A stretch of DNA of 62,421 bases from the NCBI GenBank assembly GCA_001512505.1, contig LFSC01000012.1:139573-201993 (forward strand). Direction: 5' to 3'. Shown here one piece after another: positions 1 through 62,421 of this stretch. Position numbers and translations under genes: made by a program. Source of the DNA: Clostridiaceae bacterium DTU079 (GTDB lineage Bacteria; Bacillota; Clostridia; Acetivibrionales; Acetivibrionaceae). The notes under the pieces are model-generated. The model saw only the letters and a program-made list of their open reading frames with translations, was not told the origin of the DNA and made no database searches. Each line of letters opens with the position of its first letter. Within the stretch, counting starts at the first letter, position 1.

Positions 1-19
1 TCGAAAGGTGGAATTATAA

Positions 20-478
20 ATGTCTGACGGATGTAATTTGAGCATTAATTCTCAAGCAGGCGGAAGTTTTAAGTCTTTACTTTCTAAGTATATTGGTGAA
101 ACAGTTACAATATTTACAAAAAGCGGCGGACAGTCCGGTTCCGGTTTTACCGGTGTAATTCTCTCGGTAAACGATTGCTTTGTACGTCTAATTACAAGAA
201 TTGGACCGCCACCGGCATGTTCTCTCGGTAATGCATGTAATAATTTTAGTGCAGGATACGGTTATGATAAAGGAAACCCTGAAGTGGCAGGTTACTCCGG
301 CTGTGGTTACGGTTTCAAAAAGGAAAATAATGCATATCCTTATTCCCCCGTGCAAACTGCCGATAACATAGGACCTTATAATGCAAACAAGTGGAAGGAT
401 TACCCGATATATAACTTAGGTTCCGTAACAGATATACCTATTTCGGAAATCGTATCCTTTGTTCACAACGCTGTATAA
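20..478 (+). CDS. Small Gly/Tyr-rich protein of unknown function
   Basis: A 152-residue protein with a good ribosome site (AAGGTGG about 8 bases before the ATG). The first 65 residues look like a compact beta-rich module (motifs GETVTIF, GFTGVI, DCFVRLITRIG) of the small-barrel kind; the rest is rich in Gly, Tyr and Asn with Cys and Pro scattered through it. No signal peptide or membrane segment is visible. The composition is reminiscent of clostridial spore-coat or surface proteins, but this is only a compositional hint and no function is claimed. It is the only gene at the left edge; a strong hairpin follows at 557-604. Confidence 0.7.
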   Translation: MSDGCNLSINSQAGGSFKSLLSKYIGETVTIFTKSGGQSGSGFTGVILSVNDCFVRLITRIGPPPACSLGNACNNFSAGYGYDKGNPEVAGYSGCGYGFKKENNAYPYSPVQTADNIGPYNANKWKDYPIYNLGSVTDIPISEIVSFVHNAV

Positions 479-507
479 TCAGGAAGAGAAATAATTTGAT
501 GAGAACT

Positions 508-566
508 AATTAGTGAAGTAACATTAGTTAAGTAATAATTAGTGGAGTAACAATTAGTGAAGTAAA
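508..566. repeat. Four tandem copies of a 14-15 bp AT-rich unit
   Basis: Four imperfect head-to-tail copies of a unit like AATTAGTGAAGTAAC lie at 508-522, 523-536, 537-551 and 552-566. The last copy forms the left arm of the following terminator hairpin, so the array may have grown by slippage from the terminator stem. Confidence 0.75.
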
Positions 567-604
567 ATAGGGAAATATCGAAATGTTTCCGTATTTTACT
601 TCAC
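557..604. terminator. Strong bidirectional terminator hairpin
   Basis: A 19-bp stem with a single mismatch (557-575 pairs with 586-604) and a 10-base loop, followed by a T-run on the plus strand. It sits between the convergent small gene at 20-478 and proA, and could end transcription from both. Confidence 0.8.
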
Positions 605-640
605 ATTTTTTCATATAGCTGTATAAACATGATAAACCGA

Positions 641-1936
641 TTACATCGGAAAGTCTTTGCTTAAATTATTGTGTTTGAATGTCTTCTTTCTTTTTGCATA
701 ATCATCTACTATATGACCGTTGCCGATTAGCTTGTATTTATAAATCAGTAATCCGTCGAGACCCACAGGACCCCTGGCGTGAATTTTACTCGTACTTATA
801 CCTACTTCGGCACCAAATCCATATCGGAATCCGTCACTGAACCGCGTAGAACAATTCCAAAATACATTGCCCGAATCTACAAGAGACATAAAGCGAGATG
901 CTTTGTCTTGACTTTTTGTGATAATACTGTCAGTGTGACGGGAACCATAGGTATTTATATGGTCTATCGCTTCATCCAGGTCCTCCACTATCTTTATCGA
1001 AAGCTTATAATCAAGATATTCTGTCTTCCAATCCTGTTCTGTAGCCGGAGCAACAGATATAATCTTCTGCGTCTTTTCACATCCTAACAGTTCCACACCT
1101 TTTTCATCCAAGATACTCTTCAGTTCCGGTAAAACCTTAGGAGCAATATTCTTATGAACCAATAAGGTTTCTGTGGCATTACAAACGGCAACATACTGGG
1201 TCTTAGAATCCACAGCAATGCGAACTGCCATATCGACATCCGCATCCTCATCCACATAGCAGTGGCAAATACCGTCCGCATGGCCCATAACCGGAATTCT
1301 CGAATTGTCCATTATATATCTCACAAACTCATTGGAACCTCTTGGAATTACAAGGTCAATATACTGATCCAGCTTTAGCATTTCATCCACATCGGCTCTG
1401 GTTTCCAAAAGCTTAATCCAGTTAGCAGGAATCCCTGCTTCTTCCGTGGCCTTTGAAATAATATCCGCAAGTATGCGATTGGTTTCCCTTGCCTCCGAAC
1501 CACCCTTTAAAAGAACACCGTTTCCGCTTTTCAGGCACAGAGTAGAAATTTGAACAAGGGCGTCAGGCCGTGATTCAAAAATAACACCGATTACACCTAT
1601 CGGACATGTAACCTTGTACAGTTCCAAGCCTTCATCAAGCTCGGTTGAAAGAAGAGTCTTCCCTACGGGATCCTTCAAACCGATCAAACTGTTTATACCG
1701 TCTACTACATCTGCTATTTTAGCATCGTCAAACTTTAACCTTTTCAGAAGCGGTGCAGCCAAATTCTCCTCCTCGCTTCTTTTTAAATCCATAGCATTTG
1801 CTTTAAGTATCTCATCTTTCCTATCTATCAGTGACCTGGCGATATGAGCCAGAGCTTCATTTTTTAGTTTTGAATCTGCCGCTGCCAGTTTAATGGATGC
1901 ATCCTTAACCTGGCATGCCATTTCCGTAATACTCAT
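641..1936 (-). CDS. proA: Gamma-glutamyl phosphate reductase (proline biosynthesis)
   Basis: A 431-residue NADPH-dependent reductase that turns gamma-glutamyl phosphate into glutamate semialdehyde, the second step of proline synthesis in the cytoplasm. Family landmarks are the segment IGVIFESRPDA, the glycine-rich GGSEA region and the catalytic cysteine in VAVCNATETLLVH; the length is normal. The start at 1936 is chosen because AAGGAGATG lies 6-8 bases upstream; an upstream in-frame ATG (1960) has no such site. The partner kinase gene proB is not in the window, so proA stands alone here. A HAD phosphatase gene lies just upstream on the same strand. Confidence 0.95.
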   Translation of the reverse strand: MSITEMACQVKDASIKLAAADSKLKNEALAHIARSLIDRKDEILKANAMDLKRSEEENLAAPLLKRLKFDDAKIADVVDGINSLIGLKDPVGKTLLSTELDEGLELYKVTCPIGVIGVIFESRPDALVQISTLCLKSGNGVLLKGGSEARETNRILADIISKATEEAGIPANWIKLLETRADVDEMLKLDQYIDLVIPRGSNEFVRYIMDNSRIPVMGHADGICHCYVDEDADVDMAVRIAVDSKTQYVAVCNATETLLVHKNIAPKVLPELKSILDEKGVELLGCEKTQKIISVAPATEQDWKTEYLDYKLSIKIVEDLDEAIDHINTYGSRHTDSIITKSQDKASRFMSLVDSGNVFWNCSTRFSDGFRYGFGAEVGISTSKIHARGPVGLDGLLIYKYKLIGNGHIVDDYAKRKKTFKHNNLSKDFPM

Positions 1937-1979
1937 ATTAACATCTCCTTGCAGGTGCAATTATAATAAATTACCATAA

Positions 1980-2666
1980 TTATACCATATCACAAAACCT
2001 GCTGCAATCAAAACCGCTCTCAAAAAAGTCCGGCAATTCGCTTAAGTCTTTAAGCACAGCCCGGGCATCAAATTCCAAAAACTTATCCCTCTCAGTTGTG
2101 CCGGTTAAAACTGCAGCAAAATCAACATCTGCATTTTGTGCGGTTCTCGCATCTACAACACTGTCACCGATAAAAATAACATTATCCCTTGCTATCCCCA
2201 ATTCTGTTAAAGCCTTTATAACACCTTCGGGATCCGGCTTGTGTGCCGATACATCCTCTCCGCCAATTATAATGTCAAAATAATGTAAAAGTCCGTCCCT
2301 TTTCAATATATCTTCTATCCGGTATCTGAATTTTGTAGAGACAATACCGGTTTTAAGTCCCATCTTCTTTAGCCTGTCAAGGACGCTTCCTACCGTATCG
2401 AACACCCTGGTATTTTTCGTCATTACCACATCCGCTCTTTCCTTAAAATAACTTCGGAAAATATCCGCATTGGAAACGGATGCATCTTTTGTTAATTCCC
2501 TAAAGGCATCGGCAAGAGTAAGTCCAATAGTCCTGCATATGCTTTCCGGTGTAGAAGCGGGATAACCCATCTTTTGAAGAGAATAGCTTATACATTCCAC
2601 AACGGCTTTAGATGAATCGGCCAAGGTATAATCGAAATCAAACAATACTGCTTTGTATTTTTTCAT
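1980..2666 (-). CDS. HAD-family phosphatase (phosphoglycolate phosphatase-like)
   Basis: A 228-residue haloacid dehalogenase-type hydrolase. Motif I is DFDYTLADSS near the N-terminus, motif II is the V-S-T of GIVSTK, and motif III/IV is the K of HKPDPEG followed by GDSVVDARTAQNAD. An alpha-helical cap sits between motifs I and II, as in Gph/PpaX-type enzymes that dephosphorylate small phosphomonoesters; the true substrate cannot be read from sequence. It has a TGAGGTG ribosome site 5 bases before the ATG. It lies 43 bp upstream of proA on the same strand and is probably co-transcribed with it. Confidence 0.85.
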   Translation of the reverse strand: MKKYKAVLFDFDYTLADSSKAVVECISYSLQKMGYPASTPESICRTIGLTLADAFRELTKDASVSNADIFRSYFKERADVVMTKNTRVFDTVGSVLDRLKKMGLKTGIVSTKFRYRIEDILKRDGLLHYFDIIIGGEDVSAHKPDPEGVIKALTELGIARDNVIFIGDSVVDARTAQNADVDFAAVLTGTTERDKFLEFDARAVLKDLSELPDFFESGFDCSRFCDMV

Positions 2667-2823
2667 CTTTCACCTCAACATATTCCAACAAAAACTCAAG
2701 GACACCAAGTCCTTCCCTTTTGTTATGTATCTTTATTTCAATAATACTTATATAAAATTATTTTAATGCTCTCTTTCAAAAAATCAATCCTCAATATTAA
2801 TAATATCTCTTGTAGGCCGAACC

Positions 2824-3411
2824 CTACCTATATCTCTCTGCCCATCGGAAACCGAAAATACTTCCGCAAATGCCGCCAATAAGGTGTGTCAGCTGTGAAA
2901 TATTGTCCCTTACCAGAATACCGTTCATAACCTCCCCACCCAGGTAAATAATAACAACCAGAATAAAGGTCAGAGGTATTTTTCCTTTCTTAAAATTCAC
3001 AAAGGAGCAGAGTAATATCATCATGAAAACAACACCGCTGGCTCCCAAGAGACGAACATTGTCAAAAAGAAGTATATTCAGCAATCCTGTAACCAGGGCA
3101 GTTATCGAAATCATAAAAGCCATATTCCTCGACCCATATTTTTCTTCAAGCATTGGACCCAGCAGCAATATAAGTAAAAAATTGTTTATATAATGTTCCC
3201 AGTTTGCATGCCCCAGCACATGTCCAAAGAGTCTGAAATAAAATAATATACTAAGCGGGCTGCTGCGATACACCGAAAACAGCAATACCGTTGATTGACC
3301 TTTGGTTATAATCTGAAGTATCAATGCTCCCAAGGAAAGAAACGTCATTGTAAGGACAACCGGTGAGTTGTAATGTATGTTCCTGAATATATTTTGTAAA
3401 CTTTTAGGCAT
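2824..3411 (-). CDS. Rhomboid-family intramembrane serine protease
   Basis: A 195-residue protein with about six membrane helices and the rhomboid signature: GHANWEHYINN in helix 2, the catalytic serine in LGASGVVFM (GxSG) in helix 4, and the catalytic histidine in THLIGGICG in helix 6. Rhomboids cut single-pass membrane proteins within the bilayer. The protein is a minimal rhomboid without extra domains. The ribosome site TAGGAGG stands 6 bases before the ATG. The natural substrate is unknown. The 157 bp between it and the HAD gene hold no other gene. Confidence 0.88.
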   Translation of the reverse strand: MPKSLQNIFRNIHYNSPVVLTMTFLSLGALILQIITKGQSTVLLFSVYRSSPLSILFYFRLFGHVLGHANWEHYINNFLLILLLGPMLEEKYGSRNMAFMISITALVTGLLNILLFDNVRLLGASGVVFMMILLCSFVNFKKGKIPLTFILVVIIYLGGEVMNGILVRDNISQLTHLIGGICGSIFGFRWAERYR

Positions 3412-3483
3412 ATAAAACCTCCTAAACCGCGAATTTCAACTAATGAATTTAATAAATTAATATTAAGAAAAACTATTTTTAAA

Positions 3484-4917
3484 TTAATCCCCTATCAATA
3501 TCTGTACAGGTGAAAAACAATTATCCATACTTCCCTCACCCAGCTGACCGAAATCATTTTTCCCCCAAGCCCATATGGTTCCGTCTTCTTTTATTGCTAT
3601 TGTATTTTCCATCCCGGCTTTTATCGATATTACTCCGGTAAGGCCTTCGACCATTACGGGTCTAAGTGACCTTCTGTCCGTTGAACCGTTTCCCAACTGT
3701 CCGCAATCGTTTTTGCCCCATACCCATACTGTCCCGTCTTTCTTTAATGCAACAGTATGGTTATTTCCCGCATCTATCGCTATTATATCCTCCAAGCCCT
3801 CAACCATGTACGGCTCCAAGCGGTATTGGTCCGTACCGTTTCCTATTTCGCCATAGAAATTGCCTCCCCATGTCCAAACCGTGCCGTCATCCTTCAATGC
3901 CACAGAATGCAATCCTCCTGCGGAAACTTGAACTATTCCCGTAAGGCCCTTTGCCTGGGTTGCCTCGTAATATTTATAATCGTAGGTGTTATGGTGATTT
4001 TGTGATCCATCCCCCATCTGTCCCCAGACATTATCACCCCAGGACCAAACGGTACCATCCTCCCGTAATGATATTATATGACCTTTTCCAACATCCACTG
4101 ATTTGATGTTTCCCAGGTTTTCAATTTTCAATGAAATATAATCGGAGTTTTCCGATTTTTTTATCGGAGGCAATGAATGAATCCATACCGAACCGTCGTT
4201 TTTTATAACAAGAGTACGGGCATAACCTGCCGCTATACTTTTTACGTCGGAATGTGTTTTCACCTCGAAAGGAATCTTACAAATTCTTTCTTCAATATCC
4301 GAAGGTATTTTTATATTGTCTATCAATTGCAGGCTGCTATTGTCTCCCCATGCCCACAACGTGCCGTCCTTTTTTAAAGCCAGCGAGTGATTTATTCCCG
4401 TCTCTATAGCCACTATGTCGGAAAGTCCTTCAATTTTAACCGGCTCCTTTGTAGCCAACACATCACCGAGTCCTAACTGGCCGCTGCTGTTGTCCCCTAA
4501 AGCCCATACCGTTCCGTCTTTTTTTAAAATAATCGAATGGGATAGACCGGACTCGAATTCAACAACCTCCGTAAAGTTATTTGCTTGTTCCTTCGGGAAT
4601 TTTTTGATGATTTTAAGAATATATCTTCTTAGCAATGTTAAATCGATGGAATCTATAAAGTTATCGCCGTTCAAATCCGCTGACCATAAATAATCACTAA
4701 CCGGAAGCTCATTTATTTTTCTTAATAAGTATCTTTTCAGCACAGTCACATCAATTGAATTAATTTCGCCGTCACCGTTAACATCACCGATTATATCCGA
4801 GTCGGAACTCGACACCGAATAAGTAGTACCGGTTAGTCCCTGTACATGATTAAATGAAGCAATAACAACAGTAAAAAAACACATAAATGATAACAGGAAA
4901 ATAAGCCTCTTTCTCAT
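3484..4917 (-). CDS. Secreted RCC1-repeat protein with N-terminal dockerin
   Basis: A 477-residue secreted protein. Residues 1-27 form a signal peptide, and about 44-110 a type-I dockerin with two calcium-loop segments (DVNGDGEINSID and DLNGDNFIDSID) each followed by a helix with LKRY or LRRY. The rest is seven RCC1/BLIP-II-type repeats (pattern G-x-x-H-S-x-A-L-K-x-DGTVWAWGDN-x-x-GQLG), enough for one seven-bladed beta-propeller. The dockerin should dock it onto a cellulosomal scaffoldin. The propeller is likely a binding or inhibitory module rather than an enzyme; its ligand is unknown. The start at 4917 is preferred because GGAGG lies 7 bases upstream; a TTG at 4932 overlaps that site. Confidence 0.9.
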   Translation of the reverse strand: MRKRLIFLLSFMCFFTVVIASFNHVQGLTGTTYSVSSSDSDIIGDVNGDGEINSIDVTVLKRYLLRKINELPVSDYLWSADLNGDNFIDSIDLTLLRRYILKIIKKFPKEQANNFTEVVEFESGLSHSIILKKDGTVWALGDNSSGQLGLGDVLATKEPVKIEGLSDIVAIETGINHSLALKKDGTLWAWGDNSSLQLIDNIKIPSDIEERICKIPFEVKTHSDVKSIAAGYARTLVIKNDGSVWIHSLPPIKKSENSDYISLKIENLGNIKSVDVGKGHIISLREDGTVWSWGDNVWGQMGDGSQNHHNTYDYKYYEATQAKGLTGIVQVSAGGLHSVALKDDGTVWTWGGNFYGEIGNGTDQYRLEPYMVEGLEDIIAIDAGNNHTVALKKDGTVWVWGKNDCGQLGNGSTDRRSLRPVMVEGLTGVISIKAGMENTIAIKEDGTIWAWGKNDFGQLGEGSMDNCFSPVQILIGD

Positions 4918-5145
4918 ACATTTCCTCCCCAAAAACTGTATAGATTATATCCGGAGTCAGAAAACAGTTTGCTTTAAAAATTCTATAATCCAGTATAAAT
5001 CAGAAGTCAGCTGTCTTTAGACATAACCTATTTAACTTATTATAAAAAAAATAGAGTATATATTTCATAACTCTATTATTAATTATACTATTAATAATAA
5101 ATATGTAAAATAGTTTTACCAAAGGCGGAGCATTTTTCTCCAAGT

Positions 5146-6201
5146 TTAACCTATATATCTTTTCAGTGCCTCTTTATCGACACAATACTCATAAGCATCT
5201 TCCAACGAAATGCGTTTTTGTTGATATAAATCCGCTATAGCTTTATCCATAAGCTGCATACCGAATTGAGCACCTGTCTGAATCATAGAATTAATGCTTG
5301 TCCCACGGCCTTCTCTGATGAGATTGCTGATAGCAGGAGTAACCACCATTATTTCTAAAGCAGCAACCCTGCCTTTACCCTCAATATCGGGAATCAACCG
5401 CTGGGATATAACTGCTTTTAATGCACTCGATACCTGAACCCGTATTTGCTGCTGTTGATCCGGTGGGAAAACGTCAATAAGCCTGTCCAGCGTCTTTGCC
5501 GCACCTAATGTGTGGAGAGTTGAAAGTACCAGATGTCCCGTTTCTGCTGCTGTGACAGCTATACTGATTGACTCGTTGTCCCTCATCTCTCCAATAAAAA
5601 TAACATCCGGATCCTCTCTTAATGCAGCTCTTAATGCATTGGCATAGGACTTGCTGTCCTCTGATATTTCTCTCTGATTTACAATACACTTGTTATGAGG
5701 GAAAATATATTCTACAGGATCCTCTAAAGTCAAAATATGCCCTTCCTTTGATGCATTTATCTCATTTATAATAGATGCCATTGTGGTGGATTTCCCGCTT
5801 CCCGTCGGTCCGGTAACAAGTATCAGGCCTTCTTTGATTTTGCATATTTCCTTTACGGCCGGAGGTAATTTTAACGACTCAAGAGTCGGTATTTCCGAAG
5901 CAAGCACTCGGAAAACCAATGCAACGGAACCTCTTTGGAAAAAGATATTTACCCTGAATCTTGACAGTCCTTCAACACTCATTGAAAAATCGACTTCTCC
6001 TACCGTCATAAGGCGTTCGAACTTGGCTTTATCCGTACATGCTTTAGCATACTCCATTGTGCATTCTTTGGTAAGAGCTTCTACATCAATAGGACGCATT
6101 CGGCCGTTGATCCTAAAAGACGGTGCCCTTCCGACAGTAAGATGTATATCGGAAGCCTTGTTATTGACTCCTATTCTCAAAATATCAATTAAATCCATCA
6201 T
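5146..6201 (-). CDS. pilT: PilT-type twitching motility ATPase
   Basis: A 351-residue hexameric secretion ATPase of the type IV pilus retraction class. It shows Walker A GPTGSGKSTT, the Asp-box/Walker B region EDPDVIFIGEMRD, and the His-box AAETGHLVLSTLHT. The N-terminal PAS-like part (LRIGVNNKASDIHLTVG) is typical of PilT/PilU. PilT powers pilus depolymerisation. The start at 6201 follows AGGAG by 9 bases; a second ATG at 6198 directly follows. No other pilus gene is nearby, so it is an orphan here and its partners must lie elsewhere. It overlaps no neighbour. Confidence 0.92.
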   Translation of the reverse strand: MMDLIDILRIGVNNKASDIHLTVGRAPSFRINGRMRPIDVEALTKECTMEYAKACTDKAKFERLMTVGEVDFSMSVEGLSRFRVNIFFQRGSVALVFRVLASEIPTLESLKLPPAVKEICKIKEGLILVTGPTGSGKSTTMASIINEINASKEGHILTLEDPVEYIFPHNKCIVNQREISEDSKSYANALRAALREDPDVIFIGEMRDNESISIAVTAAETGHLVLSTLHTLGAAKTLDRLIDVFPPDQQQQIRVQVSSALKAVISQRLIPDIEGKGRVAALEIMVVTPAISNLIREGRGTSINSMIQTGAQFGMQLMDKAIADLYQQKRISLEDAYEYCVDKEALKRYIG

Positions 6202-6461
6202 GATGACTCTCTCCTTACGCAAAAGTATAGAATGATTTCATATTTTTTATCGGCAATAAACAGACGTAAATTACTATTAAATAAAAGGTTTTGAAAATGG
6301 AATTATATAAAAAATGATGTTTGCTCTTTATTTTTGAATTGAAAACTTATTTTTTCTTTTAATTTGCAAGAAAATCGCCATCAAGTATAAGGTTCTTATC
6401 AATTTCCATATTGTTTCTGACTTTACATCAAAATATGATTAAAAAAGTTCAATAGGATCCA

Positions 6462-6481
6462 CAGAACAGGGAACGGTTCTG
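6462..6481 (-). terminator. Probable terminator of the MoxR/DUF58 operon
   Basis: A short hairpin (CAGAAC / GTTCTG arms) just downstream of the last gene of the minus-strand operon, with a minus-strand T-run about 15 bases further on. The rest of the 6202-6488 gap is AT-rich and shows no gene. Confidence 0.45.
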
Positions 6482-6488
6482 CGCTGTT

Positions 6489-7109
6489 TTATTTCTTTAC
6501 CCATTTTCGGTATAGGTAGAATACCGAACCCACAATCAGCGTAATACCCGTTACTGCCATAATAATTAAAATATACTTTGAAGCTATTATATTTGGAGCA
6601 ATGAAACCAAGCAAAATAAGGCTAACACATAATATCAATATCAATCCGAAAAAAGCCGGGTAAATCTTAAGACTATTGATCCGGATTAAATTTACATCGT
6701 CCTCCAAAGCTCCGTCAGATATCATTTGATTTGTTTGGTTCTCAAGCCTTTCAAGCCATCTTGCCGCCATCAAAAGTATTACAATTATCAAAAAGATAAA
6801 AGCAGTGACATAGTCGGGCATAAAGTGGTCAGGTTGGAAATCAAACGCCCTCATAATCAGCTTTGAATGGAACAATAAAGAAGGTGTGCTAATTACCATG
6901 CACACTATATTCACCATAAGCAATATCTTTTTGTAACCTACTGCGATTACAACAAGATTTATTACATTGACTACAATAAGTGCTCTCACAGGACTGTTGA
7001 GCGCATACACAAATTCTTGATAAACCGGTGTATAGTATAAAAGAGTAAAGGACAGAATATAAGCCACCAGAGCAAAGGTAATCTTTAGAATCATAGTCAG
7101 GTTCTTCAC
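6489..7109 (-). CDS. Membrane protein of unknown function, last gene of MoxR/DUF58 operon
   Basis: About 206 residues with six likely hydrophobic helices and a short charged loop in the middle (WLERLENQ to NLIRINSL). I do not recognise the family. The start is set at the GTG at 7109, whose GTGA overlaps the TGA stop of the DUF58 gene, a classic translational coupling; the longer reading frame to 7169 would lie wholly inside the DUF58 coding region. Its position as the last gene of a MoxR-DUF58-transglutaminase operon suggests that it belongs to that membrane-associated complex. Confidence 0.7.
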   Translation of the reverse strand: MKNLTMILKITFALVAYILSFTLLYYTPVYQEFVYALNSPVRALIVVNVINLVVIAVGYKKILLMVNIVCMVISTPSLLFHSKLIMRAFDFQPDHFMPDYVTAFIFLIIVILLMAARWLERLENQTNQMISDGALEDDVNLIRINSLKIYPAFFGLILILCVSLILLGFIAPNIIASKYILIIMAVTGITLIVGSVFYLYRKWVKK

Positions 7110-8431
7110 TTCGCCGCCACCACCTGCTTTAATAATGCTCCCGTAAGGCTTTCCTTTGCCGGATCCCAATCAATCCATATACAATTCTTTTTAATGCTTC
7201 TCGAAATCACTCTGTTCAATGCCTCAAGCACATTGGACGCCAACACCTCATATTGGTTTTCAGCCATTAGTCCATATCCCATTATATTCACAACCATAAT
7301 ACTCGGAAGATATCCTTTTCGCAGCATAGTGTATTTTGACATCATATTTATACCCTTAAGAATCTCATCATAATTATTGGTGCAGAACCTTGTCACAACT
7401 ATAAACAAAGGTCTTAAGCCGACAAAAAACTCCCTGCAGGAATATACGCTTTGTTCGAGATTCTTTATACGAACCTGCGGCTTCAAAACAGGAAGACCGC
7501 CGTACTTGATTTTCATAAGCTCCCTAAGTATCTTATATTGCTGCTGTCTTCCCGATCCCTGATTTATAAAAACATTGCTGCCACCATAGGTATGGAAGGC
7601 TACGCTGCAGTTTTGCCCAAGATAAAATTCACTTAAGCTATATACGGCTTCAATCGAATACTCTTTCACATTTTTCAAATTAGAACCGAAAGCCATTATC
7701 CTCGATGTATCAAGGAAAATCCATACGGTTTTTTTGCCTTCCTTCTCAAACTCGTTTACCAAGGGCCATACATTTCCCCTCAGCAGGTTTCTGGAAGTTG
7801 CCTTCCAATTTATCGATTTAAACGGATCACCCGGATAATATTGCCGAATCTCTTTAAACTCCTGCGTTGTCATTCCCATGGTAGCCAATGCCCCTTCCGG
7901 TAACGGTACCCTGCTAGCAGCGGACATTCCTCTCACCTTTTTAAGCTGTAAAAGTCTTGGGGTAACCTCAACAGACAAATCATTTTCACATATTCCGTCT
8001 ATAGAATAGTTGCACACAATATGCCGGGATTTCCATAATGTTGCCTTGAAAAAATAGTTGCCCGATGTGGTACATTTTACAGTGTAGCTTAAAGTATGTT
8101 CCACAGGCTCAAAGCCCTTCCACAACACGCAATAATTGCTGCCTCTCACCAGTTCAAAATGAGCCGGAACCGCATCGCATATTTCTACAGGGCCTACTCC
8201 GGAATTTACCCTAACCTTCAGATTTATCTCAAGCTCCTCGTCAACAGCAACCCTGTTTTTCGATATTGCCTTTTTTACAATTACATCATCGGAAGCCTTC
8301 AGATAATATCCAAAAGCCAGTAAACATAAAGGTATGACAGATACAATTATCATTATATTGTTGGCTAAAAGAAAGCCTCCGCAAAGCATCAACAAAAATA
8401 GAGTGCTTATTTCGGAGATATATTTCGGCAT
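7106..8431 (-). CDS. DUF58 (von Willebrand-like) protein
   Basis: A 441-residue protein with two N-terminal hydrophobic segments, a beta-rich stretch at about 50-170, and the DUF58 signature at about 200-215 (YYPGDPFKSINWKATSR), followed by a von Willebrand A-like fold (WIFLDTSRIM). DUF58 proteins are regularly encoded next to MoxR ATPases and are thought to be their membrane-anchored partners in chaperone-like assembly or cell-envelope processes. It has AGGAGG upstream, and its ATG follows the TAA stop of the moxR gene directly (TAAATG), so the two are tightly coupled. Confidence 0.9.
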   Translation of the reverse strand: MPKYISEISTLFLLMLCGGFLLANNIMIIVSVIPLCLLAFGYYLKASDDVIVKKAISKNRVAVDEELEINLKVRVNSGVGPVEICDAVPAHFELVRGSNYCVLWKGFEPVEHTLSYTVKCTTSGNYFFKATLWKSRHIVCNYSIDGICENDLSVEVTPRLLQLKKVRGMSAASRVPLPEGALATMGMTTQEFKEIRQYYPGDPFKSINWKATSRNLLRGNVWPLVNEFEKEGKKTVWIFLDTSRIMAFGSNLKNVKEYSIEAVYSLSEFYLGQNCSVAFHTYGGSNVFINQGSGRQQQYKILRELMKIKYGGLPVLKPQVRIKNLEQSVYSCREFFVGLRPLFIVVTRFCTNNYDEILKGINMMSKYTMLRKGYLPSIMVVNIMGYGLMAENQYEVLASNVLEALNRVISRSIKKNCIWIDWDPAKESLTGALLKQVVAAK

Positions 8432-9421
8432 TTATATAAGTCCTCCTACATTTTCTCTGGTGTAGCTTTTGGGAACATCTATTTTGCTTACGATACTTCT
8501 TATCACCGCTTCCGGAACCCTGCCTTCCATTATGTGTTCAATATGAAGTATCACACGGTGGGCCAGAGCATCAACAGCCAAAAACTTGACATCATCAGGT
8601 ATTACATAGTCCCTGCCGCAAATAAGAGCATGAGCCCTTGAAAGCTTTAATAAAGCCAGTGCTCCCCTTGGACTGGCTCCCAACCTTACATTTTCATTGG
8701 TTCTTGTGTTGCGCACAATTTCCGTGATATACATTAAAATGTTTTCATCCACAAACACCTTTTCCACTTCCGCTTGAAGGGCTAAAACCTGATTCATATC
8801 TACCACATGACGAACATCATTGGTGGGATCGTCTTTTCCCCACTCAAGTCTCCTTTTTAATACCTCGCACTCCTTCTGAGCACTGTTTAAATACCCCAAG
8901 GATAGCTTCATAATAAACCTGTCCATCTGCGCCTCCGGAAGTGGATAAGTTCCTTCCATTTCTATTGGGTTCTGCGTAGCCATAACAATAAAGGGCGGTT
9001 TTAAAATATAGGTAATACCCTCAATAGATACCTGTCTTTCCTCCATAGCCTCCAATAATGCAGACTGGGTCTTGGGCATAGCCCTGTTGATTTCATCCGC
9101 CAATAAAAAATTAGTAAATATAGGCCCTTTTTCCAATTCAAAAGAGGATGTATTGCTTCTCCATATTTTTGTACCTATAATATCCGAAGGCATAAGATCG
9201 GGAGTAAACTGAATTCTATTCCACTCACAGCCTGTAACTCTCGCAAATACCTTTACAAGCAATGTCTTTCCAAGACCGGGGTTATCTTCAAAAAGTATAT
9301 GTCCTCCGGCCAAAAATCCGCATAATATTTTTCTAAGAATTGTATCATCATCGGTAACGAATACCTTTCCTATTTCACTAATGATATTTCGGCATTGTGC
9401 TTGAATTTGCTCTATATCCAT
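8432..9421 (-). CDS. MoxR-family AAA+ ATPase
   Basis: A 329-residue AAA ATPase: Walker A in EDNPGLGKT, Walker B LLADEINRA, sensor region MATQNPIEMEGTYPLPEAQMDRF, and the C-terminal lid with GASPRGALAL and DYVIPDDVK. These are hallmark MoxR features. MoxR proteins act as chaperones that mature or activate von Willebrand-domain partners, here the neighbouring DUF58 protein. The start at 9421 follows GGAGGGG by about 8 bases; the coding region begins inside the end of the upstream membrane-protein gene (44-bp overlap), so the two are translationally linked. Confidence 0.93.
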   Translation of the reverse strand: MDIEQIQAQCRNIISEIGKVFVTDDDTILRKILCGFLAGGHILFEDNPGLGKTLLVKVFARVTGCEWNRIQFTPDLMPSDIIGTKIWRSNTSSFELEKGPIFTNFLLADEINRAMPKTQSALLEAMEERQVSIEGITYILKPPFIVMATQNPIEMEGTYPLPEAQMDRFIMKLSLGYLNSAQKECEVLKRRLEWGKDDPTNDVRHVVDMNQVLALQAEVEKVFVDENILMYITEIVRNTRTNENVRLGASPRGALALLKLSRAHALICGRDYVIPDDVKFLAVDALAHRVILHIEHIMEGRVPEAVIRSIVSKIDVPKSYTRENVGGLI

Positions 9422-10553
9422 AGAAATTGCCCCCTCCATATAATTCTAAATTATATATAACTTTTTCTACAACCGTCAACCTATTTTGCCGGTTTCTCTC
9501 CTCAATAACATTGTATTTCTTTCTTGTAACTAAAGAAGGAATCTCCAAATCTTTGCAATCTATTATAGGAGCTATTATATTACTTGCCACACCTATAGGA
9601 ATCCCTACTCTGAAAGCCATATAGTAAAGGCAGGCTATCAGACCTCCCCTGTTTCCGTTGTTAACAAAGTCATCAATACAACTGGAAATATTGGTAATAT
9701 CCTTTATTTTGTCATAAGAAATTTTCTGAAGATGCTTATTAAGCTTTTGCTCCGGGCTCCTTTTAACTGCTCCCGACAATTTAACCGCCAGAACGATAAA
9801 AGCAATCAACAAAACAATAAATATAAATATCCATTCAGCCAAAACGGCATCTCCCATAATATCCCTCCTAAAGTCAATCAATAAATACAGAATAGAAAAA
9901 ACCGCAAGAAATTTCATTTTATGATTTGTCCTAAACCATAAAGCAATCCTGCTGATTTTCCGATTATCCATATAATCTAATAATGACATCATTTGAAAAA
10001 CAATAAGAATAAGGAAAGTAAAGAAAAACAGCTTACCTAGCGATATTTTAAGACCGATTCCCACATATCCTCTCGGAGCAAGAGCCTCAAACATGAAATA
10101 AATCGTAAACCCGGCAATCAGGTATGAAACAGCCTTTATCATACTTTCTTCAAATATCCTGGAGCCGTATAAATCCGAAATTCTAATTCCAACCGTCGAT
10201 ACAGCCAATATCAGTATTCCGACACTTGCCGCTCTTACCGAATTATATGGCAATAAATAAAAGAAAAAAAGAAACACGGCAAAACCGATTCCCATTATAA
10301 AACAGGCACTGCTTAAAACCTCTGCCCATTTCCCCTTTAAATAATAGCTCACTAAGTGTTTTGAAGTAATTCCCAAAAGAAGTGCTTCAACGGAGTATAT
10401 CAAAAAATAAAAGGATTGCCGGATACCATACCCCGGACCTACCGGCACAAAAAACAAAAACCCTGTTATTCCTATATACAATAAAAGCACTATCGGATAA
10501 ATCATCAACTTGTTTAATGTCGTATCCGCAGTCAATTTCCTCTGTGCCTGCAT
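9378..10553 (-). CDS. Multi-pass membrane protein in MoxR operon, unknown function
   Basis: A protein of about 391 residues with roughly eight hydrophobic helices in the first 260 residues and a soluble, basic C-terminal tail of about 130 residues that contains a helix-rich segment (IACLYYMAFRVGIPIG). I do not recognise a named family. The start at 10553 is supported by GGAGG 5 bases upstream. The gene follows the transglutaminase-like gene by 26 bp and overlaps moxR by 44 bp, so it belongs to the operon and probably works with the transglutaminase-like membrane protein. Confidence 0.75.
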   Translation of the reverse strand: MQAQRKLTADTTLNKLMIYPIVLLLYIGITGFLFFVPVGPGYGIRQSFYFLIYSVEALLLGITSKHLVSYYLKGKWAEVLSSACFIMGIGFAVFLFFFYLLPYNSVRAASVGILILAVSTVGIRISDLYGSRIFEESMIKAVSYLIAGFTIYFMFEALAPRGYVGIGLKISLGKLFFFTFLILIVFQMMSLLDYMDNRKISRIALWFRTNHKMKFLAVFSILYLLIDFRRDIMGDAVLAEWIFIFIVLLIAFIVLAVKLSGAVKRSPEQKLNKHLQKISYDKIKDITNISSCIDDFVNNGNRGGLIACLYYMAFRVGIPIGVASNIIAPIIDCKDLEIPSLVTRKKYNVIEERNRQNRLTVVEKVIYNLELYGGGNFYGYRANSSTMPKYH

Positions 10554-10579
10554 TTTTTCCTCCAAAATATTATATATCG

Positions 10580-13183
10580 TTAATTTTGCAATTCATTAAT
10601 AAACACATAGAATCTTTCATAATCGTCTCTTACAATATCCCTATTGCTGTACAAAGCCTTCTCCAATATCGAAAAAGCACCTTCAAGCACCCACTGCTTA
10701 TTTTCGGCTACCCGGTTCTTTATCTTATCATGAATCTCTCTTAATGTCATCACTGAACTAATATCCGGGAAGATACCGTAATTACCTTCAAGATAACTCT
10801 TACCGATATCAATTATTTCTTCCCGGTAAACCACTATCCGTATATCTTTTGAAACCGGTACTCCTTCATTCCTGCAAATCTTAATTTTGTAATCCCCTTT
10901 TTGGTGAAAATTAGCCCAAAACTCACCTCTATTTCCTTCACTGTCACAAAAAGCTATCAATAGAGCTTCTTCCACGCCCCAGACATCCGGGAAACCCACA
11001 GCAATCTGCGGATAATAAATATGGCACATACCTTCCTTCAGGGTTTCCTTGAAAATTTCACAATCCTCATCAGAAGTAACGGCAAGACTCCCTCCGCCGG
11101 TTTCCAGTGCTGTCTGAACCTGGCCTTTAAAGAAAAGCAATCTCTTTTTAACCAAAAAATATGCAGCAAAAGCTACGGCAGTTAAAAAAATCAGTGTAAA
11201 TACTATCCTTAACCAATGTACCCTCCACACGAAAAAATTTCCTTCCGCTCCGGACGGATAATAAATATCGGTACCTTTAAAATCAACATTGTAAGTCAAA
11301 GGATATCCGCTGACAAAAAAGAAACCCTTTTCAGGTTTTAAAGTTTCGGGAAGCTTTATATTAAATTCTTCAGTGAAATATCCATTCTCATCGGAGACCA
11401 CTGTATCAAAAATCCCAACCCCTCCAACGGATATATTAATTTCAAGCCCGGGAACGCCATTCTTTGAAAAGCTGTCTAAAATCCTTCCCGACAGGCTGAA
11501 ATTATCCTTCCATACATTATCCCGGTGATCCGTCTCAATAAAAGTGTCCGTAACCACTTTCAGTTCAGGGTCGCTCGACGATGTTCTGTACCGGTCGTTT
11601 TCCAACAGTTCGGCCACCAATTGATATTTCCCTGCATTGGTGTCGGCAGTTACATTACTAGTTACCTCATATTGTCCATTTACTACCCGTGCTTTTGCAT
11701 ACGAAAGACATGGCTGCTCCTTATCTTCTTTAACATAAATAAGCACGGTCATATCATCAAGGGGACTGCCATATATATCCTTTACTGTGCCCTTTACAGT
11801 AAATTGTGAACCTCTTCTTGCAGTGTCGTCAGCAAACAGAATATCGGTCTCTGTCTCAATAGGAGGTGTATAAAAAGGCTCATAAGTAAAAGGATCCATC
11901 GGCACCCATCCATAATCTTTAAACTTTATTTCCGGGTAAATATATACCTGATCCGCATAAACCACCTGATACGGAACATCATCCAAAAGCCTGTAGCCCA
12001 TTGCAAGTCTGCAAGGAATACCTGCAGCCCGTAAAAGAAAAGTATATGCCGATATGAAATCCAAATAATTTCCTTCTTTTTTATACTTTAAAAATTCTGT
12101 AATCCCATCTGCATCTTTATAATTGTTTTTAATTTTATTATTCAAGATATAATTGTTCAGTAAATACTGTTCAACAGCATAAATGACATCATAATCACTG
12201 CTGCAATTTGCCATCAAATCATCCACAATTGAATCAATATATTCATCTACAGAAAACTCATATGAGTAATCATCGTCCGTTTCAGCATAAATAAGCTCTA
12301 TTTGTGAAGGAGGCTCCTCATACTCCATTTCATAAAAGTCCTCAACCATACCCTTCGAATAATAAGTACCCGACTTTTTATATTCCAATATACTAAGATC
12401 ATAGATCATATTGAAATTGCCTGACAATACCGGCATATAACCCTTTGAAGGCTCGATAGGCTTAATTTTTACGGAGTTCTCTTCGTAATTTCTGCTCATA
12501 TTAACTCCGAATTCAAATTTCTCCACCGGTTCCTCCTCAGTCATAAACCAACGGTTGTTATAGTAATTATCCATAGCCATTACCTTCAAAAAAGGATAGT
12601 TCGGTTTGCCCAACACCTCAAAAGCAGCAACATGAGGCCGCTTTTCGTCTCCCATAGCGATAGTATGACCCGGCCTTTGCATTCCGAAGGGCATATCCGG
12701 CAATGCATTTTCTCCCGAAATGTCAATATTTGGTATATCTTTGGGTATAGTACCACCCTCAGGTATACTGCCACCTCCGGATATAATGCCATTATTTCCA
12801 CGGTTTCCTTTAATCCCGTTTTCCGGCATATCACCAAAGGCATGGTCCCTGTCCAGACTATCCCTCTTTTTTTCTTCCCGTCTTCTCTGCGCTCTTTCCA
12901 ACCACTGTTCAAAGCTGTCGCCGAAATCATCATACGGCTCCCAGTCATTATTTGATTGATAGTTCTGATTGTTATTGCTATTGGTTTCGCCTTTGCTTTC
13001 ATTATTGTTCTCCGCTTTGGACTCGTTTCCGATTTCTTCACCTCCACTTTGTCCCGGGGCGGCCAAATCAAACATATTAATAGCTTCAGTAATTAGCAAT
13101 GTCGAAATAAAAACAATGGAAAGAAAAATCGCCAAACTTATTAAATTTTTTTTGCTGTTTCCGCTCATCTTTTCCATATTCAT
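10580..13183 (-). CDS. Membrane-anchored transglutaminase-like protein lacking catalytic residues
   Basis: An 867-residue protein. It has an N-terminal membrane helix (about 14-35), an acidic Asn/Glu/Ser-rich low-complexity stretch (45-115), and a transglutaminase-core region (about 330-450). Two Ig/CarboxypepD_reg-like beta domains (about 465-555 and 565-630) lead to a second membrane helix (about 660-682) and a cytoplasmic tail. The core keeps the helix LLRAAGIPCRLAMGY and the WVPMDPF end, but the position of the catalytic Cys (usual GYC-x-x-F) reads GNYLDF, and the usual HAW motif is replaced by ADQVYIYPE. It is therefore probably a non-catalytic member. It is the first gene of the MoxR/DUF58 operon, a context known for TgpA-like proteins. 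No clear ribosome site precedes the ATG at 13183. Confidence 0.82.
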   Translation of the reverse strand: MNMEKMSGNSKKNLISLAIFLSIVFISTLLITEAINMFDLAAPGQSGGEEIGNESKAENNNESKGETNSNNNQNYQSNNDWEPYDDFGDSFEQWLERAQRRREEKKRDSLDRDHAFGDMPENGIKGNRGNNGIISGGGSIPEGGTIPKDIPNIDISGENALPDMPFGMQRPGHTIAMGDEKRPHVAAFEVLGKPNYPFLKVMAMDNYYNNRWFMTEEEPVEKFEFGVNMSRNYEENSVKIKPIEPSKGYMPVLSGNFNMIYDLSILEYKKSGTYYSKGMVEDFYEMEYEEPPSQIELIYAETDDDYSYEFSVDEYIDSIVDDLMANCSSDYDVIYAVEQYLLNNYILNNKIKNNYKDADGITEFLKYKKEGNYLDFISAYTFLLRAAGIPCRLAMGYRLLDDVPYQVVYADQVYIYPEIKFKDYGWVPMDPFTYEPFYTPPIETETDILFADDTARRGSQFTVKGTVKDIYGSPLDDMTVLIYVKEDKEQPCLSYAKARVVNGQYEVTSNVTADTNAGKYQLVAELLENDRYRTSSSDPELKVVTDTFIETDHRDNVWKDNFSLSGRILDSFSKNGVPGLEINISVGGVGIFDTVVSDENGYFTEEFNIKLPETLKPEKGFFFVSGYPLTYNVDFKGTDIYYPSGAEGNFFVWRVHWLRIVFTLIFLTAVAFAAYFLVKKRLLFFKGQVQTALETGGGSLAVTSDEDCEIFKETLKEGMCHIYYPQIAVGFPDVWGVEEALLIAFCDSEGNRGEFWANFHQKGDYKIKICRNEGVPVSKDIRIVVYREEIIDIGKSYLEGNYGIFPDISSVMTLREIHDKIKNRVAENKQWVLEGAFSILEKALYSNRDIVRDDYERFYVFINELQN

Positions 13184-13298
13184 TTTTAATTATATAGGAT
13201 TTTTTCTGTTTTGTACATCTCAAAAATTAATTAATATACGCATTATATAATTAATAGGCATAAAGCGTGGGGTATTTTATGGAAGTGCCGATGTAAAA

Positions 13299-14045
13299 TT
13301 AAGACTTCGGAATATTTATCTTCATATTATCCAATCTTGTATAATAATCCAGCAACTCACTGTAGTTTTCAATTTCCTTTTTTCCTCTTTCGCTCAAATC
13401 GTAAACTCCCCTTGAAACTCTTACAAACCAATCATAAAAGTTGTTTTGAAGTATTTGGGAAACCTTATCCCTGTCAGCTCCCCTCTCCTTAAGCTGTTTA
13501 ATACTTAATGGTCCGTTGGCTTTAATAAGTGCCGCAATTTGAATCGATTTCTCCCTGTAAGCGGTAACCAACTTCTTTCTGGTACATCCTCCGGTATTAT
13601 AATCGCCCTGTCTTTCGGAAAACTCCTTTAAAACCAGACTCTTCTTTTTGTTCAACCTGCCCCTGCTCTTTTCACGGCTAAAGGGCTTGGGCTCTACGGC
13701 TTCTTCCACCATGGACACATCCCCTCTGAAAGAAACCAACAGCAAACCGATTTCCAATCGTCTTAAAAGATGGCAAATATCCCTCCACCGTTTTGTAAAT
13801 AAAACCCTGCCCTTTTTAGGAACAGCAATATAGACAATATCCGCAACCCTTTGCCTTAATGCAGCCTGCAATATGACATCAAGATTCAATGTTTTTTTCA
13901 TTTCCACCACAAGAAGTGTTTCTCCCTTTAATGCCGTTACATCACAATTTTGAACTTCTCCTTTTACATCATAGCCTTGCTTTGTAAGATAATTTTTAAC
14001 AGGAGCATAAAGATCTTCTTCCATGATTTCCTTTTTATCGTTCAT
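13299..14045 (-). CDS. DUF2161-type protein with PD-(D/E)XK-like core
   Basis: A 248-residue soluble protein. Residues about 10-110 look like a nuclease-type core: an N-terminal Glu (MEEDLYAPVKNYL), an Asp in QNCDVTAL, then LLVVEMKKTL (E-x-K), which fits the restriction-endonuclease-like pattern reported for DUF2161. A basic linker follows (RGRLNKKK), then a winged-helix-like C-terminus (IAALIKANGPLSIKQLKERG) that may bind DNA. Activity is not shown by the sequence. The gene lies just downstream of the MutS-like gene on the same strand (54-bp gap), so a DNA-related joint role is possible. Confidence 0.75.
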   Translation of the reverse strand: MNDKKEIMEEDLYAPVKNYLTKQGYDVKGEVQNCDVTALKGETLLVVEMKKTLNLDVILQAALRQRVADIVYIAVPKKGRVLFTKRWRDICHLLRRLEIGLLLVSFRGDVSMVEEAVEPKPFSREKSRGRLNKKKSLVLKEFSERQGDYNTGGCTRKKLVTAYREKSIQIAALIKANGPLSIKQLKERGADRDKVSQILQNNFYDWFVRVSRGVYDLSERGKKEIENYSELLDYYTRLDNMKINIPKS

Positions 14046-14099
14046 GAACCATCCATTATCCCTTCAAATTATTCATCTTATATAATAACACATTTTTGC

Positions 14100-15905
14100 T
14101 TATTCTTCGAGAAGCTCTATTCCCACCATCTTCATTAAATACCTTGCGTTTGTGGTTTTACTTCGGCCGGGTCTTAATATATAATCAAACTTTATTTTAT
14201 TGTTCTCATAAGTTTCGGTAAAATGGTAGTTTGCAATCCTGCTCCCCTCTTTTTGCTCCAGTTTGCACAGTTCAAAATCGTGGGTTGAAATCATTCCGAT
14301 AATCCAATTCCTGTCAAGATTCAATACAACATTTTTTGCTCCCGTAACTCTATCAACGGAATTGGTTCCCCTAAACACCTCGTCAATAAGAAATATCATC
14401 GGAATCCTTTTCCTGGAGTGGTCTATGATCCTTTTAATACGCAGAAGCTCCGCATAAAAAGTAGAAATGCCACCGCTCAGATCATCGGCTATTCTCATTG
14501 AAGTCCAAATATCCATCACGGAACACGTGAATTCTTTAGCACAAACCGCCGTACCGGCATAAGCCAATACGAGGTTAATACCCACCGTCCTTAACAGAGT
14601 TGTTTTACCGGACATATTGGATCCCGTAACTATGCAAATTTTGTTATCCATATTAATACTGTTGCATACACGCTTATCTTCATTTATCAGAGGATGCCCC
14701 ATTTTTTCAGCCTTTAAGGAAACCTTGCTTTTTGAAAATTCCGCAAAAGCCCATTCTGGGTTCATTTGTGTCACCAGAGCAAGGCTTGCCAAAGCTTCAA
14801 ATTCTCCTATAGTTTCAAGCCAGCTCTTTATTGATCTTCCGGATTTTCGCTTCCATTTTTCCAGTGCAAATGCACAATGAATATTCCAGAACAGCAGCAA
14901 ATTTAAAATAACGGCGACAATGGTCCCACTTCCCGCATCCACTGCATCCACTATCTTCTCCAGCCCCTTTATCTGTTTTGATGCTGATGCTTTTCCCAGA
15001 AAAAGCCGTGACTTTAATTCATTAAGGTATTCGTCACCAAATTCTTCCTTCTCAATCATTTCGATCATCTTTCGGTAAACATCTATGCTGTTCTTGTATT
15101 TGTTTATCGGTCTTAAAACATTGCTCACTCTTCCATAGAAAATTATACTTATAACAGCCTGCACAACAAGTAATGTAATGGGTATATATATTGAAACGGA
15201 GGAATCAATCCTGCATAGAATTAAAAATATAACAGTTAATTCGGGTAATACATAAAACAATTGTAATGTGTACTTTCCGTAGAACAGCTTTTTATTGCTC
15301 TCCGAATAAGCTATAAGTTCCTCAGGATTTTCCGAAGCTTCGGGAGTAACCATTCCCTCACACTGCAAATTTTGGCAGAAATCAATTTTACCGGACAGCT
15401 CTATTACGGCATTTTGCCTCTTTTTTATTTGCACTGCCTCTTTTGACGGAGAAATAAGGAGTTCTTTTAGCTTTATCCGTCCAAAATAAGTTCGTGCCGT
15501 ATTTATCCATTGAAAAAGGGAAGCATGTCCAAATATATCCAAGTCTCCGGCATATATATGTTCATCGTCGGCAAAGTCCAATCCCTTGTCTTCAAAATCC
15601 GTCCAGCTTCCATCCATTCTTGATATGCACCTTTTGTTTATCTCAACCAGATTTTTATATCTTGCTGCACTGTCAATTATTTTCTGGTGTTTAACCACAA
15701 AAAAAGCAAAGATAAAAACCGATAATGCCATAACAATAAATCCGTAAATATTTCCCCAATATATAAAGGCAAGAATTGTCAATATCGTGCCTACAGCAAA
15801 GGTTACAAGGCGCAATCTGCTATAACTCCCCGAGACTTTGTCAAGCCGTTCGGCAATACCTCCAAACTCCTCTATTCTCTTTTGATATAACTGTTTTATT
15901 TCCAT
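14100..15905 (-). CDS. MutS-family ATPase with membrane helices
   Basis: A 601-residue protein carrying the MutS core and ATPase (domains III and V). Walker A is TGSNMSGKTTLLRT, Walker B FLIDEVFRGTN, followed by the STHD signature. The mismatch-recognition domain I is absent. Unusually, two hydrophobic pairs occur, at about 24-65 and 215-250, so the protein is probably anchored in the membrane. This belongs to the group of membrane MutS-like ATPases in Firmicutes whose role is not known; it is unlikely to be the mismatch-repair MutS itself. The start at 15905 follows GGGAGG by about 4 bases; the longer reading frame to 15995 lacks such a site. Confidence 0.85.
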   Translation of the reverse strand: MEIKQLYQKRIEEFGGIAERLDKVSGSYSRLRLVTFAVGTILTILAFIYWGNIYGFIVMALSVFIFAFFVVKHQKIIDSAARYKNLVEINKRCISRMDGSWTDFEDKGLDFADDEHIYAGDLDIFGHASLFQWINTARTYFGRIKLKELLISPSKEAVQIKKRQNAVIELSGKIDFCQNLQCEGMVTPEASENPEELIAYSESNKKLFYGKYTLQLFYVLPELTVIFLILCRIDSSVSIYIPITLLVVQAVISIIFYGRVSNVLRPINKYKNSIDVYRKMIEMIEKEEFGDEYLNELKSRLFLGKASASKQIKGLEKIVDAVDAGSGTIVAVILNLLLFWNIHCAFALEKWKRKSGRSIKSWLETIGEFEALASLALVTQMNPEWAFAEFSKSKVSLKAEKMGHPLINEDKRVCNSINMDNKICIVTGSNMSGKTTLLRTVGINLVLAYAGTAVCAKEFTCSVMDIWTSMRIADDLSGGISTFYAELLRIKRIIDHSRKRIPMIFLIDEVFRGTNSVDRVTGAKNVVLNLDRNWIIGMISTHDFELCKLEQKEGSRIANYHFTETYENNKIKFDYILRPGRSKTTNARYLMKMVGIELLEE

Positions 15906-16158
15906 GCTTCCTCCCGGTATTTCAATATTTGACTTAAATTCTGCAACATCTGTTGTCCCGTTATAAATATAATTGTATAAAATAAGCATAAGCAATATAA
16001 CATCTGATTATTAATTAATTTTACACCATATTAGTAATATTTTCAAAAGATGTCTTGATGCCTTGTTAATGTAATGTTCTAAAAATGATAAAATTATTAT
16101 GCCAATGATGAAACATTTTCCTCATATAAATCGTGTATTAAGTGAAAGGAGGGTTGAA

Positions 16159-16620
16159 ATGACTTATGGATTAAGTCGCACTGATGACTGCATTTTAGCC
16201 ATACTTGACAAATATGCGGATATGGTATTCAGACTGGCTTTTATGTATCTTAGAAATCATTCGGATGCCGAAGATGCAACCCAGGAAATATTTCTAAAGC
16301 TCTTTCGGACAAATCTGCAGTTTAACAATGAAGACCATATTAAAGCCTGGCTGATCACTGTTACTTCCAACTACTGCAAAGATATACTAAAAAGCATGTG
16401 GCGAAAAGCGGTTTCGCTGCAGCAGGAAATATACTTGCCCATACCCGATGAAAATAAACGCGAAGTAATAAAGCAGGTCATGAACCTTCCTCAAAAATAC
16501 AGAGATGAGCCGGCATGGACTCCGGAAATTCTTGAAAGCCGCAGTCAATTATTTGAGCGCTATACTCCAACCGCCACTTTCGAAGAAATAGAAGACATGA
16601 TAGAAAAATATATTAAGTAA
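16159..16620 (+). pseudogene. Degraded ECF sigma factor gene lacking region 4
   Basis: A 153-codon frame with a perfect AAAGGAGGG site and ATG at 16159. Residues 10-110 are a clear sigma-70 region 2 (YADMVFRLAF, DAEDATQEIFLKLF, KAWLITVTSNYCKD). After NLPQKYR, the point where region 4 (the -35-binding helix-turn-helix) should begin, the sequence switches to an unrelated 38-residue tail (TPEILESRSQLFERYTP to IEKYIK). It is probably a deletion remnant fused to the tail of another gene. Compare the intact ECF sigma gene at 34252-34740, which continues as VIHLFYYEDLKVEEIGEIL at the same point. A truncated protein could still bind core polymerase. Confidence 0.7.
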
Positions 16621-16713
16621 ATCCAACATCAATCCATCTTCTTTTTATAAGCGAACACTAGGCAATTGAAGTCAAATACGCCGAATACTTAAGTTACACT
16701 ACCTTAAAAGCCC

Positions 16714-16759
16714 ATAAAATACGAGAGAAAGCCGTATTGACTTTCCCCCGTATTTTATA
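16714..16759. terminator. Terminator hairpin between convergent genes
   Basis: Arms ATAAAATACG and CGTATTTTAT with an inner GAAAG/CTTTC pairing form a long stem between the sigma remnant (plus) and the rhamnogalacturonan lyase gene (minus). It could serve both. Confidence 0.65.
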
Positions 16760-16825
16760 TTATCTTCTGGAAATCGTATTAGTTGATGATTATTTTGCTC
16801 TAGCCAATGAGTATCCTCCAACAAA

Positions 16826-19321
16826 TTACGGTACTAAGTAAATATTCGGTTTTGGAGGCTCTTTCATGCCAGCACCGATATAGAAACTGGTCCATGGCGG
16901 CTGATTGTATGCCACATTCTGCCACGCTACACCCAATCTGTAAATCGGGTCATGCATTAATGTGTAAATTCGTCTTTGTGTAGGATAAGTAGTTGTATAG
17001 ATTCTCAAATATCTGTTGTCACTGGTTCTCCAGATTACTTCCTCTCTCCAGTCACCAAATAAATCTGCCTGCAAGCATGGTGTGGATTTTGTACCGTTAT
17101 TAGAAGCACATCCGCTGGTCGTTAACCCGCCTCCACTGCCGTCAATATTATATATGGTTGTTCCGTCTAAAAGTTCGCGGCATTCATCACCATCCCACCA
17201 AATCGAGAAATTCTGTTGACTTGGTGCTGAACCAAGCTCCCTTCCTGTGCAACTGAACAGACGAGAACCGGCAGCCCACAACTCAACTCCCGGGGTATTG
17301 GGATCAATGTCTGCTGCACCGCATCTACCGGTATCCTTGGAATTATTCCATCTGAATATTTGCTGTCCTGTTCTTGCATCCAATAAGACCGCTCCTCCGG
17401 ATCCCTCAAGACAGCTCCATATTTCCAAACCGGGCCTGTTGGGATCGAGATCACTGAAATGCATTGCATCTCCATGACCCAACCGAGCGTTCCATAAGCC
17501 TTTTCCATTGTCGTCAATACAAGCCATACCGCTTATAATTTCGTCACGTCCGTCTCCGTCAACGTCACCAACAGCAAGGTTGTGGTTACCTTGTCCTGCA
17601 TAGGATGAGTTACCGCTGGTATTGCTGTCAAAGGTCCATCTGTGTACAAGTTTTCCGTCTCTGAAGTCATACGCTGCAAATACCATTCTTGTATAATATC
17701 CACGACCCATAACAAGGCTTGGACGTTGCCCGTCAAGATAAGCTATGCAAGCTCTGAAACGGTCCACCCTGTTTCCGTAATTGTCGCCCCATGCTGAAAC
17801 ATTTCCTCTCGCAGGAATATAATCCACCGTTGATAAAGCCTCTCCCGTCTGGCCGCTAAATACCGTGAGGTACTCAGGTCCCGACAATATGTAACCGCTG
17901 GAGTTACGGTAATCTGCATTTGCATTTCCTATAACTTTTCCTTTTCCGTCTTTTGTTCCGTCAGCAGTTTTACAAGCCACTTCTGCTTTACCGTCTCCGT
18001 CAAGGTCATAAACCATAAACTGGGTATAGTGTGCACCGGCACGAATATTTCTTCCGAGGTCTATTCTCCACATACGCGTACCGTCCAGCTTATATGCATC
18101 CAGGAATACATTGTCCGTATACCCGGACTGTGAATTATCCTTTGCATTTTTAGGCTCCCATTTAAGTACAATTTCATATACTCCGTCACCGTCGAGGTCT
18201 CCGCAACTAGCATCATTAGCTTCATAGGCACTGGATGGTGGCTGAATCGGTATCTGCAAGTAATTTTGTGCCCATACACTGACTTCCTTCGATGCTTCCT
18301 GTTCCTGCCCGTTAATAACCGGACGAACTGAATATTTTGAACTTGTGGTTCCGGCAGAATCCACATAGTTTGTAGCCCCGGTAATGGGTGAAGAATTAAC
18401 TTTAGTTCCATTGCGATACAAGTTGAACGCAATATTGTCGGGATCGGTTCCAAACATACGCCAGCTGATGAATACACCATTGTTTACTTTTACGGCAACT
18501 ACTCCCCTGTCAAGTTTCTCCATCTGTCTTGCACCTGCTTTAGGTGTCTGTGTAGGTCCATAAGTCGGTGTAGGTGTTGGTGTAGGTGTCGGTTTTTGTG
18601 TTGATGGCGTTCCATCGGATTTAGCTACCTTTAAATAGTCTACATTAGGTCCTCCTTCGGAGCCGATTGCTGTAGCCCTGATTTTATTACTACCCTGATT
18701 GAGAATAACTTTAATGCTCTGCTCATGCCAAGTTGTCCAAACAGAAGTCGAATAAAAATCAAGACCGCTCATAACAACATTCGAGTTCACGCTTATATCC
18801 ATCGGTCTATTGGCATTTGATCCGTTTGCATATCTGAAGGTAAGCTCATAGGTACCGTAAACCGGAACGTTTACTGTCCACTCAATATAACCGCCGACTT
18901 CATTATCATAGTTTACATAACTGCTACCGGTATAACCGGCATTGACCGTTTCCGTTATTGCCTTATAAAATACTGCATCCTCCGCCTGATATATCTGTGG
19001 AGAAAAATCTCCACCTATTGTTGTCCCTGCAGGAAGCTCAGATATTTTTCTCAACAGAAATCTCTTTAATATGCTTACATCCAATGAGTCTATTTGAGAA
19101 TCACCATTTACATCTGCCGCTACTTCTCCGTTTGAAACAGGAAACTCCGATATTTTTCTCAGTAAATATCTCTTTAATATGGTTAAGTCTAATGAGTCTA
19201 TTGAGTCATCCCCATTCACATCGCCATATTTTGTTGAATATGTGTCGGCTGAAAAGCCAAAGTTTGCACATAATCCAACAATGATGCAAAATACCGCGCA
19301 GAAAATCAATACTCTTTTCAT
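16826..19321 (-). CDS. Cellulosomal rhamnogalacturonan lyase, PL11, with dockerin and CBM
   Basis: An 831-residue secreted enzyme. It has a signal peptide (1-24), a type-I dockerin (about 33-98, two DVNGD-x-x-IDSLD segments), a CBM35/CBM6-like carbohydrate-binding module (about 108-240, starting YQAEDAVFYK), a Thr-Pro linker (about 245-265), and a family 11 polysaccharide lyase domain (about 268-831). The PL11 domain has many DxDGDG-type calcium loops (DLDGDGVYEIVLKWEPKNAKDNS, DVDGDGRDEI) of the eight-bladed propeller. It cleaves the rhamnogalacturonan I backbone of pectin by beta-elimination. The start at 19321 has GGGAGGAG 8 bases upstream; the longer frame (to 19396) has none. Confidence 0.95.
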   Translation of the reverse strand: MKRVLIFCAVFCIIVGLCANFGFSADTYSTKYGDVNGDDSIDSLDLTILKRYLLRKISEFPVSNGEVAADVNGDSQIDSLDVSILKRFLLRKISELPAGTTIGGDFSPQIYQAEDAVFYKAITETVNAGYTGSSYVNYDNEVGGYIEWTVNVPVYGTYELTFRYANGSNANRPMDISVNSNVVMSGLDFYSTSVWTTWHEQSIKVILNQGSNKIRATAIGSEGGPNVDYLKVAKSDGTPSTQKPTPTPTPTPTYGPTQTPKAGARQMEKLDRGVVAVKVNNGVFISWRMFGTDPDNIAFNLYRNGTKVNSSPITGATNYVDSAGTTSSKYSVRPVINGQEQEASKEVSVWAQNYLQIPIQPPSSAYEANDASCGDLDGDGVYEIVLKWEPKNAKDNSQSGYTDNVFLDAYKLDGTRMWRIDLGRNIRAGAHYTQFMVYDLDGDGKAEVACKTADGTKDGKGKVIGNANADYRNSSGYILSGPEYLTVFSGQTGEALSTVDYIPARGNVSAWGDNYGNRVDRFRACIAYLDGQRPSLVMGRGYYTRMVFAAYDFRDGKLVHRWTFDSNTSGNSSYAGQGNHNLAVGDVDGDGRDEIISGMACIDDNGKGLWNARLGHGDAMHFSDLDPNRPGLEIWSCLEGSGGAVLLDARTGQQIFRWNNSKDTGRCGAADIDPNTPGVELWAAGSRLFSCTGRELGSAPSQQNFSIWWDGDECRELLDGTTIYNIDGSGGGLTTSGCASNNGTKSTPCLQADLFGDWREEVIWRTSDNRYLRIYTTTYPTQRRIYTLMHDPIYRLGVAWQNVAYNQPPWTSFYIGAGMKEPPKPNIYLVP

Positions 19322-19542
19322 TCCGCAAACTCCTCCCTTAATTCTTTTTATACCTTCTACTTTTAAATACGTATGCAAATTCTTTTTTAGGGTCATAAAA
19401 ATAAAATTTTTTTAACTTATATCCCTTATATATAAAACCCGCATTCCTCAAGAAGGAAATAGGTCAACTACTTTTTATCTCCCAAAGTGAAGAGAAATAT
19501 GAAATAAACATTTATTTAATACACCCATATTCAAAAATATTA

Positions 19543-19606
19543 TTGACATCTTCAATATAATGGGTATATAATATCATATGAACAGTTATTCATATGTTCA
19601 TATGAT
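19543..19606 (+). promoter_or_regulatory. Promoter and ArsR/SmtB-type operator of the metal-efflux operon
   Basis: A TTGACA (-35, 19543-19548) and TATAAT (-10, 19567-19572) are separated by 18 bp. Directly after the -10 stands a perfect 12-bp inverted repeat (19573-19584 and 19595-19606, arm ATCATATGAACA) with a 10-bp spacer. This is the place and shape expected of a CadC/SmtB operator, so the ArsR protein encoded next should repress its own operon until metal binds. A 24/28 match to the core of this site occurs at 37204-37231. Confidence 0.85.
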
Positions 19607-19647
19607 AGACAGAGTCTTATACTTTAGATAAATGAGGAGGAATTAAT

Positions 19648-20013
19648 ATGCATGAGAATTATGGATCCGATAAATGTGACTGTAACATAATTCATGAAGA
19701 TGTGGTAAACATGGTGCGTAAAAATATGCCTAAGGAGGAATACCTTTACGATCTCGCAGAGCTTTTCAAGGTCTTCGGCGACACCACCAGAATAAAAATA
19801 CTTTATGCATTATTTGCCTCGGAAATGTGCGTTTGTGATATTGCATCCCTTATCAATATGACACAATCGGCGGTATCACATCAACTCAGGGTTTTAAAGC
19901 AAGCAAGACTCGTAAAGTATAGAAAAGAAGGTAAAATCGTATACTACTCTCTTGATGATGAACACATAAAACACATATTCGATCAGGGACTTATGCATAT
20001 AACAGAAACTTGA
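19648..20013 (+). CDS. ArsR/SmtB-family metal-sensing repressor (CadC-like)
   Basis: A 121-residue winged-helix repressor. The recognition helix region is SQSAVSHQLRVLKQARLV-like (here TQSAVSHQLRVLKQ). Metal ligands of both known site types are visible: Cys pair in the N-terminus (KCDC) plus MCVCDIA before the DNA-binding helices (the alpha-3N Cd/Pb site of CadC), and D-x-H...H in the C-terminal helix (DDEHIKHIFDQGLMH, alpha-5 Zn site of SmtB). It probably senses Cd/Zn/Pb and lets go of the operator at 19573-19606. GGAGGAATT lies upstream of the ATG. It is followed after 24 bp by the efflux ATPase. Confidence 0.93.
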   Translation: MHENYGSDKCDCNIIHEDVVNMVRKNMPKEEYLYDLAELFKVFGDTTRIKILYALFASEMCVCDIASLINMTQSAVSHQLRVLKQARLVKYRKEGKIVYYSLDDEHIKHIFDQGLMHITET

Positions 20014-20037
20014 ATTTAATAAAGGCAGGGGTTTAAA

Positions 20038-22152
20038 ATGAAATATGCAGAAAAAAGAGAACTAATACTTGAAGGACTGGATTGTGCAAGCTGTGCAGCA
20101 AAAATCGAAACCAAGGTTAAAGAGATAGAAGGAGTAAAAAACGCATCTGTAAATTTCGTAACTAAAAAGCTTACTATAGAGTTTGAAAATGCACTAAAAT
20201 CCGAGGACATAGTGAAGAAAGCAACAAAGATAGCAAAAAGTGTAGAATCGGATATTGAAGTATTTGAACAGGAAGAGAAAAAAACAGGACAAAAGAGCGT
20301 TTTAAACAAATCAGAGGTCATAGTTCTGAGCATAGGCATCTTGTTGTACGGCACCGCATTTATAATACGTTTTCCCTTTTGGGTCGAATTCACGCTGTTT
20401 TTTACCAGCTATTTATTGATTGGTAAAGATGTATTAATAAAGGCTGTTCGAAACATTTTTAAAGGTCAATTGCTGGATGAAAACTTTCTGATGACCATTG
20501 CTACAGTGGGTGCATTTTCTATAGGTGAATACTCTGAAGGTGCGGCAGTTATGCTGTTCTATAAGGTTGGGGAGCTTCTCCAGGATATGGCCGTAAACCG
20601 TTCAAGAAAGTCCATTTCGGATCTTATGAACATACGTCCTGACTATGCCAATCTTAAAACCGGTGAAAGCATTGTAAGAGTGTCTCCCGAAGATGTCAAT
20701 ATCGGAAATATTATTGTGGTTAAGCCGGGTGAAAGAATACCTTTGGACGGCAGGGTTGTTGAAGGAAGATCCGCGGTTGATGTATCCGTACTAACCGGTG
20801 AGTCGATCCCAAGGGATGTGGAATCGGGAGATGAAGTTTTGTCGGGCTCGGTTAACAAGAGCGGTCTTTTGAGCATTGAGGTCACTAAAGAATATGGTGA
20901 CTCCACTGTGTCTAAAATATTGGATCTGGTACAAAATGCAAGCAGTCAAAAAGCCCGTACGGAGAACTTTATCACTAAATTTGCACGGGTTTATACACCA
21001 ATTGTCGTATTTGCTTCTGCGGCTTTAGCTATAATTCCGCCTTTAGTAGTTCCCGGTGCTTCCTTTTCCGAATGGCTCTACAGAGCCCTCATATTCCTTG
21101 TAATTTCCTGTCCGTGTGCTCTCGTTATCTCCATACCTCTTGGATATTTTGGAGGAATCGGAGCCGCATCAAGGCATGGAATACTCGTGAAGGGCAGCAA
21201 TCACCTGGAAGCCTTGAACAATTTAAACACTGTAGTATTCGACAAAACAGGTACACTTACCAAAGGCAAATTTGAGGTAACTGAAATTAACCCATCGGAG
21301 GGATTTTCCAAAGAAAATCTGTTGGAATACGCTGCAACAGCAGAGAGATTTTCCAATCACCCAATTGCCGTATCTATTGTTAAGGCCTTCGGGAAAAAAA
21401 TAGACTCCGATGAAACGGAAAGCTTTGAAGAAATACCGGGCCATGGAATCAAGACCATATATCAGGGTAAAGAAATACTGGCAGGAAATGAAAAGCTAAT
21501 GAACGGTTCAGGGATCGCAATTTCAGATACAAACGGCTTGGGCACCACAATTCATGTAGCCGTTGGCGGAAAATATGCGGGCAAAATATTGATATCCGAT
21601 GAAGTCAAGGCCGATTCTAAAAAGGCTATAGAAGAACTTAAAAAGTCCGGTGTAAAGAAGCTGATAATGCTGACAGGAGATAATACGAATCAAGCTCAAA
21701 AAATCGGCCGGCAATTGGGGCTTGATGAGGTATATGCCGAACTGCTGCCCCATCAAAAAGTAGAAAAAATTGAACATATAGTTTCTCAAAAGGCTCAAAA
21801 AGACAAGCTTGCTTTTGTAGGAGACGGAATAAATGATGCGCCTGTATTGGCAAGATCGGATATTGGAGTGGCAATGGGAGGCCTGGGATCGGATGCAGCC
21901 ATTGAAGCGGCAGACATTGTGCTCATGACCGACGAACCTTCAAAGCTTGTCACTGCCATAAAAATTGCCCGGAAAACCAAAGGTATTATCTGGCAAAACA
22001 TTATCCTTGCCTTCGCTGTAAAAATAATTGTACTGGCCTTAGGAGCCGGAGGTATGGCTACCATGTGGGAAGCGGTTTTTGCAGATGTGGGAGTTGCAGT
22101 ACTGGCAGTCTTAAATGCCATGAGATTGATTAGAGTAAAGGGACTAGAGTAA
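20038..22152 (+). CDS. cadA: Heavy-metal P1B-type ATPase (Zn/Cd/Pb efflux, CadA/ZntA-like)
   Basis: A 704-residue P-type ATPase. It has one N-terminal HMA domain (GLDCASCAAKIE, CxxC), membrane helices from about 95, the TGES actuator loop, the membrane metal motif CPC (358-360, in SCPCAL), the phosphorylation site DKTGTLT (Asp402), and the hinge GDGINDAP. The CPC motif, single HMA domain and ArsR partner point to export of Zn, Cd or Pb rather than copper. It shares the operator-controlled promoter at 19543 with the arsR gene. The start at 20038 has AGGGG about 8 bases upstream. A long inverted repeat follows the stop. Confidence 0.94.
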   Translation: MKYAEKRELILEGLDCASCAAKIETKVKEIEGVKNASVNFVTKKLTIEFENALKSEDIVKKATKIAKSVESDIEVFEQEEKKTGQKSVLNKSEVIVLSIGILLYGTAFIIRFPFWVEFTLFFTSYLLIGKDVLIKAVRNIFKGQLLDENFLMTIATVGAFSIGEYSEGAAVMLFYKVGELLQDMAVNRSRKSISDLMNIRPDYANLKTGESIVRVSPEDVNIGNIIVVKPGERIPLDGRVVEGRSAVDVSVLTGESIPRDVESGDEVLSGSVNKSGLLSIEVTKEYGDSTVSKILDLVQNASSQKARTENFITKFARVYTPIVVFASAALAIIPPLVVPGASFSEWLYRALIFLVISCPCALVISIPLGYFGGIGAASRHGILVKGSNHLEALNNLNTVVFDKTGTLTKGKFEVTEINPSEGFSKENLLEYAATAERFSNHPIAVSIVKAFGKKIDSDETESFEEIPGHGIKTIYQGKEILAGNEKLMNGSGIAISDTNGLGTTIHVAVGGKYAGKILISDEVKADSKKAIEELKKSGVKKLIMLTGDNTNQAQKIGRQLGLDEVYAELLPHQKVEKIEHIVSQKAQKDKLAFVGDGINDAPVLARSDIGVAMGGLGSDAAIEAADIVLMTDEPSKLVTAIKIARKTKGIIWQNIILAFAVKIIVLALGAGGMATMWEAVFADVGVAVLAVLNAMRLIRVKGLE

Positions 22153-22226
22153 AAGTGAAGAAGGATATTCCAGAAACTTAAGTTTCGCAAGTACAGAGCC
22201 TGTTAAAAATATATTTCTTCACTTTT
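22151..22226. repeat. Long inverted repeat after cadA (dispersed palindromic element copy)
   Basis: Outer arms of 12 bp (22151-22162 and 22215-22226, AAAAGTGAAGAA/TTCTTCACTTTT) pair perfectly. The inner part carries CCAGAAACTTAAGTT at 22171-22185, which recurs at 52184-52198 after cysK. It probably works as the operon terminator. Confidence 0.6.
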
Positions 22227-22290
22227 CATCTAAAAATAGTAATAAAATTCGTACGGGCATAAAACTCGTACAACTTCCAGCAAAAAAACC

Positions 22291-22327
22291 ATGCCCCCAA
22301 TAATAAACACACCATTATTGGGGGCAT
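22291..22327 (-). terminator. Terminator of the SleB-like hydrolase gene
   Basis: A perfect 14-bp stem (22291-22304 with 22314-22327) and 9-base loop, followed on the minus strand by a run of seven T. It ends the minus-strand gene at 22368-23201. Confidence 0.9.
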
Positions 22328-22367
22328 ATATTCATCAAACCTGTTATTGCAGTATTAAACAACTCTT

Positions 22368-23201
22368 TTATTCATAAAAATACTCACCGTCTATTTTTTT
22401 ATAGAATTTGCCGCTTCTTGAGGTAAACGGCCTGTTATTAAAATAAAGGCATGCTCCGATATTGTTTATACCCTCTAAAGCCATTTTTGCGGCGATAACA
22501 CAATTCTTTGGAGGTACCAATTCCTTAAATCCGCTTTTGTGGGCAGGTGGAAATTGCCCGCTCTGAAAAATAACATCATAAATTGTGTTAGGAAATGAAG
22601 GACTTTTTACCCGGTTTAATACAACGTTCGCTACAGCCACCTTTCCCTCGACAGTAGCACTTCTTGCTTCAACAGTTATAATCCTTGCTAGCCATATTAT
22701 GTCTTCATCGGTGTACGGCCTATTATAAATGCATTCTTCAGGAACCTCCAGTCCCTCTTTATTAACCAAAACCGTGTAGGTCATCTCATCCCACTCTATG
22801 GAACACCCTAGGTTTTCAGAAACAAACCTCAACGGAACCATTGTGCGGCCATCGCTTATTTCCGGTGCAACATCCATTGATCTTTTTTCAGCATTTACAT
22901 AGTACTCGTTGCTGCCAATGAAAAGTTCAATATAATTATTGCCGTCACTTATAACAACCATCTTTTTTTCGCTAACCCATCCCACCTGGGCTCCCAATGC
23001 CTCAGCAACAAAACGTACGGAAACAAACGTCCTATCGCCTTTAATATAAGGCCAATTGTCCATTTTTATGTATTTACCGTTTACTTTTACAGTTATGTAT
23101 ATTTGCTCAGTAACTGCTTCTGCCTTGTAACTTGTGATAAAACTGAGACAAACCATTATAATTATAGCTGCTATAAACTTATATTTTCCCCTGTTATTCA
23201 T
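22368..23201 (-). CDS. SleB-type cell-wall hydrolase with copper-amine-oxidase-N-like domain
   Basis: About 277 residues. It has a signal peptide or N-terminal anchor (AAIIIMVCLSFITSYKAEA), then a copper amine oxidase N-terminal-like module with two repeats (about 35-140, ending TMVPLRFVSENLG), common in clostridial surface proteins. A SleB/CwlJ Hydrolase_2 domain follows (about 160-277: ARIITVEARS, VAVANVVLNRV, PFTSRSGKFYKKIDGEYFY). SleB enzymes break cortex peptidoglycan during germination or remodel vegetative wall; with this signal and binding module either is possible. The start is uncertain: 23216 and 23201 are both ATG, and the only SD-like sequence is a weak GGATGG. I chose 23201. Confidence 0.85.
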   Translation of the reverse strand: MNNRGKYKFIAAIIIMVCLSFITSYKAEAVTEQIYITVKVNGKYIKMDNWPYIKGDRTFVSVRFVAEALGAQVGWVSEKKMVVISDGNNYIELFIGSNEYYVNAEKRSMDVAPEISDGRTMVPLRFVSENLGCSIEWDEMTYTVLVNKEGLEVPEECIYNRPYTDEDIIWLARIITVEARSATVEGKVAVANVVLNRVKSPSFPNTIYDVIFQSGQFPPAHKSGFKELVPPKNCVIAAKMALEGINNIGACLYFNNRPFTSRSGKFYKKIDGEYFYE

Positions 23202-23462
23202 AACAAAACACACCATCCAATTTCAATTTTTTAGTTTACGTAACAGCTCTCTTATTAATCACACAAAACTGCCACGCAATACCGGTACAATTTTATCATA
23301 AAACAAATTCAATTGTAAGCCAAAATTGCGTATATCCATATATATCCATAAGTAATTATTTCCATGTAACGATATGCCTCGACCAACACGGGAATCTATA
23401 GAAATACATAACTGTAAAGTAAACTAAAAATATAGATGATAAGCACAATATAGATAATTTCC

Positions 23463-24932
23463 CTATTTCTTTTTTAGAGATCCGAGAATTCCGCGTATCA
23501 AGCTTCTTCCCAGTTCTCTTCCGATTGAAGTTGCAGCAGAATTAAATGCCTTTTCGAAAACGGATTTTTGGTTGGAAGTTCGCTTTTGGGAAGTTTTAAC
23601 GCTGCTTCGCTGCTGCTTTACTTCTTTCTGCTCTTTCTCCTTTGCGGCTTGCTTTCCTTTAGCCTGAAGTATTTCATAGGCAGACTCATTATCAACCATT
23701 TTATCATACTTTCCATATATAAGGGAAGATGAAATAATGTCTTTGCGGATCTGCTCATCAATAGTACCCATTTGGCTTTGAGGAGGTAAAATAAATGCTC
23801 GTTCCACAATGCCGGGACTTCCGTTCTGATCAAGGAATGATACCAAGGCTTCACCGGTAGCAAGCTCAGTAATGGCCGTCTCGGTATCGAACTCAGGATT
23901 TGCCCGAAAAGTCTGTGCTGCAGCCTTAACCATTTTCTGATGCTTTGGTGTATAAGCACGAAGTGCATGCTGAATACGGTTTCCCAATTGTCCGAGAATT
24001 TCTTCCGGTACATCGGAAGGGTTTTGGGTAACAAAATAAACTCCAACCCCCTTGGAACGGATTAACCTTACCACCTGCTCAATTTTTTGAATTAATACCT
24101 TAGGAGCATTGTCAAAAATCAAATGTGCTTCATCAAAGAAGAAAACTATTTTCGGTTTTTTTACATCGTCCAATTCCGGAAGAGTTTCAAAAAGTTCCGA
24201 CAATAGCCATAAAAGGAAGGTTGAATATAGTATCGGGTTTTGAAACAGCTTTACACTATGTAGAATATTAATATAACCGCGACCCTCAGGTGTCACCTGG
24301 ATAAAGTCAAGAATATTCAAATCCGGCTCTCCGAAAAAGTAATTGCCTCCCTGATCCTCTATAGCAATCAACTTTCGCAGAATAGCACCCAGACTTTGAG
24401 TAGAAATACTGCCATACTTGATGGTAAAATCTTTGGCATTTTCGCCTACATATTGCAGCATTGCACGCAAATCCTTCAAGTCAATAAGCAAAAGCCCTTT
24501 GTCATCAGCTATCCTGAAAACAATATTCATGATTTCCGACTGAGTATCGTTAAGCTCCAGCAATCTCGAAAGCAATATTGCTCCCATCTCAGAAATTGTG
24601 GTTCGGACAGGATGTCCTCCCTCACCGAATATATCCCAGAATCGAACCGGATAAGACTTGAATTCAAAGTCTTCAATACCCATCATATTAATTCTTTCCT
24701 GAATTTTGGGACTGTCTGTTCCTTTAACTGCAAGACCTGCAAGATCACCTTTGATATCGGCAAGAAAAACCGGAACTCCACAATCACTAAAAGATTCCGC
24801 CAACACTTTCAATGTAACGGTTTTTCCGGTACCGGTTGCTCCGGCAATTAATCCATGGCGGTTTGCCATTTCAGGTAAAAGATAAACCGGTGTATTTCCT
24901 TTTGCTATCAGAATCTTATCATCACAAAACAT
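23463..24932 (-). CDS. HerA-like/DUF853 P-loop ATPase
   Basis: A 489-residue soluble ATPase of the HerA-FtsK class (DUF853). Walker A is [12 protein letters not shown] (about 32-40), Walker [14 protein letters not shown], followed by the HerA arginine/sensor region [34 protein letters not shown] charged, coiled C-terminal tail ([17 protein letters not shown]) precedes a Gly/Leu-rich end. These proteins are thought to be DNA-pumping or remodelling motors; no nuclease partner (NurA) is nearby, so its pathway is open. The ribosome site AAGGAGAG lies upstream of the ATG. Confidence 0.88.
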
Positions 24933-25048
24933 ATTTATCTCTCCTTATACTATGGTATTAATTGCAGGTAAACAGACATTGTGCCCCTTATGTTTTGATC
25001 CCCCTTCTTCGATATACTGCTTTCAAAACTCAGGGGCACCATATCCAC

Positions 25049-25738
25049 CTATAAACTATTATACTCCGATTCTGCTTTCATTCCTAGTACAATGTTAAGA
25101 TTTCCGTTACGGCAACGAAGGGCATCTATGAATTCCTTTTCTTTAGTACCATAGTATAAGTTAACCAAATACACAAGCTCATACAACGTGCCGAGATCGG
25201 TAGTTTTAACCTTTTGAAGTTCATGGCTTACCGTATATTTATTGAAAATATCTTCAAATTCCCTTTCGTAGTCCAAATTTTCCGGAACTACGACTTTTAG
25301 CACTTTATACGGTGTTTTCATCGCACCGAAATTGATTTTTTTCAGGATAACCATAAACGCGCAGAGGAATACCGTAAAAAGCACGGCATACGCAAACAAT
25401 CCCACACCGCACGCAAGACCGGCTGCCATTGCAAAGAATATGTAGCTGATATCCTTAGGATCCCCCGGCGCACTCCTGAACCGGATAATAGAAAAAGCAC
25501 CTGCCAGACTGAAAGCCCTTGCAATATCGCTACCTATTAATAAAATCATAACAGCAATAATACATGGTATCATAATTAAAGTAAGAGTAAAGTTTTGGGA
25601 ATAGCTTCCTTTTGAATGAGTTTTTATGTAAATATAGCTGATAAGCAATCCCAATGCAAAAGATATAATAATTGTTAGCATTGCGCTTCCAAAGGATAAT
25701 TTTGTGTTAATTGTGGTATTAAATATTGCATCAAGCAA
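25049..25738 (-). CDS. DUF4956 membrane protein
   Basis: A protein of about 229 residues with four to five membrane helices (from about 17 to 130, including the conserved SLAGAFSIIRFRSAPGDPKDISYIFFAMAAG) and a cytoplasmic C-terminal domain. DUF4956 genes are recurrently next to VTC-domain and CotH genes, as here. The reading frame begins with TTG at 25738 inside the end of the VTC gene (64-bp overlap), with only a weak purine-rich site upstream, so the start is tentative. It probably forms a membrane partner of the VTC polymerase. Confidence 0.85.
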   Translation of the reverse strand: MLDAIFNTTINTKLSFGSAMLTIIISFALGLLISYIYIKTHSKGSYSQNFTLTLIMIPCIIAVMILLIGSDIARAFSLAGAFSIIRFRSAPGDPKDISYIFFAMAAGLACGVGLFAYAVLFTVFLCAFMVILKKINFGAMKTPYKVLKVVVPENLDYEREFEDIFNKYTVSHELQKVKTTDLGTLYELVYLVNLYYGTKEKEFIDALRCRNGNLNIVLGMKAESEYNSL

Positions 25739-26475
25739 CTTTCTTCAGCCCCCTCCATTTTCGTTTCCATTATCATTTTCTTGTATTCTGTCCCGTATTT
25801 TGAGAAGCTCGTTTTAAAAATCTTGAACTCGCTTAACATTTTAGAAAGCCATATCGGTATACTCTTTTCAGCCTTAACCTCCATAAGCCAGATACCATCG
25901 TCAAGCAGTCTTTCTCCATAATCTCCTAATTCAAGCCTCAGATCCGTTCTTCTGCTTCTAATATTCGTATCAAAGGTAATTCTTAAATCCCTGTTATTGA
26001 TACCGAAATATGCTTTTCTGTCATAAGCCAGATAAAGCTTGGGCATTAGAACATATCTTCGAAATATATACTCAATTTCATTCAGTACCTGCTTATTCAT
26101 ATAATCCTTGTAATCAGGCTTCCTTCCGGTTTCGGCAAACTTGTAGGCCTCTGTTAACTTGAGTTTGGTTCTTCTTTTATTCACAAGTCCCAATACCTTT
26201 TTCTTTATTTCCAAATATACCTCATCCTCCGGTGAAGGAACACCATATGCACGCAGCCTTAACTTTTCCTTATATTTAGGCTTTGACAGTGAATGTCTTA
26301 TAAGTTGATTGTCAAAGGTATCGTAGTAAATATTGCTGATGGTGTAAAAAGAGTTAGTTTTCTTGTTATACTCATCCAATTCCATATAATCGCAAAGTAT
26401 GTTTTGAACCTTCTCAAAGGTGGCATCGTCAATCAAATACTTTACCTCATATCTATTGAAAACCTCAATGGCCAC
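25675..26475 (-). CDS. VTC-domain polyphosphate polymerase-like protein
   Basis: A 266-residue protein with the VTC fold of the triphosphate-tunnel superfamily: RYEVKYLIDD at the N-terminus, VYLEIKKKVLGLVNKRRTKL (tunnel basic residues), RITFDTNIRSRR, and WLMEVKAEKSIPIWLS. In yeast this domain makes polyphosphate from ATP; bacterial members next to CotH and DUF4956 are less understood. The GTG start at 26475 is chosen because AAAGGAG lies 8 bases upstream. It is followed by the DUF4956 gene and preceded, 65 bp away, by the CotH-dockerin gene on the same strand. Confidence 0.88.
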   Translation of the reverse strand: MAIEVFNRYEVKYLIDDATFEKVQNILCDYMELDEYNKKTNSFYTISNIYYDTFDNQLIRHSLSKPKYKEKLRLRAYGVPSPEDEVYLEIKKKVLGLVNKRRTKLKLTEAYKFAETGRKPDYKDYMNKQVLNEIEYIFRRYVLMPKLYLAYDRKAYFGINNRDLRITFDTNIRSRRTDLRLELGDYGERLLDDGIWLMEVKAEKSIPIWLSKMLSEFKIFKTSFSKYGTEYKKMIMETKMEGAEESCLMQYLIPQLTQNYPLEAQC

Positions 26476-26540
26476 ATCTTCATCTCCTTTCCAGCCCTAA
26501 TTACAATAAACAATACAAGAATCAATTAAGATCTAAAGTG

Positions 26541-29500
26541 CTAATTCTGTGCCGGCAATTTATCGATTTTTCTCAACAAAAACCTTTTCAAAAGCGAAAC
26601 ATCGAGAGAATCGATACTGCCATCGGCATCAACATCCGCTGCTTTCTTATCTACATAGTAGTTTTGCGGTAAGGATCTAAGTATGTATCTTTTGAGTATG
26701 GTTAAATCCAGAGAATCTACAAATCCATCTGCATTAACATCACCATACAAAGTGGGCGGTGCAAGGAGCGGTTTAAATACTGCCGTTATGTTAACATCCT
26801 TCGAAAGAGTAAAGGTTACGGTATCCGATGATTGATCTGCTCCGGATATTCCCTCCCAATGGTCAAATACATAACCGTCTTTAGGTATTGCCTTTACTGT
26901 TACCGGAACTCCCCTGAAATATATGCCGGTCCATGAATCAGGGTTTGTGACTGCCGGAGTTCCCGACTGTATATCTATGGAATTAATCTTAATATGACCC
27001 ATGTCCGTGTCGGTGTTCAAGGTAACGTATGAAGTACCGGTCACGCCGTTGGATCTAAACTTATTGATTATGTGCTGCCTTACATATGTAGGCCGATTAT
27101 TGGCATAGTTTTTAATAGTCTGAACTTCTTCGCTCCATGTTTTATCCATAAAGCTGGTTCTTGTCAGCTTGATAAAGGGCCAGCGGTCAGTGTGTTCCTG
27201 CATTTCCGGTTCAAGGGTCGAGACCACGCCGTCTATAATCTCATTTACCCTTGACGGAACAAAAGAAGTATTCAATTGGTCTGCAAAACGGTTTATGAAC
27301 TCGTTTCTAAACTCATCATTCTGAAGCAGGGTCTTAAACAGAAATACAGCCCACGGTTCGTTTGCATAACCTTCTTGAGTATCACCGGCCGCAAAAGCCA
27401 GAGTGTTATGGGACACGGGTTTTTCATACAATCCAAAGCCAAAATCGGTGTCTTTTAAGAACCATCTCCACCTTCCGTCCTGTCCGTAGGGTGCATCGGG
27501 CTCATACTCACCGCTTTCGGTTTTGTACCTCCATATACTCACATTGTTTCCAGGCCAGTCCGTATTTCCGAAGAATATTTCGGCAACATTGTAATCAATG
27601 TAATTATCGATATCTATTTTCGTTTTAATATAATCATAGGTACTTTTATCGGTGATGGAATGTGACTTCAAATAGTTTATAACATCTTCCGTATATGCCA
27701 AAACATCCTCCGGGTCTCCTTCCTGAACACTGGGTTTTTCAAAAACATCAAGAATTGCAACCCTATCGCCATCAAGATCGTAATGATCTTTTAGATATTT
27801 ATCATCGAACCGTTCACGGAAATGGTATATTCCCCAATACTCACCGTTCAAAAATACTATGCAAGGTCTGAAGGACTGGGTATCCAGTTTTAGATGGGAT
27901 ACAAGGCTCTGCATCATCTCATCCCTAAATAAAGCACCGGTCCAGTCATTTCCTGCATTTCTTAATATGAGACGTTCAAAGTTTTTTATTTTTTTGCCGG
28001 TTCCCGTTCCTCTAAGGCCGGGGAATATTTCGTATTTGAATTTATCAGTATCCCCATCACCATGATCTGCATATAGACGGAAGGACTTTTGAGGATACTT
28101 TCTTGTATATCCCCCATGTATGCGCATGCCTGCGGATTGAGAAAACCACGTACTTCCATCGGTATCAAATACTTCTACATGTACAGGTCTTTCCCATTCA
28201 GCCCCACTATTCTCATAGTTTTGATTTACATAAAGTCCCGTAGTTTTATCAAACAAATTCTCATATTCGGTTACCAGTGAAACCACCGGCAAGGTATACC
28301 GGTTATAAATGTCGGGATCAACAAAATATGAATGTGTGACTACCTTGCTTTGAGCACCGTCTTCCCTTACAGCAACGGCTTTTATGGTGGTACACTTAAA
28401 CACTTCACCCTTCGGTGCTTTCCATCTGTTCCATATATCGTTGGATATATCCTGAATCATAGAAAGCACATTGGGATCACCCTTCCTGCTTTTGATTCTA
28501 ATATTCCTGTTATATTCATAAGTCCCAGCCTCTCCGGGAACAGGATCGGAACAATCCGTAGTATAGTAGATCTTCACATTTGATTCTTGAGCAGAAATCT
28601 GCAAATCAAACTCATTGGTATAAAATCCTCCTGCATGGGAAAATACCGGCTCTGACACAGGAATCAAGCTTGATTCGAAAATATTGGCACTTCCGGGAGT
28701 CGGTTTTAACAACGACATTTCCGATGAGCCGTCGGTTTTTCTTCCATAGGCCTCATCATCCGAAAGGTTTATTAAAATCATAATGTCAATAACCGTCCCG
28801 TCGGGGTTCTTTAATGTCAGTACTTCACCGGATTTACTCAATTTGAAGTTCGTATGCAGCTGTCCGTCCGCTGCTACCTTGTTTTTATCGGAAGCCCAGA
28901 GCAGCAAATATCCACGGGCAGGTACGGTAACATCCGGAAAAACCCATTCCGCTGAAGTGTCGGCTATGGTATAACCGGCCAGATTAACATCCTTATCACC
29001 GGCATTATATATTTCAATCCAATCGGAGTACGCTCCTCCCTTGCTTCCAAACTCGGGATCATCAACATCCCCGTCCCTTATGGTTGAAACATTGGATGCC
29101 ATGACTTCATTAATAAACAGAGTTTGCTCCGGTAAAATTTCCGGAATATTTGCCGAACCGGGAGTTGCTTTGGAAAAAACAACAAATTTGGATGAACCGT
29201 CAGTCTCCCGTCCGTAGCTCTGATCATCGGCAAGGCTTATAATATCTACCGAATCAATAACAGTACCGTCGGGAGCTTTGAATATCAAAGGCTCTCCGGA
29301 GGCACTAAGCTTGAAATTGGTATGCAGTTGTCCGTCTGCTGCTACTTTGTCCTTGTCTGAAGCCCAAATCAGCAGATACCCTCCCGCGGGAACAATTCCT
29401 TGCGGAAAAGTCCATTCAGCCGAACTATCGGCAATGGTATAGCCTGTTAAATCCACATCCTTCGTACCGGCATTGTATATTTCAATCCAGTCGGAGTACG

Positions 29501-29693
29501 CCCCTCCTTTACTTCCATGCTTCGGATCATCAATATCACCGTCCCGAATAGTAGATTCATTGGAAGACATGACCTCATTTATAAAAAGAGTCTGATCTGT
29601 CTTCGCATTGGCAGAAAACCAACTAAAAGGTGTCAACATTGTCAACAGCATTATAACAACAAGGACAACCGACACTGATTTTCTCATCTTCAT
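26541..29693 (-). CDS. Secreted CotH kinase-like protein with two lamin-tail domains and dockerin
   Basis: A 1050-residue secreted protein. In order it has a signal peptide (1-30), two lamin-tail domains (about 33-165 and 185-315, each beginning TLFINEVM), and a chitobiase C-terminal-like module (about 345-440). A CotH domain (about 455-810) carries FLNGEYWGIYHFRERFDDKYL and the D-x-D-F-G-like KDTDFGFGLY. An InlB B-repeat-like module (about 880-955, FDHWEG) and a C-terminal type-I dockerin (about 985-1048) complete it. Spore-coat CotH is a protein kinase, so this may be a kinase displayed on the cellulosome; the target is unknown. It heads the CotH-VTC-DUF4956 cluster. Confidence 0.92.
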   Translation of the reverse strand: MKMRKSVSVVLVVIMLLTMLTPFSWFSANAKTDQTLFINEVMSSNESTIRDGDIDDPKHGSKGGAYSDWIEIYNAGTKDVDLTGYTIADSSAEWTFPQGIVPAGGYLLIWASDKDKVAADGQLHTNFKLSASGEPLIFKAPDGTVIDSVDIISLADDQSYGRETDGSSKFVVFSKATPGSANIPEILPEQTLFINEVMASNVSTIRDGDVDDPEFGSKGGAYSDWIEIYNAGDKDVNLAGYTIADTSAEWVFPDVTVPARGYLLLWASDKNKVAADGQLHTNFKLSKSGEVLTLKNPDGTVIDIMILINLSDDEAYGRKTDGSSEMSLLKPTPGSANIFESSLIPVSEPVFSHAGGFYTNEFDLQISAQESNVKIYYTTDCSDPVPGEAGTYEYNRNIRIKSRKGDPNVLSMIQDISNDIWNRWKAPKGEVFKCTTIKAVAVREDGAQSKVVTHSYFVDPDIYNRYTLPVVSLVTEYENLFDKTTGLYVNQNYENSGAEWERPVHVEVFDTDGSTWFSQSAGMRIHGGYTRKYPQKSFRLYADHGDGDTDKFKYEIFPGLRGTGTGKKIKNFERLILRNAGNDWTGALFRDEMMQSLVSHLKLDTQSFRPCIVFLNGEYWGIYHFRERFDDKYLKDHYDLDGDRVAILDVFEKPSVQEGDPEDVLAYTEDVINYLKSHSITDKSTYDYIKTKIDIDNYIDYNVAEIFFGNTDWPGNNVSIWRYKTESGEYEPDAPYGQDGRWRWFLKDTDFGFGLYEKPVSHNTLAFAAGDTQEGYANEPWAVFLFKTLLQNDEFRNEFINRFADQLNTSFVPSRVNEIIDGVVSTLEPEMQEHTDRWPFIKLTRTSFMDKTWSEEVQTIKNYANNRPTYVRQHIINKFRSNGVTGTSYVTLNTDTDMGHIKINSIDIQSGTPAVTNPDSWTGIYFRGVPVTVKAIPKDGYVFDHWEGISGADQSSDTVTFTLSKDVNITAVFKPLLAPPTLYGDVNADGFVDSLDLTILKRYILRSLPQNYYVDKKAADVDADGSIDSLDVSLLKRFLLRKIDKLPAQN

Positions 29694-30099
29694 CTCCCCT
29701 TTTTAAAAATTTATGTATTATAAAAAAATAATACTCTCAGTATATAAGTTCGTTATAAACTAAATACTTTAGGCTAATTTTAAGGAATTTCTCTGACGAA
29801 TTTAAGAAATTACAGCAAAACGATTCGAAGTAGGGTAACTTTACTAAATACGTTTAAAATAACAGGACAATTTTTTTAGACAAAAACACATCCTTAAAAC
29901 ATTCCAACCTTCGTAATTATTTTATAATTAAAACGGTAAATAATCAATATTATACGTTAGAATAGGGGGCATAAAATAAAATGTGAAGAAAAGCATTCCG
30001 AAAAATTAAGCTTTGGAATACTTTTCTTCACTACAATAATTTATCTACCCCATTAGAAAAAAGTAAGGGTTAAAAGAAAATACTTAAATTTGCCGGTCA
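29694..30099. other. Intergenic region: CotH promoter side and terminator hairpin
   Basis: No gene seen. The only clear structure is a 17-bp stem with one mismatch (29983-29999 pairs with 30015-30031, arm GTGAAGAAAAGCATTCC). It stands downstream of the acyl-CoA synthetase fusion gene (minus strand) and is followed on that strand by an AT-rich tail, so it is its likely terminator. It resembles the inverted repeats after cadA and cysK. Confidence 0.6.
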
Positions 30100-32631
30100 T
30101 TATGCGGTTTCAATAGAGGCATCTTCTTGCAGAGATAACCTTTCAATAGCCCACTCCCTCATCTTATATTTCAAGATCTTTCCTGCGGCATTCATCGGAA
30201 ACTCAGTAACAAATTCAACATAACGGGGAGTCTTGTGCTTTGCCATATGGGAACGGACATAATCCTTTAACTCATCGGCGGTCATCGTTTCGCCGTCCTT
30301 TAATATTACACATGCCATGATTTCTTCACCATACTGTTTGTCAGGCACTCCAATAACCTGTACATCCCTAACCTTTGGATGAGTGTAGATGAAATCCTCA
30401 ATCTCCTTCGGATAAATATTCTCACCACCGCGAATAATCATATCCTTGATTCGTCCGGTTATCTTAAAGTTGCCGTTTTCGTCACGCCTTGCCATATCGC
30501 CGGTATGAAGCCATCCGTCTTTGTCAATGGCTGCAGCTGTGGCTTCCGGCATTTTATAATATCCCTTCATAATATTATATCCGCGGGCAACAAACTCTCC
30601 ATCGGTATTATCCGGTAAATCTTCACCGGTTACCGGGTCAACAATTTTGCACTCTATACCCGGAAGCGGACGTCCGACAGTATTAACACGAACTTCGATC
30701 GGGTCATCCACACGGCTCTGGGTACATCCGGGCGATGCCTCGGTCTGACCGAAGACAATGGTTATCTGAGTCATGTTCATCTTATCTATAACATCCTGCA
30801 TTACCTTAATAGGACATGGACTTCCCGCCATAATACCGGTTCTCATATGAGAGAAATCGGTATTCTTAAAATTCTCATGCTCCATCAATGCGATAAACAT
30901 GGTGGGAACTCCATTCACGGCGGTTATCTTCTCGCGGTTGATACAATCCAACGACACACCCGGTGAAAAATAAGGTATCGGACACATTGTCGAACCGTGG
31001 GTGACACATGCAATCATCGAAAGTACCATTCCAAAGCAGTGGAACATCGGCACCTGGATAAGCATTCGGTCGGCGGTAGACAGGTCCATGCAATCCCCGA
31101 TGCATTTTCCGTTATTTATTACATTGTAATGAGTTAGCATAACTCCCTTCGGAAAACCTGTAGTTCCCGATGTGTACTGCATATTGCAGACATCATGCTT
31201 GTTTATGGAATATGCACGGCGAAATACCTCCTCAATCGGAACTCTGTCCGCCAGCGCAACTGCCTCATCCCATGTCAAACAACCCTTCTGTTTGGAATCG
31301 ATTGTTATTATATTGCGAAGGAAAGGCAAACGTTTTATATGCAATGGTTTTCCAGCCTCTGAAGTTTCCAGTTCCGGACATATTTCCTTAATAATGCTGA
31401 CATAATCCGAATCTTTATATCCGTCTATCATAACCAGTGTATGAGTATCCGACTGGCGCAGCAAATATTCAGCCTCATGAATTTTATATGCAGTGTTTAC
31501 AGTGACAAGTACCGCACCGATTTTCGTTGTTGCCCAGAAGGTAATAAACCATTGGGGAACATTGGTTGCCCAGAGTGCAACATGATCTCCCGGCTTAACT
31601 CCCAGTGCAATCAAAGAGCGGGCAAAAGTGTCAACATCATCTCTAAACTCAGAATATGTCCGTGTATAATCCGTTGTAGTGTAACGGAACGCATATTGAT
31701 CGGGAAACTCCTCAACAACACGGTCCAGCAACTGAGGAAATGTCAAATCAATCAGGATATCCTTCTCCCATATATATTTTCCCGTACCGGCAGCATTTTC
31801 AAACAAACGCCCTCTTGCAACATTTTTTTCGGTATAACGGCTCATATAGTTTGCAAAGTTCGGGAAAACAACTCCGGCATCGTCAAGGTCAGCTGCCCAT
31901 CTTTTAACCCATTCCAGAGAAACATATCCATCGTAATTAATTGATCTTAGAGCCAGCATAATATCGTCAATCGGCAAGTCTCCCTCACCCATCATGCGAT
32001 AACGTACTGTACCGTTCTCCACAACCGAATCCTTTATGTGAACATATTTTATATATGCACCAAGGTTCTGTACCGTTTTTCCCGGTGTCTCTCCCGCAAA
32101 TCTATATGGGTGGTGTGCATCCCACAGTGCTGCCACAGCATCACTTGCCACACTGTCTAAAAGTTTACATAATCTTGCAGTATCGGAATATACACCGTTA
32201 GTTTCAATTAGCAAAGTTACACCTTTTTCTTCCGCAATAGGCACCAGCTTCTTAAGGGCATCCAAAACCACATTATCGTCAACATCTCCGTTGGGCTGGG
32301 GTTCTAGATCTCCAAGAACACGGACATAAGGTGTTCCCAGCTTAGAGGCAAGATTAATATATTGCACAATCTCCTCATGATTCTTTTGCGCATTCTCAGC
32401 AAATTTCAAGCAACAGCCTGAAGAAAAGCACGGAATCTCAAGACGAAGTTCCGCAAGTTTTTTAGCTGTTTCGGGCAACTGTGATTCTGTAAAAGGCTTT
32501 GCGTTTACAGCAAAGATTTCATCTCCCAATCCCCTAATTTCAATACCGTCAAATCCGAAATCCTTAGCCATCGAATATATTTCGGACCAGCTAAAGTCAG
32601 GGCATCCCAGCGTTGAAAATGCAATTTTCAT
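30100..32631 (-). CDS. Fusion of TIM-barrel sugar isomerase-like domain and acyl-CoA synthetase
   Basis: An 843-residue cytoplasmic fusion. Residues 1-265 form an AP-endonuclease-2/xylose isomerase-like TIM barrel (MKIAFSTLGCPD, DGIEIRG, LIETNG, ALWDAHHPYRFAGETPG, KYVHIKDS, SLEWVKRW). Residues about 285-835 are an AMP-forming acyl-CoA synthetase (YTSGTTGFPKGV P-loop, FGQTEASPG, HTGDMARRD, GRIKDMIIRGGENIYPKEIE, and the C-terminal lysine in NAAGKILK). The closest chemistry is activation of medium or branched short acids to acyl-CoA; the barrel's substrate is unknown. It is preceded by a T-box leader (32775-33088), so its expression should follow charging of a tRNA. The ATG at 32631 has AGGAGG upstream. 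Confidence 0.9.
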   Translation of the reverse strand: MKIAFSTLGCPDFSWSEIYSMAKDFGFDGIEIRGLGDEIFAVNAKPFTESQLPETAKKLAELRLEIPCFSSGCCLKFAENAQKNHEEIVQYINLASKLGTPYVRVLGDLEPQPNGDVDDNVVLDALKKLVPIAEEKGVTLLIETNGVYSDTARLCKLLDSVASDAVAALWDAHHPYRFAGETPGKTVQNLGAYIKYVHIKDSVVENGTVRYRMMGEGDLPIDDIMLALRSINYDGYVSLEWVKRWAADLDDAGVVFPNFANYMSRYTEKNVARGRLFENAAGTGKYIWEKDILIDLTFPQLLDRVVEEFPDQYAFRYTTTDYTRTYSEFRDDVDTFARSLIALGVKPGDHVALWATNVPQWFITFWATTKIGAVLVTVNTAYKIHEAEYLLRQSDTHTLVMIDGYKDSDYVSIIKEICPELETSEAGKPLHIKRLPFLRNIITIDSKQKGCLTWDEAVALADRVPIEEVFRRAYSINKHDVCNMQYTSGTTGFPKGVMLTHYNVINNGKCIGDCMDLSTADRMLIQVPMFHCFGMVLSMIACVTHGSTMCPIPYFSPGVSLDCINREKITAVNGVPTMFIALMEHENFKNTDFSHMRTGIMAGSPCPIKVMQDVIDKMNMTQITIVFGQTEASPGCTQSRVDDPIEVRVNTVGRPLPGIECKIVDPVTGEDLPDNTDGEFVARGYNIMKGYYKMPEATAAAIDKDGWLHTGDMARRDENGNFKITGRIKDMIIRGGENIYPKEIEDFIYTHPKVRDVQVIGVPDKQYGEEIMACVILKDGETMTADELKDYVRSHMAKHKTPRYVEFVTEFPMNAAGKILKYKMREWAIERLSLQEDASIETA

Positions 32632-32774
32632 AACAATCCTCCTTAATTTATTAAAATATTATAAAGTTATTTATAAACACAATTTTTTATAGCCTTTTTG
32701 GAATAATAGCCAAGCCTTTTGGATATCGTCCCCCTTTGATTGCCGGAAATTTTACTTTGCAAAATTTCGTTAAA

Positions 32775-33088
32775 TAAAAAAGCCTTCGTCTCTTAAACTT
32801 ATTCCAGAGACGAAAGCATTATACTCCCGCGGTACCACTCTTATTGGTATAAATACCCACTCTGCGACATCGAAAAAATCAATGCCCTCTCATGATAACG
32901 GTGAGATACCCGTTCCCACCTACTTGCCTCACGGATTATTACCGAAAAGCTTTCAGCAGAATGCTCCAAGGCGAGTTTCACAATCTGCTCCGTGTACTGT
33001 TTTCCAGCAACCAACAGCTCTCTGAAACACTAAAAGCAGCGTTTTCTCCTCATCAACGCATTTTGACCCTTTTAATTTTTATCATTTT
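32775..33088 (-). ncRNA. T-box riboswitch leader, specifier probably leucine (CUC)
   Basis: The minus strand holds the T-box core AGAGTGGTACCGCG (32828-32841) followed by a terminator hairpin (32782-32817) and a T-run. Upstream, Stem I is recognisable: GATGAGGA near its base, the AGAGAGCTG distal part, and the specifier side GTGAAACTCGCCTTGGAGC. Aligning with known leaders (GAA-x-codon-x-CC-x-x-x-GAG) places CTC, leucine, at the specifier. The leader ends about 145 bp before the acyl-CoA synthetase fusion gene. The T-box call is firm; the amino-acid assignment is by eye. Confidence 0.88.
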
Positions 33089-33094
33089 TTTGAT

Positions 33095-33123
33095 ATGTTA
33101 TCAAATATATTTTTCCTTGTCAA
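33095..33123 (-). promoter_or_regulatory. Promoter of the T-box leader
   Basis: On the minus strand TTGACA (33118-33123) and TAACAT (33095-33100) are 17 bp apart, just ahead of Stem I. A start site near 33088 would give a leader of about 310 nt. Confidence 0.7.
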
Positions 33124-33167
33124 GATGCGTTGTTTTATATTTCGCTATGTAGTATTATCCATATATT

Positions 33168-34259
33168 CTAATTTATTGTTGCGCTAATCGTATTTTTCTC
33201 ATCATCCTCCAAATCTTGCTTTTCCAGAGGAAAGGTTACCTGCCAATATCCCTTTGTATATAATCCGGTTGCAACATAATATCCATACAGCGAGTATTGT
33301 TCAATTTCCGATGGAGGAACTTCAAAAATATATTCCGTATATTTAATATCATCATCTTCCTTGACACTAAAATCAAAATTGCAAACACAATTAATTTCTT
33401 TTCCGTTCTTATCTTTTAAAATAAAGTATCCAAAATTATCCCCCACCATATTTCTCTTAATAGATGCTTGAACATGCAGAAAACCGTCTATATATCCAAT
33501 GCCCGTTAATTTGAAGTCCTCAATTTGAAAACCCATGGAATCTGATGGAACAAGTACATTAGCCGTTCTCCGGTAATCCGGAATAAACTCTCTATATTTG
33601 CGTCCCCCTCCACCACCGGGGTTGACTTCCATTGTCGGTGGATTACTTTCAATACTTCCCATATCCACTTCAACCGGTATATCCTTATACATACGCTTAT
33701 GGCTTATAAATTCTCTAACGGAAAATGTAATTTTATCCCCTTCGATTTTTTTATTACCCCACTCCGTTATTGATATGAGAAAAGTTGCTGTTTTTGATGC
33801 CTCATCAAAACCCACCAGCTCACAGGTAGCAGAGCTGTCAAAGGGCCGGTTAATGGAATAACTGTCGTAAAGGTCTATAGTATTATCTATTCGGTCTCCT
33901 GTAATGTCTTGCATTGTAATGTATATTTCAGCCGTATTATCATGAATATATGCCGATACAACCTCCATTTTAATACCATTATCCACACAAGACTTCCGTA
34001 CGGGCATGAAAAATTGTGCAACACTTGGGGAAACAGCATACATAAGCTGATAAACAATGGGTACATTTGCTGCAAGTGCAGGGGTTACGGTCAAAGTGAT
34101 TATAGCAATCACCGCTGCAATTGCCACAGATTTACGTAATAAGGCTATTGACTTGTTTGCTTCCCTATGGGGTTTATTAATCGATTCAATCACTTTATTT
34201 ACGATCTCTTGATCGGGAAAAATCCGCTCGTTCATTTTACGGTATTCTTCTCTAAACAT
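33168..34259 (-). CDS. DUF4179-type anti-sigma factor (membrane)
   Basis: A 363-residue single-pass protein. The first 35 residues are a cytoplasmic, charged sigma-binding-like segment; a membrane helix follows at about 46-66 (IAAVIAIITLTVTPALA), then a DUF4179-like extracellular domain and a C-terminal beta-rich part (FQIEDFKLTGIGYIDGFLHVQ). Such proteins are co-encoded with and inhibit ECF sigma factors. The start overlaps the sigma gene's end by 8 bp. The second of two adjacent ATGs (34259) has the better spacing from GGAGGG, so it is used. Confidence 0.85.
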   Translation of the reverse strand: MFREEYRKMNERIFPDQEIVNKVIESINKPHREANKSIALLRKSVAIAAVIAIITLTVTPALAANVPIVYQLMYAVSPSVAQFFMPVRKSCVDNGIKMEVVSAYIHDNTAEIYITMQDITGDRIDNTIDLYDSYSINRPFDSSATCELVGFDEASKTATFLISITEWGNKKIEGDKITFSVREFISHKRMYKDIPVEVDMGSIESNPPTMEVNPGGGGGRKYREFIPDYRRTANVLVPSDSMGFQIEDFKLTGIGYIDGFLHVQASIKRNMVGDNFGYFILKDKNGKEINCVCNFDFSVKEDDDIKYTEYIFEVPPSEIEQYSLYGYYVATGLYTKGYWQVTFPLEKQDLEDDEKNTISATIN

Positions 34260-34740
34260 CATAGCCCTCCTTCAATATTTCTTTTAACTTACTTCTCGCA
34301 CGGGTAAGCTGAGCTCTGACAGTAGATGGCTTTTTATGTAATATTTCACCGATTTCCTCCACTTTCAGATCCTCATAATAAAATAGATGTATTACTGTTC
34401 TGTACTTTACAGGCAGCTTTTGGAGCTCATAGTGAAGATTGGTTTCTTCCTTGGTTTCAAAAATTATTGATTCATCTAACGGCACAATTTTTTTCTTCCA
34501 GGATGAGGTCCACATTTTCCTGCAGCAGTTAACAGTAACTCGTATAAGCCAAGCCTTCCTATGTTTCTCAGTTTCAAACTGCGGCCTTTTCCTTATATAC
34601 CGTAGAAAAACCTCTTGATAAATATCATCAGCACTGCATCTATCTCTCGTATGGGAAAAAGCCAGTCTGTAGACCATATTGGAATATGCATTAATAACAC
34701 TTTCCAAGGAATCATTTGCGCAAAACGATTCTTGCTCCAT
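34252..34740 (-). CDS. ECF RNA polymerase sigma factor
   Basis: A 162-residue sigma-70-type ECF factor with both functional regions: region 2 (SNMVYRLAFSHTRD, SADDIYQEVFLRYI, KAWLIRVTVNCCR) and region 4 (LPVKYRTVIHLFYYEDLKVEEIGEILHKKPSTVRAQLTRARSKLKEIL). It should direct polymerase to a regulon controlled by the membrane protein encoded immediately downstream (33168-34259). The start at 34740 follows AAAGGAGGT by 7 bases. Its leader resembles that of the sigma remnant at 16159, suggesting a shared origin. The signal it answers is unknown. Confidence 0.93.
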   Translation of the reverse strand: MEQESFCANDSLESVINAYSNMVYRLAFSHTRDRCSADDIYQEVFLRYIRKRPQFETEKHRKAWLIRVTVNCCRKMWTSSWKKKIVPLDESIIFETKEETNLHYELQKLPVKYRTVIHLFYYEDLKVEEIGEILHKKPSTVRAQLTRARSKLKEILKEGYDV

Positions 34741-34806
34741 TCGTAAACCTCCTTTCACTATTAATACCCCATAGCACCTTCAAAAGCTGCAAAATTTTAA
34801 AAAAAA

Positions 34807-35205
34807 TCATCCTAAAAAGGATGTTTTGGATGTGGAGTTAATTTTCCTTTCGACTCTCTCCCATATAATCAATATCACCGTACCGATTAAATAACAGAGA
34901 ATATCTTTTATATCAAAGGAAGTTCCCATAATCGTAGAAAGTATTTTATATTTCCTCAAATGCAATATGTCCACAATTCGGAAATATTGAGCCGTCTCCA
35001 CAATACACGAAAAAATAAAAAGGTATATGGGTAAATACTTTACAGGCTTTTTTATAATTCCTCTAATGAAAGCATACATCAGAATAACCACCAGTATATC
35101 CCCCACGTAGGGTCTTATTATGGCATCCCTCACAAATACTCCGATTATTATTTCAACTATCAATAAAATAAAAAAAACGATTAGGCATTTTAAATTTAAT
35201 TTCAT
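34807..35205 (-). CDS. DUF2809-like small membrane protein
   Basis: A 132-residue protein with four predicted membrane helices. Conserved features of the DUF2809 family are RPYVGDILVVILMYAFIR, IFSCIVETAQYFRIVDILHL and FDIKDILCYLIGTVIL. Function is unknown. It is on the same strand as the cardiolipin synthase gene, 165 bp downstream of it, and may share its transcript. Confidence 0.8.
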   Translation of the reverse strand: MKLNLKCLIVFFILLIVEIIIGVFVRDAIIRPYVGDILVVILMYAFIRGIIKKPVKYLPIYLFIFSCIVETAQYFRIVDILHLRKYKILSTIMGTSFDIKDILCYLIGTVILIIWERVERKINSTSKTSFLG

Positions 35206-35370
35206 TTGCCGATCCCACCTTTTTGGTTGTAAAACTTTAGCCGGAATATAATAATATGTAATACACTCTACAAAACATTATATACATAATAGCCGTTACC
35301 GTAAATATGAAGTGGTTGCGCCGGCCATATAATTTATAATAGCGTTAGATTAAATTTTTCATCAGGCAAA

Positions 35371-36915
35371 TTACATAAGAGGTGCAAAAATTCTCAGAAC
35401 GGTTCCGATTAACCTTTTATACCACTTCACGCTTTTTATATCTTGCAATGTTATTTCCTTGCATACTTTAAGTGTGCTGAGAAAATCCTCTTTAATAGCA
35501 AGAACACATCTGCTTTCATACATCCACACACCGCATTCGAAATGAAGGTAAAAGCTCCTATAATCCATGTTTATCGAACCTACAACTGCGTACTCATCAT
35601 CGGAAACCAAGGTTTTAGAATGAATAAATCCAGGAGTGTACTCGTATATCCTTACACCGCTTTCTACCAAGACCTTATAATTTGATCTGGTAACTGCATG
35701 TACATACCATTTGTCCGCCAGATGCGGAGTAATGATACGGACATCCACTCCGGATTTTGCTGCAGCAGTCAATGCCTTTGTCATTCCATAGTCAATAATC
35801 AGATAAGGAGTTGTAATATAAACATATTTGTTTGATTTGTTCAGCAAATTCAAATAAACTATTTCGCCGACGGTCTCATCGTCAAAAGGGCTGTCTGCAA
35901 AAGGTTGAAAATATCCTTTTTGGTCTTCCGTTTTAAAAGGATTGTTGTATTTAAACTTGTTAAAATCCTCATCTACTCCCTTTAGATAACCCCACATGGA
36001 AAGGAACATTACTGTCATATTCCATACGGCTTCTCCCTTGATCATTATCGCATTATCCTTCCAATATCCATACTTTTGTATCTCATTAATATATTCATCT
36101 GCAAGGTTAATGCCTCCGGTAAACGCAGTATGCCCGTCAATTATTGTTATTTTTCTATGGTCCCGGTTATTTATTTTAGCCGACAGAACAGGTCTTACAG
36201 GGTTGAAAACACAGCATTTGATTCCGATTTGCTCTAATTTTTGACGATAGTTCCTCGGCAAAAGCAAAAGGCAGCCCAAGTCATCATATATTATGCGTAC
36301 ATCTACACCTTTTTTAGCTTTTTCAGCCAATATATTCAGTATGCTGTTCCACATAACCCCTTCATGGATAATAAAGTATTCCATGAAAATAAAGTGCTCT
36401 GCCTTTTTTAATTCCTCCTTCAGCCTTTCAAACTTTAATTCTCCTATTGGAAGGTATTCACCGGTTGTATTTTTGTAGGGTGGAAAAAAAGCAATATTTT
36501 GAATATATCTTGATTGGGCAACCGCACCCTTGTCATGCAGCATTATCTCTTCCAATACAAGGGGCTGTGGAACCAAAGCATTTTGTATTTTAAGTCCGAT
36601 TGCCATTAATTTTTTCTTTTCCCGTTTGCTCATTTTCTTTCCGCCAAAAAAAATGTAAAACAAACCGCCGAAAATGGGGAATAACAATATGGGAATAATC
36701 CATGCAATCTTATACGAAGGATTGCTCTTGTCATTCAGTATCCATAATACTGTAAGTACACTGACAATTATGCTTCCCCAATAAAAGATAACAAAGTAAT
36801 CATTAAACCTTAAGATGACAGCTATTAAGACAGCCAGCTGTATTGCAATAGCTAAAGATATAAGAACGACTCTATGGTAAAAGAACTTAATAATTGCTTT
36901 AATTTTATTCAACAT
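35371..36915 (-). CDS. cls: Cardiolipin synthase
   Basis: A 514-residue phospholipase D-superfamily enzyme that joins two phosphatidylglycerols into cardiolipin at the membrane. Two N-terminal membrane helices (about 12-60) precede a PLDc_N segment (WIIPILLFPIFGGLFYIFFG) and two HKD motifs: HRKITIIDGHTAFTGGIN and HSKTLVSDDEYAVVGSIN. The length and order are typical of bacterial Cls. The start at 36915 is preferred because a GAGGA stands 6 bases upstream; the ATG at 36927 lies right against its purine run. Confidence 0.93.
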   Translation of the reverse strand: MLNKIKAIIKFFYHRVVLISLAIAIQLAVLIAVILRFNDYFVIFYWGSIIVSVLTVLWILNDKSNPSYKIAWIIPILLFPIFGGLFYIFFGGKKMSKREKKKLMAIGLKIQNALVPQPLVLEEIMLHDKGAVAQSRYIQNIAFFPPYKNTTGEYLPIGELKFERLKEELKKAEHFIFMEYFIIHEGVMWNSILNILAEKAKKGVDVRIIYDDLGCLLLLPRNYRQKLEQIGIKCCVFNPVRPVLSAKINNRDHRKITIIDGHTAFTGGINLADEYINEIQKYGYWKDNAIMIKGEAVWNMTVMFLSMWGYLKGVDEDFNKFKYNNPFKTEDQKGYFQPFADSPFDDETVGEIVYLNLLNKSNKYVYITTPYLIIDYGMTKALTAAAKSGVDVRIITPHLADKWYVHAVTRSNYKVLVESGVRIYEYTPGFIHSKTLVSDDEYAVVGSINMDYRSFYLHFECGVWMYESRCVLAIKEDFLSTLKVCKEITLQDIKSVKWYKRLIGTVLRIFAPLM

Positions 36916-37170
36916 ATTTGTCCTCATCCCTTAAAAAAGCAGTTCATAATTCAATATATTCATATTATTGCTCTATATATTTCGGCAAAATCCTTGGGAT
37001 TATCAATTTATTATAAACTATATAGGATTACAACTTTTTTCATCCTTAGAAAGTTAGTTTCCCGTAATCAATGAAAAAAGCATGAAATCTACCGTAATAG
37101 TATATCCTTGAAGCTCTGTATTAATTAAAATCGTCTCTTTAATAGTATAAACCTTTTCGCTGAGATCTTC

Positions 37171-37231
37171 TTGATTTTTTACATAACATAGTGTATTATG
37201 AATATATGAATAGTTGTTCACATGTACATAT
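37171..37231 (+). promoter_or_regulatory. Promoter with an ArsR/SmtB-like operator matching that of cadA
   Basis: TTGATT (37171-37176) and TATTAT (37194-37199) with a 17-bp spacer, then a 28-bp sequence (37204-37231) that matches the core of the cadA operator (19576-19603) at 24 of 28 positions. It is placed just after the -10 as in the cad operon. Confidence 0.7.
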
Positions 37232-37246
37232 ATAGGAGGAGTCAAT

Positions 37247-37763
37247 ATGCATATAACCGATATCATTTCACTAATATTATTAATTACTTTTGCAACCGGA
37301 TATATCCTGAAGCTGGTAATATTAAAGCAAAGAAACAAGATTAATGCTAATGTATTGGCAAAAGGAAATAAAGACCTTTCAATTTATGGTACAGAAATGC
37401 TCGTTTTGGTCTCAAGTTCATTGTGGTTGCTGACTTGGATATCTGAAATTTTATTTCATAACCAAATATCCTCTCATGTTGGCTTCTTGTTCAATTATGG
37501 CTTCACAAAATGCATAGGCATTATGATAACAGCTTTGGCTGTGGGTATATTTATATTAGCAACAGTTAATATGAAAAGCTCCTGGAGAGTAGGTATAGAT
37601 AAAAACACTAAAACAACATATCATCACCTTAATTGTTATGATAATTAACAGTATTGCCTTTCACTTATTGATATTACAAGAAGAAAAACAACTGCTATCA
37701 GTTTTCGGCGATGAGTATGAGAGGTATAAAAGAAAAGTCCCCAGATACTTTTTAATATTTTGA
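37247..37763 (+). pseudogene. Broken isoprenylcysteine methyltransferase-family gene
   Basis: The first part (from ATG 37247, with AGGAGG upstream) encodes three to four membrane helices and ends in SSWRVGIDKNTKT, the entry to the ICMT-like catalytic region. There the frame breaks (stop at 37648). The tail of the same family continues in another frame to a stop at 37763 (ILQEEKQLLSVFGDEYERYKRKVPRYF). The conserved middle with the usual TGIYKYSRNP-like motif is missing, so an internal deletion near 37615-37622 plus frameshift has destroyed the gene. Family members are often found beside metal-efflux pumps, fitting the operator upstream. Confidence 0.75.
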
Positions 37764-37798
37764 GTTTAATCTATTTTTAATTTGTGAGGTTATAGATT

Positions 37799-38443
37799 AT
37801 GGAAAACTACGAAAACAGAGTAAGAGCACTATATAAAATATTATCAAAAGCATATGACTTAATGGATTTGATTATTTTCTCCAATGAAAAATCCAATCCG
37901 AGAAAAGGGCTGGCAAGCAAATTACCGAATGACCGATTAAGAGTTCTGGATATTTGCTGCGGTACCGGAAACAGTGCAATTGCTATAGCTAAAAAGAATG
38001 ACAACAATACTGTTATTGGCATCGATTTGTCGAGTGACATGCTGAAAGCAGCAAGAAATAAGGCTATTAAAAACAAGTTTGACAATATATCCTTTAGAGA
38101 AATGAATGCTGTAAAAACGGATTTTTCAAACGAAAGTTTTGATGTAGTTACTGTTTCGCTTGCACTCCATGAGATGCCCCAGGAGCTTATAGATTTGATA
38201 CTTACCGAAATAGGCAGAGTTCTAAAGCCAAGCGGTAAACTTTATATTATAGACTGGGACAGGCCAAAACATCCAATAGCCTCTCTTGTATTTGCAATAT
38301 TCCCAACTTTGTTTGAACCTAAAGTATTCAAAGATTTCTTGAAGATTAATTGGAAGCAATTGTTAGATAAATTTGCTTTTAAATATTTAGACACGGAACG
38401 CTATACATTTACAAAGCTAGTTATTGCTATAAAATCAGAGTAA
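37799..38443 (+). CDS. Class I SAM-dependent methyltransferase
   Basis: A 214-residue methyltransferase of the UbiE/Methyltransf_11 type. SAM-binding motif I is VLDICCGTGNSAIAIA, followed by GIDLSSDML (motif II), EMNAVKTDFSNESFDVVTVSLALHEM (motif III region) and LKPSGKLYIIDW. The substrate cannot be told. It lies 36 bp after the broken ICMT gene on the same strand and may have been its operon partner under the same metal-responsive promoter. A terminator follows at 38464-38500. Confidence 0.88.
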   Translation: MENYENRVRALYKILSKAYDLMDLIIFSNEKSNPRKGLASKLPNDRLRVLDICCGTGNSAIAIAKKNDNNTVIGIDLSSDMLKAARNKAIKNKFDNISFREMNAVKTDFSNESFDVVTVSLALHEMPQELIDLILTEIGRVLKPSGKLYIIDWDRPKHPIASLVFAIFPTLFEPKVFKDFLKINWKQLLDKFAFKYLDTERYTFTKLVIAIKSE

Positions 38444-38463
38444 AAACTTAATATTTTTTAGCA

Positions 38464-38500
38464 GTAAAAGCCCCGGGAATATCCTTCCCAAGGCTTTTAC
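38464..38500. terminator. Terminator hairpin between methyltransferase and xyloglucanase genes
   Basis: Arms GTAAAAGCC and GGCTTTTAC with an inner GGGAA/TTCCC pairing. It stands between two convergent genes and could serve both. Confidence 0.75.
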
Positions 38501-38560
38501 CTGACTTTCGATATCAACTGTCTATATCCTCTTGCGTAACTCTCCACACACTATTAACGG

Positions 38561-41089
38561 CTATTTTTTAGGAAATTCTTTTATTTTTCTCAGAATAAAC
38601 CTCTTCAGATATGATACATCCAACGAGTTTATTTCACCATCGCCGTCCACGTCTGCCACCCATAAAGGATCCTCAACGTCAAAACCGTCAATCTTTCTTA
38701 AAACATATCTCTTTAAAAGTGTAAGATCCAATGAGTCAATGCTTCCGTCTGCATTAACATCTCCAACCTTCAGATTGGATATTGGTGTGGGGGTCGGTAT
38801 CGGAGCATCCGTATCAGGTTCACCGTAAACGATACCCCTTCCGTTGGTAGCAATATAAACCCGTCCATAAACTCTTGGATCTCCCGTTATTGCCGTATCA
38901 ACAGCGCCATAACCGTGCTGGTCATCGTTAATGCGTACCCATGTCTTACCGGCATCATCGGAGCGGAAAAATCCCAAAACATTGTCTATTTCACCGGTTA
39001 TATAGATTGCCATGTAATCCTGACCCGGTGCAGCTTTACCGAAGCCTACCACATGCGCGGTAGATACATTTGAAATCTTTGTGAAGGTAGCACCACCGTC
39101 AGTAGTTTTCCACAATCCTCCGTCCCTGGCAGCCATCCAGACATGTCCTTCTTTTCCCGGAACAGCTTTTATATCATTAACCGATACCGGCAAATCCGAT
39201 GCAGCTGTTGCAGTAAAGCTTTCACCGCCATCGGTACTTACATAGAACTTTCCGTTATAAAAGGCATAGAACTTCTTTCCGTTTACACGGTCCGATGCAA
39301 CCTTTGCCCCGTTGCTAATGCCTCTGCAGACAGTCCAGGAACTGCCGTTGTTGGTTGTAAGTGCCGGAGACGAATCCTTCGGTGTCCAAATAACTGCTTT
39401 CGCATCGGCAGAAACAGCAACCTTGCCGCCGCCCACTGCATTTCCGGGCTCACTGGGTGCCTGGAACCAGTTCTTTCCGCCATCATAGGAGAAGGAAATA
39501 CGCTTTACTGCATTTGATTCATTTTCTGAAACCAAAGCCATAAAGTTCGGTGAAAGTTCAGCATAATCAATACCTGTTCCTGTCGTATAAGATGATACAT
39601 GGAACTTTTTCGGACCCACTTTCAAATCCTCATGGTAAAATCCAACTATATCTCCTACTGCACTAACAAGCGGAGCTCCCTCCGGTGGACTTACCAGACC
39701 TAAAACAGCACATTCTTCAATTCCTGTGGCTTTTACCTCTATTTTCACCTTCCGGCCTTTATCCCAGTCGGTAAGGTTGTCGGTACCGTATATCGTAGCA
39801 CCGGTACCATACATCATACGGTCCGAATTGAACGGGTCAATCTCAATATCACCTATCATCCAACCCAATTTAGGATTTATTTCCGGAAGAGGTTTCTCTG
39901 TGCCCCAATCCAGCCATGGAGCTTTGGAAATATCCTGTTCATAATGCAGTATACGCTCGGGATACATTCCCCATTCCCATATATTTTTCCATGTCTTTCC
40001 TCCGTCAGTGGTACGGAAAATAAACTCGTCAGGCCACCACGCATTCATGGAAGACACAAGCATAACATCAGGATTCTGTGCATCTACTGCCAACCCGGCA
40101 AAGCAAAAACGGTTATCCGAGCTGGAATAAGGCAAAGGACTGATATCGGTCCATTGACCTGTCTTGGTATTATATTTCCAAACCTGGCCCTTTCCGTTGC
40201 CGTCATATGGTCCGCAGGTATCACCATAGGTTATGATTAACATACCGTTTGATGCCACAACTCCATGATGAGGAAGTAATCCTTTGGGTTGTCCGGGAAC
40301 AGCTTCCCATGTAGCACCACCGTCGGTACTGCGGTAGATACTTTCGTCCTTATCGGCTACTCCGACATATATGTCCTTGGTAGCTTTTCCGCGGGTGCTG
40401 CTGCTTTTATCGAAAGCTACCCAAACCACTCCGATAATATCTTTGGTATAATCAAAGTTAGGATCATATACATAATCTCCGGGATTTGGGAAATTGGTAA
40501 CCTTGGACCATGTTACACCATAATCGGTACTTCTCCACAATCCGTTCCCGCAGCGGGCACCGAAATACAGTATGCTGTTGTCATTGGGGTCAACTGCCAA
40601 ACGTTCACCCATGGAACGTCCCGGCATATTTCCGCCGTTCTTGAAGGGTAATATTGTTTTTTCCCATGTTTTACCTCTGTCTTTAGAACGTAGGATGGCA
40701 CCATTGTTTGGAAGCCAATCGTTGGTATACATACCGGCTGCTATGTAAACACGGTTCGGATCTATCGGGTCTGCAGCCAAGCTTTCCACTCCATAGTAGC
40801 TGTACTCATCCATTTGAAAATGGTCGAGCAAAGGAATCCATGTCTCGGTAGAAGGGTCCCAACGGTATGCTCCCCCGATATCGGTACGCGCATAAATCAA
40901 ATCTTTTTCCGCTTCACTGAATATTATTCCCGGAACAAATCCTCCCCCTCCGCCAATCACTACATTGTCCCATTTATACGGAACACTGCCCACAGCCTTG
41001 GTTGAAACAGGAGAAGCAAAGATTGATGTGAATGCTAAAGCCACTGCAAAAGCAACAGCTTTAAACCTGCCAATTAACTTTTTACTCAT
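38561..41089 (-). CDS. xghA: Cellulosomal xyloglucanase, GH74, with dockerin
   Basis: An 842-residue secreted enzyme. It has a signal peptide (1-32), a GH74 catalytic domain made of two seven-bladed propellers (about 35-755) with repeated BNR/Asp-box motifs such as STDGGATWEAV, TTDGGKTWKN and SDDAGKTWVRI, a short Pro-Thr linker, and a C-terminal type-I dockerin (about 772-840). GH74 enzymes hydrolyse the glucan backbone of xyloglucan. Length and order match the characterised clostridial Xgh74A type. GGGAGGATTGG lies upstream of the ATG. The gene stands alone with terminators on both sides. Confidence 0.95.
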   Translation of the reverse strand: MSKKLIGRFKAVAFAVALAFTSIFASPVSTKAVGSVPYKWDNVVIGGGGGFVPGIIFSEAEKDLIYARTDIGGAYRWDPSTETWIPLLDHFQMDEYSYYGVESLAADPIDPNRVYIAAGMYTNDWLPNNGAILRSKDRGKTWEKTILPFKNGGNMPGRSMGERLAVDPNDNSILYFGARCGNGLWRSTDYGVTWSKVTNFPNPGDYVYDPNFDYTKDIIGVVWVAFDKSSSTRGKATKDIYVGVADKDESIYRSTDGGATWEAVPGQPKGLLPHHGVVASNGMLIITYGDTCGPYDGNGKGQVWKYNTKTGQWTDISPLPYSSSDNRFCFAGLAVDAQNPDVMLVSSMNAWWPDEFIFRTTDGGKTWKNIWEWGMYPERILHYEQDISKAPWLDWGTEKPLPEINPKLGWMIGDIEIDPFNSDRMMYGTGATIYGTDNLTDWDKGRKVKIEVKATGIEECAVLGLVSPPEGAPLVSAVGDIVGFYHEDLKVGPKKFHVSSYTTGTGIDYAELSPNFMALVSENESNAVKRISFSYDGGKNWFQAPSEPGNAVGGGKVAVSADAKAVIWTPKDSSPALTTNNGSSWTVCRGISNGAKVASDRVNGKKFYAFYNGKFYVSTDGGESFTATAASDLPVSVNDIKAVPGKEGHVWMAARDGGLWKTTDGGATFTKISNVSTAHVVGFGKAAPGQDYMAIYITGEIDNVLGFFRSDDAGKTWVRINDDQHGYGAVDTAITGDPRVYGRVYIATNGRGIVYGEPDTDAPIPTPTPISNLKVGDVNADGSIDSLDLTLLKRYVLRKIDGFDVEDPLWVADVDGDGEINSLDVSYLKRFILRKIKEFPKK

Positions 41090-41443
41090 AAGCCAATCCT
41101 CCCTATAAAAAATATAATGTTAAAAGTGGATTTTCTCCACATTACAGTTTCTTTTTTTACACCTCGGTTCAAAGAGAATTTTTCAATTGAAGAAAAATTC
41201 TAAATGGTGAACATCTATCACCTCGTTATAAAAATTCGCTTTTACTGGGTGCTTTCATGTATACTCGTTTTAAAACAACTCTTTTGATAAAGGATATGCA
41301 CTGATTAAAATGATAAAATGTACTATTTGTCCGATCTCTCCAAACAAAAATAAACCGTTGATCCAAAGTATTATTGGACCAACGGCTTTTACCGATAATG
41401 CGTCAATATAAAATTGAATATATACCGCTAAGAAAGTTTTAGA
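41090..41443. other. Intergenic region: xyloglucanase upstream region
   Basis: No gene seen. It contains the upstream region of the GH74 gene and, at 41355-41385, the terminator of the Mrp-like gene. No sigma-A type promoter stands out, which would fit control by an alternative sigma factor, but that is only a guess. Confidence 0.5.
41355..41385 (-). terminator. Terminator of the Mrp-family ATPase gene
   Basis: A 12-bp stem with one mismatch (41355-41366 with 41374-41385), followed on the minus strand by a T-rich stretch. Confidence 0.8.
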
Positions 41444-42307
41444 CTAATCTCTACTAAGATTCTCAATATACTCCACAGCTTTATTGAGATAATCATGATC
41501 CACTTTCTCAATTTCTCCGCCGTCGCATAGCTCTGCAACCGAGGGGTCAATTGGCATTCTTCCCAGAATCGGCACTCCCAGCTCTTCCGCAACCTCATCC
41601 AATTTGCTCTTACCGAACAATTCTATCTCTTTCCCGCAATCAGGGCATTTAATCCAGCTCATATTTTCAACGATTCCCAGCACAGGTTTATTCATAGACT
41701 TTGCCATATTATATGCTTTTTTCACAATAAGCGAAACCAGATCTTGGGGCAATGTCACAATAATCACACCATCCAAGGGTATGGATTGAAAAACAGTCAA
41801 GGGCACATCTCCGGTTCCGGGAGGCATATCTATAAAAAGATAGTCAATATCTCCCCATATAACGTCGGCCCAGAATTGTTTTACAATACCGGAGATCATG
41901 GGACCCCTCCATATAACCGGAGAGTCTTCCTTATCCAGCATCAGATTAATTGACATTACCTTGATATCGTTATGTGTACGTTCAGGATAAATCCCCAATT
42001 CGCTTCCTTTCACCATCCCGTGGACTCCGAACATTTTAGGAATGGAGGGACCGGTTATGTCCGCATCAAGCACTCCCACCTTGTAACCCTTTCTTCTCAT
42101 CAATACTGCCAGGGTTGAGGTTACCAGGGATTTGCCGACACCACCCTTTCCACTTGCTATTCCTATCACTTTATGGATATGATTAAGCTCATTGGTCTTT
42201 TCGATAAAATCCTGTTTTTTGTTGGTGTTGCCTTTTTGAGGGCAGCTTTCTTTTGAGCACCCGCTCTCGGCACAATCTTTATTATTGCACTCAAAACCGT
42301 TATTCAT
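41444..42307 (-). CDS. Mrp/NBP35-type Fe-S cluster carrier ATPase
   Basis: A 287-residue P-loop ATPase. Residues 1-30 are Cys-rich (several Cys in FECNNKDCAESGCSKESCP), then the deviant Walker A SGKGGVGKSLVTS, DADITGPSIPKMFG, the Mrp signature DYLFIDMPPGTGD, and WIKCPDCGKEIELFG with a C-x-x-C that bridges the dimer in this family. Mrp proteins hold and pass on [4Fe-4S] clusters. The start at 42307 follows GGGAG by 8 bases; the longer frame to 42340 lacks a site. The N-terminal Cys tail may hold an extra cluster. Confidence 0.92.
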   Translation of the reverse strand: MNNGFECNNKDCAESGCSKESCPQKGNTNKKQDFIEKTNELNHIHKVIGIASGKGGVGKSLVTSTLAVLMRRKGYKVGVLDADITGPSIPKMFGVHGMVKGSELGIYPERTHNDIKVMSINLMLDKEDSPVIWRGPMISGIVKQFWADVIWGDIDYLFIDMPPGTGDVPLTVFQSIPLDGVIIVTLPQDLVSLIVKKAYNMAKSMNKPVLGIVENMSWIKCPDCGKEIELFGKSKLDEVAEELGVPILGRMPIDPSVAELCDGGEIEKVDHDYLNKAVEYIENLSRD

Positions 42308-42457
42308 TTTATCATCTCCCATGCGTCGCTTTCCAAGCAATATTTAATAAATAAAGCCAAATGAAGCTACTTCCATTATGTGCATATGCGCATAACAATA
42401 TTACACCTATATCAAATAACATGTCAACACTGGCAAAAGCATCAGCCGAACAGATTT

Positions 42458-44077
42458 CTACTTCAGTTGCCGTATCAAGTACCGGTACTCCTCTTCAAGT
42501 CTTTCCTTGTCAGCACCAGGTTCTGAAAGCCTTGCCACTACCTCCGCAATTCTCATTTGCAAAGCAATCCTTTCCGCCTCGCTGTTGTTCGAGATTATTG
42601 ACTTTTTCCCTCCATCGAAATACTCCTTCGGTGTCCCTTCAAACTCAACTATTTGCCGGTTTTCAACAATGAGCAGTCTGTCGGCAACTGCATTTACAAA
42701 TTCTCTGTCATGGGAGACAAACAATACAGTTCCCTCATATTCCCTAAGGACATCCTCCAAGGCCTCAATGGACTGCATGTCAAGATAATTTGTGGGCTCA
42801 TCCATCAAAAGAACATTGGCATCGGAAACAAAAAGCTTTGCAAAAGAAACCTTTATCCTTTCACCGCCGCTCAACACGCCAACCCTTTTATAAACATCCT
42901 CCCCTGATATAAGAAGCCTTGCCAGAATCGTGCGCGCCACCGTCTGGGACTGTACACTGTCCTTCATCACATTTTCCAATACGGTTTTGTCGTAATCCAG
43001 GTTTTCAAAGCCCTGACGAAAATAACCAAGCTTCGCTTTAGGCACAATATAAACACTATCATTGGTAGTATTGGCTATTAAGTTGAGCAATGTGGTCTTT
43101 CCTGCTCCGTTTTCTCCCCACAAGGCGGTCTTTGAACCGTTATAAACCTTGAACTGCGCACTGTCAAATATCTTTTTGCTGCCGTAGCTGAAAGTCAGCC
43201 CTTCGGAAGAAATGACAACCTTGTTTTTCGGGGGATCCGTTAAGGAAAAATCAAGCTTTATCTTTGGAATCTCTTTGGGCCTTTCTTTTACCTCAAGCTT
43301 TTCAAGCCGGGTTTTCAGACTGTTGACAGAACTGTCCAACTTTTTCTGCTTCTGTTGTGCATCCATCTTATGAAGCCTAGCCTCGGAATTTCCCATCCGT
43401 TTTGGAGTTTTTCTCATGGTTTTAGACCTATTTTGTCTATCCATTATTGCCTCTTCAAGCTTTGACTTTTCCGAAACATACTTATTGTATTCCAGCATCT
43501 CATACTGAAGCTCCCTATCCTTCTGTTCCTTATAGGAAGAATAGTTGCCAATGTAAATTTTTATTTTTGAATCCCTGACTTCGAGGATTTTGTTACAAAG
43601 GCTATCAAGCAAGGCTCTGTCATGGCTCACCAATAAAAAGGTTTCCACCTCCGACAGTTTTTGCTTTAATAGTTCTATACCTTTATAGTCAAGGTTTGCG
43701 GTAGGTTCATCGGCAAATAAAAGCAAGCTTTCATTTTTGAACGCATTTACTATCTTTATTCTTGTCTCTTCACCGCCGCTATATACCTCCTGATGGGTTT
43801 TATTGTTTAAATTGAACTCCTTGAGGTCTTTGGGATTCACATCTTTTATTTTCTCGTCGGAAAACTGGCGAATATAGGATATATCGCAATAATGCTTTAC
43901 AAAGCCCTGGTCCGGTTCTATATCCAAAGACAATATGTTCAAAAGGGTTGTTTTTCCCGAACCGTTTTGACCCACAATTCCTATTTTGTCTCCCGAATAT
44001 ATTTTTAAATCGTCAAACTCAATAATAAGCTTGTCTCTATAATATTTTTTTATGTTCCCGGCTTCTAAAACAAGCAT
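42458..44077 (-). CDS. ABC-F family ATPase (possible ribosome protection protein)
   Basis: A 539-residue protein with two ABC ATPase domains and no membrane segments. Walker A motifs are GQNGSGKTTL and GENGAGKTTL; signatures are YSGGEETRI and LSGGERIKVS; Walker B regions are LLFADEPTANLDY and LLMDEPTNYLD. A charged linker of about 90 residues with helices separates them, and a short C-terminal helix follows. This is the ABC-F layout. The somewhat divergent signatures and linker resemble antibiotic-resistance ABC-F proteins (Vga/Lsa/Msr type) that eject drugs from the ribosome, but a housekeeping role is also possible. AAAGGAGAG stands upstream. Confidence 0.88.
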   Translation of the reverse strand: MLVLEAGNIKKYYRDKLIIEFDDLKIYSGDKIGIVGQNGSGKTTLLNILSLDIEPDQGFVKHYCDISYIRQFSDEKIKDVNPKDLKEFNLNNKTHQEVYSGGEETRIKIVNAFKNESLLLFADEPTANLDYKGIELLKQKLSEVETFLLVSHDRALLDSLCNKILEVRDSKIKIYIGNYSSYKEQKDRELQYEMLEYNKYVSEKSKLEEAIMDRQNRSKTMRKTPKRMGNSEARLHKMDAQQKQKKLDSSVNSLKTRLEKLEVKERPKEIPKIKLDFSLTDPPKNKVVISSEGLTFSYGSKKIFDSAQFKVYNGSKTALWGENGAGKTTLLNLIANTTNDSVYIVPKAKLGYFRQGFENLDYDKTVLENVMKDSVQSQTVARTILARLLISGEDVYKRVGVLSGGERIKVSFAKLFVSDANVLLMDEPTNYLDMQSIEALEDVLREYEGTVLFVSHDREFVNAVADRLLIVENRQIVEFEGTPKEYFDGGKKSIISNNSEAERIALQMRIAEVVARLSEPGADKERLEEEYRYLIRQLK

Positions 44078-44667
44078 AAAAAATCTCTCCTTTCACATGA
44101 AAATAGCTCAAAGCATCGGATACCTTCTGCTTTGTCCGTTTCAATTGATGAAACAGCTATTAAATGTGCCGGAAAGATAATAAATATAATGTGTTAACCT
44201 CTGATATGAATATAAAACCTTAATACGCCTAAATATACATTAATAAGAATTATATTCTGACAATTAATTCAAATGACTAATATACATCTTACTGATATAT
44301 ATCAAATTTCTATGCTATTAAGGTGCATTCCACGACTTTCAAAGCTATGGAATATAGAAATTCTCAAACTCATTCTAATTTTTCGCAAATCCAACCAAAC
44401 GGAGGTTGATCCAGCACAAACAAAGCACAAAGGCCCCTTTGCTCCAATAATACAGATTCTGTACTTTTGAATTCTCTGCTGAATTAACCGATCTTCATCG
44501 CCTAAATACCTTTCCCTTTCGTTAGATTTATCTTTATTTTACAGCATAATATCCCATAAATCAACAATCAATATTTAAAGGCGCATTTTAAATTAAAATG
44601 AAAAAAATATGTAAGAAGCATTTTGAAATTTGCTAAACTCAAATTTCTGAAACATTTTTCTTAATAT
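44078..44667. other. Long gene-free region, possible leader of the ABC-F gene
   Basis: No convincing gene. On the minus strand a TTGTCA/ATGTAT pair (around 44240-44264) could be a promoter, giving an untranslated leader of about 150-170 nt with small stems (AAAGCA/TGCTTT, GTTTC/GAAAC). Resistance ABC-F genes are often preceded by attenuator leaders; no clear leader peptide or terminator was found here. Confidence 0.4.
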
Positions 44668-45156
44668 TTATATAATGCACCCGGTATTTTCCCTCTTGAA
44701 TTTTTCAAATTCCTCAACAATTTCAGGATGCATATCGAAAAAGCAGTTTAAGTAATTAATGTTTCTGAGGGTGTTGGCACTAACATTATGTTCAATTAAT
44801 TCCGTCTCCTTTAAAAGATTCTCGCTGATTCCTATACTTTTTAAAAACCTTTCAATAATATTGTGCCTCTCCAATAAAAACCTCCCCAATTCCCTTCCTT
44901 TTTCCGTAAGGCTAATAATTCCGTACCTTTGATAATCCAAAAATCCTTGCGATGCCAGCTTTTGAACCATCTTTGTTGCGGAAGACGGCCTTACGTTCAG
45001 AAGCTCTGCCAGGGTATTTATTCGCATGTACCCTCCTTCCCGAACATTTCTATAAATCATTTCAAGGTAATCCTCCATAGCCGATGTAAGAGTTTTGCTT
45101 TCCTGTTTTTGCAGTTGATAACCCCGTACCGTATGAAACTCATTGTTTTTCATCAT
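44668..45156 (-). CDS. DtxR/MntR-family metal-dependent repressor
   Basis: About 162 residues. A winged-helix domain (INTLAELLNVRPSSATKMVQKLASQGFLDYQRYGIISLTEKG) precedes the dimerisation and metal-binding helices (RHNIIERFLKSIG, TELIEHNVSANTLRNINYL). Such proteins bind DNA when loaded with Fe2+ or Mn2+. It is divergent from feoA with a 155-bp spacer that contains an inverted repeat over the feoA promoter, so feoAB is its likely target. The C-terminal SH3-like domain of long DtxR forms is missing. The start at 45156 has GGAG 9 bases upstream; the ATG at 45171 has none. Confidence 0.88.
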   Translation of the reverse strand: MMKNNEFHTVRGYQLQKQESKTLTSAMEDYLEMIYRNVREGGYMRINTLAELLNVRPSSATKMVQKLASQGFLDYQRYGIISLTEKGRELGRFLLERHNIIERFLKSIGISENLLKETELIEHNVSANTLRNINYLNCFFDMHPEIVEEFEKFKRENTGCII

Positions 45157-45233
45157 TATCACTGTCTCCATAAAATTTTGATTTATTTAATTATATTCGG
45201 AACACTAACATTTTATTTTACATATATTAGTCT

Positions 45234-45274
45234 TGAGAAACAAAATTTCTCACCGCTCATAACGTTTATATAAT
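45234..45274 (+). promoter_or_regulatory. feoA promoter with inverted-repeat operator candidate
   Basis: An inverted repeat (TGAGAAA 45234-45240 and TTTCTCA 45246-45252, 5-bp spacer) overlaps the -35 region of a promoter with TATAAT at 45269-45274. It is the best candidate site for the neighbouring DtxR-family repressor. Confidence 0.6.
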
Positions 45275-45311
45275 ATGGCAGCTATCTATAACATATATTG
45301 GAGGTATTACA

Positions 45312-45551
45312 ATGGATAAAAAATATATATCTCTAAATACCCTCCCTTTGGGAGAAAGAGCAGTAGTAAAATCTCTCACGTCCAACGGAATAACGAGAAG
45401 AAGAATGTTAGACCTCGGACTGGTTTCCGGCACCGTTGTAGAGGCTTTGCAGAAGAGTCCCTCAGGAGATCCGACTGCCTATCATATCCGGGGAGCCGTT
45501 ATTGCACTTCGTTCTGAAGAGGCCAGTAAAATATTAGTAGAAATAAATTGA
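45312..45551 (+). CDS. feoA: Ferrous iron transport protein FeoA
   Basis: A 79-residue SH3-like protein, the usual length of FeoA (ISLNTLPLGERAVVKSLTSNG, RRRMLDLGLVSGTVVEAL, GAVIALRSEEASKILVEI). FeoA is a small cytoplasmic helper of the FeoB iron pump. It has GGAGG 8 bases before the ATG and is followed after 54 bp by the first part of feoB. The divergent DtxR-type repressor probably controls the pair. Confidence 0.95.
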   Translation: MDKKYISLNTLPLGERAVVKSLTSNGITRRRMLDLGLVSGTVVEALQKSPSGDPTAYHIRGAVIALRSEEASKILVEIN

Positions 45552-45605
45552 TGACATATTAATTTTTCGGGAATAATCCTATAAAAAATAAGGAGGAGCT
45601 CTAGC

Positions 45606-47282
45606 ATGGGTCTTACAAGCCAATCCACCGGAATGGGAATTCTGGTGAATGAACTTAAAATACAATTAACTACTCCCGATGACAAAGTTATTGCACTGGC
45701 GGGAAATCCAAACGTCGGCAAAAGCACGGTATTCAACAGTCTTACAGGTCTAAACCAGCATACGGGAAACTGGCCGGGTAAAACCGTCTCCAATGCTCAG
45801 GGGAAATACCGTCACAAAGATAAAAATTTTATCATGGTGGATATACCCGGCACCTATTCCTTAATGGCAAATTCTGTGGAGGAGCAAGTGGCAAGAGACT
45901 TCATATGTTTCGGTCAACCTGACACCACTGTTGTGGTAACCGATGCAACATGCCTTGAACGAAACCTGAACCTGGTTCTTCAAACAATGGAAATAACCGA
46001 TAAAGTTGTGGTCTGTGTAAATCTTATTGACGAAGCGAAAAGAAAAAAAATCAGCATTGACTATAATAAACTGTCGGAAATGCTCGGAGTGCCTGTAATT
46101 CCAACAGCAGCCAGAAATAACAAGGGCCTTATGGAATTAATGGATGCTGTCTATGATGTAACCCACGGAATTATAACCAACACTCCGATTAAAATTACAT
46201 ATGACAATACACTTGAAGATGCAATAAACATGGTTCAGGAAGCAATACCCGAGAAAATTCAAAATAAAATTAGCAGCCGCTGGGTTGCCTTAAAGCTTCT
46301 GGACGGAGATTCAACCCTGTTGGAATCGTTAAACAAGTACCTCGGCTTCAATATACTCGATGATGCCAAACTTTTGGAATCCCTCAAAGCAGCGAAAGCA
46401 TACCTGTCCCAAAACGGTATCGAAACCGAACAATTTAGGGACAGAGTTGTCTCAAAGCTTGTAACCGTTGCGGAGGAAATAAGCAAGAAAACCGTTACAT
46501 TTGAAAGCAAGCAATATAACAACCTTGATAGAAAATTAGACAGGTTGCTTACATCAAAGACCTTTGGAATACCCATTATGCTTATCCTGCTGGCTGCAAT
46601 TTTATGGTTGACCATTGTAGGGGCCAATTTCCCTTCGGAAATACTTTCCAATTTTCTCTTTTGGATCGAAGACCGTTTATCCGACTTTTTTCTTTGGCTG
46701 AATACACCGGAATGGCTTCACAGTCTGTTGGTTACCGGCGTGTATAGAACGGTTGCATGGGTCGTATCGGTTATGCTGCCTCCCATGGCCATATTCTTTC
46801 CGCTGTTCACTCTGCTGGAGGATCTGGGGTATTTACCCCGAATTGCATTCAATCTCGACAATTTCTTTAAAAAAGCCTGTGCTCACGGAAAGCAAGCACT
46901 GACCATGTGCATGGTTAAACCAATAATGTATTTTTTTAAAAAGGGACAAGGTGTATTACCCTGTCCCTTAAAATCATTATCTCTGTATAAAATTCAAAAA
47001 CGCTTCCGCTTGCTTTTCCAAATGCGGACGGATTTCTTCCATCTTAAGCTTTCCTTGACCGTCAACGTACTGCCAGGCGTTGGGTACGGTGACTCTGGGT
47101 ACATTCATAACCTTCATATCCAAAAAGCTAATGAGCGTAACCAAATGGTCTTGTGCAATAGCCGTTCCTGCCATACCGAGAGAAATTCCGCTTATTGCGG
47201 CGGGTTTGCCCGCAAGAACCTGAGGCTCATTATCGCTAACCGGGCGAGACAGCCAGTCAATAAGGTTTTTCAAAACACCTGA
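45606..47282 (+). CDS. feoB: FeoB, N-terminal part, interrupted by an integrated element
   Basis: The frame starts normally (AAGGAGGAGC upstream) and encodes a Ras-like G domain (G1 GNPNVGKS, G3 DIPGTYS, G4 NLIDE), the GDI helical domain, and the first membrane helices up to ALTMCM at residues 430-435. There the genuine FeoB sequence stops at 46902-46914. The following 123 codons (VKPIMYFFKKGQG onward) are read from the inserted element, antisense to the FMN reductase gene, and have no FeoB similarity. The rest of FeoB lies at 56060-56914. As it stands the pump should be non-functional: half of the permease domain is missing. The first 432 codons join in frame with the downstream 284 codons. 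Confidence 0.95.
   Translation: MGLTSQSTGMGILVNELKIQLTTPDDKVIALAGNPNVGKSTVFNSLTGLNQHTGNWPGKTVSNAQGKYRHKDKNFIMVDIPGTYSLMANSVEEQVARDFICFGQPDTTVVVTDATCLERNLNLVLQTMEITDKVVVCVNLIDEAKRKKISIDYNKLSEMLGVPVIPTAARNNKGLMELMDAVYDVTHGIITNTPIKITYDNTLEDAINMVQEAIPEKIQNKISSRWVALKLLDGDSTLLESLNKYLGFNILDDAKLLESLKAAKAYLSQNGIETEQFRDRVVSKLVTVAEEISKKTVTFESKQYNNLDRKLDRLLTSKTFGIPIMLILLAAILWLTIVGANFPSEILSNFLFWIEDRLSDFFLWLNTPEWLHSLLVTGVYRTVAWVVSVMLPPMAIFFPLFTLLEDLGYLPRIAFNLDNFFKKACAHGKQALTMCMVKPIMYFFKKGQGVLPCPLKSLSLYKIQKRFRLLFQMRTDFFHLKLSLTVNVLPGVGYGDSGYIHNLHIQKANERNQMVLCNSRSCHTERNSAYCGGFARKNLRLIIANRARQPVNKVFQNT
46902..46930. other. attL: left recombination site
   Basis: The core CCATG-TG-CATGG (46903-46914) has its probable crossover dinucleotide TG at 46908-46909. 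The element-side arm runs 46910-46930. It is the inverted complement, at 20 of 21 positions, of the arm at the other end (56045-56065). Confidence 0.88.
46941..46969 (-). terminator. Terminator at the left end of the element
   Basis: A 12-bp stem with one mismatch (AAGGGACAAGGT / ACCCTGTCCCTT) and a 5-base loop, with T-rich sequence following on the minus strand. It ends the FMN reductase gene 7 bp away and may also stop transcripts entering from feoB. Confidence 0.85.
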
Positions 47283-47531
47283 AAAAAAGTGATTGTACTC
47301 AGGGGTAAAGAACCAAATTCCATCGGCAGCCTTCACTTCTTCACGAACCCGCTTTACAGCTTCCGGTGCTGGAAATTCTATATCCTCATTCATAAAAGGT
47401 ATGTCATGATAGTCAAGCAGCTTAAATTCAGCCGTATCTTTCAATATTTCTTTTGCTTCCAAAGCCAACTGCCGGTTATAGGACTCTTTTCTCAGAGAGC
47501 CGACAATGGCCAATATTTTTAATTTATTCAT
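46977..47531 (-). CDS. NADPH-dependent FMN reductase-family flavoprotein
   Basis: A 184-residue flavodoxin-fold protein. The N-terminal VGSLRKESYNRQLA is the FMN phosphate-binding loop, WFFTPEYNHFFSGVLKNLIDWLSR is the family signature, and GKPAAISGISLGMAGT the second flavin loop. Members reduce FMN, quinones, azo dyes or chromate. It is the first gene inside the left end of the element, transcribed toward the end and closed by a terminator. Within a sulfur-gene cargo it may supply reduced flavin, but a direct link is not shown. Confidence 0.9.
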   Translation of the reverse strand: MNKLKILAIVGSLRKESYNRQLALEAKEILKDTAEFKLLDYHDIPFMNEDIEFPAPEAVKRVREEVKAADGIWFFTPEYNHFFSGVLKNLIDWLSRPVSDNEPQVLAGKPAAISGISLGMAGTAIAQDHLVTLISFLDMKVMNVPRVTVPNAWQYVDGQGKLKMEEIRPHLEKQAEAFLNFIQR

Positions 47532-47791
47532 TATAATGCACTCCTCAATCAGTTATTTGGATTTATAAGTAAAAAGTATATAACTTTATTTAAATCATTC
47601 TTCGTATTTTTATCATTGAAAATACCCTTCCATGTCCTTTATTTATAATAATTTTACCACTTTTTTAAAGTTAATAAACAGTTTTTTACCCCATATTAAA
47701 AGTTAAATGTATCAAAACCTTTTCAAATGTGTTATAATTGCAATAATATGAGTAAATATATAGGATAACAAATATATGGGAGGTTCAGTAC

Positions 47792-48709
47792 ATGCCAATT
47801 AAAATACCCGATACTTTACCGGCGAAAGAAACGCTTACCAATGAGAATATATTTGTAATGGACGAACAAAGGGCTCTGCATCAGGATATCAGGCCTTTAA
47901 GAATAGCAATATTAAATTTAATGCCGACAAAAATTACAACGGAAACACAGCTTCTCCGTTTGATAAGTAATACTCCGATTCAGATAGAAATTGAGCTTTT
48001 ACATCCAAAGACCCATATATCCAAAAATACACCCTTAGAGCACCTGACAAAGTTTTATAAGACCTTTGATGAGGTTAAGGATGAAAAATTCGACGGTCTT
48101 ATTATAACCGGTGCTCCGGTTGAGCAAATGGAGTTTGAAGAGGTAAATTACTGGAACGAGCTTACAAAAATAATGGATTGGAGCCTTACCAACGTATATT
48201 CTACTTTTCATATTTGTTGGGGTGCCCAGGCTGCATTATACTACCATTACGGCATAAAAAAGTATCCCTTAAAGGAAAAAATGTTCGGTATTTTTGAGCA
48301 TCGCATTTGCAAACCCAACACCATGTTGTTGAGAGGTTTTGACGAACGCTTTTACGTTCCGCATTCAAGGCACACAGAAATACGGAGGGAAGATATTGAG
48401 AAAGTACAAGAAATCGATATACTTTCAGATTCGGAGCAAGCAGGCATATACATCATGAAGACAGACGGCGGCAGACAGGTTTTTGTTACCGGCCACTCGG
48501 AGTATGACCGTTTTACCTTAAAGGAAGAATATGAAAGAGATGTTACAAAAGGTCTTGACATTAAGGTACCGGTTAATTATTTTCCTGATGATGACCCTAA
48601 AAAAGAGCCCATTGTCAATTGGAGAGGCCATGCCAACCTCCTGTTTTCAAACTGGCTGAACTATTACGTATATCAGGAAACACCGTTTGATTTAAATGAG
48701 TTAAAATAA
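47792..48709 (+). CDS. metA: Homoserine O-acetyltransferase (MetA family, acetyl-CoA type)
   Basis: A 305-residue enzyme that acylates homoserine, the first committed step of methionine synthesis. The catalytic Cys142 lies in HICWGAQAA. The family signature [12 protein letters not shown] is at 40-51. Residue 111 is Glu ([12 protein letters not shown]); in this family Glu at 111 goes with acetyl-CoA use while Gly goes with succinyl-CoA, so I predict O-acetylhomoserine as product, which suits the sulfhydrylase encoded downstream. GGGAGG stands 8 bases before the ATG. A TATAAT at 47733-47738 is the likely -10 region. Confidence 0.94.
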
Positions 48710-48768
48710 ATTTACACTAAAAATGCATAGATTTAGCTTTGACAAACCAATTTACGGGAGTGATCAGA

Positions 48769-49221
48769 TTGAAAATCTCTACAAAGGGCAGATACGGATT
48801 GGAGGCAATTGTTGATCTTGCAATTCATTCCTCCGAAGGACGTGTAAACTTAAAAAGTATATCCGAAAGATGCGGAATTTCTGAAGCATATATATTGCAA
48901 ATTTTCTTAATACTAAGACGGGCAGGAATTGTTGAAAGCACAAGGGGTACCCAGGGCGGATATGTTCTTGCCTCGGAACCTTCCAAAATTACGGTGGGCG
49001 ATGTGTTAACCGCTTTGGAAGGTCCCCTGGCACCGGTGGCCTGCATAACCGAGAAAGCGAAAAAAAACTGTGGCAGATATGAAAATTGCACCGCAAGGAA
49101 CTTCTGGGAGAAGGTTATGAATACTTTGAGCGATGTGGCAAATTCAATTACAATTGAAGATCTTGTTAATTGCTATAAAAACTTTATTCCGCGGGATACG
49201 GAACTGGACTATTACATATGA
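48769..49221 (+). CDS. Rrf2-family regulator with three clustered cysteines
   Basis: A 150-residue winged-helix regulator starting LKISTKGRYGLEAIVDLA, with recognition helix SEAYILQIFLILRRAGIV and wing GTQGGYVLA. The start is TTG at 48769 with GGGAG 8 bases upstream, which puts the usual M-K-(I/F)-S-T-K start in place. It has Cys in ACITEKAKKNCGRYENC, a spacing like the cluster-binding region of IscR-type regulators, so it may carry a [2Fe-2S] or similar cluster. It lies 59 bp after metA and probably regulates the sulfur genes or iron-sulfur functions. Confidence 0.88.
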   Translation: MKISTKGRYGLEAIVDLAIHSSEGRVNLKSISERCGISEAYILQIFLILRRAGIVESTRGTQGGYVLASEPSKITVGDVLTALEGPLAPVACITEKAKKNCGRYENCTARNFWEKVMNTLSDVANSITIEDLVNCYKNFIPRDTELDYYI

Positions 49222-49298
49222 TCCCTTCACTTAACCACCTTATATCTGTGTTATAACTTCTTACCAATACAAAATTTGAATTTACATCTAAACAGTTA

Positions 49299-49327
49299 TT
49301 GACAGAGAGAGTTTTAAGCATTATAAT
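49299..49327 (+). promoter_or_regulatory. Consensus promoter before the second rrf2 gene
   Basis: TTGACA (49299-49304) and TATAAT (49322-49327) with a 17-bp spacer, a full-consensus promoter. It would drive the second rrf2, the sulfhydrylase and cysK. ATATAGGAT at 49335-49343 also occurs before metA (47758-47766). Confidence 0.85.
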
Positions 49328-49364
49328 ATTAAACATATAGGATTAGTAAGGAAGGGGATGTTAA

Positions 49365-49814
49365 ATGAAGTTCTCGACCAAGGGACGTTACGGACTCAGG
49401 GCAATGATTGACCTTGCAGTGTACTCTAACGGAGAACATGTTGCTTTGGGCAGTATAGCTCAAAGGCAGGGAATATCGACAAACTACCTGGAGCATGTTT
49501 TTTCCGAACTGAGGAAATCGGGATTGGTTAAAAGCGTTAAGGGTGCACAGGGTGGATATCTATTATCCGAAAGCCCGTCCGACATAAAAGTGGGAAGAAT
49601 TTTGAGAGTGCTTGAAGGGCCCCTTTCGGTAATTGATGAAGATTCTGAAAATACTTCCGGAAGTGAGTCGGTTATCCGAAATTGTATTAAAGAAATTGTA
49701 TGGGATAAAATGAATGCCCGCCTTAACGAATTGGTGGATTCTTTGACCCTTGAAGATCTGGCCCGTGACTATCGGGAACGAAACGGAATCGATAATACAA
49801 TGTATTATATATAA
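49365..49814 (+). CDS. Rrf2-family regulator lacking a cysteine cluster (CymR-like)
   Basis: A 149-residue paralogue of the preceding gene (MKFSTKGRYGLRAMIDLAVYS, SQGISTNYLEHVF-like recognition helix, GAQGGYLLSES wing). It has a single Cys (RNCIKEI), so no cluster is likely. In Firmicutes, cluster-free Rrf2 proteins such as CymR repress cysteine and methionine genes with the help of cysteine synthase, and cysK lies in the same operon here. AAGGAAGGGG stands upstream of the ATG, 38 bp after a consensus promoter. It is probably the local sulfur repressor. Confidence 0.85.
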   Translation: MKFSTKGRYGLRAMIDLAVYSNGEHVALGSIAQRQGISTNYLEHVFSELRKSGLVKSVKGAQGGYLLSESPSDIKVGRILRVLEGPLSVIDEDSENTSGSESVIRNCIKEIVWDKMNARLNELVDSLTLEDLARDYRERNGIDNTMYYI

Positions 49815-49874
49815 TCGTATGGAAAACACGACTAAAGCGATAAGAAAAATCGTATATAAAAAGGAGATGTGCTT

Positions 49875-51167
49875 ATGTCTGAAAGAAAATTAAAATTTGA
49901 TACCCTGCAAGTTCATGCCGGTCAAAGTGTTGATCCGGCTACCGGAGCAAGAGCGGTTCCTATTTATCAAACAACCTCATACGTATTCAATAGTACCGAA
50001 CATGCTGCCAACCTCTTTGCCTTAAAGGAATCCGGCAATATTTACACAAGAATCATGAACCCGACAACCGATGTTTTTGAACAGAGAATGGCCGCACTGG
50101 AAGGCGGTGTTGGAGCACTGGCAGTTTCCTCGGGCTCAGCGGCTATTACCTATGCAATACTTAATATCGCCGGAAGCGGTGATGAAATTGTTTCGGCAAG
50201 TACCCTTTACGGCGGTACATACAACCTGTTTTCGACAACATTGCCCAAGCTTGGCATTAAAACTGTTTTTGTTGATCCCGATGACCCGGAAAACTTCAGA
50301 AAAGCAATTAATGAAAAAACAAAGGCTGTTTATATAGAAACCGTCGGAAATCCGGGAATCAATCTGATTGACATCGAAGCCGTTGCAAAAATTGCCCATG
50401 AGAACGGTTTGCCGCTTATTGTGGACAATACCTTCGGAACCCCTTACCTTATAAGGCCTATTGAGTTCGGAGCGGATATTGTTGTACATTCGGCAACAAA
50501 GTTTATTGGAGGCCATGGAACCTCCATCGGCGGTGTCATTGTTGATTCCGGAAAATTTAACTGGGCTGAAAGCGGAAGATTCCCAGGCTTTACAGAACCG
50601 GACCCCAGCTATCACGGTCTTAAATATTATGAAGCCCTGGGACCTTTGGCATACATCACCAAAGTCAGAGTTCAGCTGTTGAGAGATACCGGAGCATGCA
50701 TAAGCCCGTTCAATGCCTTCCTTTTGCTCCAAGGACTTGAAACCCTTTCATTGAGGGTTGAAAAACATGTTTCCAATACCAAAAGGATAGTGGATTTTCT
50801 ACAAAATCATCCTCAGGTGTCATGGGTAAACTATCCGAGCATAAAAGGCAACAAATACTACGAGCTTGCCCAAAAGTACCTTCCGAAGGGAGCCGGCTCA
50901 ATCTTTACCTTCGGAATTAAAGGTGGAATCAACGCTGCGAAGAAATTCATCGAAAGCCTTGAAATATTCTCACTTTTGGCGAATGTGGCCGATGCCAAGT
51001 CTTTAGTAATTCACCCTGCATCCACAACCCATTCCCAATTATCTGAGGAAGAGCAAAGAGCTTGCGGGGTAACTCCCGATCAGATAAGGCTGTCCATTGG
51101 TATCGAAGATGCGGATGATCTTATATATGACCTTGACCAGGCACTGAAAAAAGCAACGGAAGCTTAA
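49875..51167 (+). CDS. metY: O-acetylhomoserine sulfhydrylase
   Basis: A 430-residue PLP enzyme of the Cys/Met metabolism family that turns O-acetylhomoserine and sulfide into homocysteine. The PLP lysine is in [13 protein letters not shown]; other signatures are [25 protein letters not shown] and DNTFGTPYL. The length of about 430 and the HGTSIGG segment favour the sulfhydrylase over cystathionine gamma-synthase (about 380-400). The start at 49875 follows AAGGAG by 9 bases; an ATG two codons earlier is possible. Together with metA it gives a direct two-step path from homoserine to homocysteine. Confidence 0.94.
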
Positions 51168-51219
51168 AACCATAGAACGTGTTATAGGTATAAACCGAAA
51201 TAGTATAGGAGGCGATTAT

Positions 51220-52155
51220 ATGTCGAAAATAGCAAAAAATTTAACGGATCTTATTGGAAATACCCCGCTTTTGGAGTTATCCAACTACAACAAAGCGAAT
51301 AACCTGGAAGCCAGACTCGTTGTAAAGCTGGAATACTTTAATCCTGCATCCAGCGTAAAGGACAGAATCGGATATGCAATGATAAAGGATGCAGAAGAAA
51401 AAGGCTTGATAAACAAGGATTCTGTTATAATAGAACCCACAAGCGGAAATACCGGTATTGCTCTGGCTTTTGTTGCCGCCGCAAGAGGTTACAGGATTAT
51501 ACTTACCATGCCTGAAACCATGAGCCTTGAAAGAAGAAACCTTCTTAAAGCCTTGGGAGCCGAACTGGTTCTTACTCCTGGAGTTGAAGGAATGGGCGGA
51601 GCAATCAGAAAGGCTGAGGAACTGGCCGCCTCAATACCCAATTCCTTCATACCCCAACAGTTTTCAAATCCTGCTAATCCGGAAATTCACAGAAAAACAA
51701 CGGCAGAAGAAATTTGGAGGGATACGGACGGACAGGTGGATATCTTTGTGGCAGGAGTCGGTACCGGAGGAACAATTTCCGGCGTGGGCGAAATATTGAA
51801 GCAACGAAAACCCGATGTGAAAATTATTGCAGTTGAACCCGCCGACTCTCCGGTTTTGTCCGGCGGAAATAAAGGACCTCACAAGATTCAAGGAATAGGT
51901 GCCGGCTTTGTGCCTGCCAATTTCAAAAGAGAGGTCGTAGATGAGATATTCAAGGTCACCAATGAAGAAGCTTTTGAAACTTCCCGAAAGCTTTCAAAAG
52001 CCGAAGGCCTTCTGGTAGGAATATCCTCCGGAGCATCTGCCTTTGCAGCGACCCAAATTGCTAAAAGACCTGAAAACAAAGGTAAGCTTATAGTTGCTTT
52101 GCTTCCTGACACAGGCGAAAGATATCTGTCCACTGCTTTATACCAGGACGCATAA
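51220..52155 (+). CDS. cysK: Cysteine synthase (O-acetylserine sulfhydrylase)
   Basis: A 311-residue PLP enzyme making cysteine from O-acetylserine and sulfide. The PLP lysine is in [14 protein letters not shown], the substrate loop [10 protein letters not shown], the phosphate loop [10 protein letters not shown], and the C-terminal [16 protein letters not shown] lies 8 bases before the ATG, 52 bp after metY. Cysteine synthase can also act as the sensing partner of CymR-type Rrf2 repressors, one of which is encoded two genes upstream. It is the last gene of the sulfur operon; two hairpins follow. Confidence 0.95.
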
Positions 52156-52170
52156 ATAGAGTGATTGTTA

Positions 52171-52228
52171 AGGAAAAATGTATCCAGAAACTTAAGTTAC
52201 GTAAGTAATGTTTCTTTCACATTTTCCT
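52171..52228. repeat. Palindromic element copy after cysK
   Basis: Outer arms GGAAAAATG and CATTTTCC enclose CCAGAAACTTAAGTT at 52184-52198, shared with the inverted repeat after cadA (22171-22185). Confidence 0.55.
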
Positions 52229-52254
52229 CAATACTTAAACAACACGTAAAATGT

Positions 52255-52280
52255 AGCTCCACCGAAATAACGGTGGAGCT
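52255..52280. terminator. Terminator after cysK
   Basis: A perfect 9-bp GC-rich stem (AGCTCCACC/GGTGGAGCT) with an 8-base loop and T-run, between the convergent cysK and CotH-dockerin genes. Confidence 0.88.
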
Positions 52281-52316
52281 TTTCATAATTAAGGAGAGGA
52301 TTTTAGCTAATTGGAA

Positions 52317-54230
52317 TTATTGGCCCCAGCCGCCTCCCCAGCCGCCTCCCCAACCGGGCCAGCCAGGCCATCCGGGATTTGAGGTCGGTTCCCAACCGGA
52401 ACTGTCTATCCAGGCAGCTCTCTTTAGCAAGTAATTTTCTACAATCTGTATCTGTTCTTCCCATGTCTGTGTAACCTGGGTGCTAAAACCGCCTACAAAA
52501 GGAGTACTGAGAATGTTCCACTTCTGGAAGTTACGGTGTGCAGCATTGGATAGCGGTTTGGACAGCTCTCTGACTTTAGCTACCAACTGTTCATCGGAAA
52601 GAGGTCCTTTACGCAATTCCTCCCAACGGGCTTTTACCTTGCTTCTAAAATTCGGATCCTGCATCAGTGTGTAATACCAGTCAGTCGTAGTAGCCATACC
52701 CGGCATCATCGGCGCAGTAGACTGATATTGCCACCCCTCTATATTAGAACTTGGCAAACCGAACAATCCGGTATAAGAGTCATACGCCAAGTCATAGTCC
52801 CATAATGGACCGGCTTTCAGTTTTTGACCTCGATCCTTGTGAATATGCGCACTGCGTATATAGGAATCCGGTTGTTTGCCCAATTCGGTATGAATTATGA
52901 AATCTACAAAGGAATCAACATCAATGTACGCAGGATAGCCTGTCTGCGGATCGGACGGGTTTTGGCTGTGGATTGAGTCGTGAACCTTTTGAATGTAATT
53001 GGTTATCCAAGCCAGTTGCTCGGGCAGGAGATCGTCCGGCTCTTTGAGCTCAAGATCATTCCAACCGTTGCCTCTTATCAGCGGCTCTTCCGCTGCCATC
53101 ATGTTGAACTGCATAAGGTAACCGCCGGTAATATTCGGCTCTGTCAAATCATCTTCCTTTAATTTCTTAATGTTGAGACGGTCCTTTCCAATCTCCAATG
53201 TTTCTGTAAGCAAATATACACCCTGGTAATCATCAGCAGATAAAGGCTGATTATCAAAGTTAATATAAACTTCCACATGTGCGTATCGTGGAGTAGCCAA
53301 TCCCATTTCTTTTCCCAATTCATAAGCAAGAGCGTTACGAATCAAAGACTTGTCGGGATAAGGTGAAATAAGTGCCCAGTCTCCGTCTCCCGGCATGCCC
53401 AGCATGGGATATTTGGCATCATCATCTTTATTATCCCTTAGCTCAAGTCTGTAGGGAGTCTTTTCAAAATTGGCGGAGGATTGACCTCGCACATGGAATC
53501 CGGCACGTGTGACTATAGTCGCAGGCTGAAGTAAAGATACTTTATTGTTCCTGGGCTCTAGCAATATAAACGCAACATCTTTATATTCACGGTCAGGTTT
53601 TCCTTTGCCGTATGCATCCAAAATCAGCACCGGAATATCATGTTCGGCATCAATTGAGCTGGCAACATAAATTGCAGTTCCCATATCACCGCTAGCGCTG
53701 CCGTTCACAAAAGATTGTGCCCTAAGCTGTGTTGTGGTTGTAAATGTTAAGGGTCCGGTATACAGTTTCGAGCTCACGGTAGGAACGCTTCCGTCTACGG
53801 TGTAGCGAATTTGGGCATCAGGGATTTTGGAGCTCAACTCAACTGTAACCTGATTCTTAAAAGTACCGCTGGGAACAGAGAAAATTATATCCCCCTTAAG
53901 CTCGTTTTCAAGTTTGATAACCTTTTCATCCCGTTCATCCTTTGGAATGTCTTCCACCGGAAACGAAGACAGCTTTCTCAGCAAGTACCTTTTTAAAATT
54001 GTAACGTCCAGGGAATCTACAGAATTGTCACCGTTTAAGTCTGCAGCCGTAAGATTATCAATAGTCAGTTTTCGCAGAATATACCTTTTCAACATTGTAA
54101 GATCCAATGAATCAATGGTACCGTCGTCGTTTACATCTCCATATTTAACACCAAATACATTTGAAACGGAGAAAACGTTCACCAACAAAGCAATTACCGG
54201 CAATAAAATAAAAAATCTGCTTTTTCTCAT
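52317..54230 (-). CDS. Secreted CotH kinase-like protein with N-terminal dockerin
   Basis: A 637-residue secreted protein. It has a signal peptide (1-26), a type-I dockerin (about 29-95), a chitobiase C-terminal-like beta module (about 113-190, IRYTVDGSVP), a CotH domain (about 195-560: FHVRGQSSANFEKTPYRLEL, GVYLLTETLEI, the DxD-like WDYDLAYDS), and a Trp/Gly/Pro-rich tail (WPGWPGWGGGWGG). It is a distant relative of the larger CotH-dockerin at 26541-29693 but with its dockerin at the other end. It is the only gene in the element unrelated to sulfur, redox or recombination. GGAGG stands upstream of the ATG. Confidence 0.92.
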   Translation of the reverse strand: MRKSRFFILLPVIALLVNVFSVSNVFGVKYGDVNDDGTIDSLDLTMLKRYILRKLTIDNLTAADLNGDNSVDSLDVTILKRYLLRKLSSFPVEDIPKDERDEKVIKLENELKGDIIFSVPSGTFKNQVTVELSSKIPDAQIRYTVDGSVPTVSSKLYTGPLTFTTTTQLRAQSFVNGSASGDMGTAIYVASSIDAEHDIPVLILDAYGKGKPDREYKDVAFILLEPRNNKVSLLQPATIVTRAGFHVRGQSSANFEKTPYRLELRDNKDDDAKYPMLGMPGDGDWALISPYPDKSLIRNALAYELGKEMGLATPRYAHVEVYINFDNQPLSADDYQGVYLLTETLEIGKDRLNIKKLKEDDLTEPNITGGYLMQFNMMAAEEPLIRGNGWNDLELKEPDDLLPEQLAWITNYIQKVHDSIHSQNPSDPQTGYPAYIDVDSFVDFIIHTELGKQPDSYIRSAHIHKDRGQKLKAGPLWDYDLAYDSYTGLFGLPSSNIEGWQYQSTAPMMPGMATTTDWYYTLMQDPNFRSKVKARWEELRKGPLSDEQLVAKVRELSKPLSNAAHRNFQKWNILSTPFVGGFSTQVTQTWEEQIQIVENYLLKRAAWIDSSGWEPTSNPGWPGWPGWGGGWGGGWGQ

Positions 54231-54434
54231 ATAAAACCCCCCTCCGAAAAATCTTCAAATTTCTTTCCAACTATATATTCGTTTTGAAAACAAGTTTTAT
54301 GTCTTTACTTTCAGAAATAATAAACTTATTTACTATTTGTACCCAATGTAAATATACAAATAACTCTATCGGATTGTTATACATTTAGTACAATCCATGA
54401 TGCATAACAATTAGTAACAGGGGGTGCAAATAAC

Positions 54435-54593
54435 ATGAAGGAAAAAAAAGAAAACCTTTCAAAGGTCAAAATCAAGCATCACCTTGCCGACGGAGAAATC
54501 AGAGAATCCGTAAAAGGCCACAAGGTTCCCGTCAATGACCGAACCATAGCTGCCTACAGGATTTTAGCTCAATACGGGAAATCCAAAGAGTAA
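54435..54593 (+). CDS. Small basic protein next to the recombinase (candidate directionality factor)
   Basis: A 52-residue frame with a purine-rich AGGGGG site about 9 bases before its ATG. It is highly charged (begins MKEKKENLSKVKIKHHLADG, then IRESVKGHKVP). There is no signal or membrane segment. It is 61 bp upstream of the serine recombinase gene on the same strand. Large serine recombinases need a small accessory protein (recombination directionality factor) to excise, and these are often small, charged and encoded nearby, so this is the obvious candidate. I do not recognise its family. Confidence 0.65.
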   Translation: MKEKKENLSKVKIKHHLADGEIRESVKGHKVPVNDRTIAAYRILAQYGKSKE

Positions 54594-54654
54594 TATCGGA
54601 CATTAAGCTTTAAATATAAATTTGCTTTATAACTTAATTCGGGAGCCGGTATAA

Positions 54655-56040
54655 ATGAAAAAAGTAGCATGCTACGTAAGAGTCAGCACCGAAAACCAGA
54701 TAGAAAATTACAGCATTGAAGAACAAACCGAGCGGCTTAAAGCTTACTGCAAAGCAAAGGATTGGACTATCCATAAATTTTATATCGATGCAGGGTATTC
54801 CGGAGGAACCACCAACCGTCCGGCACTGAAAGAAATGCTTGAGGATATCGACAAAAACTTGATCCAAATGGTCGTTGTATACAAGCTTGACCGGTTAAGC
54901 CGATCCCAAAAAGACACATTAACCCTTATCGAAGACGAATTTCTGGCTAAGAATGTTGATTTTGTATCCATCAGTGAAAATTTCGACACCTCCTCCCCCT
55001 TCGGCCGTGCAATGATAGGAATATTGTCGGTATTTGCACAGCTGGAAAAAGATCAGATAACAGAGCGGCTTACAATGGGAAGAATAGGCCGTGCAAAGAA
55101 CGGATATTTTCACGGCGGTCCGACACCTCCCACGGGATACGATTATATTGACGGAAGGCTTGTTATAAACGAATATGAAGCAATGCAGGTAAGAGAAGTA
55201 TTCGAAAGATTTTTAAAGGGGCAAAGCATTCATTCCATAAGATCATATATGAGCAAGCACTACACCAACAAGTACGGTAATTGGAGAAGCCACACCCTTG
55301 TTTTAAATATTCTTCGAAACTGTACTTATATCGGAAAAATTAAATTTAAAGGTACTGTGTATGAGGGCAATCACGAACCCATAATTTCCGAAGATATGTT
55401 TAATGCCGCGCAAAAGCTTTTAAACAGCTCTGAAAGAATAAGCAAAAAAACCGCTCCTCAAAAAATCCCGTTCCGGGCCGGTAACCTACTTACCGGTTTA
55501 TTGATATGCGGTAAATGCCAAGCGGGCTTTTGTGCCAACCACGGTTTTTACACCTGTTATTCCCGCGGAAAGACCGATAAAAAGAAAATCAAGGATCCCA
55601 ACTGCAAAAATAAAAGGTGGCCCATTCTCGAGCTTGACAATGTCGTGAAAAATGAGATTTTAAGCCTTGATTGGGACATCAGCTTTTTCAAAGATGAAAT
55701 CAGCAATATCCCCGATTCGGATTTTCATACAATAAAACATAGGATTAATGAAATTGACAAACAAATTTCAAGAATGATTGACCTCTATCAGATGGGCAAT
55801 ATTTCAATAGAAGAAATATCGGCAAGAATAAATGCCTTAAAAAGTGAAAGGGATAATATATCCTCGCTATTGGAATCAAAGCCGAAAGTCTTTCCTGATG
55901 AAGCAAAAAGCTCCTTTCCCAATCCAAAAGCCGTGTTCATAAACGGTACCCTGGATGAGCAGCGGCTTTTTGTCAGGTCCCTTATTGATTATATAACCGT
56001 AAACGATGATGAACTGTACTTTCAATGGAGCTTCCGTTAA
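54655..56040 (+). CDS. Large serine recombinase (site-specific integrase/excisionase)
   Basis: A 461-residue recombinase. The catalytic serine is Ser11 in YVRVSTENQ, with the resolvase core to about 145 (YKLDRLSRSQKDTL, SPFGRAMIGILSVFAQLEKDQI). The Recombinase domain (about 165-270) and a zinc ribbon (ICGKC...C...C, about 283-320) follow, then a coiled coil (about 350-415). This is the layout of large serine integrases and of sporulation recombinases such as SpoIVCA. The stop codon is 4 bp from the element-side arm of attR. GGGAG lies upstream of the ATG. Confidence 0.95.
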   Translation: MKKVACYVRVSTENQIENYSIEEQTERLKAYCKAKDWTIHKFYIDAGYSGGTTNRPALKEMLEDIDKNLIQMVVVYKLDRLSRSQKDTLTLIEDEFLAKNVDFVSISENFDTSSPFGRAMIGILSVFAQLEKDQITERLTMGRIGRAKNGYFHGGPTPPTGYDYIDGRLVINEYEAMQVREVFERFLKGQSIHSIRSYMSKHYTNKYGNWRSHTLVLNILRNCTYIGKIKFKGTVYEGNHEPIISEDMFNAAQKLLNSSERISKKTAPQKIPFRAGNLLTGLLICGKCQAGFCANHGFYTCYSRGKTDKKKIKDPNCKNKRWPILELDNVVKNEILSLDWDISFFKDEISNIPDSDFHTIKHRINEIDKQISRMIDLYQMGNISIEEISARINALKSERDNISSLLESKPKVFPDEAKSSFPNPKAVFINGTLDEQRLFVRSLIDYITVNDDELYFQWSFR

Positions 56041-56044
56041 TATT

Positions 56045-56072
56045 TACATTATCGGTTTAACCATGTGCATGG
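56045..56072. other. attR: right recombination site
   Basis: The element-side arm is 56045-56065, the probable crossover dinucleotide TG 56066-56067, and the core copy 56060-56072. Sequence to the right is feoB. Confidence 0.88.
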
Positions 56073-56914
56073 GATTCGGGTGCAATGCTGCCGGAATTAT
56101 CGGATGCAGAATTATCGAATCTCCAAGGGAGAGGCTGATAGCAATAATCACAAATAATTTCGTTCCCTGTAACGGCCGCTTCCCGACCCTTATATCCATA
56201 ATCACCATGTTTTTTGCAGCATCCGTTTTAGCTCCTTTTCAATCGGTAATATCTGCACTCATATTAAGCACAGTTATATTATTGGGGATTTGTACAACGT
56301 TACTTATTTCAAAAATACTGTCAAAAACAATACTTAAAGGGCTTCCTTCATCATTTACCCTGGAACTGCCGCCCTACAGGAAGCCTCAGCTCGGAAAAAT
56401 CCTTGTGCGGTCGGTTTTTGACAGAACTCTGTTTGTTCTGGGGCGCGCTGTTTCCGTAGCTGCACCGGCCGGGCTGATAATCTGGATTATGGCAAACATA
56501 AATGTGGGAGATGCCAGTCTCTTATCCCACTGTGCAGGTTTTCTCGACCCGTTTGCAAGATTAATCGGTATGGACGGTTACATTCTGATGGCTTTTGTCC
56601 TCGGTTTCCCGGCTAATGAAATAGTCGTTCCCATTATAATAATGAGTTATATGTCCAAAGGAAGCATGATGGAATTTGAAAGCCTGCATGAACTAAGAGA
56701 ACTTCTCATTTCCAACGGTTGGACTTGGCTTACGGCAGTATGCGTTATGATATTTTCCCTTATGCATTGGCCTTGCGGTACAACATGCTGGACCATAAAA
56801 AAGGAAACTCAAAGCCTTAAGTGGACCTTGGCTTCCATCCTCATACCCACATTTACGGGCATCGTAATTTGCTTTATTATTGCAAACTCAGTCAGGTTGC
56901 TCGGATTAATTTAA
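56060..56914 (+). pseudogene. feoB: FeoB, C-terminal part, separated from its start by the element
   Basis: From codon ACC at 56060 the frame reads TMCMGFGCNAAGIIGCRI, the conserved FeoB Gate/TM motif, and continues with the remaining permease (RERLIAIITNNFVPCNGRFPTL, GFPANEIVVPIIIMSY, MHWPCGTTCWTIKKE) to a normal C-terminus at 56914, 284 codons. It has no G domain, no good ribosome site and no start of its own, so it should be silent or non-functional in the integrated state. The codon phase at the core is the same as in the upstream half (both begin a codon at A of ACC), so excision gives a seamless 716-residue protein. Confidence 0.93.
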
Positions 56915-57342
56915 TTAACCTTGTTTATTTTCAAGCTCCGAACTGCATAACATATGCTTCCGTTTGCATAACTTATGTTTTCGGAGCTTTTTTCTTTACA
57001 TTAACTAATACACTTTATTCTTTTTATTACACTTTATTTACATATATAAAAATATGAAAAAACCACTGTCAAGCAAGCAATAAAACCTGTCAATTCGACA
57101 GTTAATTTCCTTGCCTGATTCTCTGATGAATGTTATAATCTTGATAGCAGAATAATTATGGGGAAGTCATGCTTTTGGGGAGCTTAGAATACTTTTCCTG
57201 CATAAACCGTTCAAACTTATAAAATTAGCCATGCCTTAAGAAAATATTAAACGGTTAAAACATTTTCTTTTGCCAAGTAGAAATGCGGTAAATTTTTTGT
57301 TTTAATTTCGTTCTGCAGTCTTAAAATTTTAGGGGAAAGGAA
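56915..57342. other. Intergenic region after feoB
   Basis: A terminator stands at 56933-56989 (AAGCTCCGAA / TTCGGAGCTT arms, T-run after). The remainder to 57342 is AT-rich leader of the DUF1538 gene; no gene or riboswitch was recognised. Confidence 0.6.
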
Positions 57343-58851
57343 GTGAAATTGTTGAATGTAATCACAAATAAATTTAAAGAAGTCTTGTATTCCGTAGTTC
57401 CAATAGTAATAATTGTTTTGATTCTGAATTTTACAATCACTCCCCTTGAAACTCCCACATTAATTAGATTCCTTATTGGTGCCCTGCTGATTATTCTAGG
57501 ATTATCCATATTTTTATTGGGAGTTGATATTGGAATTACGCCAGTGGGAAATCTTATGGGATCATTTCTCGCTAAAAGCAATAAAATATGGGTAGTATTA
57601 GCTGCCGGGGGATTACTTGGATTTATAATTTCAATTGCGGAGCCCGACCTTCACATATTGGCAGGACAGGTCAATTCCGTTACCTCAGGTATGATATCCA
57701 AATTTAGTATTGTAGTAGTCGTTTCGGTTGGAATTGCAGTAATGCTCGCCCTGGGCTTATTTCGAATATTGTTTAATGTACCTCTGTATAAGGTTCTGAC
57801 CGGACTTTATGCTCTTATTTTCGGCTTGGCACTGTTTACCTCACCGGAGTTTTTGGCAATATCCTTTGATGCATCCGGGGCAACTACCGGTGCTTTGACC
57901 GTGCCCTTTATTCTGGCCTTGGCGATGGGTGTCTCCATGCTGAAAAAGGACAGCAAAGCTTCCGAAAAAGACAGCTTCGGACTGGTGGCAATTGCCTCTG
58001 CCGGTGCCATAATTGCGGTTATGATCATGAGTATTGTCTCAAAAGCGGATAAAATAACCTCAAGCCTTGAAATTGAAATTTCCGGCTCGAATTTAATAAT
58101 TGCTCCCTTTATAAATGCATTGCCCAAAATAATATATGAAGTTTTTTTAGCATTGCTTCCCCTGTTGGTAATCTTTTTGGTTTCCCAAAAAATATCTTTT
58201 AAGCTGGATAAAAAAGGCTTTAGAAAAATCCTAAAAGGTTTTGTGTATTCTTTTGTAGGATTGGTATCTTTTCTGGTGGGAGTAAATGCAGGTTTTATGG
58301 ATGTGGGAACTGCTGTGGGCTATAGTTTGGCATCATTGGATAACAAGTTTTATCTTATATTTGTCGGTTTTATCCTGGGACTGGTGACAATACTGGCCGA
58401 ACCTGCAGTTCACGTTTTAACGCATCAAATTGAGGATGTTACCAGCGGATCTGTAAAAAGAAGTGCCGTATTAGGTGCCCTTTCAATAGGAGTCGGTTTT
58501 TCGGTGGCTTTATCCATGATAAGAATACTAATACCCGGTATTCAGCTCTGGCATTATTTGCTCCCGGGATATATAATATCTATTGTTATGACATATTTTG
58601 CACCCAAACTGTTTGTAGGAATTGCATTTGATTCCGGAGGAGTTGCTTCCGGTCCCATGACCGCAACTTTTATACTGGCTTTAGCGCAAGGTGCGGCAGA
58701 GCAAATAGAGGGAGCAAATGTATTGGTCGACGGATTCGGGGTTATTGCCATGGTAGCCCTAACCCCGCTTATAACATTGCAAATACTGGGCTTGATTTTT
58801 AAGATGAAATCCAAAAAAGGAGGATTGGACAAAGATGCAAATCAATTCTGA
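57343..58851 (+). CDS. DUF1538 membrane transporter-like protein
   Basis: A 502-residue protein with about twelve membrane helices in two homologous halves. GFIISIAEPDLHILAGQVNSVTSG in half one mirrors GLVTILAEPAVHVLTHQIEDVTSG in half two, and ISFDASGATTGALTVPFILALA mirrors IAFDSGGVASGPMTATFILALA. This two-fold repeat is typical of transporters. DUF1538 has no known substrate. The GTG start at 57343 follows AGGGG by 7 bases. The next gene, a double PII protein, overlaps its end by 17 bp, which strongly suggests PII control of this transporter. Confidence 0.88.
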   Translation: MKLLNVITNKFKEVLYSVVPIVIIVLILNFTITPLETPTLIRFLIGALLIILGLSIFLLGVDIGITPVGNLMGSFLAKSNKIWVVLAAGGLLGFIISIAEPDLHILAGQVNSVTSGMISKFSIVVVVSVGIAVMLALGLFRILFNVPLYKVLTGLYALIFGLALFTSPEFLAISFDASGATTGALTVPFILALAMGVSMLKKDSKASEKDSFGLVAIASAGAIIAVMIMSIVSKADKITSSLEIEISGSNLIIAPFINALPKIIYEVFLALLPLLVIFLVSQKISFKLDKKGFRKILKGFVYSFVGLVSFLVGVNAGFMDVGTAVGYSLASLDNKFYLIFVGFILGLVTILAEPAVHVLTHQIEDVTSGSVKRSAVLGALSIGVGFSVALSMIRILIPGIQLWHYLLPGYIISIVMTYFAPKLFVGIAFDSGGVASGPMTATFILALAQGAAEQIEGANVLVDGFGVIAMVALTPLITLQILGLIFKMKSKKGGLDKDANQF

Positions 58852-59503
58852 AAGTACTGAAGTTGAGCTTCTTTGTGTAATTGTTAACTTTGGGTTGGGA
58901 AGTAAGATTATGAAAACATCGAAACAAACAGGCATGCGTGGAGGCACAATTTTCTTGGGCAAAGGCACCGTTAGCAACCGCATACTTGAATTCTTCGATT
59001 TAAGCGATATCAGAAAGGAAATCGTGTTAATGCTGGGCGAGAAAGAAACCGTTGACAATACACTGGAAGAATTAAATAAAAAATTCCATTTTGACAAACC
59101 AAACCATGGAATAGCTTTCAGTACTCCTGTTATAGATATTATAGGTACCAAATCCATAGATAGCAACAATATTAACATAGAAAAGCGAGGTGCGGAAAAA
59201 ACAATGTATAATGCTGTTTTTGTGGTTGTCGATAAAGGCAAGGCAGAAGCCGTTATTGATGCAGCAAAAGAAGCCGGAGCAAGAGGAGGAACCATCATTA
59301 ATGGAAGAGGCTCAGGTATACATGAAACAAGCAAACTTTTCTCAATGGATATAGAACCGGAAAAAGAAATCGTATTAATACTTGCAGAAGAAAAGATAAC
59401 ATCGCTGATAACTGCTTCCATCCGTGAAAAACTCGAGATTGACAAACCGGGTAACGGAATCATTTTTGTTCAGAGCGTAAATCAAACTTACGGCTTGCGA
59501 TGA
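58835..59503 (+). CDS. Tandem PII-like signalling protein (two PII domains fused)
   Basis: A 222-residue protein made of two PII (GlnB-like) domains, about 8-105 and 120-220. Each carries the GARGGT-type loop: GMRGGTIFLGKGT in the first and GARGGTIINGRGS in the second, followed by E-K-E-I-V-L-x-L. In ordinary PII this region binds ATP and 2-oxoglutarate, and the T-loop docks onto targets. The gene overlaps the DUF1538 gene by 17 bp and so is translated with it. It is likely its dedicated regulator. A terminator follows at 59596-59631. Confidence 0.88.
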   Translation: MQINSESTEVELLCVIVNFGLGSKIMKTSKQTGMRGGTIFLGKGTVSNRILEFFDLSDIRKEIVLMLGEKETVDNTLEELNKKFHFDKPNHGIAFSTPVIDIIGTKSIDSNNINIEKRGAEKTMYNAVFVVVDKGKAEAVIDAAKEAGARGGTIINGRGSGIHETSKLFSMDIEPEKEIVLILAEEKITSLITASIREKLEIDKPGNGIIFVQSVNQTYGLR

Positions 59504-59595
59504 TTAATACCATATTCTCTTTGTATTATTGTATTCTTATTATTGTTATTTAACGGAAAACTTTGACAATTGTAATTGCTGGAAAGCCCATACTT

Positions 59596-59631
59596 AAAAA
59601 AGCTGTTGCAATAATCTGCATCAGCTTTTTT
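59596..59631. terminator. Terminator after the PII gene
   Basis: A 10-bp stem (AAAAAAGCTG/CAGCTTTTTT). A second small hairpin (59636-59643 with 59656-59663, GGCCTCTT/AAGAGGCC) follows and may serve the convergent mechanosensitive channel gene. Confidence 0.75.
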
Positions 59632-59728
59632 ATTTGGCCTCTTGGAATGAAATGAAAGAGGCCAAAGCGAAGGGATTCGAAGTCCCGAGCTTTTATTAGT
59701 ATGGGACAAATATTATTCAAATTCAATC

Positions 59729-60922
59729 TTAGTTTTTCTTTGGGTTTTCAAATTTTTTCAATGTGTTGGCAGCAAAATCCCGTCCGCCGATTCCGAACGC
59801 AATTGCAAATGCCAATGCAATAGCTCCCAATACAATAATAAAGGCTGCATTAACAATTGTGGTGGCAATACCCAGCTGAATCAGTACCATAAATACCGCA
59901 ACAACAATAATTGCCGTCTTTGCAATCATAGAAGTCAATTTGGCATCGGGATATTTGTTCTGTATAAAGCCTCCAACCCATGATGATATAAGCAAAGCAA
60001 TGCCCAATATTATAACCGAACTGATAACCATCGGAAGATAAGCAATTATTGCTCCTCCTACATTTCTGAATACTTCGAGATTAATGACATTTGTTGCTTC
60101 AACAACAAACAAAAGTATTATAATGTATTTTACAAATTCTCCAATGGCCTTTGAAAGAGAAAAATCCTTCAATTTTGAGTTGTCTGACGGTACTATTTTC
60201 TTCCATAGTGAGTCGGTACCAAACCCTGATAAAATTTGTGCCAGCAGCTTTCCAATTATTTTAGCTACTATTGTTCCTATTACAACCAACGCAATAGCAA
60301 CGAAAATGTTCGGAAGCATCTGAAACATTGAGTTGAGCATAGCCATGGCAGGATTGGAGATTGCGGTTATATTTAGGGCTTGCAGAGCTGCAATAATAAC
60401 CGGAATTAAGATAATAACATAAATTATATATGAAATAACCGACGATATCGTAGCATTCTCGGAAGTAGATATTCCGGCTTTTTCCTGTAACTTGTCAACA
60501 TTAAGCTTTTTTAGAATCGGAGTTATTAACTGTCTCACAATTTTAGCCACAAGACTGCCAATCATCAGAATAATAATGGCCGCAATAATATTGGGAATAT
60601 AGTTTAAGAACTGGGTAACCAGCATTGTTATAGGAGTGGAAACATTGTCGATTCCCAACTTTTCCAATACTGCGGGAAGAAACATAAGAAATACTATAAC
60701 AAAAACCAATTTCCCGATAAAATCCAGTGAACTTCCGGTTATTTCATCCACTATACCCAATTTATCAATGCGCTTGTCAACATTCAATAACTTCAGTCCT
60801 TTTACAACCAATGATTTGGCGATCAATGCAACCACATAGGCAAGAACCAGCAGCAGTACCGCATGAATCACCGAAGGGACTCCGGACAGGAAAGATTCAA
60901 TCATGTTAAAAAAATACCTCAT
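59729..60922 (-). CDS. Mechanosensitive-channel-like protein with repeated TM-helix motifs
   Basis: A 397-residue membrane protein made of repeated modules of two helices with the 'conserved TM helix' motif (LVAKIVRQLITPILKKLNVDKL, TIVAKIIGKLLAQILSGFG, FIQNKYPDAKLTSMIAKTA). It ends in ALAFAIAFGIGGRDFAANTLKKF, the pore-lining region seen in small-conductance MscS relatives. The large cytoplasmic cage of MscS is missing, so this is the short, cage-less type. It probably relieves osmotic pressure, though this is inferred. AGGTGG stands 7 bases before the ATG. Confidence 0.85.
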   Translation of the reverse strand: MRYFFNMIESFLSGVPSVIHAVLLLVLAYVVALIAKSLVVKGLKLLNVDKRIDKLGIVDEITGSSLDFIGKLVFVIVFLMFLPAVLEKLGIDNVSTPITMLVTQFLNYIPNIIAAIIILMIGSLVAKIVRQLITPILKKLNVDKLQEKAGISTSENATISSVISYIIYVIILIPVIIAALQALNITAISNPAMAMLNSMFQMLPNIFVAIALVVIGTIVAKIIGKLLAQILSGFGTDSLWKKIVPSDNSKLKDFSLSKAIGEFVKYIIILLFVVEATNVINLEVFRNVGGAIIAYLPMVISSVIILGIALLISSWVGGFIQNKYPDAKLTSMIAKTAIIVVAVFMVLIQLGIATTIVNAAFIIVLGAIALAFAIAFGIGGRDFAANTLKKFENPKKN

Positions 60923-61148
60923 TATTCTACCACCTCTCCATTCTTTTTATTTATTATTTTTATAGTACCACCTAATACTAAAAATATTTAACGATTCAAT
61001 CACGATATCGAAAAAAGACTGTTTGTATTCATAACTTGTCAAATCTTTTTATTCTTTTCGGTAAATTTATTAAACTTCTTTATAAACTTTATTAAAATGA
61101 AAGGATAAACTAATTCAAAAACACAAAGCATCTTCAATCAATATATAC

Positions 61149-62421
61149 TCAAGATGCGGCAAGGAGCTCTTCTTTTATTGACACTTCCCTTTTTATCATG
61201 CCGTAGACAGTAATGTATAATACTATTGATATTGCAATAGTAATCAAATCGGCTACCGGCTGAGCCCAAATAACTCCGTCCAATCCAAAGAATCTTTTTC
61301 CGATTATAAGGGCAGGAATAAATGCAAGACCTTGACGGCATATTGATAAAACCAAGGCCGGTATTGCCTTCCCTATTGCCTGGAACGTATTCATAAAAAT
61401 AAACTGAATACCCAGAATAGGAATAGGTATAATAAAAATCTTAAAGAACAATGAACCCATTTCAATAATTTCCGAATTTTTAATAAACATTCCTACCAAG
61501 GGTTCTGCCGCAAAAAAGAATACCAATGTAGTAACAGTTCCGAATATCACGGAACAGGCAGTAGAAAACTTAATCGCACCGTTCATTCGTTTATAATTCT
61601 TTGCAGCATAGTTATAGCCAATAAAGGGTTGTATCCCCTGGGAAAGACCGATCATCACCATAACAGGGAGCGAATTTATTCTATGGGGTATACCGATAGA
61701 AGAAACAACAATTTCCCCAAAATCGGAAGCAAAATTATTGAAAATCAAATTCGCTACACTAAACAACATATTATTTACAAAAACCGGAATGCCTATCACC
61801 AAAATATTGAATATTATATCCCCTGTCATTTTAAACTTTTTCAAAGCTATGGACAAAACAGTGGTTTTCTTCGTCAAATAGTAAATATAATAAACAACAG
61901 AGCATATATTTCCGATAACGGTAGCCACCGCTGCTCCCACAACTCCCATTCCCATGCTCAAAATCATTATGGGGTCCAATATGATATTCACAACTGTCCC
62001 GATCATCATTCCTACCATAGCACTACGGGCCGCACCCTCGGCACGAATAATTTGCCCAAGAGCTTGCTGAAGGCAAATAAATGGCGTACCTATCGAAACA
62101 ATGATCATGTAACTTCTTGCAAAATCATAAGTATTTTCGGTACTTCCGGATAAAATCAATACTCCGTCCATAAACAACAGTAACAATAATCCAATAACAA
62201 TACCGACAAAAATGCAGGCATAAAAACAGAAGGATGAAACACTTTTAACCTTTTCATGCTCCTTTAAGCCCAACAACCGGGATATATAAGAACCGCCGCC
62301 TATGCCGAAAATATTGCCGAAAGCCATTAGAATCATAAATACCGGAAAAATAAGCACCACCGATGCCATCTGATTGGGGTCGTTGGTTTTGCCCACAAAA
62401 AAGGTATCCGCCATGTTATAA
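61149..62421 (-). CDS. MATE-family efflux transporter (5' end beyond the window)
   Basis: Twelve-helix MATE transporter; about 423 residues are visible. The first in-window codons read YNMADTFFVGK, which is normally preceded by about 30-40 residues in this family, so the true start lies past 62421. Other landmarks are GGGSYISRLLG, the QALGQIIRAEG loop, MVMIGLSQGIQPFIGYNYAAKNY and FMNTFQAIGKAIPAL. MATE proteins export drugs or metabolites using Na+ or H+. It ends with a TGA at 61149. Upstream neighbours are unknown. Confidence 0.9.
   Translation of the reverse strand, partial: YNMADTFFVGKTNDPNQMASVVLIFPVFMILMAFGNIFGIGGGSYISRLLGLKEHEKVKSVSSFCFYACIFVGIVIGLLLLLFMDGVLILSGSTENTYDFARSYMIIVSIGTPFICLQQALGQIIRAEGAARSAMVGMMIGTVVNIILDPIMILSMGMGVVGAAVATVIGNICSVVYYIYYLTKKTTVLSIALKKFKMTGDIIFNILVIGIPVFVNNMLFSVANLIFNNFASDFGEIVVSSIGIPHRINSLPVMVMIGLSQGIQPFIGYNYAAKNYKRMNGAIKFSTACSVIFGTVTTLVFFFAAEPLVGMFIKNSEIIEMGSLFFKIFIIPIPILGIQFIFMNTFQAIGKAIPALVLSICRQGLAFIPALIIGKRFFGLDGVIWAQPVADLITIAISIVLYITVYGMIKREVSIKEELLAAS

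Follow-up and report, generated by a model that had tools for sequence, protein, structure and literature searches.

The DNA studied here, a stretch of 62,421 nucleotides (the window), comes from a bacterium probably closely related to Clostridium thermocellum. Its feoB gene is divided after codon 432 by an insert of 9,158 bp (46902-56059). The 13-bp core ACCATGTGCATGG is present at both borders, at 46902-46914 and at 56060-56072, in identical codon phase. In silico removal of 46902-56059 yields a FeoB of 716 codons with no internal stop, so that the interruption is exactly as a preliminary description had given it. As the sequence stands, the left feoB reading frame runs 126 codons into the insert, and its stop codon ends at 47282. 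The preliminary description had also placed a large serine recombinase at the right end and methionine and cysteine genes inside the insert. Pfam finds the Resolvase, Recombinase and zinc ribbon domains at 54655-56040, and the assignments of the biosynthesis genes are right. In addition, the insert contains two Rrf2 regulators, an FMN reductase, a dockerin-CotH gene and an open reading frame (ORF) of 52 codons. The features are as follows:

44668..45171, minus strand: DtxR/MntR-type iron-dependent repressor, divergent from feoA-feoB (Pfam PF01325, PF02742)
45312..45551, plus strand: feoA (PF04023)
45606..46901, plus strand: feoB codons 1-432 (Pfam FeoB_N, FeoB_Cyto, part of Gate)
46902..46914: attL core ACCATGTGCATGG, central TG at 46908-46909, half-site arm 46910-46929
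46977..47531, minus strand: NADPH-dependent FMN reductase (PF03358); a second copy is on contig C46
47692..54341: segment similar to the met/cys locus of the closest relative, G001, from metA to the 5' side of cotH (blastn)
47792..48709, plus strand: metA, homoserine O-acyltransferase (PF04204)
48739..49221, plus strand: Rrf2-family regulator 1 (PF02082)
49365..49814, plus strand: Rrf2-family regulator 2 (PF02082)
49869..51167, plus strand: metY-type Cys/Met metabolism PLP enzyme (PF01053), presumably similar to O-acetylhomoserine sulfhydrylase
51220..52155, plus strand: cysK (PF00291), which we take to encode cysteine synthase
52317..54230, minus strand: CotH-kinase protein with a type I dockerin (PF08757, PF00404)
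54371..54396: 7-bp inverted repeat GGATTGT-N12-ACAATCC upstream of the 52-aa ORF, read by eye, a possible operator
54435..54593, plus strand: 52-aa ORF, 61 bp ahead of the recombinase gene and in the same direction; candidate recombination directionality factor
54655..56040, plus strand: large serine recombinase, 461 aa (PF00239, PF07508, PF13408; PHROG 95, integrase)
56060..56072: attR core ACCATGTGCATGG, central TG at 56066-56067, half-site arm 56046-56065
56060..56914, plus strand: feoB codons 433-716 and stop (Pfam Gate, FeoB_C)

When the two ends of the insert are joined, they form a 42-bp palindrome around the central TG, with 19 of 20 arm bases matching. The match is not a matter of chance, because the best comparable palindrome anywhere in the window reaches 17 of 20 arm positions. 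A repeat search found the end repeat itself (28 nt, 89%) to be the longest repeat inside the insert. The core pattern occurs three times in the genome: the two copies at feoB and one on contig C46. The latter, within another gene and close to an assembly gap of 6 bases (some 40 bp away), was taken as a chance match. The att halves have the form known for large serine recombinases, with a short common core and an attP that is an inverted repeat around the central dinucleotide. As in gene-intervening elements of the skin and gin type, a host gene is split and exact removal restores its frame. While the anatomy of the sites is directly visible, we infer the reaction: the recombinase would join a circular attP, the palindrome around TG, with an attB at feoB codons 433-437 to give attL and attR.

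The preliminary description had called for a comparison with feoB of related strains. In G001, whose FeoB is 89% identical, the junction is uninterrupted. The window segments 42462-46914 and 56060-56914 match a single unbroken stretch of G001, where they overlap by exactly the 13-bp core; the same core is present at the uninterrupted feoB site of G003. A full-length feoB orthologue was found in five of 14 genomes (G001, G002, G003, G005 and G009). In the protein database, the best intact FeoB is likewise 89% identical. For this species itself neither an empty site nor a circle or an excision event was seen. Two further genomes were not counted as insertions. In G007, feoB is distributed over two contigs, each terminating at the core, with an overlap of 17 bp; no clade recombinase was found there, so the split may stem from a broken assembly, from a mixed population or from some other element. 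In G004, feoB is in pieces with frame breaks. The host genome has two further feoB genes. In the N-terminal half of the interrupted FeoB, 13 amino acid changes fall on this lineage versus one on that of G001, with seven versus eight synonymous changes. The C-terminal half is not accelerated (four versus four), and over the whole of feoB amino acid changes set against synonymous changes revealed no significant difference between the lineages (17:5 versus 14:11, p=0.22).

The choice of feoB as target is shared by the nearest relatives of the recombinase. All five distinct full-length relatives found with an identity of at least 54% lie next to a feoB half that is cut at this same codon: L139 (64%, a prophage), L140, L141 and L166 (57%) and L142 (54%). 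L165 duplicates the L139 locus and is left out of the five. A single junction half is visible in each of L140, L141 and L166. In L140, counted on its N-half junction alone, this half lies beside the recombinase and the C-half 6.4 kb off in the opposite direction, a rearrangement; L141 shows the N-half only and L166 just 38 residues of the C-half, at a contig end. Among 94 other located loci, feoB was found in none of the 79 with at least 300 bp beyond the recombinase, the remaining 15 ending too near to it to be judged. L163 and L164, with no match at the threshold, stand outside the 94, and L234 (61% over 208 positions) is cut by a contig end and cannot be judged. An order-wide search of 58 genomes gave only two matches above 800 bits (G000 and G030), the next being at 230. 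These junctions indicate that the recombinase belongs to a clade of large serine recombinases that targets feoB. Cargo differs within the clade, the L142 element carrying AbiH, WYL and GrpB genes. In the insert, no structural, replication or lysis genes were found among the nine recognised genes, and the Pfam scan of the eight genes of at least 149 aa gave no relaxase or conjugation genes. The recognisable phage-type genes that are left are two, the integrase and the 52-aa gene.

The 52-aa ORF belongs to a family linked to recombinases of this type. A model built from nine sequences detected members at 51 of 103 recombinase loci (E<=1e-4), or 48 when three duplicate contigs are discounted. This count includes the window and the nine sequences used for training. 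None was detected in 21 controls, which were stretches of bacterial chromosome and not phages. A larger model found 54 of 103 loci and again none of the 21 controls; since it was trained on its own matches, we quote the nine-sequence figure. In 48 of the 51 cases the family member is located 0.5-3.5 kb upstream of the recombinase. The exceptions are L166 (3.7 kb), L140 (on the far side) and the window. The relatives mostly have it on the strand opposite the recombinase, 0.6-3.7 kb upstream; none of the other 53 loci where a member occurs shows the same-strand adjacency of ORF and recombinase that the window has. Conversely, a search that started from the DNA motif of the family revealed a recombinase at all seven loci with a family member, three of them contigs already counted. 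Starting from the 53-aa protein of L143, a recombinase was present at two of five loci, within the DNA compared. The protein cluster of the 52-aa protein covers 59 contigs, counted by the protein itself, the longest of 168 kb. A clear family member was not found in the L142 element of the clade. Matches to PHROG were not significant, a profile search against solved sequences in the PDB gave a best E of 0.83, and an AlphaFold model (pLDDT 84, pTM 0.45) had no fold match in the PDB at E<=0.001. A scan for promoters, limited to the sigma-70 type, gave none reading toward the ORF and one site on the opposite strand, no more than in shuffled sequences. From the linkage to the recombinase we predict that the 52-aa protein is an excision (directionality) factor.

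The sulfur genes probably have a different origin from the recombinase module. The order metA-rrf2-rrf2-metY-cysK matches that of six of the seven genomes read, and in the relatives the cluster is located elsewhere. In trees, metA, rrf2, metY and cysK join G001 with a support of 1.0, as FeoB does (0.98); the FMN reductase groups with G003, not with G001 (0.94). As would be expected of a captured segment, the block is colinear with the chromosomal locus of the relatives and of vertical descent, and gene order and trees point to the host lineage's own cluster, not to foreign cargo. G001 has an internally deleted cotH remnant downstream of cysK, and inside cotH only the two ends match G001 by blastn. 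No metA or cysK was found in the genome besides those of the insert. At the presumed donor site, contig C11 ends 0.3 kb past a vanY-type gene, the gene which precedes metA in G001. The right-hand neighbours of the G001 locus were not found in the host by DNA search, and the repeat search of the insert gave no repeats bracketing the met/cys block at its borders. As a separate observation, the end of contig C11 resembles an insertion sequence, which matched only a second copy of the same stretch.

We therefore consider it probable that an integrated feoB-targeting element, a shrunken prophage, has captured the host genes metA-rrf2-rrf2-metY-cysK-cotH from elsewhere on the chromosome; the native cargo and the finding of metA and cysK nowhere else in the genome are among the reasons for this reading. 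The 52-aa protein would act as directionality factor and be made together with the recombinase, in which case the recombinase would likely be able to excise the insert and rejoin feoB. Cells that lose the circle would then likely need methionine or cysteine. As the only metA and cysK found sit in the element, selection probably maintains the integrated state, which would keep feoB broken, and the two other feoB genes could cover for it. Should excision happen at all, we would expect it as a rare event at a cost to the cell, not as a programmed one.

The preliminary description had gone further and proposed that cells switch between taking up iron and carrying sulfur metabolism genes. A site-specific serine recombinase element in feoB, removable on paper and comparable with those of the sigK/skin type, has held up; the switch is unsupported. 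In its general form, recombinase and 52-aa factor would excise the insert on a signal such as iron limitation or sporulation and rebuild feoB in some cells. Both genes are open and adjacent on one strand, feoB is free of stops with a C-half conserved as in G001, feoA and the gene of an iron-dependent repressor are its close upstream neighbours, and there are precedents in gin with GirC-GirX (PMC5595907) and skinCd with CD1234 (PMC5025042). We nevertheless regard this programme as improbable: excision would cost the cell metA and cysK, because the copies in the insert are the only ones found, the N-half of feoB is accelerated, two further feoB genes exist, and the sigma-70-type scan gave no site toward the 52-aa ORF. 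The native origin of the cargo and the failure to find a FeoB above 89% also weigh against an iron/sulfur switch. A programmed, reversible trade-off, in which a natural mini-element reduced to an operon of integrase and excision factor lets a FeoB-minus state that makes methionine and cysteine alternate with a FeoB-restored state carrying metA-cysK on the circle, appears to us improbable. If true, it would to our knowledge be the first gene-intervening switch in which core metabolism takes the place of sporulation, nitrogen-fixation or virulence genes.

A dead relic, i.e. an old insertion that can no longer excise, with its cargo fixed and feoB decaying, is conceivable and in our view somewhat unlikely. 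It would account for the accelerated N-half, for cargo that the cell probably needs and for the reduction of phage genes to two; against it, the recombinase is an open gene of 461 codons, 53-64% identical to the five clade relatives, the att half-sites are complementary, and the 52-aa ORF is likewise open, with a protein cluster that spans 59 contigs. That the met/cys genes arrived with the element from another species as a metabolic island is very unlikely. The left-end FMN reductase, with its grouping with G003 over G001, would fit such an origin, but the cargo trees mirror that of FeoB, the gene order is that of congeners, and no further metA or cysK copy was found in the genome. The assembly is a draft of 67 contigs, which could have joined a mobile element and a met cluster artificially. 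Yet the whole window is within one contig of 210 kb, the ends of the insert complement each other as the halves of a single attP, neither metA nor cysK was found anywhere else in the assembly, and the 52-aa protein cluster recurs on its 59 contigs (a count of the protein itself); an artefact is thus extremely unlikely.

Among phages, the counterpart is a prophage in feoB of Ruminiclostridium sufflavum DSM 19573 (L139/L165), with a recombinase 64% identical, the same target codon, a palindromic attP-type site (17/20) and a member of the 52-aa family. It differs in its phage-type surroundings, and a 39.7-kb viral contig in IMG/VR ends at its recombinase. It may be present in tandem, to judge from an internal attP-type junction and a repeat of 811 bp. 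The nearest solved structures of the recombinase include the TP901-1 and A118 integrases (3bvp, 4kis). The TP901-1 integrase is of the same type, with 34% identity over 418 aligned positions. The target genes of these integrases differ from feoB. TP901-1 xis occupies the relative position that the 52-aa family has in phages; the sequences do not match, and no similarity was detectable.

Two elements of sporulating bacteria are close in design, as described in the parts of their reports used here. The gin element splits gerE in Bacillus cereus ATCC10987 and has GirC and GirX (PMC5595907). Like the feoB insert, it does not look like a phage, splits a gene at a short common core, and has a serine recombinase and an inverted repeat at the attachment site; its tiny excision factor (GirX, 42 aa) has a candidate counterpart in the 52-aa protein. 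However, gin restores its sporulation gene while the cell sporulates and contains three recombinase genes, and core metabolism is unmentioned for it in that part of the source (PMC5595907). The feoB insert interrupts an iron transporter gene and carries a host biosynthesis cluster. For skin in sigK of Clostridioides difficile, the recombinase CD1231 and the directionality factor CD1234 (72 aa) suffice for excision (PMC5025042). A serine recombinase, a small factor (a candidate in the feoB insert) and a gene rebuilt on excision (as predicted for feoB) are common to both; skin differs in its 19 genes, its sporulation sigma gene, its demonstrated cell-type control and the demonstrated integration by the recombinase alone (PMC5025042). 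We regard the feoB insert as a variant of these skin/gin-type elements.

In the open-access literature, searched mostly at the level of titles and abstracts, we found neither feoB as a target of serine recombinases or prophages nor a serine recombinase element bearing cysK. The words ‘feoB’ and ‘ferrous’ are absent from the main text of a large integrase survey, whose supplements may list feoB targets (PMC10083194). That survey names the finding of directionality factors as a future direction (PMC10083194). The 52-aa family, with its 51 loci, offers testable candidates for such factors of TP901-1/A118-type integrases. A clade of phage-type integrases emerges whose members found here land in feoB, and in this bacterium the sole metA and cysK that were found lie on such a mobile element, whose loss would likely come at a cost.

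The feoB gene is split in the window, which lies wholly in C65, a 210-kb contig of a 3.1-Mb draft assembly (67 contigs, completeness 99.3%). It is interrupted after codon 432 by a 13-bp core, followed by other genes and by the core again in the same phase, from where the last 284 codons continue. Two further feoB genes are present in this genome. The preliminary description had predicted that exact removal of 9,158 bp, the insert with one core, would restore a seamless FeoB; the resulting frame is indeed open over 716 codons, with zero stops. The features are as follows:

45312-45551, feoA, with a normal start, as has feoB; both genes lie behind a divergent iron-dependent repressor
46902-46914 and 56060-56072, the two copies of the core
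46902-56059, the insert
54435-54593, + strand, 52-residue ORF, 61 bp upstream of the recombinase gene
54655-56040, + strand, large serine recombinase

Comparison with feoB in related strains, as had been proposed, revealed an uninterrupted gene with this junction in the closest relative, G001: the two window flanks align there and overlap by exactly the core. With the joined FeoB as query against 14 genomes, a full-length protein was found in five (G001, G002, G003, G005 and G009) at 70-89% identity, that of G003, from the same genus as the host, being 75% identical. The gene is split between contigs at the codon of the window's split in two genomes (G007 and G030, Ruminiclostridium sufflavum) and consists of pieces with a broken frame in one (G004); the other six gave only matches of at most 41% identity.

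The ends of the insert are attachment sites. When the right end is joined to the left end, they read ACATTATCGGTTTAACCATG-TG-CATGGTTAAACCAATAATGT, with arms complementary at 19 of 20 positions and TG in the centre; the best palindrome of that type at any position of the window itself reaches 17 of 20. The inner junction of the R. sufflavum element is complementary at 17/20 positions around TG, and a Lachnospiraceae element (L142) at 16/18 around AT. For phage serine recombinases, attP is described as a symmetric inverted repeat about a central dinucleotide (PMC5595907). The element would have entered feoB by attP x attB recombination.

The 461-residue recombinase has Resolvase, Recombinase and zinc-ribbon domains, and the solved structures scoring best against it are the TP901-1 and A118 integrases. 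Its relatives (26 from species-representative genomes and 76 from IMG/VR, duplicates included) were collected by scans for exact matches to peptides of the window's recombinase, and relatives without those peptides were missed; proteins of 72-81% identity also exist in the database. All five distinct full-length relatives of at least 54% identity from these scans (L139 of R. sufflavum, L140, L141, L142 and L166) lie next to one half of feoB, which is broken at about residues 431-438. Among the 94 other located loci, tblastn detected no feoB at the 79 that extend 300 bp or more past the recombinase, the remaining 15 being cut off there. The target is shared by the clade members found. Genes upstream of the L139 recombinase, named by eye, resemble a phage lysogeny module, and a 39,652-base viral contig in IMG/VR terminates at this recombinase. 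The L142 element, about 10.6 kb long (4493-15094) in a Lachnospiraceae MAG, carries genes for AbiH, WYL, GrpB, a methyltransferase and an acetyltransferase. Since members with such unlike gene content insert into feoB, the landing site is common while the cargo differs. The window's element probably has prophage ancestry.

At L140, L141 and L142 the element has the opposite orientation at the same codon, with its recombinase gene towards the N-half of feoB and reading in the direction opposite to that gene; the AT centre of L142 is symmetric. AbiH is an abortive-infection gene, so that elements landing in feoB may carry defence functions. In R. sufflavum (L139 11423-12340 and L060 1-1100), the left end of the element is repeated exactly over 811 bp after an inner attP-type junction, and a 93-bp repeat of the recombinase tail precedes attR; two tandem copies in feoB, broken by an assembly gap, are likely. 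At L140 (7403-17366) the feoB halves stand on either side of mntR, their order is inverted, and an ORF that by eye resembles a transposase gene separates them; the arrangement looks like an inversion of the site. In G007 two contigs (L058 and L059) stop precisely at the feoB core, where they overlap by 17 bp, and no recombinase of the feoB-targeting clade was found in its genome; a mixed population or another element may be involved.

We infer that the 52-residue protein is a candidate excision (directionality) factor from its linkage to the recombinase, its position, and its being the only other phage-type gene recognised in the insert. A profile built from nine relatives, window included, detected family members (E<=1e-4) in 51 of the 103 loci with a recombinase, the window being one of them, and in 0 of 21 controls taken from bacterial chromosomes; 48 of the 51 sit 0.5-3.5 kb upstream of the recombinase. 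A larger family model has 54 members, all on the strand opposite to the recombinase except the window's own. Starting from the DNA motif of the family, 34 viral stretches were matched; all seven with a family member (L208, L264, L268, L270, L280, L284 and L291) contain the recombinase as well, three of these being contigs already reached via the recombinase. No clear member was found in L142, an element of the same clade. In TP901-1, the gene annotated as experimental excisionase has the corresponding location, being encoded on the other strand at 2.9 kb from int, with cI, mor and an antirepressor in between; its sequence does not match the family, and fold comparison of the 52-residue protein found no match. 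Upstream of the ORF, an inverted repeat (54371-54396, GGATTGT-N12-ACAATCC) is possibly an operator left over from a phage control region.

The nearest known counterparts are gene-intervening elements: gin, with GirC and the 42-residue GirX (PMC5595907), skinCd, with CD1231 and the 72-residue CD1234 (PMC5025042), SPbeta in spsM (PMC4191935), and yin in yabG, for which circle and rebuilt gene are described at every time tested (PMC10747680). The feoB insert is like these in anatomy. No report of feoB as the site of such an element was found in the open library searched, nor in the main text of a large integrase survey (PMC10083194).

Amino-acid changes in the feoB N-half, polarised by outgroups, number 13 in this lineage versus one in that of G001 (p=0.002), with seven versus eight synonymous changes; the C-half shows four versus four and seven versus three, respectively. 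For the cargo genes there are 28 versus 44 changes. The contrast between feoB and cargo is significant (p=0.003), that between amino-acid and synonymous changes within feoB is not (p=0.22), on small counts with three outgroups for feoB and two for the cargo. The N-half acceleration is weakly compatible with relaxed constraint. As about 0.6 stop codons are expected alongside 12 extra missense changes, the lack of stops does not prove that feoB is in use or that the insertion is recent.

The cargo is of vertical origin, the host's own. The window's genome groups with G001 in a tree of four concatenated cargo proteins (support 1.0) as well as in one of FeoB (0.98). The order metA-rrf2-rrf2-metY-cysK occurs in six of the seven genomes whose locus was read (G001, where it spans two contigs, G003, G004, G005, G007 and G009), with one additional gene before cysK in G003 and G005. 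In these six the cluster lies away from the feoB orthologue, on another contig or at a distance of about 460 kb (G003) or more than 1 Mb (G009). The locus is rearranged in G011, with a different feoB (34% identical) immediately upstream of metA; this stretch (L109 4242-8396), with a dtxR-feoA fusion-like ORF (by eye) and a 682-residue FeoB, is another place where genes for iron transport and methionine are neighbours.

The segment similar to the G001 locus begins at 47692, 100 bp ahead of metA, takes in cysK and extends to about 54341 on the far side of cotH, so that metA to cotH likely moved as a single block; in G001 both ends of cotH survive and its interior does not. The vanY-type gene preceding the block in G001 is found, in the window's genome, at the end of contig C11, which stops 0.3 kb later. 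By DNA, the right-hand neighbours GNAT and argF have no match in this genome, and carB just a 69% stretch on C67. The left-end FMN reductase lies outside the block and groups with G003. It is present in two copies (window 46977-47531 and C46:9660-10208), and the C46 copy shares 98.9% identity with the one in G004, a different species of the genus, which suggests recent transfer. In G001, cysK and the cotH remnant enclose a stretch of about 70 bp that is a dispersed repeat, matching some 20 places in the window's genome (C3, C34, C61, C41, C1 and others), mostly at 79-93% identity.

A genome search (E<=0.001) found one metA and one cysK, both inside the insert, whereas weaker paralogues of metY occur at other places. 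The element probably captured the met/cys block of its host, and selection probably now keeps the element in place.
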